From: Anaerolineae bacterium
Lineage (GTDB): Bacteria; Chloroflexota; Anaerolineae; Anaerolineales; Villigracilaceae
Direction: 5' to 3'
DNA: 35,504 nucleotides
Assembly (NCBI GenBank): GCA_017303735.1
Contig: JAFLCF010000022.1
Coordinates: 1-35,504, forward strand
Of the stretch, positions 1 to 35,504 are shown one piece after another. Each line of letters begins with the position of its first letter. Positions within the stretch are counted from its first letter, which is position 1. The position numbers and the translations under genes are program-made. Below the pieces are notes generated by a model, which ran no database searches, was not told the DNA's origin, and worked only from the letters and a program-made list of their open reading frames with translations.

Positions 1-2
1 CG

Positions 3-947
3 GCACAAAACCTGGGTTTGGAATTGACTGCTGTTGTAAACCATAAAGCTGACTCAATGATCGAGTTTGGCAAACGCTTTGGCATCACACGCCAATATGA
101 AAATGTTGAAGCTATGCTCAAAGATGGGGGTGTGGATGCATTAGTGGTTTCCACGCCCAATTACCTGCACGCGCCACAGACAATTGCTGCTTTGAATGCA
201 GGTGTCCACGTGATGGTTGAGAAACCCATGGCGATGAATGCCGCCGAAGCGGAGAAAATGAATGCTGCCGCAGAAAAATCTGGCGCAACATTGATGGTGG
301 CGCACTGCTGGCGCTTTGACCCTGATGTGTTGTGGCTCAAAGAACAATCGTCGAAACTTGGCAAGATCATCCGCACGAAAGGCTATGGTGTGCATACCCA
401 TTGGGGACCTTCGGGCTGGTTCACGCAAAAACAATTTGCAGGCGGCGGCGCAATGGCAGATATGGGCATCCATGCTTTGGATACGGCTCGCTTTTTACTA
501 GGCGACCCACAGCCCGTTTCGGTCTACGCCAAGATCGGAACCTATTATAAAGATTTCGATGTGGACGATACAGGCATCATCATCGTCGAATGGGACAACG
601 GTGCAACGTCATACATTGAGTCAGGCTGGTGGCAGCCGCACATGGATGGTCCCGAAGCGGCGACGCAGTTGTATGGATTGAATGGTTTCGGGCAGTTGTT
701 TCCAACCAAATTGGTTCTGCCCAACGAAAAAGAACAAAAACTCGATGAGATCGAATCGGGTTTTGAATTCCCGCGCAAGGAACATTGTCCGCAAAGTTTG
801 TATGATGACCAGTTGAAATATTTTGTTGAATGTATTGAGAAAAAGCAAACGCCAAACCCCGGCGGCATGGAAGGGCTTATGAACATGAAGGTCGTAGACG
901 CGGCATATGAAAGTTCGAGTACTGGAAAAGTTATCAACATAAAATGA
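3..947 (+). CDS. Gfo/Idh/MocA-family NAD(P)-dependent oxidoreductase, 5' end cut by window
   Basis: The reading frame is open to the window edge, so the start codon and the N-terminal GxGxxG nucleotide-binding loop lie upstream. A TTG at position 18 is inside the gene. The visible part begins in the Rossmann fold, then has the family motif VEKPMA (bases about 210-230), followed by the C-terminal substrate domain with a GGGAMADMGIHALD stretch typical of MocA-type enzymes. Such enzymes oxidise or reduce sugars and inositols; some relatives (GH109) cleave glycosides using bound NAD. The substrate cannot be read from sequence. It leads the visible part of the sugar cluster, 48 bp before the PIG-L gene. 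Family assignment is firm and specificity unknown. Confidence 0.9.
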   Translation, partial: AQNLGLELTAVVNHKADSMIEFGKRFGITRQYENVEAMLKDGGVDALVVSTPNYLHAPQTIAALNAGVHVMVEKPMAMNAAEAEKMNAAAEKSGATLMVAHCWRFDPDVLWLKEQSSKLGKIIRTKGYGVHTHWGPSGWFTQKQFAGGGAMADMGIHALDTARFLLGDPQPVSVYAKIGTYYKDFDVDDTGIIIVEWDNGATSYIESGWWQPHMDGPEAATQLYGLNGFGQLFPTKLVLPNEKEQKLDEIESGFEFPRKEHCPQSLYDDQLKYFVECIEKKQTPNPGGMEGLMNMKVVDAAYESSSTGKVINIK

Positions 948-995
948 CCACAGACGACCGATCAGACGTCGGCGGTCTGCAGTCGAAAGGCAACC

Positions 996-1679
996 ATGAC
1001 AATCGAAACCATTCTTCCCATTCCCGATATTTTTTCTGCCAAACGCATCCTCTGCATCCAACCGCATTACGATGATAATGACATCGGCGCGGCAGGCATC
1101 CTCACCCAACTGGCAAAGAACGGCGCGGAAATTATTTACCTCACCGTCACCAACGACCTGATGGGCGTGGTCAACGATTCGCTTTCTAATGAAGAGGCGG
1201 CGCAGGCGCTCAAGCGTGACCAATTTGAAGCGGCGAAGATCGTTGGTGTGAAAGAGCAGTACTGGCTCGGCTATCCCGATGCGGGCGAGTACGATTACTT
1301 TGATGTACGCCGTGACCTGCTCAAATACATCCGCCTGCTCAAGCCTGACTTCATCTTTACCTGCGATCCGTGGCTAACCTACGAAGGACATCGTGACCAC
1401 ATCCAAACGGGATTAGCGACATCTGAAGCTGTTATGTTTGCGGGATTGACCAAGATCGCCTCCTCCGACCTCGAAATTGATTCGGCTTACGATGGGCATT
1501 CAATTCACGGGATAGCTTTCTACTTCACCCGCGAACCGAATGTAATCGCTGATATTTCTTCCACTTGGGAAGATAAGGTTGGCGTTTTGCGTTGCTATGA
1601 AGCACAATTCACCCCCGAAGACATGGAACAACTCGTCAATGCCATGGATGCCAAGTCTCAACAAGTGGCACATGGATAA
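996..1679 (+). CDS. PIG-L family de-N-acetylase (first copy)
   Basis: This 227-residue protein has the zinc-site signature of the PIG-L/LmbE fold. A PHYDDND stretch near residues 26-32 corresponds to the usual (A/P)HxDD motif. A distal GHRDH around residue 133 supplies the third metal ligand. Family members hydrolyse N-acetyl groups from GlcNAc-type sugars or thiol conjugates such as the mycothiol and bacillithiol precursors. There is no signal peptide, so it should be cytosolic. A second, divergent copy lies at 7181-7990 in the same operon, suggesting two different acetylated substrates or steps. The start is the ATG after a weak GAAAGG ribosome site. Confidence 0.88.
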   Translation: MTIETILPIPDIFSAKRILCIQPHYDDNDIGAAGILTQLAKNGAEIIYLTVTNDLMGVVNDSLSNEEAAQALKRDQFEAAKIVGVKEQYWLGYPDAGEYDYFDVRRDLLKYIRLLKPDFIFTCDPWLTYEGHRDHIQTGLATSEAVMFAGLTKIASSDLEIDSAYDGHSIHGIAFYFTREPNVIADISSTWEDKVGVLRCYEAQFTPEDMEQLVNAMDAKSQQVAHG

Positions 1680-1745
1680 TCATTTTCACGTGGCGAACCG
1701 TTGAAGGTTCTGCACACGAGTGCATTGCATATAGGAATATAAACC

Positions 1746-2726
1746 ATGAAAATCTGTATCGTCGGCGGCACGGGCAATATTAGCCAACCCATTGTCAAAC
1801 TTCTACTTGAAAAGGGACATGACGTTACCCTCTTCAATCGCGGGCAGAAAGCGCAAGCGCCCAAAGGGGTACACGTCATCACAGGAGACCGTCATAACCG
1901 CGAAGATTTTGAACGCAAGATGCAAGCGGAGAAATTCGATGCGGCAATCGACATGATCTGCTTTACCGCTGAAGACGCCGCTTCAAGCGTCCGCGCCTTT
2001 CGCGGAGTTGGCTGGTTCGTGCAAACTTCCACGGTTTGCACTTATGGTATTCAATATGATTACCTGCCTGTGGATGAGACCCACCCCTTACGCCCCAATA
2101 CTGAGTATGGGCGTAACAAGGTGGCGGCGGATCATGTCTATCTCGAAGCCTATCACCGCGAGAAGTTCCCAATCGTCATTATCAAACCGTCTACCACGTA
2201 TGGACCCGTGCAGGGCATGCTGCGCCAGATCTGCTGGGACTTCTCGTGGGTCGACCGCGTGAAGAAAGGCAAACCTGTCATTATCTGTGGCGATGGTTTT
2301 GCCATCCATCAACACCTGCATGTGGACGATATTGCTCATGCCTTCGTTGGTGTGATTGGCAAGGAACACACCATCGGGCAGGCATACAACGCCGTCAGCC
2401 GTGGATATTACACCTGGCTCGATTATCACAAACTGGCGAATAAGGTTCTTGGCAACGATGTTGAATTGATCGGTATTCCATTTGAAGATCTGAAGCGACT
2501 CAATGTGCCAGACATGGGCATTCTGGAAGATGAATTCGCTTTCAACGATTATTACTCTTCTGAAAAACTGTTCCGAGATGTGCCTGAGTTTCAGCCAAAG
2601 ATTTCGCTGGAGCAAGGCATGACCCAGGTCTTCGAGGTGATGGAACGCGAGGGGCGTATTCCCAATTCAGATTCATTAACTTGGGAAGATGCGATCATTG
2701 CTCGATACAAGAACCTGTACAGATAA
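1746..2726 (+). CDS. NAD-dependent epimerase/dehydratase (extended SDR)
   Basis: This 326-residue protein opens with the Rossmann motif GGTGNIS (residues 7-13) of extended short-chain dehydrogenases. A YGRNK motif is the catalytic YxxxK, and STVCTYG just before it supplies the conserved Ser/Thr. The family includes sugar-nucleotide 4-epimerases, dehydratases and reductases, so it probably modifies a sugar or nucleotide-sugar in the cytosol. It lies 66 bp after the PIG-L gene and 27 bp before the ChbG-like gene, in operon orientation. The ATG follows TAGGAATATAAACC, a modest ribosome site. The exact reaction cannot be inferred. Confidence 0.85.
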   Translation: MKICIVGGTGNISQPIVKLLLEKGHDVTLFNRGQKAQAPKGVHVITGDRHNREDFERKMQAEKFDAAIDMICFTAEDAASSVRAFRGVGWFVQTSTVCTYGIQYDYLPVDETHPLRPNTEYGRNKVAADHVYLEAYHREKFPIVIIKPSTTYGPVQGMLRQICWDFSWVDRVKKGKPVIICGDGFAIHQHLHVDDIAHAFVGVIGKEHTIGQAYNAVSRGYYTWLDYHKLANKVLGNDVELIGIPFEDLKRLNVPDMGILEDEFAFNDYYSSEKLFRDVPEFQPKISLEQGMTQVFEVMEREGRIPNSDSLTWEDAIIARYKNLYR

Positions 2727-2753
2727 ACTTTTGTTACCATAAGGAAAAAAAAC

Positions 2754-3653
2754 ATGAAACCAAATCCGTTTCTCAAAAAGCTGGGCTATACCGATACTGA
2801 CCGGCTCGTTGTCATCCACACCGATGATATTGGAATGTGTCATGCGTCAGTGCAGGCATTCAAAGACTTGTGGGCAGTTGGGACGATCACATCAGGCGCG
2901 GTGATGGTTCCGTGTCCGTGGTTCCCGGCAGTGGCGCAGATGTGTAAAGAAAATCCCGCCATGGACATGGGAGTCCATGCGACCTTGAATGCGGAGTGGG
3001 AAAGCTATCGGTGGGGACCCATTTCGGCAGGCGAAGCAGGCTCAGGGTTAAGGGATGAGGCGGGGTACTTCCATCAATGGCATCAAGCCGTATACGACAA
3101 TGCATCTGCGGAAGAAGTGGATGTTGAGGTCAATGCTCAGATCGAAAAGGCGTTGAAAGCAGATATTGACGTGACGCATGTCGATTCGCATATGGGCACG
3201 ATCATGAATCCAAAATTTATTCAATCGTATGTGCAGGCGGCAACCAAGCGTTTGTTGCCGAACTTTTTACCAAGGCTAGACGGTGTGGGAGTCGGGATGA
3301 TGGGGGTGAGTGAAGAGGACAAGGTGGCATACGCGCCGATCATGGAAATGCTTGAAGGCATTGGTGTGCCAACCATGGATGGCGTGCTGGCAATGCCGCT
3401 CGACCAGCCGAACGGACAAATGGAAACCGCCAAAAAATTGCTTGGCAGTTTGCCTGTAGGGATTACTCACTTTATATTGCATCCTTCCATTGATACGCCT
3501 GAGCTGCGCGCGATTGCTCCGGATTGGGAAAGCCGCGTAGCAAATTACGAAACCTTCATGAGTGATGAGTTGAAGAAGTTTATTGAAAGCGAAGGCATCA
3601 AACCGATCGGGTATCGGGCGATACGGGATGCGATGAGAGGAATCAGTAAGTAG
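2754..3653 (+). CDS. ChbG/YdjC-family carbohydrate deacetylase
   Basis: This 299-residue protein has the YdjC-fold metal site. An HTDDIGMC motif near residues 22-29 gives the Asp pair, a GVHATLNAEW stretch follows, and THVDSHMG near residue 143 carries further metal-ligand His residues. ChbG of E. coli removes an acetyl group from chitobiose and its phosphate. This relative likely deacetylates an N-acetylated oligosaccharide or glycoside. Its AAGGAAA ribosome site sits 8 bases before the ATG. It is the third predicted deacetylase of the cluster and the only one of this fold. The stop codon lies inside a heptad repeat (3642-3662). Confidence 0.85.
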   Translation: MKPNPFLKKLGYTDTDRLVVIHTDDIGMCHASVQAFKDLWAVGTITSGAVMVPCPWFPAVAQMCKENPAMDMGVHATLNAEWESYRWGPISAGEAGSGLRDEAGYFHQWHQAVYDNASAEEVDVEVNAQIEKALKADIDVTHVDSHMGTIMNPKFIQSYVQAATKRLLPNFLPRLDGVGVGMMGVSEEDKVAYAPIMEMLEGIGVPTMDGVLAMPLDQPNGQMETAKKLLGSLPVGITHFILHPSIDTPELRAIAPDWESRVANYETFMSDELKKFIESEGIKPIGYRAIRDAMRGISK

Positions 3654-3662
3654 TAATCGGTA
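3642..3662 (+). repeat. Heptad simple repeat at the end of the ChbG-like gene
   Basis: Three 7-bp units, ATCAGTA, AGTAGTA and ATCGGTA, run end to end. They supply the last codons and the TAG stop of the upstream gene. Similar heptads occur at 5982-6002, 6760-6794 and 9325-9352. Confidence 0.6.
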
Positions 3663-3681
3663 AATTGCCAAAGGAGTTTAC

Positions 3682-5025
3682 ATGACCACCACCGAATTCA
3701 AAACCAGCACAAAGACCCGCATGATGTATTCGCTGATGAGCCTGGGCGTGGCGACGCCTGCCGAGGCGGTGGCGGGCATCATTGCGTTTTACATCGTGGA
3801 TGTGAAGAACCTGCCTACTGAATGGTTCGCGACGTTCTGGTTCTTTTACACGATCTATAACGCCATCAACAACCCAATGCTTGGGTACATGTCTGACCGT
3901 ACTCGTTCGCGGTGGGGCAGACGTATTCCGTATGTGTTGTTTGGTGGGTTGCCATATGCAGCGGCATTTGCGCTGTTGTTCACGGCTCCCTTCGATGGCA
4001 AAGATAATCCGCTTGGATTGTTGATCTACTTTGGTGCGGCAATCGTAGTGTGGGAGACTTGTTACACAGCATTTGCCACAGGTTATTACGGCTTGTTGCC
4101 CGAAATGTTTGGCGATTACGGCGAGAGGACCGATGTTGCTGCCAAGATGAATATTTTTCAAACCGTGGCGTTGGTCTTGGGCGCTGCCATGCCGCCGCTT
4201 CTTGCGGATATTTTGGGTTGGTCTGGCATGGCAACGGCATTGGCAGTCATTTCAGTCATCGCCATTTATGCGGGTTACCCTGCGTTATTTGAACGCTCTG
4301 ACTTGAAAACCGACACCAGCTTTCCGTTCATACAGGCGTTGAAATATACATTCGCAAATCGCAGTTATCTCACCGCCGCGGGCGCGCAGATGATGCGTTT
4401 TGTTGCAACAGGCACATTGCAAACGGGCATCTTGTTCTATCTCAAATATAGCCTCAAAGTGGATGAAAGCCTGGCGACGGTCATTTTGGGGATTGCCTTT
4501 GTCGTTGCCATGTTCTCGCTCTATCCCTGGCGTAATTGGGTGGCGAATAAACTCGACTCGCGCCGCACGCTCATGCTTGCCAATGCGATCATGATTCTGG
4601 GTATTGTGCCGATGGGCTTTTCTCCCAACATCAATTTCACCTATGCGGCTTCGATCATCCTCGGCATTGGCTTGGGCGGACTTATTCTCATTGGTGATGT
4701 CATCATGGCAGAGGTGGTGGACGAAGACGAAGTGAAGACGGGGCATCAACGCGCAGGCATGTACTTCGGCATGAGCGGATTTCTCATCACACTCAGCGGA
4801 CTTGTTGTGTCGTCGGTGTTTGGTCTCATCATGCCCGCGTTTGGATACGATACGTTGCTCGAAGTCCAGCCGCCGAGCGTGGATCTCGGTTTTCGCATCT
4901 TTCTAACCGTACCCACGTCCATTGGCTTTTTGCTGGCAATCTTTTTGCTGTGGCTGTATCCGCTGCATGGGAAATATTTGCAAGAGATCAAAGATACATT
5001 GAAGAACAAAAGAGGCGAAGGATAA
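3682..5025 (+). CDS. MFS sugar:cation symporter, GPH family
   Basis: This 447-residue integral membrane protein has about twelve hydrophobic segments. The loop after helix 2 (YMSDRTRSRWGRRIPY) is the signature of the glycoside-pentoside-hexuronide:cation symporters, the MelB/XylP type. It would bring a glycoside or its monomer into the cell, coupled to Na+ or H+. A strong AAAGGAG site lies 7 bases before the ATG. Its stop codon directly abuts the start of the kinase gene, implying uptake followed by phosphorylation. The substrate is unknown; an acetylated amino-sugar conjugate is the contextual guess. Confidence 0.88.
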   Translation: MTTTEFKTSTKTRMMYSLMSLGVATPAEAVAGIIAFYIVDVKNLPTEWFATFWFFYTIYNAINNPMLGYMSDRTRSRWGRRIPYVLFGGLPYAAAFALLFTAPFDGKDNPLGLLIYFGAAIVVWETCYTAFATGYYGLLPEMFGDYGERTDVAAKMNIFQTVALVLGAAMPPLLADILGWSGMATALAVISVIAIYAGYPALFERSDLKTDTSFPFIQALKYTFANRSYLTAAGAQMMRFVATGTLQTGILFYLKYSLKVDESLATVILGIAFVVAMFSLYPWRNWVANKLDSRRTLMLANAIMILGIVPMGFSPNINFTYAASIILGIGLGGLILIGDVIMAEVVDEDEVKTGHQRAGMYFGMSGFLITLSGLVVSSVFGLIMPAFGYDTLLEVQPPSVDLGFRIFLTVPTSIGFLLAIFLLWLYPLHGKYLQEIKDTLKNKRGEG

Positions 5026-6000
5026 ATGCGTTATTTTCTAGGGATCGATGTTGGTTCGTCCAAAACTCATACCCTGATCGTGGATGAAAACGGTCAGTGC
5101 GTGGGCTTTGGCAAGGCGGGCGGAGGCAATCATCAAGGTGTGGGGTATGAAGGCACACATCGTGTGATGCAAGTGTCTTTCGACGAAGCGTTGAAAACTT
5201 CAGGCGTAGACAAGACGCAGATCGCTGGGGCAGGCTTCGGCGTGGCAGGATACGATTTTCCATCTGATAGAGAAGCGCATTTGCAGGAGATCACACAGTT
5301 GGGATTATCCTGCCCGGTGGAGATTGTCAACGATGGCGTGAACGGTTTGCTTGCAGGCGCCACACGCGGCATCGGCGTGAATGTTACGGCGGGGTCGTCG
5401 AACAATGCGCGTGGACGGAACAAGCATGGCAAAGAGGGACGCATTGTGGGCAATGGTTCTGCGTTTGGCGAACAGGGCGGCGGCATTGAGATCGTGCAAC
5501 ATGGTTTGCAAAAGGTCAACCATGCGTGGATCAAACGCATCCCACCGACCGCGCTGACTCAAATTTATCTTGAAGCCACGGGCGCAAAGAACGAGATGGA
5601 TCTGATGGAAGGGCTTTCGAATGAGCAATATCATTTGTTCCCTTTCATTGCGGTTCAGATTATTCAAGCTGCGCGTGATGGCGACATTGCTGCGCAGGAT
5701 GTGATTCGTTGGGCGGGTGAAGAATTGGGCTGGCTGGCTGTTGCGGTGGCGCGTCAGATCGAAATGGAAAACGATGAAGTGGAAGTGATTCAATCCGGCA
5801 GTGTCTTTGAAGCGGGCGAGATCATCACCACACCCATGAAGGATGTTGTGCTCAAGCATTGCCCCAAGGCAAAATTGATTCGGCTCGATGGTCCGCCAGT
5901 GGTGGGGGCGGTGCTGCTTGGTATGGAACAGGCGGGCTTCGATGGATATGCCGTGCGCGATGTGATAGTGAAGACCGCAAAATTAGTAATCAGTAACTAG
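5026..6000 (+). CDS. BadF/BadG/BcrA-type sugar kinase (N-acetylglucosamine-kinase-like)
   Basis: This 324-residue protein belongs to the ASKHA superfamily. The phosphate-1 loop GIDVGSSKTHTLIVD lies at residues 6-20. A phosphate-2-like AGSSNNARG segment and a GNGSAFGEQGGG stretch correspond to the BadF/NAGK glycine-rich region, and a C-terminal PPVVGAVLLG adenosine motif is present. Close enzymes phosphorylate GlcNAc or glucosamine. The ATG immediately follows the TAA of the symporter. The stop falls in a heptad repeat that also contains the first codon of the next reading frame. Kinase function is likely and the sugar specificity is inferred from context. Confidence 0.8.
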   Translation: MRYFLGIDVGSSKTHTLIVDENGQCVGFGKAGGGNHQGVGYEGTHRVMQVSFDEALKTSGVDKTQIAGAGFGVAGYDFPSDREAHLQEITQLGLSCPVEIVNDGVNGLLAGATRGIGVNVTAGSSNNARGRNKHGKEGRIVGNGSAFGEQGGGIEIVQHGLQKVNHAWIKRIPPTALTQIYLEATGAKNEMDLMEGLSNEQYHLFPFIAVQIIQAARDGDIAAQDVIRWAGEELGWLAVAVARQIEMENDEVEVIQSGSVFEAGEIITTPMKDVVLKHCPKAKLIRLDGPPVVGAVLLGMEQAGFDGYAVRDVIVKTAKLVISN

Positions 6001-6002
6001 TG
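5982..6002 (+). repeat. Heptad simple repeat at the kinase/ceramidase junction
   Basis: Units ATTAGTA, ATCAGTA and ACTAGTG lie end to end. They encode the kinase C-terminus and its TAG stop, and resemble the repeat at 3642-3662. Confidence 0.6.
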
Positions 6003-6011
6003 GAACCAATT

Positions 6012-7184
6012 ATGAAAATCGGATATGCACAAAACGTAATCACACCGTCGCTTGATAAACCTGTTTATCTTGCGGGCTTCGGGCAAAACCGTCGCGCCGC
6101 GACCATCCATGATGATCTGTATGCGCGCGCGCTTGCCATTCAAACCGAGCAAACTACATTGGTCTTGGTTGCACTCGATCTGATCGGTTTCTTTCGAGCA
6201 GATGTTTACGAAGTGATCGAGAAAGTAAATCGTCCTGACGTGCAGATCGTCATCGCATCCACCCACACCCATCACGGACCCGACACCATGGGGATTTGGG
6301 GACCGGATGATATGACTTGCGGTGTGGATGCAGAGTACATGATTGGCATCAAGCAAAAAATAGTGGATGTAATTCGCGCGGCTCTTTCCGCGCTCACGCC
6401 TGCTTCTGTTAAATGGGCCTCGGTTCTCGTCCCAGGCTTGGTCAAGAACACCCGCAACCCCGAGATTCTCGATGACGAGTTGACGTTGTTGCAGTTCACG
6501 ACCACAGACGGCAGACCGCTGGTGACGATGTTTAATTTCCCATGTCATCCCGAGGCACTGTGGGAGCATAACCCCGACATCACATCAGATTATGTCCATT
6601 ATTTGCGAGAAGAAGTAGAAAAGCAGACGGGCGCTCCGTGTATTTTCTTCGTTGGTGCGTTGGGCGGTATGCTGACTCCTGATGTAAAGAATCATTCGTT
6701 TGAAGAAGCCGAATTCATGGGAAGGAAGTTGGCGGGGGAGGGATTGAAGGCGTTGAGTGCAGTTGATAGTAGCCAGTTGACAGTTGTCAGCAGTGAGAAG
6801 CGCATCATCAAAGCCAAACTCACCAACATCCTGTATAAACTTGCTTTTGGACGAAAACTTTTGCCTGACGTGCGCGATCAAAAAGGCTGTCTCACATCTG
6901 AAGTCAACCTCATCAAGATTGGCGGGTTGTGGCTGGCAACGGTTCCAGGGGAGCTACTGCCGAAGTTGGGCTTGCAGCTCAAAGCGTGGATGAAAGAGGC
7001 GGGAGCGCAGGTCACAGGCGTGATCGGGCTGGCGAACGACGAGATGGGGTACATCCTGCCGGTTGAAGATTTCAAATACCCATTGAATCCGTTCAAGCCT
7101 GGCAAGCATTATGAAGAAACGAATTCGATTGGCAAGGATATTGCACCGAAGGTGATGGGCGGGTTGAAGGAACTGCTGAAATGA
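6012..7184 (+). CDS. Neutral/alkaline ceramidase-like hydrolase
   Basis: This 390-residue protein matches the N-terminal catalytic region of neutral ceramidases. It has an opening YAQNVITPSLDKPVYLAGF-type strand, the zinc motif THTHHGPD (residues about 84-91) and an FNFPCHPE segment further on. Characterised relatives cleave the amide bond of ceramide; many bacterial single-domain homologues in sugar operons are uncharacterised. No signal peptide is seen, so a cytosolic amide or lipid-like substrate is plausible. I chose the ATG at 6012 over the in-frame GTG at 6000 because it starts the conserved region and has TGGAA before it. A heptad repeat is inserted in frame at 6760-6794. It overlaps the next gene by ATGA. 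Confidence 0.8.
   Translation: MKIGYAQNVITPSLDKPVYLAGFGQNRRAATIHDDLYARALAIQTEQTTLVLVALDLIGFFRADVYEVIEKVNRPDVQIVIASTHTHHGPDTMGIWGPDDMTCGVDAEYMIGIKQKIVDVIRAALSALTPASVKWASVLVPGLVKNTRNPEILDDELTLLQFTTTDGRPLVTMFNFPCHPEALWEHNPDITSDYVHYLREEVEKQTGAPCIFFVGALGGMLTPDVKNHSFEEAEFMGRKLAGEGLKALSAVDSSQLTVVSSEKRIIKAKLTNILYKLAFGRKLLPDVRDQKGCLTSEVNLIKIGGLWLATVPGELLPKLGLQLKAWMKEAGAQVTGVIGLANDEMGYILPVEDFKYPLNPFKPGKHYEETNSIGKDIAPKVMGGLKELLK
6760..6794 (+). repeat. In-frame heptad repeat inside the ceramidase-like gene
   Basis: Five 7-bp units are seen: CAGTTGA, TAGTAGC, CAGTTGA, CAGTTGT, CAGCAGT. They translate to a polar Ser/Gln/Val/Thr linker (around SSQLTVVSS) that looks foreign to the enzyme fold and is probably a surface loop. 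Thirty-five bases add no net frame change because flanking bases complete the codons. Confidence 0.6.
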
Positions 7185-7990
7185 AGACCGCCATGATGAT
7201 CGCCCCACATGCGGATGATGCTGCGGCATTTTGCGGCGCCACGCTTGCCAAACTTTCTGCACAAGGCTGGCATGTGATTCTCGTCCGTGTGACGGATGAT
7301 CAGAAAGATTCGATCGGATATTCGGTTGAAGAGACGATCAAGATCAATACACAAGAGATGCACGACGCTGCAAAGATATTGGGCATTCAAGAAATTGTCG
7401 AACTCGGCTTCATGACCGACAGCCTGGCAGACGTGCCGTTGGGAAGTTTGCGTGAACGTTTTGTGTATTTGTTTCGCAAACACAAGCCGTATGCTGTTTT
7501 TACCTTTGACCCGTTTGGTTTGTATGAAGGCAATCAGGATCATACGCGTGTGGCGCAGGCAGTGGAAGAAGCGTTTTGGGTTGCGTGCTTTGATAAACAT
7601 TATCCAGAACATTTCACGGATGGGCTTGAACCTTTCTCGGTGTGTGAGCGCTGGTATTTTGCGCGGCAACTGCCCGAGATCACTCATTATGAAGATGTGA
7701 CTGAAACCATCGACAAAAAGACCATGGCGTTATGTGCGCATCGTGAAATGATGAGAAACACCATCAATCAGACGCGCTTGCAATTAAAGACCTACGGCAA
7801 ACGCATGGCGATGCTCGATGAAGCCATGGATGGTGACATGTCGCAACTGTTGGGCATGGTCATGCAAAACGATGGTAGGGCAATGGCGCAGAAGGCGGGC
7901 TGGGAGGATGGCAGGTTTGCAGAGGCATTTCGCAAATCGCGGTTTGGGGATATGGAAGAATTATTTGAAATGATGGCGGAAGACCTGTAG
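7181..7990 (+). CDS. PIG-L family de-N-acetylase (second copy)
   Basis: This 269-residue protein has the zinc motif APHADDAAAFCG at about residues 7-18, the AHxDD site in which the usual Glu after DD is replaced by Ala. A distal NQDHTRVAQA motif gives the third ligand. The ATG overlaps the ceramidase stop (ATGA), so the two are translationally coupled. It is longer than and divergent from the copy at 996-1679, with an extra C-terminal helical segment rich in Met and Glu. Role: hydrolysis of an N-acyl group from a sugar or conjugate. The coupling suggests it acts directly before or after the ceramidase-like enzyme. Confidence 0.87.
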   Translation: MKTAMMIAPHADDAAAFCGATLAKLSAQGWHVILVRVTDDQKDSIGYSVEETIKINTQEMHDAAKILGIQEIVELGFMTDSLADVPLGSLRERFVYLFRKHKPYAVFTFDPFGLYEGNQDHTRVAQAVEEAFWVACFDKHYPEHFTDGLEPFSVCERWYFARQLPEITHYEDVTETIDKKTMALCAHREMMRNTINQTRLQLKTYGKRMAMLDEAMDGDMSQLLGMVMQNDGRAMAQKAGWEDGRFAEAFRKSRFGDMEELFEMMAEDL

Positions 7991-7993
7991 GCT

Positions 7994-9331
7994 ATGCCAA
8001 ACATTGTAATCATCGGCGGCGGATCGTACACATGGGGACCCACCTTCATGCGTGACATTTTCGCCACGCCCGAACTGGCTGGCTCGACCCTGATTCTGCA
8101 CGACATTGCCCAAGACCGCATGGACCTGGTATATGCACTTGGGCAAAAAATGATTCAGGATTTTAACCTGAACTTCCATCTGGAAAAAACGCTCTCGCTT
8201 GAAGAAGCCCTGCAAGGCGCAGACTTTGTCATCCTGACCATCACCACAGGCAGACTCGAGTCCATGCGCCCTGACTTGGAAATTCCCGCCAAATATGGCA
8301 TCAAACAATCAGTGGGTGACACCACAGGTCCAGGCGGGTTAGTGCGAGCCCTGCGGAATATTCCCGTCGTTGCTGAGATCGGGCGCAAAGTGATGGAGGT
8401 CTGCCCGAACGCGCTCTTCCTCAATTACACCAATCCCATGACCGTGCTGACGCGCACGCTTGCCATGCAGGGAGTGAAGGTCGTCGGCTTGTGTCACGAG
8501 TGGATCGGCGTGCGCGAAAAACTGGCGCAAATTTTCGACACTCAGCCTGAGAAAGTCTCTGCGAAAATTGCGGGTGTGAATCATCTCATCTGGGTCACGG
8601 ATCTGTATGCCGATGGCAAACGTGTATGGGATGAAATCCCTGCTGTTGCTGAAAAGATTCTCAACGGTGAGATCAAAGTGGACGAAGAAGACACGTCCGT
8701 TTTTACGGATCATGCCAAAGTGAAATCCACCTTGTTCCAGTTGTACGGCGCGCTGCCTGCCGCAGGTGACCGTCATATCGCCGAGTTCTTTCCACATTTC
8801 ATTAATGAGACCACCAACTGGGGTGCGGATTATGACGTTAAGTTGACCAGCATTGAAGATCGTGAGTCGCTCGAAGCTTTTGCGAAGATGATGATCGATT
8901 CTGTGCTGCGCGGTGAGACGGATATTAAGCCGTTCATGGCGGATATTTCCACTGAAGCAGCGAACAAGATCATCCGCGCTGTCACCTGTAATGAAACCTA
9001 TGTTGGCATTATGAACCTTCCCAATGTAGGTCAAATTTCTAATTTGCCTCACAACGCAGTGGTCGAGACTTATGGCGTCATTGACGTAACAGGCGCACGC
9101 GCCACTGCATATGGTGAAGTTCCTGCGGGCGTACAGAACGTCTTACATAAACATATCTCAAATCAAGAGATGACCGTCCAAGCCGCGCTGAGCGGAGATT
9201 GGGACTTGGCATTGCAGGTCTTGTTGAACGATCCGCTTTCCAGCCGTTTGACCATCCCACAGGCAAAACAAATGCTTGAAGAAATGTTGGTAGCCAACAA
9301 GCCATATATGCCGCAATTTTTTCAATCGTAA
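7994..9331 (+). CDS. Glycoside hydrolase family 4 (NAD+- and Mn2+-dependent)
   Basis: This 445-residue protein has the GH4 layout. The Rossmann start is IIGGGSYTWGP (residues 6-16), followed by GDTTGPGG near 108-115 and NYTNPM near 144-149. Cys167 (in GLCHEW) and His197 (in GVNHLIW) match the metal-binding Cys/His pair of the family. GH4 enzymes oxidise C3 of the sugar transiently, eliminate the aglycone and reduce again, and can act on either anomer. The GDTTGPGG type resembles alpha-galactosidase or glucuronidase members more than 6-phospho-glucosidases, but this is a recollection. It starts 3 bp after the PIG-L stop with no clear ribosome site, so coupling is likely. Confidence 0.9.
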   Translation: MPNIVIIGGGSYTWGPTFMRDIFATPELAGSTLILHDIAQDRMDLVYALGQKMIQDFNLNFHLEKTLSLEEALQGADFVILTITTGRLESMRPDLEIPAKYGIKQSVGDTTGPGGLVRALRNIPVVAEIGRKVMEVCPNALFLNYTNPMTVLTRTLAMQGVKVVGLCHEWIGVREKLAQIFDTQPEKVSAKIAGVNHLIWVTDLYADGKRVWDEIPAVAEKILNGEIKVDEEDTSVFTDHAKVKSTLFQLYGALPAAGDRHIAEFFPHFINETTNWGADYDVKLTSIEDRESLEAFAKMMIDSVLRGETDIKPFMADISTEAANKIIRAVTCNETYVGIMNLPNVGQISNLPHNAVVETYGVIDVTGARATAYGEVPAGVQNVLHKHISNQEMTVQAALSGDWDLALQVLLNDPLSSRLTIPQAKQMLEEMLVANKPYMPQFFQS

Positions 9332-9352
9332 ATCCAAAATCGTAAATCAAAG
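9325..9352 (+). repeat. Heptad simple repeat after the GH4 gene
   Basis: Four 7-bp units lie end to end (ATCGTAA, ATCCAAA, ATCGTAA, ATCAAAG). They span the GH4 stop codon and most of the 33-bp gap to the next gene. Confidence 0.6.
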
Positions 9353-9364
9353 AAGGAGAATCCT

Positions 9365-10639
9365 ATGTCTGAATTAGCAATTCTTGGTGGGAGCAAAACC
9401 CGAACGGAACCTTATCCGCAATGGCCCGTGTGGGATCAGCGCGATATTGATGCTGTGACCGAAGTGATCAAATCGGGGCGCTGGGGTGGGTATCCATACC
9501 CGGGACCGAAGACTGCTGAACTCGCGAAGAAATTTGCTGAGTTACAAGGCGGCGGCTATGCTGTGCCGATGACGAATGGAACCATCACCATGGAAGTGGC
9601 ATTACGTGCGGCGGGCATCGGCTGGGGTGACGAAGTCATTGTCCCGGCATATACGTTTCAGGCAACCGCATCTGCTCCAATGGGAGCAGGAGCGATTCCT
9701 GTCATCGTGGACGTGGACCCGAATACCTATTGTCTCGACCCGAAAGCGGCGGAGAAAGCCATCACACCAAAGACCAAAGCCATCATCCCCGTCCATCTCG
9801 GCTCGAACATGGCAGACATGGATGCCATCATGGCATTGGCGAAGAAATACAATTTGATTGTGATCGAAGATTGTGCCCATGCGCATGGTGCCAAATGGAA
9901 CGGTCAGGGGGCTGGGACAATCGGTCACTTCGGATCGTTCTCATTGCAATCATCAAAGACGTTGACATCAGGTGAAGGTGGCATCTTGTTATGCAAGTCT
10001 GCTGAACATGCTGCGCTCGCCGCTTCGATCATCGACTGTGGACGTCCACACGCGTTGGGCGGCGGCGGCGAAGATTATGCCAATGGCTTGGCGGTGCAGG
10101 GTGGTAACTTCCGTATCAGTGAGTTGCAGGCGGCGATGGCGCTGGTGGGCATTGAACGCTTCCCAGAACAGGCAAAGCAGCGCGAAGAGATGGCTGCCTA
10201 CATGGACGAAGCTTTGAGTGAGGTCAAAGGTGTGCGTGTGATGAAACGCGATGCTCGTCATACCACGCGTTCGTTCTATCGTTATATCTTTGCCGTTGAC
10301 CCAAAGGAATTCGGTGTGGAGCATGATGTGCTTTGCGGCGCATTGGATGCAGAAGGGATCGATTGCTGGACTGGCTACGAAGCCATGCACAACTACGAAC
10401 TCTTCCAGCCGCAAAAATCAAAACTCGCTGTGCCGAATGCCTTCCCTGAATATTTTGATTTCAAGAGCATGAATCTGCCCGAAGCTACTCGCGCCTGCGA
10501 ACACGAAGCCGTCTGGCTGGATGAAGCCATCTTCCGTGCAGGTCCGCAAGGCGTGGACGATGCTGTGGCTGCCATCAAGAAGATACAAAGGAATGCCGAA
10601 GAGTTGAATAAGGCGGCGGAAGAGTTGAGGAAGAAGTAG
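9365..10639 (+). CDS. DegT/DnrJ/EryC1/StrS-family PLP aminotransferase
   Basis: This 424-residue fold-type I PLP enzyme has an NGTITMEVALRAAGI cofactor region, an ED(C)AHAHG strand with the ring-contacting Asp (about residue 169), and Lys198 in SFSLQSSKTLTSGEGG as the Schiff-base lysine. The family transaminates keto-sugars and keto-inositols. With a Gfo/Idh/MocA dehydrogenase in the cluster, it resembles dehydrogenase-aminotransferase pairs that make or break amino-sugars, such as the NtdC/NtdA pair of kanosamine synthesis. Direction here is undetermined. A strong AAGGAG site lies before the ATG. It is the last gene before the hairpin at 10721-10748. Confidence 0.88.
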   Translation: MSELAILGGSKTRTEPYPQWPVWDQRDIDAVTEVIKSGRWGGYPYPGPKTAELAKKFAELQGGGYAVPMTNGTITMEVALRAAGIGWGDEVIVPAYTFQATASAPMGAGAIPVIVDVDPNTYCLDPKAAEKAITPKTKAIIPVHLGSNMADMDAIMALAKKYNLIVIEDCAHAHGAKWNGQGAGTIGHFGSFSLQSSKTLTSGEGGILLCKSAEHAALAASIIDCGRPHALGGGGEDYANGLAVQGGNFRISELQAAMALVGIERFPEQAKQREEMAAYMDEALSEVKGVRVMKRDARHTTRSFYRYIFAVDPKEFGVEHDVLCGALDAEGIDCWTGYEAMHNYELFQPQKSKLAVPNAFPEYFDFKSMNLPEATRACEHEAVWLDEAIFRAGPQGVDDAVAAIKKIQRNAEELNKAAEELRKK

Positions 10640-10714
10640 GGAGGTGACATTATTCCCGCCAAATGCCTTTCCCTGATGTGCTGTTGGCATGTGAAGAGAT
10701 GGTGGTAATATAAA

Positions 10715-10750
10715 TAAAAAAAGCGGCGGAGATAATTCTCCGCCGCTTAC
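10715..10750 (-). terminator. Rho-independent terminator between convergent operons
   Basis: A perfect 12-bp stem (10721-10732 with 10737-10748) encloses a TAAT loop. On the minus strand it is followed by a T7 run, so it best ends the carotenoid/ABC operon. On the plus strand it is followed by a weaker T-rich stretch and probably also serves the sugar cluster. The rest of 10640-10916 shows no credible gene. Confidence 0.88.
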
Positions 10751-10916
10751 CTTTGTTTTCTGAATTGATACCCGTACACATGATTTATGCCATACAGGGG
10801 AGTTGTATTTTCAAATGTGAACAAAGAAGAAGTTGGCTTAGTAAAACTCTAAATGACAGCCTGTGGCAGGATTCTGAATTGAAGTATGGAAATTTCATGC
10901 TGGTCTTATCGCATGT

Positions 10917-13325
10917 TTACGAATACTGCAAACTCTCGCGCACGCTCATTCGCGCAGCTTGACGGGCAGGCACCCACGAAGCGGAAATGGAGATGACCAG
11001 GATCATTGCCAGCCAGATGAACACGGCGGGAGTGTTAAAGGCATAATCCAAATCCACATCGAGCATGGTCTGACCAAGTGCACGGGCGAGGGGGGCGGCA
11101 ATGACGTAGGCAAGGGGAATGGACACCAACCAACTGACCAATCCCTGCAAGATGCCTTCCATGATAAAGATGGTCATCATCTGGCGGTTGTTCGCGCCGA
11201 TGGAGCGCATCACACCGATCTCGCGCCGTCGTTCCATTACGCTGATGCCCAGTGCGCCCATCAAGCCGATACCACCGACGGTGGCAACCAACATCGCCAA
11301 CCCGAGGAACATGCCGACCACCGATTGGAATTGGTTGTTGGCATAATCGCGTTCTTCAAAAACCACACTGGTGGTGTAGAGATCGATGTCTTTTTCTTCG
11401 GCTTCGTACACTGCACGCAGGTCGTCAGAGAGTTGCTTGATGTCGCTGGTGGTTGTGCGGTCGGTCTGGATGTAAATTTGCGTGCCTTCGTCCTGCACAC
11501 CTGTCGCATCATAGACCGCTTCAAGCGGCGCATAAATGGCTTCGATCACAAAGCCGCCGCCATACACCACGCGATACGTGCCGATCACTTCCCATTCCGA
11601 GTTGCCGAGTTCGCCTAAATTCAAGTTGATGGTATCGCCGACTGCGATGTTGTTTTTCTCCGCCGTTTCGCCGCTCAACACGATCACGTTCTCGTCGTCC
11701 GTTTCGAACCAGCGCCCGCTGGTGATGATGGGTTGGTAGAGTCTGCTTTCAGCGGGGAGTCCGATCAATTGGGCACCCAGCCCTGCGGAGTCCTGGAGGC
11801 GTTCACCTTCGCGCAGGATGGTCGCGTTGCGGCTGAACCACACTTCGGCAGCGGTCACGCCTTCCACATCCAATGCGGTTTGCACCAAATCTTCACTTGG
11901 CTGGTTGCGTGTGAAGCCGATGCGGAAGTCATATCCGCGCCGCGCCATGTCGTTGTCGAGTGTCAGCGTAGTGGACGAGATCAAACTCATCACAATCAGG
12001 AACATCACGCCCGCGGTGGATAAAACCAACAGCGTCAGGATGAGACGACCCTTGCGACGGAACATATTGCCCAACGCCGCGGCATACGGCGTGGATAAGA
12101 ACACGCTTCCGACTCGCTCCACGAGCCTGTCCAGCCCATTCGAGCCGAAGTCTCCGCCGATGCCGTAACTTGCAATCGCTTCGCGGACGGTGATGCGCGC
12201 ACCCTTGAGAATCGGAATCAACGCGGCGAGTGCAGGCGCGACCAACGCAGCAATGACTTGATAGGTGATGGCGCGGCTTGAAAATTCAAAGGTCGGATAA
12301 TCGATGTTGAAGAGGATCAGGAACCAGCGCGTCATGCCGTAGGCGAATGCCATGCCCAATGGCAGAGAGACGATCAACGCCAGCACGCCGTACACGAACA
12401 CTTCCACCAGATAGATGCGTGCCACCACGCTCGAACGTCCGCCAATGGATTTGAGGATGCCGATCTGGTCGGTCTGTTGGGTGATGATGGCGGTCATGGT
12501 GTTGAGTACCAGCACCACGCTCAAAAAGAGTGAGACGATCGCCATGATCTGCAAGATGAGGTTGACGCCTTCCACGAACATGCGCCCCCAATGACGGTCG
12601 GGGTCCTGGTACAGCGTGACGATCACGCCCAAGCCTTGTTCGCCCAAACGCTCGCGGATGTCGCCCGCGATCTCCTGTGCGCGTTCGAGGCTGTACTCGT
12701 CCACGCGCACCAATAATTGACCGTATTGCCCTTCAGGGATGCCGAACTCTTCCAAGCCTTCGGCGCTGACGAAGAAATGCGCCTGCCCGCCAAACTGCGG
12801 CGGCTGCACAAAGGGATGACGGATCTGGCTTTGCACGGTGAACGCGGTCGGCTCGCCGTCAATTTCAAAGGTGACATCGTCGCCAATTTCAATGTCGAAG
12901 TATTGACCCGTCAGGCGTTCCATCCCCAAATCCAAGCCTGTGGGGTAGTTGCCTTCCTTCAACACGAACTGGTCATAGGCCTGTTCGTCGTAATCGCGCA
13001 TGACCAGTGTGCCAAGTTTCCACGGCTCATCGTCGCTGGTGCGGTAGCGCACGGAGATTTGATTGACAGGGTCAATGTCTTCCACGCCCTCAATGGTCTT
13101 CAGATCGTCCACAATGTCTGCATCCACAAAGTTGCGAAGAATGATATTGACGTGTGAAGGGTTAACGTCGCGATGCGACGCGTCCATGCCGCTGAGCAGC
13201 AGATCCACCATGCCAAAGATACCGCCGATGGCGAACACGCCCGAAGCGATGCTGAGAATCACCAATAGGGTGCGTCCGCGGCTCTTCCACAGGTCGAACC
13301 AGACTTTATGCCAGATCACGCCCAT
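10917..13325 (-). CDS. ABC transporter permease with two FtsX domains
   Basis: This 802-residue membrane protein has an N-terminal helix (about 17-37), a large extracytoplasmic MacB-like domain, a first FtsX core around residues 260-390 with the QIGILKSIGGR signature, a second helix and extracytoplasmic segment from about 425, and a second FtsX core at the C-terminus with REIGVMRSIGANNRQ. This is the architecture of mechanotransmission or lipoprotein/lipid-handling exporters rather than classic importers. It starts 3 bp after the ATPase stop and surely forms one transporter with it. Placement at the end of a carotenoid operon is unusual and may mean handling of a lipid-soluble product, although that is inference. 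Confidence 0.9.
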   Translation of the reverse strand: MGVIWHKVWFDLWKSRGRTLLVILSIASGVFAIGGIFGMVDLLLSGMDASHRDVNPSHVNIILRNFVDADIVDDLKTIEGVEDIDPVNQISVRYRTSDDEPWKLGTLVMRDYDEQAYDQFVLKEGNYPTGLDLGMERLTGQYFDIEIGDDVTFEIDGEPTAFTVQSQIRHPFVQPPQFGGQAHFFVSAEGLEEFGIPEGQYGQLLVRVDEYSLERAQEIAGDIRERLGEQGLGVIVTLYQDPDRHWGRMFVEGVNLILQIMAIVSLFLSVVLVLNTMTAIITQQTDQIGILKSIGGRSSVVARIYLVEVFVYGVLALIVSLPLGMAFAYGMTRWFLILFNIDYPTFEFSSRAITYQVIAALVAPALAALIPILKGARITVREAIASYGIGGDFGSNGLDRLVERVGSVFLSTPYAAALGNMFRRKGRLILTLLVLSTAGVMFLIVMSLISSTTLTLDNDMARRGYDFRIGFTRNQPSEDLVQTALDVEGVTAAEVWFSRNATILREGERLQDSAGLGAQLIGLPAESRLYQPIITSGRWFETDDENVIVLSGETAEKNNIAVGDTINLNLGELGNSEWEVIGTYRVVYGGGFVIEAIYAPLEAVYDATGVQDEGTQIYIQTDRTTTSDIKQLSDDLRAVYEAEEKDIDLYTTSVVFEERDYANNQFQSVVGMFLGLAMLVATVGGIGLMGALGISVMERRREIGVMRSIGANNRQMMTIFIMEGILQGLVSWLVSIPLAYVIAAPLARALGQTMLDVDLDYAFNTPAVFIWLAMILVISISASWVPARQAARMSVRESLQYS

Positions 13326-13328
13326 GCT

Positions 13329-14027
13329 CTATCCTTCACACGGACCGTCGTGCGCAATCAATCCGTTGCGCACCACAATGCGGCGCGGAGTCTGGCAGGC
13401 GAGTTCGTCGTTGTGCGTCACCATCACGAGTGTTTTGCCCTGATCTACCAGATGGCTGAAGAGGTTGAACACATCATCGCTGGTTTGTGCGTCGAGATTG
13501 CCTGTTGGTTCATCTGCCACGATGAGAGGCGGGTCGTTGGCGAGCGCGCGCGCAATGGCAGCGCGTTGCTGCTGTCCGCCAGAGACGTTACCAGGCAGTT
13601 TCTGCGCCTGATCCGCCAACCCGACCAGTTCCAATAAATGCATGGCGCGTTCCTTGCGTTGTTTCTTCGGCAGGGAGTTGGCAAAGTCCATCGGCAAAAT
13701 AATGTTCTGCAACAAGTTCAATGAAGGCAGTAGTTGAAAGAACTGAAAGACAATTCCCACCTGCGTCCCGCGCCAGATCGATAACTGCTCTTCGTTCATG
13801 GCGTGGATGGGTGTGCCGTTCACATACACTTCGCCGCTGGTCGGGTGGTCAATGCCCGTGATCATGTTCAGCAGTGTAGATTTGCCATTGCCCGAAGGTC
13901 CTACAATGGCGAGAAACTCGCCGCGCATGGCTTGCAACGACACGCCCTTTAAAACACTAACCTTCCCGCCAGCCAGCGGGAAATCTTTGGTCACATTGCG
14001 GATTTCAATGATTGGAGTTTGATTCAT
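13329..14027 (-). CDS. ABC transporter ATP-binding protein (MacB/LolD type)
   Basis: This 232-residue ATPase has all core motifs: Walker A GPSGNGKS at 43-50, the Q-loop in FQFFQ near 95, signature VSGGQQQR at 148-155, Walker B LIVADE at 168-173 and a switch His in VTHND near 205. Length and motifs fit the MacB/LolD/FtsE subfamily that pairs with FtsX-type permeases. Its ATG overlaps the stop of the carotenoid oxygenase (ATGA, 14024-14027), so translation of enzyme and transporter is coupled. Confidence 0.93.
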
Positions 14028-15463
14028 GCATTCTCTTTTTCAGGCAAGTATATGCCGTGATATCCGATCAACACGGGCTGTGGAATCTCGGCACGCGAAA
14101 TTTCTTCAAAGGTCATAGGGTTCAGCACTAAAAGGAAAGACGTGCCGCGCTTCGCATCCAAAACGACGGAGAGGATCACGCCATCATCCTCGGTTGTCCG
14201 CCCTGGCTTGGGCACGAAGATCGGCTCGCCTGGGTAGCAATGTTCTTCCGCCCACGTTTTCGTTTCGCGGGTCTGGATGTCCACCTTTACGAGTTGATTG
14301 TAGAAACCCTGCCGCCGCTTCTCGTTGATGCTGATGGAATATACATAGCGATAATCTGCACGCAGGTTGTAGTTGGTGTAATCGAAATGTGGCAATTCCA
14401 TGCAGACATTGGAAATGGTCTCGTACGTCACTTTTACGCCGCGCTTTTTGCCCGCCTTCAACGGCAGGCGATAGCGGCGTAAATTGCCGAACGGCAGTTC
14501 CGATTTTGCATCTTTGATCTTGTCGAGATAATACGATTGGATGATGCTCGCATCTTCATAGGCGGCAATATCCAAAACCACTTCGTCGCCCTGCTCAAAG
14601 GCGTTGACGTGATGAAACGCAAAGAACGCCTCTGTGTCATATTGTGCCGCCACTTCACCCGTGCCGCGATGCACAAGCCAGATGCGTGTGCCGCGTTTCG
14701 GTTCCCAGTGAAAATTCTCGATGTATGGCTTGAGCCACAGGAGTAGGTCAATGGGGTTGACCACCAGTGGAAACTCGGCAAGGATGAAGTAATTTTGCGT
14801 CATGCCGAAACTGTGCATGTAGGCGGGTTTGGTCACAGGCACCGAGCCGATGCGCTGTGTCTTGCCTGTGTTACTCACACTGTGAATGTTATAAAAACTG
14901 ACCGCGTTGTAACGCGTCACCACGTTATAGGCTTCGCGACGCGACTCGTCCAAGTGCGGATGCACCGTGGTCATCTGCCCGACGCGGTTCTTTTCATATT
15001 GAAACACGCCCGCTGTTTCCAATGTCTGCGGGTCGAATGCCACCTGAATGGGCGTCTCTGCCAGCGCCATCACCTGCCCCGCAAGGTGGGAAATGCTCAC
15101 CTTGGCGCTGTCAGTAATGTCTGGGCGAAAGACCGCCATCGCCCGCCCGAACAAGCCGCGGCACGGGTCGGTGGCGAATTCCGAAAAGGAGATGCGTCCC
15201 TGCGCTTTGGCTTCCGCATAGGAACGGTTCCGCAAAAATTTATTCGCATACGAAACGTTCCCGTTTTGAAAACTGAACTTGTGCAGCATGGCAAGCCCGT
15301 CGAACCAATGACGGTAATGCTGCCCGCCAACCTCGAAAGTGCCAGGTCCGTTGCGCAGCAGTGTGCCGCTCAACCACTCAGGCATCCGTCCGCGCAAGGG
15401 CAGGGAGGGGATATCTAGTTCTGCTTCCGTTTTGCCAAAGCCCAGCGAGAAGAAATCACTCAT
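14024..15463 (-). CDS. Carotenoid cleavage oxygenase (RPE65/apocarotenoid oxygenase family)
   Basis: This 479-residue beta-propeller enzyme retains the four iron-binding histidines expected of the family: His168 in TTVHPHLD, His217 in YMHSFGMT, His284 in FHHVNAFE and His469 in GYHGIYLP. LRNGPGTFEVG near the N-terminus is another family hallmark. These non-haem iron enzymes split carotenoids or apocarotenoids with O2 to aldehydes such as retinal. Its place 11 bp after crtI and overlapping an ABC ATPase implies it acts on the operon's own carotenoid. The cleavage position cannot be predicted, and no rhodopsin gene is in the window. Confidence 0.92.
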   Translation of the reverse strand: MSDFFSLGFGKTEAELDIPSLPLRGRMPEWLSGTLLRNGPGTFEVGGQHYRHWFDGLAMLHKFSFQNGNVSYANKFLRNRSYAEAKAQGRISFSEFATDPCRGLFGRAMAVFRPDITDSAKVSISHLAGQVMALAETPIQVAFDPQTLETAGVFQYEKNRVGQMTTVHPHLDESRREAYNVVTRYNAVSFYNIHSVSNTGKTQRIGSVPVTKPAYMHSFGMTQNYFILAEFPLVVNPIDLLLWLKPYIENFHWEPKRGTRIWLVHRGTGEVAAQYDTEAFFAFHHVNAFEQGDEVVLDIAAYEDASIIQSYYLDKIKDAKSELPFGNLRRYRLPLKAGKKRGVKVTYETISNVCMELPHFDYTNYNLRADYRYVYSISINEKRRQGFYNQLVKVDIQTRETKTWAEEHCYPGEPIFVPKPGRTTEDDGVILSVVLDAKRGTSFLLVLNPMTFEEISRAEIPQPVLIGYHGIYLPEKENA

Positions 15464-15474
15464 CGGATTTGATT

Positions 15475-17022
15475 CTAGTCCTGACCCGCATTCATGGCGG
15501 GAGCGGCGCGATACGTGGATGTGCGAGCCGCTTCAGACTCCGCCCCGGCTTGGATCAAGTTGGCAGCGATCTTTCCCGAGGCTAGAACAGCGGGGACGCC
15601 TGCACCTGGGTGGGTTCCCGCGCCGACGAAATACAGGTTGGGGAATTCCTCCGAGCGGTTATGCGGACGCAGCCACGCGGATTGCATCAGGCTGGGGCGC
15701 ACCGAGAACGCCGCGCCGCGATAACTGTTGAGCACATTCTTGAAGTGTAATGGATCAATGTGGTGCAAAGCAACGATGTTTTCCTGCAAGTTGGGTAAAT
15801 ACTTGTCTTCAAGGAATTGCAGGATGCGGTCACGGTAGGGGATTGCCATCTTCTCCCAATCCACGCCGCCGAGATTCTTGGCAAGCACGGGCACAGGCGA
15901 AAGGACATAAAAGCCTTCGTGACCTTCAGGGGCAATAGATGGGTCGGTGATGGTCGGCATGTGCAGGTAAAGTGAGAAATCATCGGGCAGGCGTGTACCG
16001 CCGAAGATCTTCGACAACAGCGTCTTGTATTCCTTGTTAAGGATGATGTTGTGATGCGCCAGTTTGCTATCCAAATAGCGGCGTTTGGTGCCGAAGTAAA
16101 TCACGAACAGCGACATGCTGTACTGCATCGCATCAATGCGCCAGTTTGGGTACACGCGGCGGTGTTCTTCCTTGATAAGGTAGCGATAGGTCGAAGCCAC
16201 ATCGCCATTCGAGACAACGATGTCGGCAGGAATGAACGTCCCATCGCCCATGCGAATGCCGACCGCTTTGCGGTTCTCGATGACGATCTCGCTTACTTCG
16301 GCATTCAAGTGGATTTTGCCGCCGAGTTCTTCAAATAATTTGCCCAGCGCGCGGACAATGGCGCCCGTGCCGCCTCTGGCGTAATGCACGCCCCATTGCT
16401 TCTCGAATTGCACGATCAATGTGTAAATGGAGGGCGTATCGAATGGGTTACCGCCGATCAGCAGGGGGTGAAACGAGAACACGCGCCGCAGGAATTTGTC
16501 CTTGATATATTTCGAGACCATGCCATGCGTGGATCGCACCGCGCCCATTTTGAACATATCAGGCATGATGGCGAGCATGTCTTTTAGTTTTAGGAACGGT
16601 TTCTCGGTGTATGGCTGGAATTTGGTGAAGATCTCCACCGTTTTTTCGACGAACTTGAGGTAGCCTGCTTTGTCGGCAGGATTCCAGCGTTCGATCTCGT
16701 TGAGCATGTCTTCGGTTTGGTGACGGTAATCGAACGATTTGCCTTCTTCGTTGAAGATGCGGTAGAACGGGTCAAGCGGAATCAACTCCATGTAATCTGC
16801 CATCTTGCGTCCCGCGTTCTCGAAGAGTTCCTCGAACATGTACGGCGCGGTGATGACGGTTGGTCCGCCGTCGAACTTGAAGCCGTTGATCTCGTACTGG
16901 TAGGCACGCCCGCCCAGTCTGTCGCGTTTTTCGAACAATTGCACGTCATGCCCCTGCGTGGCAAGGCGGACTGCCGCCCCCAAACCGCCAAATCCGCTGC
17001 CGATTACGATCACTTTTTTCAT
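15475..17022 (-). CDS. crtI: Phytoene desaturase (CrtI type)
   Basis: This 515-residue FAD enzyme has the dinucleotide motif GSGFGG at residues 8-13 and a CrtI-type N-terminus continuing through LGGRAYQYEINGFKFDGGPT. The C-terminal motif YFVGAGTHPGAGVPAVLASG is typical of bacterial carotenoid desaturases. It desaturates phytoene stepwise toward neurosporene or lycopene at the membrane. A GAGG site lies 8 bases before the ATG, and the gene is 24 bp downstream of crtB. A related diapocarotenoid desaturase or CrtO-like role is less likely given the adjacent crtB. Confidence 0.93.
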   Translation of the reverse strand: MKKVIVIGSGFGGLGAAVRLATQGHDVQLFEKRDRLGGRAYQYEINGFKFDGGPTVITAPYMFEELFENAGRKMADYMELIPLDPFYRIFNEEGKSFDYRHQTEDMLNEIERWNPADKAGYLKFVEKTVEIFTKFQPYTEKPFLKLKDMLAIMPDMFKMGAVRSTHGMVSKYIKDKFLRRVFSFHPLLIGGNPFDTPSIYTLIVQFEKQWGVHYARGGTGAIVRALGKLFEELGGKIHLNAEVSEIVIENRKAVGIRMGDGTFIPADIVVSNGDVASTYRYLIKEEHRRVYPNWRIDAMQYSMSLFVIYFGTKRRYLDSKLAHHNIILNKEYKTLLSKIFGGTRLPDDFSLYLHMPTITDPSIAPEGHEGFYVLSPVPVLAKNLGGVDWEKMAIPYRDRILQFLEDKYLPNLQENIVALHHIDPLHFKNVLNSYRGAAFSVRPSLMQSAWLRPHNRSEEFPNLYFVGAGTHPGAGVPAVLASGKIAANLIQAGAESEAARTSTYRAAPAMNAGQD

Positions 17023-17046
17023 TTCAAAATCCTCTTATCGTTTTTT

Positions 17047-18057
17047 TTATTCAGTTATAGACTTCCACCAGATGACAGGCAGGAGTTTTAGTTTGGTAAG
17101 TTTGCTGGTATGGGCGCGGCGGGTGAATACGTCGTAGTCGTTCTTTTCGATCTCATCGAGAATGCGGGCGTAGAGGATGCCCGCGGCATAGGTAGCGAAA
17201 CGTCCGCTTTTATCGAGCAGTTTCACGCCCGGCAGGGAGGTGGCATACAGTTCGCGGGCGCGTTCGATCTGGAATTTCATGAACTGCCGCCAGTTGTCCG
17301 TGACGCGCCCTGCGGCAATGTCCTCTTCGCGAATTCCGTAGGTGACGAGCTCTTCACGCGGCAGGTATAAGCGTCCCATGCGGTAGTCTTCGCCTACGTC
17401 ACGAAGGATATTAGTCAATTGCAAGGCAACGCCAAGGCGGATGGCGTATGGCATTGCCTGCTGATGGTGGAAGCCGATGATGTGCATGGACATCAATCCC
17501 ACCGTGCTGGCAACACTGTAGCAATATTCCGCCAGTTCCGAAAAGGTCTGGTAGCGCTTGACGGTGAGGTCCATTTTCACGCCTTCGATCAATTGCTCGG
17601 CGTAAAGGGTGGGGATCGAATGTTTGAGGCAGGTGACATGCCATGCAAGAGCGACCAGGTTCTTCTCGTCAGGATGGAAGCGGGTGGTCTTCATTCGCCA
17701 TTCTTCAAGGTTTGCAGAGGGATCGTCGCTTTCCGGTTTGTCCATGATGTCATCGCATGCGCGGCAGAAGGCGTACAATGCGTGGATGGAACGGCGTTTG
17801 ATGTGCGGCATTAATGCGGATGCCATATGGAAGGTCTTGCTGTTGCGGCGTGTAATTTCCTCGCAATGCGTGTATGCCTGCTCGAGCAAGTCCGCGCATG
17901 CGGTGTGTTCCTTGAATGGGTGGGCGATATGGTGAAGACCTGCCTTTGCCATTTCAAGCAGGGAGTGTTCCCACTCGTGAGGGATGACCGAGTGTGAGGC
18001 GTGCAGGTCGGTCTGATGATGTGCCTGCTGTGCGTATTCCATCTTCTCTCTATCCAA
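17047..18057 (-). CDS. crtB: Phytoene synthase
   Basis: This 336-residue prenyl synthase has both Asp-rich motifs: DDIMD at residues 102-106 in YAFCRACDDIMDKP, and DVGED at about 220-224 in TNILRDVGEDYRMGRLYLP. It condenses two geranylgeranyl diphosphates to phytoene, the first committed carotenoid step. The N-terminus carries about 50 extra residues, rich in His, before the conserved domain. It heads the operon crtB-crtI-oxygenase-ABC. The upstream 11-bp repeats at 18112-18139 point to regulated, possibly light-dependent, expression. Squalene/dehydrosqualene synthase is the alternative, but the CrtI partner favours phytoene. Confidence 0.93.
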   Translation of the reverse strand: MDREKMEYAQQAHHQTDLHASHSVIPHEWEHSLLEMAKAGLHHIAHPFKEHTACADLLEQAYTHCEEITRRNSKTFHMASALMPHIKRRSIHALYAFCRACDDIMDKPESDDPSANLEEWRMKTTRFHPDEKNLVALAWHVTCLKHSIPTLYAEQLIEGVKMDLTVKRYQTFSELAEYCYSVASTVGLMSMHIIGFHHQQAMPYAIRLGVALQLTNILRDVGEDYRMGRLYLPREELVTYGIREEDIAAGRVTDNWRQFMKFQIERARELYATSLPGVKLLDKSGRFATYAAGILYARILDEIEKNDYDVFTRRAHTSKLTKLKLLPVIWWKSITE

Positions 18058-18111
18058 TCTGCCAGTGGTGGCATATCGCGGATGACAATGACAAGATACA
18101 TATTAGCTACT

Positions 18112-18139
18112 TGTCAATAATTTGCACATGTTTTGCACA
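18112..18139 (-). promoter_or_regulatory. CarH/LitR-like operator: three 11-bp direct repeats including the crtB -35 element
   Basis: On the minus strand the hexamers TGTGCA (18139-18134), TGTGCA (18128-18123) and TTGACA (18117-18112) repeat at exactly 11 bp, each preceded by A; the third is a perfect -35. CarH operators are known to consist of 11-bp direct repeats with one covering the -35 element. No good -10 is found at the usual distance. No CarH gene is in the window. Confidence 0.55.
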
Positions 18140-18301
18140 TTAAATTAGAGTTAGAAGTTTCCCCTGAAAATCTACATTTTTAAATCAAAAGAGCGCTTAC
18201 ATATCCTTCTGTTAGGCGAAGATTTGAAGGGCGTTATACTGTTTCGATCGGTTGAATTGCTGGGAACAGGTGGGCATGTTCAGTTACCACCTTGATGTGT
18301 T

Positions 18302-18336
18302 AAAAACAAACTCCCCGGCTTTGAAAAGCAGAGGAG
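18302..18336 (-). terminator. Probable terminator of the NarL-type two-component operon
   Basis: Read on the minus strand, CTCC...GCTT pairs with AAGC...GGAG around a 4-base loop, with a small mismatch in the stem, followed by TTTGTTTTT. It lies about 200 bp after the response-regulator stop. Confidence 0.5.
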
Positions 18337-18541
18337 CATGGCATGATCGTTTATGAAAAATCCCTATCCCCGTACACGATCAGTTAACTATATAGCGAGC
18401 TTGTGGTATGAAATGTGGGTCAATATGGGTCGAAACTTATACCCCGCTGGACACATCCGATGGCGATTATGATGTAAAAATTGATGAGTTCATATGATTC
18501 AATTTAACATCTATCTTGTAAGCGATGCGATGAAGCTTGGC

Positions 18542-19204
18542 TTAATCTTTTAATCCTAATCCCGCCTTTCTGGCACGGACGATGGCTTGGGCTCGGTCTG
18601 CGACTTGTAATTTCGTGAGAATGCTTGAGACGTAATTCTGCACGGTCTTGATGCTCAACGATAACTTGTTTGCGATGACCATGTTGTTATCGCCTTGCGC
18701 GATCAGTTCTAAAATTTCATATTCACGTTCGGTTAGCTCGGCGAACTCGCTGGGCTGACCTTTTTTATTGGATGCAGCCGATGGCGCCGCAAAGTATTGC
18801 ATCATGCGTTGGGCAATGGCGGGACTGAAAATCGCTTCGCCTCTTTCCACGGCGACAATTGCCCGCACGACCTCATCTTTATCCGCATCTTTGAGAAGGT
18901 ACCCGCGTGCACCAGCGCGCATGGCGGCAAAGACAGAATCGTCATCGTCGAACATGGTGATGACCAGTACACCAATATTTGGTTGCGTTTCATTGATCTT
19001 GCGGGTTGCGTCGATGCCATTCATGCCTGGCATTTTCAGATCCATGAGGATGACGTTCGGTTGTAATTTATTGGCTTGCGTGATCGCTTCTTCGCCATTG
19101 TTCGCTTCACCGACCACTTCCAAATCAGGGACGTTACTTAATAAAGCGCGGACACCTTCACGGTAAAAGACATGGTCGTCTGCAATTAATACTTTGATAG
19201 GCAT
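18542..19204 (-). CDS. NarL/FixJ-family response regulator
   Basis: This 220-residue protein has a receiver domain with acidic pocket D9-D10 and phospho-acceptor D55 (in VILMDLKMPGMNG). A LuxR-type helix-turn-helix follows at about 150-215 (LTEREYEILELIAQG...NKLSLSIKTVQNYVSSILTKL). Its start codon overlaps the stop of the upstream kinase (TAATG), so they are a cognate pair translated together. It should bind DNA as a dimer at short inverted repeats. The TTCCCA-N6-TGGGA palindromes upstream of the kinase are plausible autoregulatory sites, though this is inference. Confidence 0.95.
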   Translation of the reverse strand: MPIKVLIADDHVFYREGVRALLSNVPDLEVVGEANNGEEAITQANKLQPNVILMDLKMPGMNGIDATRKINETQPNIGVLVITMFDDDDSVFAAMRAGARGYLLKDADKDEVVRAIVAVERGEAIFSPAIAQRMMQYFAAPSAASNKKGQPSEFAELTEREYEILELIAQGDNNMVIANKLSLSIKTVQNYVSSILTKLQVADRAQAIVRARKAGLGLKD

Positions 19205-21273
19205 TAGTTCAACTCCTTGCCAAGCGGCAATCTGGCGCGGACGGTTACTCCACCCATAGGGTTATTTTCAATGACACATCCTCCGCCAAGTTCTTCCGCT
19301 CGTTCCCGCATGGACGTGAATCCAACTCCTGCGCGGTTGCCTTTCGGGAGACCATTTCCATTATCTGAAATTTCGAGCAGGAGGTTTTGGTTTTCAATGT
19401 TGATGCGAATTTGGCAGGTGGATGCTTTTGCATGGCGCACACTGTTGGTGAAAGCTTCCAGCACAATGCGATAGGCGGCAACTTCCACGGCGGCAGGCAG
19501 GGATGGGAGTGGTTCAGTTACATCGAAGGTGATCTGCATGCCGTTCGGTCCGCTGTATTGAGCGGTGTGTTCACGGATGGCAGATACCAGCCCAAACTCG
19601 TCCAAAACAGGGGGACGGAGTGCGTAGACTAATCTGCGAATTTCTGCAACGGTTTCTTTGACCTGTCCTTTCAGGTCTTTGAGCAATTGCTTACTTTTCT
19701 CCGGGTCACTATTCACCAACTCAGAGGCAGTGTCGATGCGCTGGGAGAGACTTGCCAATGTGGGACCCACTCCGTCGTGCAAATCACGGCGCAGGCGGCG
19801 GCGTTCTTCTTCCTGGGCGGTGACGAGTCTCTCGCGGGATTTTTGCAGATCGTTGTTGAGGCGCAAGGTGTAGACGGCGACGCCAGCCTGCTGCGCAATG
19901 AGGTGGATGAGTTTCATGTCGGCGGGGGAGAAGGTTTCGCCAGCGGCGCGGGGAGCAAGAGTCAACTCGCCGACGCGTTCGGTCTGATAACTCAAAGGGA
20001 GATGAAGCAATTCGGACGGAGGCAGGCTTGAGTTAGAAATGAAGCGCGGGTCTTCATCCAATAAAGAAATGGCGGCGTAGGGAAGTTTGAGGGTTTGCGC
20101 GAGAGTCTCCACGATGGTCTGCAAAACAGAATCAGGCGCGAGGGCGGAGTCGAGGCGTTGACTCAATCGCGTGAGGACGGTGGCAGGATCATCGCGTTCG
20201 CCATACATGAGTCGATTCACACCGCGTTGTAATCTTTGCCGAAGCGGCTCGAACAGAATCGCAATGATGCCGGTGGCGATGAATGAGACGATGATATTGG
20301 TTTGCGTATTGCGAAAATAATTTGCGAAAAAACCGACGGTGAGAACGTAAAACAAAATGGTGAAGAAACTCAACGCGCCATAGACCAGTGTGCGATTGAT
20401 GATGGGGTCGATATCCCACAAACGGAAACGCAGAATGGCAATGCCAATGGAGAGCGGAATGAGTAGGAAGAACAACATCATGCCTGTGACGGCTGCCAGG
20501 TTTGTGGCTGTGCCGGTTTCCATTTGCAAAATGTTCAGCGCAAAAGGCAGACCGATAAGGAAATACCCGACCAATGCGATGGAGATGCCAAAGACGACCC
20601 ATTTGGTTTGCTGACGCAGTGTGATGCTGGAGATGTTGCGATATCGATAAATGGGTGAGTAGATCATCACTGCGATGACGGTGATGGAAAAGATGAAGAG
20701 CGGGATAACACCCCAATTGCGCGGATTGAAGATGGTCTGTGGAAAGAAGTACACCCCAATAATGAAGGGAATGAGAAGGATAGTGACCGTGCGAGTCCAA
20801 CGCGGGGTGAATTGACCGTTTGGAAAGATGAAGAAGAAAACTAAAAATGCAATGCTGTTGAGGAATTGGGCGATGTAACGCGGTGTCTTCCAAAATTCTG
20901 GCTGGCTTGCGATCTGGTTGGCTGGGGGCCAGAAGATGCTCCCGAGCAGAACGAGAAAGAAAGCGACAAATACGGCAATATTTTCATTGGGACGTTTGTA
21001 GATGATGAGTCCTGCGATCACAAAATGAGTCAAGCCAAAGATCAGGCGCAGGGTGATGAGAAAAATGGCATGGGCTTGCGCACTCCACCCAAGGTTGGCA
21101 AGGTCTTTCAGCAGGCTTGCAGATGGATGCGCCAGATCGTCGTACATCATGCCGATCTCGATCAGAAAGAACGCCGTGGCAAGCAGGGTGAAAACCGACC
21201 AACCTGACAAAATGATCGGTGTGGTTTGTTTGAGTCGTGAAGTATCTGCCTGCGAATTCATAGGGGTGAGCAT
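19204..21273 (-). CDS. Membrane sensor histidine kinase (HisKA_3, with GAF domain)
   Basis: The protein has about 689 residues from the ATG at 21273; a TTG at 21291 and an ATG at 21261 are alternatives. The N-terminal half has about ten hydrophobic helices (to roughly residue 345). A GAF-like domain follows (about 355-475), then a short coiled coil and the HisKA_3 dimerisation motif RRDLHDGVGPTLASL with phospho-His at about 499. The HATPase domain has an N-box EAFTNSVRHA and a G-box SDNGNGLP. The signal is unknown. A TAAAAT hexamer at 21284-21279 would place transcription start at or next to the ATG, suggesting a very short or absent leader. It overlaps its regulator by one base. Confidence 0.93.
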   Translation of the reverse strand: MLTPMNSQADTSRLKQTTPIILSGWSVFTLLATAFFLIEIGMMYDDLAHPSASLLKDLANLGWSAQAHAIFLITLRLIFGLTHFVIAGLIIYKRPNENIAVFVAFFLVLLGSIFWPPANQIASQPEFWKTPRYIAQFLNSIAFLVFFFIFPNGQFTPRWTRTVTILLIPFIIGVYFFPQTIFNPRNWGVIPLFIFSITVIAVMIYSPIYRYRNISSITLRQQTKWVVFGISIALVGYFLIGLPFALNILQMETGTATNLAAVTGMMLFFLLIPLSIGIAILRFRLWDIDPIINRTLVYGALSFFTILFYVLTVGFFANYFRNTQTNIIVSFIATGIIAILFEPLRQRLQRGVNRLMYGERDDPATVLTRLSQRLDSALAPDSVLQTIVETLAQTLKLPYAAISLLDEDPRFISNSSLPPSELLHLPLSYQTERVGELTLAPRAAGETFSPADMKLIHLIAQQAGVAVYTLRLNNDLQKSRERLVTAQEEERRRLRRDLHDGVGPTLASLSQRIDTASELVNSDPEKSKQLLKDLKGQVKETVAEIRRLVYALRPPVLDEFGLVSAIREHTAQYSGPNGMQITFDVTEPLPSLPAAVEVAAYRIVLEAFTNSVRHAKASTCQIRINIENQNLLLEISDNGNGLPKGNRAGVGFTSMRERAEELGGGCVIENNPMGGVTVRARLPLGKELN

Positions 21274-21284
21274 ACCGTATTTTA

Positions 21285-21333
21285 TTCCCAAAGTGATGGG
21301 AGGTGCTTCCCAAACTTTTGGGAAAACTTCCCA
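21285..21333. promoter_or_regulatory. Tandem TTCCCA-N6-TGGGA palindromes in a divergent promoter region
   Basis: Two 18-bp dyads, at 21285-21302 and 21307-21324, share TTCCCAAA...TGGGA and start 22 bp (two helix turns) apart; a fifth half-site, TTCCCA, lies at 21328-21333. They sit just upstream of the kinase start and 77 bp before the hydrolase. A NarL-type dimer is a candidate ligand. Confidence 0.55.
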
Positions 21334-21409
21334 GGTGAGACGTGAGTGCAGACCGATGTCAGCGGGAGGGTAAAGGCGTATCCTTCACGCCATCAAAAGG
21401 AGATTACCG

Positions 21410-22528
21410 ATGTATACCTTACCCGTTGGCTATTTCAAATTTCATAAAGATGCTTTTATTAACTATCAGTTGAACCGCTGGCATTCGCTTGGCTTCACCC
21501 GCAAGGAAGATATCGAAAAGGTCGGCAAAGAGATCAAGACCTTTGAAGATTACGTGCGCGGATTTATTCGGCTGGGCGACGAGGCTCTCGCTGAGAAGCG
21601 CATCAAGAACGCGGCATTCTATTACCGCGCGGCAGAGTTTTTGGTGGATCCCGAAGATAAACAGAAACTCGTGCTGTACAACAAGTTCCTTGAACTTTTC
21701 TATCAGGGCTTTGCCGAAGATGGCATTGAACAGCACAAGGTCGCATACGCGGGCGGATTCCTGCCGGTGATGCGGCTTGCTCCCAAAGGCGGTGCGACGA
21801 AAGGCACGCTTCTCGCCTTCGGTGGGTTTGATTCGTTCATCGAAGATTTTTACTGCATGTGGGCTTTCTTCGCCGAAGCGGGATACGAAGTCCTTGCCTT
21901 TGAGGGACCCGGTCAGGGTGGCGCGCTGCGCACCTATGGCATTCCGTTCGACCATGATTGGGAGAAGCCTGTGGCTGCGGTGCTCGATCATTTCAAGGTC
22001 AAGGATGCGGCGCTGTTAGGTGTTTCGATGGGCGGCTATTGGGGAATCCGCGCGGCGGCGTTCGAGAAGCGCATCAGTCGAGTCATCGCATTCCCGCCGG
22101 TCTATGACTGGATGGAGATGGCAGGCGGATTCAACCGCGGACTGGTCGATCTACTGATGAAAGCACGCGGACTGATGAACTGGATGGTGAAGATGAAGAT
22201 GTCGAACGGCAAACTCAAACACACCATCAAGCAGACGCTTTTCCTGACCAAGAAAAGCGAACCCATCGAAGCCGTGGAATGGATGCTCGGTATGAACAAG
22301 GATCATCTGCATTCCGAACTGGTGACACAGGATGTGCTACTGGCAGGCGGCGAACATGATGCCTTCCAACCGCCGATGCTGATGCAAAAACAGCGCAAGG
22401 CGTTGGTGAACGCGAAATCGGTCACGGTGAGAGTTTTCACCAAAGCCGAACACGCCGACCAGCATTGTCAAATCGGCAATGTAGGTCTGGCATTGCAAGT
22501 GATGTCCGATTGGTTGAACAAGAAATAA
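21410..22528 (+). CDS. Alpha/beta hydrolase (FrsA/DHPON-hydrolase-like)
   Basis: This 372-residue protein has a helical N-terminal lid (residues 1-120) before the alpha/beta core. The nucleophile elbow is GVSMGG with Ser206, preceded by an FEGPGQGGALR loop. A late Asp in the GGEHDAF segment and His in KAEHADQHCQ complete a plausible triad. The layout resembles PF06500-type hydrolases that act on C-C or ester bonds of small aromatic or keto compounds. The substrate is unknown. A good AAAGGAG site precedes the ATG. It is divergent from the two-component pair and shares its upstream region with the palindromic operators. Confidence 0.85.
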   Translation: MYTLPVGYFKFHKDAFINYQLNRWHSLGFTRKEDIEKVGKEIKTFEDYVRGFIRLGDEALAEKRIKNAAFYYRAAEFLVDPEDKQKLVLYNKFLELFYQGFAEDGIEQHKVAYAGGFLPVMRLAPKGGATKGTLLAFGGFDSFIEDFYCMWAFFAEAGYEVLAFEGPGQGGALRTYGIPFDHDWEKPVAAVLDHFKVKDAALLGVSMGGYWGIRAAAFEKRISRVIAFPPVYDWMEMAGGFNRGLVDLLMKARGLMNWMVKMKMSNGKLKHTIKQTLFLTKKSEPIEAVEWMLGMNKDHLHSELVTQDVLLAGGEHDAFQPPMLMQKQRKALVNAKSVTVRVFTKAEHADQHCQIGNVGLALQVMSDWLNKK

Positions 22529-22536
22529 AAATTACT

Positions 22537-22561
22537 CATACAAGGGCTTAGCCCCTGTATG
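22537..22561. other. Intergenic hairpin
   Basis: An 11-bp stem with one mismatch (22537-22547 with 22551-22561) and a 3-base loop lies between the hydrolase and the next gene. No T-run follows on the plus strand, so it may be a processing or stabilising hairpin rather than a terminator. Confidence 0.4.
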
Positions 22562-22587
22562 GGCAAAATAAAAAAGGAGATTTTGAA

Positions 22588-23094
22588 ATGGAACTTTTAT
22601 CTGATTTTCTCGCATGGGCTTGGGCGCGTCATCACAACGTTTTGAGTTGGTACATCCGCCCGTTGTTTATCCTCCCTTATATCTACTTTGCTTACAAGCA
22701 AAGCTGGAAGGGATTGGTTGTGACCGTGATCGCACTCGCCACCAGCATGTTCTGGTTCCCTGCACCTGAAACGGTTGACCATATGGTGGAACAATTCCTG
22801 CAGGCAGAGCGTGACTATCTGCTTGGCACATGGGGCATAGGCAAGGTTTTGCTCACGTTGACCGTGCCCGCTTTCTTCTACTTCCTCGCACTGGCGTTCT
22901 GGAAGCGCTCGTGGTGGTGGGGCGTGGCGGTCATCAACTTGGCGGCATTGGGCAAGATCGCCTGGAGCGTTGCTGAAGGCGGTGAGTCTGGCTGGGCAGT
23001 ACTCATCCCTGCGGTGATCGGCATGTTGATCTGTGATGCGGCTGTCTATTTTGGAGTGAAGTTCGTTAATCGTAGAAAAATGCAAACAGCATAA
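22588..23094 (+). CDS. Small integral membrane protein, unknown function
   Basis: This 168-residue protein has about four or five hydrophobic segments, and its early sequence is rich in Trp, His and Tyr (AWARHHNVLSWYIRP). It has no motif I recognise. A strong AAGGAG site lies 9 bases before the ATG. It is 59 bp after the hydrolase on the same strand and is followed by a strong terminator, so the two probably form a two-gene unit. Confidence 0.75.
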   Translation: MELLSDFLAWAWARHHNVLSWYIRPLFILPYIYFAYKQSWKGLVVTVIALATSMFWFPAPETVDHMVEQFLQAERDYLLGTWGIGKVLLTLTVPAFFYFLALAFWKRSWWWGVAVINLAALGKIAWSVAEGGESGWAVLIPAVIGMLICDAAVYFGVKFVNRRKMQTA

Positions 23095-23103
23095 GCAATA
23101 TAA

Positions 23104-23153
23104 AAGAGATGCCAGAAGTTTGCCCGTGATGGACTTCTGGCATCTCTTGTTTT
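23104..23153 (+). terminator. Strong bidirectional rho-independent terminator
   Basis: A perfect 16-bp stem (23104-23119 with 23133-23148) and a 13-base loop are followed by GTTTTTGG on the plus strand and TTTATATT on the minus strand. It lies between convergent genes. Confidence 0.9.
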
Positions 23154-23185
23154 TGGAATATTCCCCTTCGAGGACGATGTCGATG

Positions 23186-23220
23186 ATTCGATATTCGAGG
23201 TTCGAATACTCGAGTATCGT
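23186..23220. repeat. TTCGA heptad repeat with hairpin potential
   Basis: TTCGA recurs at 23187, 23194 and 23201, a 7-bp period. An 11-bp inverted repeat (23189-23199 with 23209-23219, one mismatch) overlaps it. It abuts the comM remnant and may mark the junction of the duplicated segment. Confidence 0.5.
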
Positions 23221-23229
23221 TTTGTTTGA

Positions 23230-23421
23230 ATATCTCTGGCAGTTTGCACACGCTTGCGGATTATCTCGCTGGTTTCGCCGAGTTTATTTCTGCTGAGTTT
23301 TTTGTAATCAACTCTGGGGACTTCGATGTGGATGTCGATGCGGTCTAGCAATGGACCGGAGATGCGCTTTTGGTATTTGGTGACGACAGTCGGGGCGCAG
23401 GTTCAGGGTTTTTGAGAATTT
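23230..23421 (-). pseudogene. Decayed internal fragment of comM (partial duplication)
   Basis: This 192-bp stretch aligns without gaps to 31157-31348 of the intact comM, with about 19 mismatches by hand count (roughly 90% identity). It encodes the same peptide segment (CAPxVVTKYQKRISGPLLDRIDIHIEVPRVDY...ETSE) on the same strand. It lacks both ends of the gene and has a TGA where the intact gene has a Cys codon before TCAP. It lies between the terminator at 23104-23153 and the 3' end of the OmpR-type kinase. Together with those elements it fills the 368-bp gap. Confidence 0.85.
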
Positions 23422-23462
23422 CTGAAGAATCTGCAATTGTATAGTTTGATAAAGCATTTGGA

Positions 23463-24899
23463 TTAGCCTTGTAGTACAGACTGGAATCTCATTTTCACAG
23501 TGCATCCTCTGCCTGGTTCACTTTCCATATGGATCTCGCCATCCATGCCATCAACAAGCGCTTTTGCAATTGACAATCCCAACCCAAAGCCAGGCATGAC
23601 AGCATCTTCTTCACCTCGGTAGAAACGGTCAAAGACATGGCTAAGTTTTTCAGGAGAAATGCCTTCTCCAAAATCCTGCACGTGGATCTCAATCGCTGTG
23701 CCCTCCTGTTTTGCTGTGACATTCACATTGCTGGATGAATGCTTCAAGGCATTGTCGAGTGTGATGAGAAGTACCTGCTTGATGGCATCACGATCTCCCA
23801 TGGACTTCAATCGGTGTGCAGCGTCAAGACTGATTTCACGCTGAAGGTCTAGTTGACGTGCCTGACGAATAACCTCCTCAAGCATGGACGATATATCTAC
23901 AGGTTCTTTGGCAAGACTGCGACCCGCATCTGCACGGGCAAGCAGTAACAAGTCATTGACGAGGCGGATGAGTCGGTCGCTTTCATCGACCATGTCGCTG
24001 AGAATATCAGCTTGTATTTCTGGAGCTGGGCTGCGTTTGAGAAGCCCGAGATTTCCGCGTAAAGTTGTGAGTGGTGTGCGTAATTCATGCGAGACATCGG
24101 CAACAAAATTACGCTGCATTTCGAGGGAGCGTTCCACTTTTTGGAAGGCGTCTTGCAGACGCGAGAGCATGGCATTAAAGGTACTTGCCAATTGACCTAC
24201 TTCGTCCTGTGGACCTGTGTAATCGACCCGGCGGGCGAAGTCGCGTTCATTGCCGATGGCTTTGGCAGTTTGGGTAATGCGATGAATGGGAGTAAGGGTG
24301 ACGCCTGAGAACAACCAGCCGATCCCAAAGGCGATCAATGTAATAAGGGAACCTGCAATGAGCAAGGTCGTAACGAGGGACTGGAGTGTGCGATTCCGTT
24401 CAGTAAGCGGACGAGCAACCTGTACGATATATGTGACTTCATCGTTCACAATAACCGGGCGGCTATAGATAAGCATTTCTTCGTCAGCGACCAGCTCTGT
24501 TTGCCACCAGTCACTGCCGCCTTGAAGGGTTTGTAATCCTTCCACACTTAAGGGTAATTCATCTTCTTCACGCCCAAATGGACTGGCAACCAGATTGCCC
24601 AGCGGGTCGAGAATGCGAGCGATCTCACGTTCAGGGAAAGCTTGAAAATCTCCGTTTGAAAATTCGTCAAAGGAAACCGGCGGCTGTTGCCCATCCTCTG
24701 GAGGCGGGGCGGGGCGCTCATCGGGAGAATCAGACCGAAGCGCGGCGTCGGCTGTTTTATTGGCACCCATTTGCAGGTCCTGTTTGAGCGAATCGAGGGT
24801 GGACTGTGCCTGAATGGTATAGAGCGTGAATCCAAAGACGGTCAACGTCAGTGCGAGGATGAATGTATAAAGGAGGGTAAAACGCAAACGGATGGACAT
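23463..24899 (-). CDS. Sensor histidine kinase (HAMP-HisKA), OmpR-type system
   Basis: This 478-residue protein has a transmembrane helix at about 7-30, an extracytoplasmic sensor of about 140 residues rich in acidic residues and Pro, a second helix at about 174-196, and HAMP (197-250). The HisKA motif VADVSHELRTPL carries phospho-His271. HATPase boxes follow, including an FGEGISPEKLSHVF G1 box and GFGLGLSIAKALV. It is one base-overlapped (TAATG) with the response regulator upstream. The gene organisation and its targets suggest an envelope or phosphate-related signal, but the sensor domain matches nothing I recognise. Confidence 0.94.
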   Translation of the reverse strand: MSIRLRFTLLYTFILALTLTVFGFTLYTIQAQSTLDSLKQDLQMGANKTADAALRSDSPDERPAPPPEDGQQPPVSFDEFSNGDFQAFPEREIARILDPLGNLVASPFGREEDELPLSVEGLQTLQGGSDWWQTELVADEEMLIYSRPVIVNDEVTYIVQVARPLTERNRTLQSLVTTLLIAGSLITLIAFGIGWLFSGVTLTPIHRITQTAKAIGNERDFARRVDYTGPQDEVGQLASTFNAMLSRLQDAFQKVERSLEMQRNFVADVSHELRTPLTTLRGNLGLLKRSPAPEIQADILSDMVDESDRLIRLVNDLLLLARADAGRSLAKEPVDISSMLEEVIRQARQLDLQREISLDAAHRLKSMGDRDAIKQVLLITLDNALKHSSSNVNVTAKQEGTAIEIHVQDFGEGISPEKLSHVFDRFYRGEEDAVMPGFGLGLSIAKALVDGMDGEIHMESEPGRGCTVKMRFQSVLQG

Positions 24900-25576
24900 T
24901 ATTCCTCTCGCAACACATACCCAATGCCGCGCACCGTTTGAATGAGACGCGGACTGCCATCGACTTCGAGTTTCTTGCGCAGGTAGCCAATATAAATTTC
25001 AAGGACATTGTCATCGCCGCCGAAGTCGTAACCCCAGACATCGTTGAGGATCTGACGGCGTTCGAGTACTTGGCGCGGATGGCGCAGCAGTAAGTGCAAT
25101 AGATTGAATTCGGTAACTGTAAGGTTTAATTCTATTTCACCGCGTTTGGCTTCATGTGTTGTGGGGTTGAGGGTGATATCTGCGTATGCAGCTGTTTGAT
25201 TTTCAGGTTTGGCTTTCACCCGCCTCAGCATGGCATGGACACGTGCCACAAGCTCGGCTGGCGCAAACGGTTTCACGAGGTAATCATCAGCGCCGCTTTC
25301 GAGCCCTTCGACGCGGTTCTCAATGGCATCACGAGCTGTGAGCATCAAGATCATGGTCTTGTCTTCTTCATCGCGCAGGCGTTGGATGAAGGAGACACCG
25401 TCCATTTTAGGCATCATCCAATCGACGATGATCAGGTCAGGCTTGTGGGTTTGTACAAGCGGCAAAGCTTCCAACCCGTTGGCGGCGGTAAGCACTTCGA
25501 GGTTTTCATAGGTTAGCGTGCGCTGAAGCATTTTTAAGAGTTTGGGGTCATCGTCAATGACAAGTACGGCAGGCAT
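24899..25576 (-). CDS. OmpR/PhoB-family response regulator
   Basis: This 225-residue protein has a receiver domain with acidic pocket D8-D10 and phospho-acceptor D52 (VDWMMPKMDG). A winged helix follows at about 130-223 (TVTEFNLLHLLLRHPRQVLERRQILNDVWGYD and the IGYLRKKLEVDG recognition region, ending in TVRGIGYVLR). Members bind tandem direct repeats at an 11-bp period. Such repeats (TTCACAG) occur in its own promoter and in front of three facing operons, making it the obvious candidate regulator. Leader of about 27 nt. Confidence 0.96.
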   Translation of the reverse strand: MPAVLVIDDDPKLLKMLQRTLTYENLEVLTAANGLEALPLVQTHKPDLIIVDWMMPKMDGVSFIQRLRDEEDKTMILMLTARDAIENRVEGLESGADDYLVKPFAPAELVARVHAMLRRVKAKPENQTAAYADITLNPTTHEAKRGEIELNLTVTEFNLLHLLLRHPRQVLERRQILNDVWGYDFGGDDNVLEIYIGYLRKKLEVDGSPRLIQTVRGIGYVLREE

Positions 25577-25609
25577 GGGGTCTCACTTTTCTTCATATTA
25601 TCACAGCCA

Positions 25610-25643
25610 ACTATAAATAAGATTCCTGTGAAAACACTGTGAA
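25610..25643 (-). promoter_or_regulatory. Autoregulatory promoter of the OmpR-type system
   Basis: On the minus strand two perfect TTCACAG boxes (25643-25637 and 25632-25626) lie 11 bp apart. Exactly 10 bp after the second comes TATAGT (25615-25610), a -10-like hexamer. The layout is the same as in the three promoters at 25912-25967, 26937-26981 and 29073-29128. Confidence 0.7.
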
Positions 25644-25731
25644 GTTAATACGAGAAATTCCACATATATTTCTTATCGGGCATTCAGCGTTTTTTGGGCA
25701 AATTCTTAGATTGATTTTCTATACTACCTCA

Positions 25732-25882
25732 TCCAACCAGATCGGTTGAAGAAAGGAGTGCCTAGCGACCTTAATCGCTTCAGTGTTTCGATCCTGGAAA
25801 GGAGGTGCGACCCGTAGCGTAAAAGAAATTCCATAAGCAAGTTAAGCGTCCCGCGTAGTGAATGCGCGGGACGCTTTTTTTG
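25732..25882 (+). ncRNA. Candidate small RNA ending in a strong terminator
   Basis: A TATACT hexamer at 25720-25725 would start a transcript near 25732. The RNA would begin with a small hairpin (25734-25738 with 25744-25748). It carries two GAAAGGAG(G) purine tracts (25751-25758 and 25797-25804) and ends in a hairpin with T7. No ORF longer than about 20 codons is present. It matches no riboswitch or RNA family I know. It is separate from the DUF4405 transcript, whose promoter lies downstream. Confidence 0.4.
25844..25882 (+). terminator. Rho-independent terminator of the candidate small RNA
   Basis: An 11-bp perfect GC-rich stem (25845-25855 with 25865-25875, extendable by one A-T pair) with a 9-base loop is followed by seven T. 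It ends no annotated plus-strand gene, which is why a small RNA is proposed. Confidence 0.88.
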
Positions 25883-25891
25883 TTTGCGACC

Positions 25892-25967
25892 TTCACAAGA
25901 AGTTCACATTCTTCACAGAATTTATACAGACCCTTCTTGGTTTCTTCACAGGCGTGACTTCTACAAT
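25892..25967 (+). promoter_or_regulatory. Promoter of the DUF4405 operon with 11-bp phased boxes
   Basis: In-phase 7-mers are TTCACAG (25912), TATACAG (25923), TTCTTGG (25934) and TTCACAG (25945), each 11 bp apart. After 10 bp comes the -10 TACAAT (25962-25967). Two extra boxes, TTCACAA (25892) and TTCACAT (25903), are 11 bp apart but 2 bp out of phase. Confidence 0.7.
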
Positions 25968-26041
25968 GCGGGTGTTCGAAAAATAAACCGTCAAAATACC
26001 CGCATATGAACTAGCGGGAATCGAAAGGAAAACTAAAAATC

Positions 26042-26563
26042 ATGAACACTTCAACCAAAACCAACCTTGTGCTGGATCTGACCATCTTCACCGCTTTTCT
26101 TGCCATCGCCAGCCCCAAACTGACCGGCAACACCATCCACGAATGGTTGGCGGTGGCATTCGGAGCCGCCATTGTTACCCATCTGCTCTTCCACTGGAAG
26201 TGGCTGGTGAACGTGACCACGAAATTCTTCCAGAACTTCTTCAACCAATCACGCCTCAACTATCTAGTGGATCTGCTCTTCTTCTTCGCCATGACCGGCG
26301 CGCTCTTAAGCGGATTGATGATCTCAAAAGATGTAATGTCCTTCCTCGGCATTCAATTGAGCGTCAGCCATAGCTGGGAGAGTCTGCACCGCCTTGCTTC
26401 AGATGCATCCGTTATCTTGCTAGGCATTCACTTTGCTTTGCACTGGAAATGGATCGTCACCAATGTCGGACGTTATGTTGTTAGCCCTGTTGCAAGTTTG
26501 TTCAAAGTTCGCGGACAGAAACCCGTTGTTTCCATGAGCTTACAGACCTCAAAGGAGAAATAA
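26042..26563 (+). CDS. DUF4405-like multi-helix membrane protein, possible haem b binder
   Basis: This 173-residue protein has about four hydrophobic helices. The motif HxxxHWKW occurs twice, THLLFHWKW (His47, His51) and IHFALHWKW (His130, His134), with further His110 and His116. Paired helix histidines suggest haem b ligation as in cytochrome b561-like proteins; DUF4405 members are often annotated this way. The leader of about 68 nt contains a CCCGC/GCGGG hairpin (25999-26018) and an AAAGGAAAA ribosome site. It is followed after 2 bp by a small membrane protein gene. Its role may be transmembrane electron transfer or redox sensing, which is inferred. Confidence 0.75.
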   Translation: MNTSTKTNLVLDLTIFTAFLAIASPKLTGNTIHEWLAVAFGAAIVTHLLFHWKWLVNVTTKFFQNFFNQSRLNYLVDLLFFFAMTGALLSGLMISKDVMSFLGIQLSVSHSWESLHRLASDASVILLGIHFALHWKWIVTNVGRYVVSPVASLFKVRGQKPVVSMSLQTSKEK

Positions 26564-26565
26564 TC

Positions 26566-26889
26566 ATGAAGACCATTTTGCGAATCCTCGTTATTCTGCT
26601 TATTGCAGTCAGCGTTTCCGGCGGAGTCTACGCCTTGGTTGAAAACACCAGCCTTATGTCCAGTGCCGAGGCGGAGCGCGAAGCGCCTCCTCAAATGACC
26701 GATGTAGATGCCCAATCCATGCCGACCCGTCCTGAAGGCGGAGATGACCATCATGCGGCTTCCCTGTCTGGCGGCTTGGGTGAAGTGGGTGCGTTGCTTG
26801 CAAAGATCACGGGAATCACCATCGTCATCCTGCTTGTTCAAAAAGCCCTTGAACTTTTGCGCAAACCGAAGTTGAACCCCACGTTGTAA
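26566..26889 (+). CDS. Small two-helix membrane protein, unknown function
   Basis: This 107-residue protein has an N-terminal hydrophobic helix or signal anchor (about 4-24). A polar middle follows, rich in Glu, Pro and Asp with a DDHH patch near residues 64-67, and then a second hydrophobic helix (about 78-98) with a basic tail. It begins two bases after the DUF4405 stop, preceded by AAAGGAG, so the two are co-translated and probably work together. No family is recognised. The strong terminator at 26895-26930 ends the unit. Confidence 0.75.
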   Translation: MKTILRILVILLIAVSVSGGVYALVENTSLMSSAEAEREAPPQMTDVDAQSMPTRPEGGDDHHAASLSGGLGEVGALLAKITGITIVILLVQKALELLRKPKLNPTL

Positions 26890-26894
26890 TTTTT

Positions 26895-26930
26895 GTAGCA
26901 CAAGCCGATCGGCTTGTGCTACTTTTTCTC
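26895..26930 (+). terminator. Rho-independent terminator after the DUF4405 operon
   Basis: A 12-bp perfect stem (26895-26906 with 26911-26922) around GATC is followed by TTTTTCTC. It isolates the DUF4405 unit from the next promoter, which starts 7 bp later. Confidence 0.92.
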
Positions 26931-26936
26931 AGTAAA

Positions 26937-26981
26937 TTCACAGCCATTTCTTGGCTTGCCCACAGCGCTGGTTTATAGAAT
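26937..26981 (+). promoter_or_regulatory. Phased-box promoter of the small-protein/lipoprotein operon
   Basis: TTCACAG (26937), TTCTTGG (26948) and CCCACAG (26959) are each 11 bp apart, then 10 bp to TAGAAT (26976-26981). Transcription would begin near 26988, 20 bases before the ATG of the 56-aa protein. Confidence 0.72.
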
Positions 26982-27007
26982 GACTACATAAGAAACGGAG
27001 TAATCTC

Positions 27008-27178
27008 ATGACCCTCAAAACCAAACGCAACCTCCCGCTCGTCCTGCTGCTGATCGCCATTCTGCTGTTCATGGCAGTTGGGATGGGCAATCAAGTCATC
27101 ACCTCTTACACCATCACCCCTGCCACCGTGCAAGTTTGGACGGCAAACCTCGCCACCTCACTTATGGCGGCGCAATAA
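27008..27178 (+). CDS. 56-aa single-helix membrane or secreted protein
   Basis: A 57-codon frame begins with ATG, preceded by ACGGAG 7 bases upstream and about 20 bases after the predicted transcription start. The product has a basic start (MTLKTKRN), one strong hydrophobic helix (about residues 9-25: LPLVLLLIAILLFMAVG) and a Thr/Ala/Val-rich tail that could be extracytoplasmic. It lies 18 bp before the lipoprotein gene and under the phased-box promoter. No family is recognised. Being the first gene of a regulated operon with its own ribosome site makes it likely real. Confidence 0.65.
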   Translation: MTLKTKRNLPLVLLLIAILLFMAVGMGNQVITSYTITPATVQVWTANLATSLMAAQ

Positions 27179-27196
27179 ATTTGGAAACCTACAACC

Positions 27197-29032
27197 ATGA
27201 AAAAACTAATCATTCTCTTTTTGACACTTTCCCTCGCGCTCACTGCCTGCGGAACAACAACTGTGGAATCAACCACCTCTGCCACCACGACAGATACCAC
27301 GGCTCAAACCGCGCCAGTCACTGCCTCTGAACCCCTAGTAGTTTCCTACGCTGATGAAGACGAAACCCCTGCCTTGGCAGAGACTGCAGTAAAAATTATT
27401 CTTGCAGGTGACTCCATTACCGTGGAAGGCAGCGGCGCAACCGTCAACGGTTCGACGGTTACCATCACAGCACCTGGCGTTTACAACTTCACCGGCACAC
27501 TAAACAACGGACAGATCGTTGTGGATACCGACCAGGAAGGAACTGTCAACCTCATTTTAGGCGGCGTGAATATCACCAATTCCACCACCTCGCCGATCTT
27601 CATCTCCAGCGCTGACAAGACCATCCTCACCCTGGCTGAGGGTAGCCAAAATGTCGTCACAGACGGCGCGACCTATGTCTTCACCAGCGCCGAAGTGGAC
27701 GAACCCAACGCCGCGATCTTTAGCAAAGATGACCTTGTCATTAACGGCAGCGGTTCGTTAACCGTCAATGCCAATTACAACAATGGCATTGCCAGCAAAG
27801 ATTATCTGCGCATCGTCAGCGGCAACATCACTGTAAACGCCGTCAATGATGGCATCAAAGGCAGGAATTATATCGCCGTAAAAAATGCAACCATCACGGT
27901 CAATGCCGGAGGCGATGGGCTTCAATCGAATAACGACGAAGACGCCACCAAAGGTTATATCTTGATCGAAGGCGGTACATTCAATATCACCTCAGGGCTG
28001 GACGGTATTCAAGCCGAGACTCAACTCACAGTCAATGGCGGTGTGCTCAATCTCGTCACCGGCGGCGGAAATACGATCAACTATGAATCTGAGGAAAGCG
28101 CCAAAGGGTTGAAGGCAGGGGTAAGCGTGACGATTGCAGGCGGCACGATCATCATCGACTCGGCTGATGATGCTGTTCATGCGAACGGAAGTATCGTGAT
28201 CAGTGGCGGCGACTTGCAGATCACCTCTGGCGATGATGGCATCCATGCTGATGTGGCTATCACGGTCAACGATGGGAATGTGAACATCATCAAAGCATAT
28301 GAAGGCATCGAAAGCGTTCTCATCACGATCAATGGTGGCAATATCCACCTCAATACAGAAGATGACGGCATCAATGGCTCAGGCGGTGTGGATGGCTCGT
28401 CTGTTAATGGGCGACCTGGGCAAAACCAGTTCGCAGCGGGTAATGCACAGGTCTTTCTCAACGGCGGCTATTTGGTTGTGAATGCACAGGGCGATGGCTT
28501 GGACTCGAACGGAACGATGGCAATGTCTGGCGGCACGGTCATCGTCAATGGTCCCACCAACAATGGCAACGGCTCGCTGGACTTTGGTACATTTGATATT
28601 ACTGGCGGTTATTTGATCACAGCAGGCAGTTCGGGCATGGCACAATCTCCAAGTACATCGTCCACACAGTATTCGGTGATGTATAACTTCGATACGATGC
28701 AACCTGCGGGTACGCTGGTGCATATTGAGACCGAAAACGGTGAAGAAGTCCTTACCTTTGCTCCGGCGAAAGAGTTTCAATCCGTTGTTGTGTCTTTGCC
28801 TGAACTGGTGAACGGCTCCACTTATCTTGTATTCCTTGGTGGAAGTACAACAGGCACGCCGATCGATGGACTGTATTCAGATGGCTCATATACTTCAGGT
28901 TCGCAGCTTGCCAACTTTACCATCTCCAGTGTAGTGACTACTTTGGGTGCGGCAGGCGGGTTTGGTCCCGGCGGGGGAATGCCTCCAGGCGGTGGTGGAA
29001 TGCCTCCTGGCGGCACACCACCACAACCGTAA
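27197..29032 (+). CDS. Cthe_2159-like carbohydrate-binding beta-helix lipoprotein
   Basis: This 611-residue protein has a lipoprotein signal: hydrophobic 4-17 and lipobox LTAC with Cys18. A Ser/Thr/Ala-rich linker follows, then about 450 residues of short repeats such as DGIKGRNYIAVKNATITVNAG and GSIVISGGDLQITSG, with D-G-I/L turns typical of a right-handed parallel beta-helix. Cthe_2159 of Clostridium thermocellum is a calcium-dependent polygalacturonate/cellulose-binding protein of this sort. The C-terminus is a Gly/Pro/Met tail (PGGGMPPGGGG...). Expected location is the outer face of the membrane. No strong ribosome site is seen; coupling to the 56-aa ORF is plausible. Confidence 0.85.
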   Translation: MKKLIILFLTLSLALTACGTTTVESTTSATTTDTTAQTAPVTASEPLVVSYADEDETPALAETAVKIILAGDSITVEGSGATVNGSTVTITAPGVYNFTGTLNNGQIVVDTDQEGTVNLILGGVNITNSTTSPIFISSADKTILTLAEGSQNVVTDGATYVFTSAEVDEPNAAIFSKDDLVINGSGSLTVNANYNNGIASKDYLRIVSGNITVNAVNDGIKGRNYIAVKNATITVNAGGDGLQSNNDEDATKGYILIEGGTFNITSGLDGIQAETQLTVNGGVLNLVTGGGNTINYESEESAKGLKAGVSVTIAGGTIIIDSADDAVHANGSIVISGGDLQITSGDDGIHADVAITVNDGNVNIIKAYEGIESVLITINGGNIHLNTEDDGINGSGGVDGSSVNGRPGQNQFAAGNAQVFLNGGYLVVNAQGDGLDSNGTMAMSGGTVIVNGPTNNGNGSLDFGTFDITGGYLITAGSSGMAQSPSTSSTQYSVMYNFDTMQPAGTLVHIETENGEEVLTFAPAKEFQSVVVSLPELVNGSTYLVFLGGSTTGTPIDGLYSDGSYTSGSQLANFTISSVVTTLGAAGGFGPGGGMPPGGGGMPPGGTPPQP

Positions 29033-29040
29033 TTTTCCTC

Positions 29041-29074
29041 ATAGAACAAGTCTACCGACTTGTTCTATTTTTTT
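29041..29074 (+). terminator. Terminator overlapping the next promoter's first box
   Basis: A 12-bp perfect stem (29041-29052 with 29057-29068) and TACC loop are followed by a T7 run. The last two T of the run are the first bases of the TTCACAG box at 29073. Confidence 0.9.
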
Positions 29075-29128
29075 CACAGCAACTTCACAGGCTTTTCTTG
29101 GGTTTCCCACAGGCTCTTTTTTTAGAAT
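29073..29128 (+). promoter_or_regulatory. Phased-box promoter of the VTC/DUF4956 operon
   Basis: TTCACAG (29073), TTCACAG (29084), TTCTTGG (29095) and CCCACAG (29106) are each exactly 11 bp apart, followed after 10 bp by TAGAAT (29123-29128). The start codon is at 29135, about where transcription should begin. Confidence 0.75.
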
Positions 29129-29134
29129 GTAATC

Positions 29135-29905
29135 ATGTCGAACAAACTCAGTCATACCATCCGGCGTTTCAATCGTTTCGAATTGAAATACCTGCTCACT
29201 CTTAAGCAGGCAGAGATTTTCAAGAAAGCCTTGCGTGCCTATCTGCTCGCTGATGAACATGGCAATGGACGTTACGAACTCGCCAGCCTGTATTATGACT
29301 CGCCAGACTTTCGCTGCTATTGGGAAAAAGTGGATGGCGTGCGCTTCAGACGAAAACTTCGCATTCGCCGCTACGAAACGCCGGGTACCCCGCTGACAAC
29401 GGACACGCCCGTTTTCGTGGAGATCAAACAGCGTGTAGATCGAGTGACTCAGAAGCGCAGAGTCATCCTTCCGTATGGAGAGGCGTTGCGGCTGTGTAAT
29501 CGGCGTCAGTACCCCGAACAGGTTGCGGCAGAGGACGAAGCGGTAGTGGATGAGATTTATGCTTATCTCTGGCAGTACAACCTGCGCCCGGTCAGCATTG
29601 TGCGCTATGAGCGTCAGGCATTCATCGGCACCGAGTACGACCTCGGTTTACGTGTCACCTTTGATACCTCGCTTAATTATCAAGTTCATCAACTGCGCCT
29701 GGAAGAAGAAGTCTCGAGCCTGCCTATGGTCTCACCGGATCGTACCGTGATGGAGATCAAGGTTAACGAGCGCATTCCCTACTGGCTGACGGAGATGATC
29801 GCGGCACACGACCTGAGGATGATCCGCATCAGTAAATATTGCCGCAGTATCGAACTGGCGAACGGATACGCCGATACCTTTTCACGATTTGCACTTGTTG
29901 CATAA
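29135..29905 (+). CDS. VTC-domain protein (polyphosphate-polymerase-like)
   Basis: This 256-residue protein of the triphosphate-tunnel (CYTH/VTC) fold has the basic and acidic tunnel strands FNRFELKYLL (7-24 region), ASLYYDS, FRRKLRIRRY, FVEIKQRVD, KRR, and a final VMEIKVNERIP strand. VTC4 of yeast makes polyphosphate from ATP; bacterial single-domain homologues are often annotated as polyphosphate polymerase. No ribosome site precedes the ATG, which falls about 7 bases after the -10, so the mRNA is probably leaderless. It is followed by DUF4956 in the same transcript, a common pairing. Confidence 0.88.
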   Translation: MSNKLSHTIRRFNRFELKYLLTLKQAEIFKKALRAYLLADEHGNGRYELASLYYDSPDFRCYWEKVDGVRFRRKLRIRRYETPGTPLTTDTPVFVEIKQRVDRVTQKRRVILPYGEALRLCNRRQYPEQVAAEDEAVVDEIYAYLWQYNLRPVSIVRYERQAFIGTEYDLGLRVTFDTSLNYQVHQLRLEEEVSSLPMVSPDRTVMEIKVNERIPYWLTEMIAAHDLRMIRISKYCRSIELANGYADTFSRFALVA

Positions 29906-29920
29906 AAAATGGAGAACATC

Positions 29921-30601
29921 ATGGATATTTTCAACCTTCAAGACCTCACCGCAGAATTCTCGGTGCTCGATATTGCCATTGTCATGACGCTTAGCTTTGT
30001 CTTGAGCGTTTTCATCGGCTGGGTGTACAAGATTACGCATCGCGGCACTTCGTATACCCAGAGTTTTGTTTTCACGCTTGTCATCAACGGTATGGTGGTG
30101 GCATTGATCATGATGATCGTCGGTTCAAATATTGCGCGGGCGTTCTCAATGGTGGGGGCGTTGTCCATCATTCGCTTTCGGAATGCGGTTAAAGAAACCC
30201 GCGACGTGGGTTTTATTTTCTTCGTCATGGCAATCGGCATGGCGATCGGAACAAAATTCTATTTATTGGCGATTACTGGTGCAGTGGTCATTAGCTTGAT
30301 GATCATTGTCATGATGCGTTTGGATTGGTTTGCGCGTGAAATGGCGAGTCAGACCCTGCGTATTCAAGTCCCGAGCAGTATGCCGTTCGACACCCTCTTC
30401 GACAAGCCTTTTGTTAAATATGCTCATACCTCTGAGTTGATCAGCGTCGATACCATTCAAAGTGGAGCCATGACCGAGTTGACCTACAGCATTGGTTTGA
30501 GAAAATCTAGCCATGTGAATGACTTCCTCTCTGAATTGCGCAGTCTGAACGGCGGTAATAAGATCACACTCATCGCCGGATACAACAGCACCGATCTCTA
30601 A
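29921..30601 (+). CDS. DUF4956 membrane protein
   Basis: The protein has 226 residues from the ATG at 29921, chosen over the ATG at 29909 because GGAG lies 6 bases before it. It has about four hydrophobic helices in the first 130 residues, with a conserved-looking SMVGALSIIRFRNAVKETRD turn between them, then a soluble domain of about 90 residues. DUF4956 proteins typically sit beside VTC-domain proteins. A role as the membrane partner or channel of polyphosphate synthesis is a common guess but unproven. The upstream VTC stop is 15 bases away. Confidence 0.88.
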   Translation: MDIFNLQDLTAEFSVLDIAIVMTLSFVLSVFIGWVYKITHRGTSYTQSFVFTLVINGMVVALIMMIVGSNIARAFSMVGALSIIRFRNAVKETRDVGFIFFVMAIGMAIGTKFYLLAITGAVVISLMIIVMMRLDWFAREMASQTLRIQVPSSMPFDTLFDKPFVKYAHTSELISVDTIQSGAMTELTYSIGLRKSSHVNDFLSELRSLNGGNKITLIAGYNSTDL

Positions 30602-30836
30602 CTCTCTAGGGGAGGCGTAGTTGCGGTTCCTGGCTTACCCAACAGGAAATGTAATTTCACATCCCCTTCTAATTGGCAAAGCCTTTGGGCAGGATATCCA
30701 GTACACTTTTCGCGTTTGATAACCCATCCCTGGTTGTAGACACTATCAAAAAGCCGAAGACAGTAATGCAATCATCGTACAGACGTTGGCGAATTGATAA
30801 TCCGCGTCAACGGAGTAAGTACTTATAGCACTCAAC

Positions 30837-30876
30837 AATCAAAAACAGGTGGAAGGTAACTCTGCCTGTTTTGATT
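30837..30876. terminator. Possible shared terminator between DUF4956 and comM
   Basis: A 12-bp stem with one bulged A (30837-30849 with 30865-30876) and a 15-base loop has A/T-rich stem ends that supply TTTT on either strand. It sits between convergent genes. The rest of 30602-30891 shows nothing convincing. Confidence 0.45.
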
Positions 30877-30891
30877 AACTAGTTGAATTTA

Positions 30892-32415
30892 TCATCCCAT
30901 CATTATCTTCGGACGATATTGCAGCGCCTCCGCCAGATGCGTGGATTGGATCTCTTCGCTGCCAGCCAGATCTGCGATGGTGCGGGATAGTTTGAGGATA
31001 CGGTGATAGGCGCGTGCTGATAGGTTGAGTTGACTCATCGCCGCTCGCATCAAGCTCTGACCATCGGGTTGGAGTTGGCAAAATTGCCTGACCTCGCCGA
31101 TGCGCATATCTGCGTTGCAGACAATATCCGTGGAATTGGCGAAGCGGTGATTTTGTATATCTCTGGCAGTTTGCACGCGCTTGCGGATGGTTTCGCTGGT
31201 TTCACCGAGTTTATTTCCGCTGAGCTTTTCGTAATCGACTCGCGGAACTTCGATGTGGATGTCGATGCGGTCGAGCAATGGACCGGAAATGCGCTTTTGA
31301 TATTTGGTGACGACGGCGGGGGCGCAGGTGCAGGGTTTTTGAGAATCTCCATGATAGCCGCAAGGGCAGGGATTCATGGCGGCGATCAGTTGAAAGTTTG
31401 CAGAAAACGTTAATGAGCCTTTGGCGCGGCTGATGGTGACGACTTTATCTTCCATCGGTTGGCGCATTACTTCGAGGACGCGAGTGCCGAATTCGGGGAA
31501 TTCGTCGAGGAATAAAACGCCTCTGTGTGCTAATGAAATTTCGCCGGGTTTGGGGATGTTGCCTCCGCCGACGAGACCGGCATGAGAGATGGTGTGATGT
31601 GGTGAACGAAACGGACGATGTTTAATTAATGGAGTCCCTGCAGGGAGTTGATCTGCTACGGAATAAATTCTTGTAACATCGAGAGACTCTTCGATGGACA
31701 TTTCGGGTAAGATGCCGGGCATGGCACGAGCCAATAGTGTTTTGCCCGCACCGGGCGAGCCGACGAGAAGACAGTTATGCCCACCTGCGGCAGCGACTTC
31801 GAGCGCGCGTTTGACGTGTTCCTGTCCTTTAATTTCGGCGAAGTCTGTGGGGGTGAAGAGCGGCTCGACGGAGTCGCTGGAGGGTTGATAAGGCTGAATG
31901 AGATGCCGACCAGACAAATGGTCGTAGAGATGCGCAAGCGATTTAACCGGGAAAACTTCCAGGTCGGGAATCAAAGCCGCTTCACCGGCATCCACTTCGG
32001 GGACGAACATCCGCTTGAATCCATTGGCGCGGGCGGCGGCTGCCATGGGCAAAACTCCGCGCGTGTGACGGACGACTCCATCGAGGGAGAGTTCGCCGAC
32101 GAACATCGCGCCTTCGATAGTTTCTTGCGGAAGAAACCCGGCGAGGATGACGACACCCAATGCGATAGGTAGATCGTAGGCAGGACCTTCTTTGCGAATG
32201 GCGGCGGGGGATAAGTTGACGACGATGCGGTGACGTGGAAAATTGAGCCCGGCATTTTTGACGGCGGTTTGCACGCGTTCACGGCTTTCTTGAACGGCGG
32301 CATCGGGCAAGCCAACAATGACGACGGCGGGGAGACCGTTGGTGTAATCTACTTCCACTTCGACGATGACACCTTCAAGACCCACTACGGCGCATGAATA
32401 TACTCGGGAGAGCAT
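30892..32415 (-). CDS. comM: YifB/ComM-family Mg-chelatase-like AAA+ ATPase
   Basis: This 507-residue protein has an N-terminal Lon-protease-like ChlI domain (about 1-170), then an AAA+ core with Walker A GSPGAGKT at 219-226 and Walker B GVLFLDEFPEF. A cysteine cluster, CPCGYHGDSQKPCTC, is typical of the family, and a C-terminal helical domain follows. In naturally competent bacteria ComM is a hexameric helicase promoting branch migration during transformation. The ATG is 4 bp after the stop of the PAS kinase with no clear ribosome site, implying coupling. A decayed copy of 192 bp of it lies at 23230-23421. Confidence 0.95.
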   Translation of the reverse strand: MLSRVYSCAVVGLEGVIVEVEVDYTNGLPAVVIVGLPDAAVQESRERVQTAVKNAGLNFPRHRIVVNLSPAAIRKEGPAYDLPIALGVVILAGFLPQETIEGAMFVGELSLDGVVRHTRGVLPMAAAARANGFKRMFVPEVDAGEAALIPDLEVFPVKSLAHLYDHLSGRHLIQPYQPSSDSVEPLFTPTDFAEIKGQEHVKRALEVAAAGGHNCLLVGSPGAGKTLLARAMPGILPEMSIEESLDVTRIYSVADQLPAGTPLIKHRPFRSPHHTISHAGLVGGGNIPKPGEISLAHRGVLFLDEFPEFGTRVLEVMRQPMEDKVVTISRAKGSLTFSANFQLIAAMNPCPCGYHGDSQKPCTCAPAVVTKYQKRISGPLLDRIDIHIEVPRVDYEKLSGNKLGETSETIRKRVQTARDIQNHRFANSTDIVCNADMRIGEVRQFCQLQPDGQSLMRAAMSQLNLSARAYHRILKLSRTIADLAGSEEIQSTHLAEALQYRPKIMMG

Positions 32416-32419
32416 GTGG

Positions 32420-34093
32420 CTATTTTAGCACAGGCTGTGCCGTCTCTTTCGCAAGCTGTTCTCGTTTGTCGGGGAGTGTAAAGCAGAAGGTGGAGCCTTT
32501 GCCCAGCCCTTCTGATTCGACCCAAATTTTGCCGCCGTGTATTTCGATGATGCGTTTGACGAGCGCCAGCCCAATGCCGGTGCCTTCGCCATGTGCGCTG
32601 AGTTTTTCGAACAGCCCGAATATTCTTGTGTGGAATTTCGGCTCGATGCCAATGCCATTATCTTTTACGTAGAGGATGGGTTCGGTTCCGTTTTCTCGTT
32701 TGCCAATTTCAATAAGCGGAGTGGGCTGGTCGCCCATGTAATTGGCGGCATTATCGATCAGGTTTTCCAGCACTTCGCGCAGGCGGTTGCGGTCTGCGTA
32801 GACGATGGGCAGGTCTGGCGAAACAGTGACTGTAATATTGTGCGCGCGGATTTGTCCATCCACTGTTTCCAGGGCGTCTTGGATCAGTTTGTAAAGGTCA
32901 ACTTGCTCGGGCGGGTTGACGATGCGCCCGATCTTCGCGAGTTCAATTAATTCGGAGAGCAGGGTTCCCATTTTTTCAGCCGCTTCCGCGATGCGCTGCA
33001 TGTCTTTTTGCGCCTGCTTCTGCCTGCCCTCTTTCAGGTCGTTTCTCAACATTCCAAGAAAGCCTTTGATCGTTACGAGCGGACTTTTCAGGTCATGGGA
33101 GACGGTATAGGTAAAACGTTCGAGTTCAGCGTTCTTTTGTTCGAGTTCTCCGATCAATGTTTTCTGAGCGGATTCGGCAAGTTTGCGTTCGGTAATATCC
33201 TGGTAAATGCCGATGGACATAAGCTTGCCGCTTTGCTCCTCAAAGCTCTTGACGGATGTATCGGCGATCCAACGTTTCTGACCATGGCGCGTGCGGATAT
33301 GGAAATCGCATTCCCACAAGACAGAATGATCCGCGTTCGTGAGAAGATCCGCCTCTTCAAAGGTCAGGTTGGCAAGGCGTCCACGCGGAATGGACTCCAA
33401 CCTTAAGGAATCCCAAATAGCGGCGGTCATTTCCTCGTGGGAGTACCCGGTCAGTGAGGAAATACCTTCGCCAATGAAATCGTATTTCCAGCCTTCATCA
33501 TGGCTGATAACATACGGTACCGCACCAGCCGCATTGATGGCTTGGCGGTATATATCCTCCAATTTTTTCAGGGCAAGTTCGGCATTTTTTCGTTCGGTCA
33601 CATTGGTCAAGATTCCCACCCGATAGAGAGGCTGGTTGTGCTCATCTTTGACCAACACCGATTCGTCATGAAACCAGGAAATGACATTGTTGTTGGAAAG
33701 GATACGGTACTCGGTATCTAACGGACGTCCCATCAGGTCGGCGTGTTCACTCTCCGCCATCACGCGATTCTGGTCTTCCGGGTGGATTATTTTTACCCAC
33801 AAAAGGGGGTCTTTGAGAAATTCTTCGCTGGTATGACCCACGATCTTTTCTATCTGTGGGCTGGAATAGATCAATAAATTTAACGGCTCGTTGCCTACAC
33901 CGTTAACGTAGGTAACGGGGGGAATGTTTTCCAGAATGAGACGGTAAAGCTGTTCGCTCTTCTGCAGGCTGGATATGGTACTTTGGCTTTCGTCTAACCT
34001 GGACTCCAATTCCGACAAACGCTGACGGAGACGCTCAACCTCCTCGCGGAGTTGTTCATTGGAGTTGGTTGGTGTTTCCTCTCTTTGAGTCAT
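32420..34093 (-). CDS. Soluble PAS-PAS sensor histidine kinase
   Basis: The protein has about 557 residues from the ATG at 34093; an in-frame TTG at 34123 is possible but would overlap the small ORF. It has an N-terminal coiled coil (about 12-50), two PAS/PAC domains (about 50-170 and 185-310) each ending in the ...TERK linker, and a HisKA motif FTYTVSHDLKSPL with His333. The HATPase domain has DNGIGIEPKFHTRIF and GTGIGLALVKRI. No membrane helix is present, so it senses a cytosolic signal. No response regulator is adjacent; comM follows 4 bp later. Confidence 0.93.
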   Translation of the reverse strand: MTQREETPTNSNEQLREEVERLRQRLSELESRLDESQSTISSLQKSEQLYRLILENIPPVTYVNGVGNEPLNLLIYSSPQIEKIVGHTSEEFLKDPLLWVKIIHPEDQNRVMAESEHADLMGRPLDTEYRILSNNNVISWFHDESVLVKDEHNQPLYRVGILTNVTERKNAELALKKLEDIYRQAINAAGAVPYVISHDEGWKYDFIGEGISSLTGYSHEEMTAAIWDSLRLESIPRGRLANLTFEEADLLTNADHSVLWECDFHIRTRHGQKRWIADTSVKSFEEQSGKLMSIGIYQDITERKLAESAQKTLIGELEQKNAELERFTYTVSHDLKSPLVTIKGFLGMLRNDLKEGRQKQAQKDMQRIAEAAEKMGTLLSELIELAKIGRIVNPPEQVDLYKLIQDALETVDGQIRAHNITVTVSPDLPIVYADRNRLREVLENLIDNAANYMGDQPTPLIEIGKRENGTEPILYVKDNGIGIEPKFHTRIFGLFEKLSAHGEGTGIGLALVKRIIEIHGGKIWVESEGLGKGSTFCFTLPDKREQLAKETAQPVLK

Positions 34094-34100
34094 GACAGGG

Positions 34101-34247
34101 CTATTTCGGCATCTCTTTGACAATCTTCATTGTTTCAACGGACACTGTACAAACTTTCTGCAATAGTTCAATCACGGACTCTTTATACTCCGCGAACTGA
34201 TACGTATTGAACTTCTCGGCAATCGTCGGGTATTTGGGTTTCTTCAC
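34101..34247 (-). CDS. 48-aa ORF ahead of the PAS kinase
   Basis: A GTG-initiated 49-codon frame (VKKPKYPTIAEKF... ending KIVKEMPK) is preceded by an in-frame stop and ends 7 bp before the kinase ATG. Composition is protein-like: many Lys/Glu, amphipathic, no low complexity. A TTGCCC-N16-TATAAT promoter (34305-34278) precedes it. The nearest ribosome-site-like GAGGG is about 15 bases from the GTG, which is far. No family is recognised. It could be a small partner of the kinase, a leader peptide, or the tail of an eroded gene. Confidence 0.5.
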   Translation of the reverse strand: MKKPKYPTIAEKFNTYQFAEYKESVIELLQKVCTVSVETMKIVKEMPK

Positions 34248-34277
34248 TAGTCAGGTGCAACGTCCCTCACCAAATTT

Positions 34278-34305
34278 ATTATAGCAAACAAAAAGAGCCG
34301 GGCAA
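34278..34305 (-). promoter_or_regulatory. Sigma-70-like promoter for the small ORF, PAS kinase and comM
   Basis: On the minus strand TTGCCC (34305-34300), a 16-bp spacer and a perfect TATAAT (34283-34278). The -35 lies within the hairpin that terminates the upstream MFS gene. Confidence 0.6.
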
Positions 34306-34323
34306 CCCTCTGCACGACTCTTT
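34288..34323 (-). terminator. Terminator of the MFS gene, overlapping the next promoter
   Basis: A stem of about 9 bp plus two inner pairs (34323 inward to 34292, AAAGAG paired with CTCTTT at the base) is followed on the minus strand by TTTTTG. Confidence 0.65.
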
Positions 34324-34344
34324 CTTGTTACTTGTCCCTGCTTT

Positions 34345-35504
34345 TCATCCCCCAGAACCTTGGAAGGCTACCAGCCTGGGTAAACGTCTCTCCAGCAAAA
34401 CATACACGATCAACATCAAGAGTGAGGTAAAGCCGAAGAAAGCGAACATGGCTGCGCCGCCCACTTGTTCGAGCAGAATACCGCCAATGAATCCTCCGCC
34501 CGCAGAGCCGAAGCCAAAGACCGCCGCGCCAAAGACAGCTTGTGTGGTGGCGCTGAGTCCGGGAGGTGCATTCTCATTAATATAAGAAACACCCGCCACC
34601 CAAAGCGCTGCAAACGTAAAGCCGTTGATCAATTGAAACCAAAGGATGCCCGCTGTGGTTTGGAAGAGGGCATAAAAGAATAAGCGGACGGTGACTGCAC
34701 ACATGGAAAGGATCAACAACCCATGCGGCTTAAGCTTGTTCAACAGACGGTTCCCAAAGAAAAGAACTGGCAACTCAGAAATGGTGGCGATGGCAAGTGC
34801 GACCCCAAGCAAAGAGCCGCCAATGCCCAACTCTGCCATGTAGGGACCCAAATATACATTGATCGCCATTAATCCCATGCCTGAAACAAAGGCAGTGACC
34901 AAAAAGAGCACCATGCGCCGATTCGAGAAGAGTTCGCGCAGTCCGCTTTTAAGGGAGACCGTTTGTTGCACATGGTTGTATTTGAATTGCTGGCTGATCA
35001 AAAAGCCAATGAACATGATCGCCGCATACGACCAAAATGCCCAATTCAAGCCGAAACGCTCAATGACAATGCCCGCAATGGGAGCAATGAAACCCCAGCC
35101 GATGGTTCCGCCCGCACGGATGCGACCATACATGTTTTGCTGGTCGCCGAGCATGGTCATGGTGGCAGAGTCCGCAAAGGAGTTGACAGGTGCGATCATG
35201 AATGAATAGAGCGAGACGATCACGAACACGGCGCTGATCGTTTTAAGCAGGGGGTAGGTCATCACCAAGCCGATGGAAACGAGCAGGGTGATGCTCATCA
35301 CCAGGCGATGACGACGCGACACGTCCGCAAGACCCGTCCAAAACGGTGCGCCGACCAGCGAGATCAACGGTGAGATTGCCGAAAGCAGCCCGATCTGTGT
35401 GCCGGTGAAACCCAGGCTTTGATAATACAACACAACATAGGGGAAGAAACAGGCATTTGCCCCAAAATACAAAAGATAGAACAGAAAGGGATGTACTTTT
35501 TTCA
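34345..35504 (-). CDS. MFS transporter, nucleoside:H+ symporter/PF12832-like, 5' end at window edge
   Basis: This is an integral membrane protein of about 386 visible residues with roughly 12 helices. The N-terminus (FLFYLLYFGANACFFPYVV) and the loop PFWTGLADVSRRHR resemble the MFS_1-like/LacY-NupG group. The frame stays open past the TTG at 35472 to the edge. The window ends in TG AAA AAA GTA CAT, so an ATG one base outside would give MKKVHPF..., a typical start. The substrate is unknown; sugars or nucleosides are common for relatives. It is followed by its own terminator. Confidence 0.88.
   Translation of the reverse strand, partial: KKVHPFLFYLLYFGANACFFPYVVLYYQSLGFTGTQIGLLSAISPLISLVGAPFWTGLADVSRRHRLVMSITLLVSIGLVMTYPLLKTISAVFVIVSLYSFMIAPVNSFADSATMTMLGDQQNMYGRIRAGGTIGWGFIAPIAGIVIERFGLNWAFWSYAAIMFIGFLISQQFKYNHVQQTVSLKSGLRELFSNRRMVLFLVTAFVSGMGLMAINVYLGPYMAELGIGGSLLGVALAIATISELPVLFFGNRLLNKLKPHGLLILSMCAVTVRLFFYALFQTTAGILWFQLINGFTFAALWVAGVSYINENAPPGLSATTQAVFGAAVFGFGSAGGGFIGGILLEQVGGAAMFAFFGFTSLLMLIVYVLLERRLPRLVAFQGSGG

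Follow-up and report, generated by a model that had tools for sequence, protein, structure and literature searches.

The DNA analysed here, a 35,504-nucleotide stretch from a bacterium of the little-studied Anaerolineae (the window), raises the question of whether several adjacent transcription units are governed together by the two-component system encoded among them. This system consists of a response regulator (24899..25576, minus strand) and a sensor histidine kinase with HAMP, HisKA and HATPase_c domains in Pfam (23463..24899, minus strand), whose gene overlaps the end of the regulator gene. The regulator has Response_reg and Trans_reg_C domains, both above the Pfam cut-off, and is associated with direct-repeat sites at a period of about 10–11 bp; it is of the OmpR/PhoB type and is the candidate for binding these sites. 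The initial annotation proposed that four promoters share 7-bp boxes repeated every 11 bp and placed exactly 10 bp before the -10 hexamer, and that the local regulator activates all four units.

Computed directly from the sequence, the array, its phase and its spacing hold at all four promoters. P1 (25610..25643, minus strand), the promoter of the regulator–kinase operon, has two boxes and reads TTCACAG-N4-TTCACAG-N10-TATAGT. Three plus-strand promoters have four: P2 (25912..25967) reads TTCACAG-N4-TATACAG-N4-TTCTTGG-N4-TTCACAG-N10-TACAAT, P3 (26926..26981) reads TTCTCAG-N4-TTCACAG-N4-TTCTTGG-N4-CCCACAG-N10-TAGAAT, and P4 (29073..29128) reads TTCACAG-N4-TTCACAG-N4-TTCTTGG-N4-CCCACAG-N10-TAGAAT; P3 had been credited with only three boxes. 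A fifth array, P5 (25670..25725, plus strand), was missed earlier; its four boxes are degenerate, although in phase, and are followed by N10 and TATACT. The boxes therefore form a series, with two for the regulator itself, four for the main targets and a degenerate set for a putative small RNA. As had been suggested, a -35 element appears to be replaced, since at 16–18 bp spacing none of the five promoters has a hexamer matching TTGACA at more than two of six positions. Strong terminators were noted before two promoters, and a terminator scan of the window finds terminator-like stems of 12–14 pairs immediately 5′ of three, P2, P3 and P4. The T-run of the stem at 26895..26922 (plus strand) abuts box 1 of P3, and that of the stem at 29041..29068 (plus strand) merges with box 1 of P4. 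The window has four terminator-like sites against a shuffle mean of 4.2, and only stem length and location distinguish those at P2–P4.

Because the boxes of P3 and P4 run into terminator T-runs, they could be viewed as products of chance or as a spreading repeat attached to terminators, but several observations leave this explanation with almost no credibility. All six same-strand YYCACAG pairs lying within 60 bp of each other in the window are separated by 11, 22 or 33 bp, and two boxes followed by N10 and a -10 occur four times in the window but in none of 300 dinucleotide-Markov sequences. A 56-column matrix built from 17 seed sites, all from other genomes, gives a null maximum of 3.0 bits over 4 million positions, far below the 47.8, 54.8 and 60.9 bits of P2, P3 and P4. 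P1, with its two boxes, scores only 6.4 bits on this four-box matrix, and P5 scores 2.0 bits, below the null maximum, although it is the fourth-best plus-strand position. The last box and -10 of the matrix are partly circular because the regular expression for the seed sites came from the window; boxes 1–3 are not. Of the 37 matches above 9 bits, alignment A1 includes 28 ungapped sites and leaves out nine weaker or two-box ones; in it the boxes and -10 are conserved and the spacers loose, which is not the behavior of a spreading repeat, and box 3 is TTCTTGG, unequal to the others. Recurrence in relatives makes the pattern very probably genuine, and its apparently strict link to the regulator, described below, argues further against the chance or repeat explanation.

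The distribution of the array, likewise computed directly, bears on which protein reads it. Within one Chloroflexota family, 19 of 120 genomes have a strong array and the same 19 have an ortholog of the regulator (68–87% identity); 15 of these contributed no site to the matrix. In a sample of the phylum, array and ortholog (at least 68% identity) occur in the same four of 251 genomes, and 41 VTC loci lacking a regulator of at least 45% identity have array scores no higher than 1.1 bits. Because the number of candidates scored in each genome was limited (to 150 in one scan, 47 in the 120 family genomes and 22 in the 251 phylum genomes), these absences are absences of strong arrays only. There are irregularities: G027 has the regulator and a weak four-box match (E 0.36), and in G001, G002 and G003, all with arrays, the regulator was not found, probably because sequence is missing. 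Six genomes with a regulator relative of 57–63% identity have a looser 11-bp array beside it, in five cases with N10 and a TA-type hexamer.

It is conceivable that the boxes are bound instead by a paralog, another OmpR-type regulator that these genomes encode, with the local pair only one of its targets. Paralogs at 52–56% identity are widespread, and the recognition helix of two still has N-V-L-E-V-Y-x-x-Y; because those at 55–56% identity share most of this helix, the helix does not by itself single out the local regulator (alignment A3 leaves out the paralog rows L158 and L162). Nonetheless, none of the 101 family genomes with only a paralog carries the array, which tracks the ortholog and, in looser form, adjoins its 57–63% relatives, and we consider the paralog explanation very unlikely. 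The earlier assignment of all units to one local regulator is supported by this co-occurrence and by conservation of the two-box promoter, which 13 of 20 loci have ahead of their regulator gene; none was found within 140 nt at the other seven. P1 appears to reflect autoregulation of the regulator–kinase operon.

We think it likely, on sequence grounds, that the local regulator binds the arrays head-to-tail, activates without a -35, autoregulates, and drives the units behind P2–P5. The adjacent kinase would activate the regulator, which would occupy the 7-bp boxes every 11 bp and, bound at the final box 10 bp ahead of the -10, would help RNA polymerase to start without a good -35, in the manner of PhoB, M. 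tuberculosis PhoP and SARP activators; we infer both binding by this regulator and its contact with sigma. Autoregulation would operate from the two-box P1, the four-box arrays would drive a DUF4405 operon (P2), a peptide/Cthe_2159 operon (P3) and a VTC-DUF4956 operon (P4), and the weaker P5 would drive the small RNA. The regulator could conversely be a repressor that blocks polymerase, with transcription rising when it leaves, and arrays spanning about -62 to -23 would be expected to compete with sigma region 4. This seems quite improbable, since these promoters lack a -35 at normal spacing on which polymerase could rely without an activator, and the geometry fits PhoB- and SARP-type activator promoters as described in excerpts of PMC4415409 and PMC10936776. 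From the promoter geometry we therefore infer activation rather than repression.

The candidate targets are all on the plus strand. The P2 unit encodes a cytochrome b-like DUF4405 membrane protein (26042..26563; PF14358, E 7.8e-13) and a 107-residue protein (26566..26889) with no Pfam match, whose homologs also lie beside DUF4405. Histidines H33, H47, H51, H116 and H134 of the former are present in 12 of 12 sequences and H130 in 11; these candidate ligands, with the heme b spectra of a purified homolog reported in a section of PMC11334425, agree with the haem-like character first suggested. Behind P3 are a 56-residue membrane-type peptide (27008..27178), without a Pfam match and of a family that recurs behind arrays, and a Cthe_2159-family lipoprotein (27197..29032; PF14262, E 1.4e-102). 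P4 precedes a VTC-domain protein (29135..29905; PF09359, E 3.7e-48) and a DUF4956 membrane protein (29909..30601; PF16316, E 3.9e-16). In a profile search the VTC protein matches yeast Vtc4 (3g3q, E 4.2e-8), and it has many invariant Lys, Arg and Glu residues among 18 sequences; it is a putative polyphosphate polymerase; single-sequence PDB searches with the VTC and DUF4405 proteins gave no match.

The response had been attributed to phosphate or envelope stress. A Pho regulon, in which the local pair is PhoB–PhoR and VTC-DUF4956 handles stored phosphate, has some appeal: the top NCBIfam family of the regulator is TIGR02154 (PhoB), VTC is a polyphosphate enzyme family, and the polyphosphate regulator PolR of Microlunatus binds GTTCAC repeats of the same period, according to an excerpt of PMC6754071. 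The PhoB score of 222.5 bits falls short of the 296.2-bit cut-off, and the genes identified downstream of sites, an incomplete list from the part of the candidates scored, include envelope or surface, protease, export and glycosyltransferase functions and no phosphate-uptake gene; we regard a Pho regulon as unlikely. In relatives, additional sites lie ahead of DUF4405, CotH, HtrA-like, HlyD, PAP2 and mannosyltransferase genes. These favor an envelope response over phosphate starvation, and we put at roughly even the chance that the response concerns the envelope or cell surface and not phosphate. The gene tally covers 60 loci, including 22 'other' ORFs, some probably spurious, and describes matches without an enrichment test because most loci were chosen for holding them.

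The most novel part of the regulon is the putative small RNA (about 25732..25880, plus strand), which is unannotated, has an intrinsic terminator stem at 25844–25876 and is probably driven by P5. Homologs occur in G001, G004 and G082, a list that leaves out a match in G013 and another at G082:C1:2513184; a match at L110, which we read as the ribosome site of an ORF, was discarded. With its terminator the unit folds better than shuffles (z -3.97), and because the body without it does not (z -0.01 and -0.86), the case rests on sequence, promoter and terminator. Rfam searches gave no match at gathering thresholds and four weak ones taken as chance. OmrA and OmrB are small RNAs activated by OmpR, and the present RNA resembles them in being short, terminated and preceded by a promoter with response-regulator boxes; identity with them was rejected, the Rfam model giving 20.2 bits where its gathering score is 40, and the GAAAGGAGG motif is not known to be an Omr feature. 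A CsrA sponge was also rejected, CsrA being found in none of eight genomes, with the control matched in three of 14. The RNA carries GAAAGGAGGTG, which resembles the complement of the 16S rRNA tail. A joint reading, speculative and doubtful, would be of an Anaerolineae surface-stress regulon with non-equivalent boxes, in which box 3 (TTCTTGG) acts as a weak -35 at 19-bp spacing, productive only with regulator on both sides; GAAAGGAGGTG(ATCC), copying the complement of the 16S rRNA 3′ tail, would pair with the 30S anti-Shine-Dalgarno or mimic ribosome sites and so retune translation in envelope stress, and VTC-DUF4956 would make polyphosphate and move it to the surface.

These findings give the VTC-DUF4956 pair and DUF4405 cytochromes of Chloroflexota a concrete regulon that can be tested. 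The site model is powerful enough to pick out members in one genome after another, and the array series is suited to asking how the number and identity of boxes determine promoter output. Among open-licence papers we found none describing such a regulon in Chloroflexota or Anaerolineae, and none on DUF4956 with 'VTC domain'.

A similarity to MprA is also plausible; one literature search for an MprA box gave no papers. The B. subtilis PhoP box, first offered as the analogy, is a weaker one than that of M. tuberculosis PhoP, given in part of PMC4832192 as TCACAGC-N4-TCACAGC, where the 4-bp spacing is strict and sequences of three or four motifs are bound more tightly; native sites are more variable (excerpt of PMC3413638). 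PhoP is a regulator of the same type with a similar box core and 4-bp spacer, and five of its six base-reading residues (N, V, E, S, Y, Y) are apparently kept here. In the present arrays, by contrast, the -10 lies at a fixed 10 bp and the boxes are unequal, box 3 being TTCTTGG. Among solved structures the M. tuberculosis proteins PrrA and PhoP are the closest relatives, with PrrA ranking first by score. E. coli PhoB likewise uses direct 11-nt units, seven conserved and four loose, and contacts sigma70 (excerpt of PMC4415409), but its box is CTGTCAT, its targets are phosphate genes, and the present regulator lies below the PhoB equivalog cut-off. SARPs such as AfsR at the afs box share an OmpR-type DNA-binding domain, 11-bp repeats and a fixed distance to the -10, and dock sigma region 4 in place of a -35 (portion of PMC10936776); their 3′ repeat lies 8 bp from the -10 rather than 10, and they have a BTA domain, whereas this regulator has Response_reg and Trans_reg_C only and is not a SARP. 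Gram-positive Pel loci have an accessory group of CotH, polyphosphate polymerase and DUF4956, contiguous with pelDEADAFG in the section of PMC7112168 describing it; here, too, DUF4956 is paired with a putative polyphosphate polymerase, and CotH is in the regulon of one relative, but there are no Pel genes among the proteins identified. Set beside these systems, the regulation is of a known kind and the regulon is new.

In the window the gene for the OmpR/PhoB-type response regulator (24899-25576, minus strand), with its adjoining sensor histidine kinase gene (23463-24899, minus strand), is divergent from genes for a DUF4405 protein and a 107-aa protein, beyond which follow a 56-aa peptide and a Cthe_2159 lipoprotein, and then VTC and DUF4956. 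Direct reading of four promoters here gives 7-bp boxes in 11-bp steps and then a 10-bp gap to the -10, with two boxes in P1 (minus strand) and four each in P2, P3 and P4 (plus strand); the initial annotation had counted 2, 4, 3 and 4 boxes, which stands except for P3. All six same-strand YYCACAG pairs no more than 60 bp apart in the window are spaced by 11, 22 or 33 bp, and two boxes with N10 and a -10 occur four times in the window and in none of 300 dinucleotide-Markov sequences. A four-box matrix made from 17 sites, all from other genomes, gives P4, P3 and P2 scores of 60.9, 54.8 and 47.8 bits against a null maximum of 3.0 bits (4 million positions), and gives the two-box P1 6.4 bits. At 16-18 bp from the -10 no match to TTGACA exceeds two of six positions in any of five window promoters; at 19 bp, P2, P3 and P4 have TTGG-type hexamers matching at three or four of six.

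Terminator-like stems of 12-14 pairs stand immediately 5′ of P2, P3 and P4; because the number of such sites in the region (four) is not above that in shuffles (mean 4.2), the case for terminators is their stem length and place. At 29123-29137, the start predicted for P4 (7 nt past the -10 end) is 29135, which is also the first base, A, of the VTC start codon; in the window VTC may therefore be translated from a leaderless mRNA, whereas most relatives have 20-60 nt from -10 to start codon. Flanking the cluster, a short ORF (23046-23351, minus strand) is near-identical to a stretch (LDRIDIHIEVPRVDY...) of a long ORF (30892-32415, minus strand) that we take to be a ComM/YifB-like ATPase, and looks like a partial copy of it. 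Further away (14024-18057, minus strand) are ORFs that we presume to form a carotenoid-like cluster, with oxygenase-, phytoene desaturase- and phytoene synthase-like products.

Scanning for relatives of VTC returned 67 loci. Of the first 30, mostly from Chloroflexota, 20 have a regulator ortholog (64-85% identity) upstream of VTC and in opposite orientation to it, in 19 cases with the kinase; across these loci the presence of DUF4405, the small proteins and Cthe_2159 is variable. Twenty-eight array sites align without gaps, with 1.4-1.7 bits per column in the boxes, 1.6 in the -10 and 0.3-0.65 in the spacers; box 3 reads TTCTTGG in 14, box 4 has either TTCACAG or CTCACAG in 21, and the -10 is TAGAAT in 16. 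Across the 26 Chloroflexota-type loci (L001-L030 minus L020, L025, L028 and L029), a gap of 10 separates YTCACAG from a -10-like hexamer in 25 of 44 cases. Of the 20 loci, 13 have a two-box promoter no more than 140 nt from the regulator gene; seven have none at that distance, and one of these (L014) has a box pair about 170 nt away.

The array and the regulator also occur together. When 120 genomes from one family were searched with R1, a sequence-only model of the four-box array, 19 had a match at E ≤0.001, and the regulator (E ≤1.3e-100, 68-87% identity) is found in exactly these 19, the next proteins in the 120 genomes having at most 56% identity (Fisher p 1.7e-22, kinship ignored). Four of the 19 (G004, G011, G013 and G014) gave sites to R1 and the other 15 gave none. 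In a draw from the phylum the array is present in 4 of 251 genomes, the same four that have the regulator at ≥68% identity. Six further phylum genomes carry a relative at 57-63% identity and gave no R1 match; in the loci fetched from all six, the best four-box 11-bp array is upstream of this relative, matching 24-26 of 28 where shuffles of the same locus reach no more than 22-24, pointing away from it in four, and followed in five by N10 and TAGGCT, TACACT or TACGCT. The geometry thus seems to be more widely shared than the box letters. Loci L194-L198, with 57-60% relatives, have TTCTCAG/CTCTTG-type 11-bp arrays; in several of these the third box is CTTG-like, a hint of an old origin for the unequal box 3. 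At 41 control VTC loci (40 with DUF4956) there is no regulator above 44% identity, and the array score is at most 1.1 bits.

There are exceptions among the first 27 genomes, 26 of which are matched by R1 at E ≤1. The best match in G027 is only E 0.36, and neither an R1 match nor the regulator was found in G020. The regulator is whole in 18 of 23 genomes, plus four more; it is split over contig ends in G018, and was not found in G001, G002 and G003 although the array is present. Missing sequence is a likely explanation for these three, since in G002 and G003 the locus lies at the very start of its contig, and in G001 a cut-off of E 1e-25 gives only three such regulators, compared with 11-13 in G002, G003 and G018.

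Seventy-seven matrix sites above 12 bits (60 loci) have a first downstream ORF in 71 cases: VTC in 28, DUF4405 in 13, a small peptide in six, the regulator and Cthe_2159 in one each, and others in 22. Six lack an ORF by our script's rule, including that at L178, which has a shorter peptide start. The others include CotH, Trypsin_2 with PDZ, GT2 with GtrA and NAGPA, PMT_2/PMT, ABC_tran, HlyD, PAP2_3 and a short Trypsin_2; some adjoin the regulator (PAP2 in G038 and G060, HlyD in G052) and others are on separate contigs. At the expected place of the regulator in G001, a P1-like promoter points towards an HlyD protein, then an ABC ATPase and permease. The candidate regulon includes at least these genes, as only part of the first-look candidates were scored in the searches, and it looks like a programme for the envelope and surface; the phosphate response suggested initially as one possibility is unsupported. 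Membrane-type peptides of 48-79 aa starting M(T/S)LK(F/T)(K/R)R recur behind arrays (window 27008-27178; L003, L006, L010, L099, L180 and L181), and one idea is that these small proteins might modulate the kinase.

The part of the regulon most worth following up is a putative small RNA. Between P1 and P2, P5 (25670-25725, plus strand) leads into an unannotated unit of about 150 nt ending in a terminator (25844-25876, plus strand). Across this unit and the near promoter, 154 of 198 positions are identical between the window and L001, with only short box matches in the flanks. Homologs are present in G001, G004 (where the regulator is on a different contig) and G082, and apart from one additional G013 match a pattern search of 42 genomes found no more; GAAAGGAGG is common to all four RNAs. 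The RNA promoter has an array of 41 bits in G082 and 28.5 bits in G004, and is TTCACAG-N10-TATACT in G001; P5 itself scores 2.0 bits, the fourth best plus-strand position and below the null maximum. Rfam gave no match at gathering, the RNA body has no excess folding, and CsrA is absent from all eight genomes tested. Fifteen nucleotides of the G082 RNA match the complement of what we take to be the 16S rRNA tail. Array-like plus-strand sites at L187:6807, L022:6618 and L024:5314 (G051, G022 and G024) lead into ORF-less stretches, with terminator-like ends at L187 and L024, which may be further, different small RNAs.

The observation of phased-box promoters is confirmed and extended, and the proposal that the local regulator acts on them appears right, with its mechanism, as far as computation goes. 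The VTC protein matches yeast Vtc4 by profile, and by analogy with the yeast VTC complex, DUF4956 may move polyphosphate. A group made up of CotH, polyphosphate polymerase and DUF4956 has been described next to Pel loci (PMC7112168), and a purified DUF4405 protein is reported to bind heme b (PMC11334425). Among proteins of solved structure, the regulator is best matched by PrrA and PhoP of M. tuberculosis, and five of six PhoP base-reading residues are kept in the window regulator, most also in paralogs. PhoP occupies TCACAGC-N4-TCACAGC as a tandem dimer with strict 4-bp spacing, and binding is tighter on three- and four-motif sequences (PMC4832192); PhoB boxes are 11-nt direct units with sigma contact (PMC4415409), and SARP activators use repeats every 11 bp, set a constant distance away from the -10, with sigma region 4 docked (PMC10936776). 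By analogy with all three, the regulator would fill the array and, so bound, would hold polymerase on a promoter without a -35. The regulon is new; its kind is already known.
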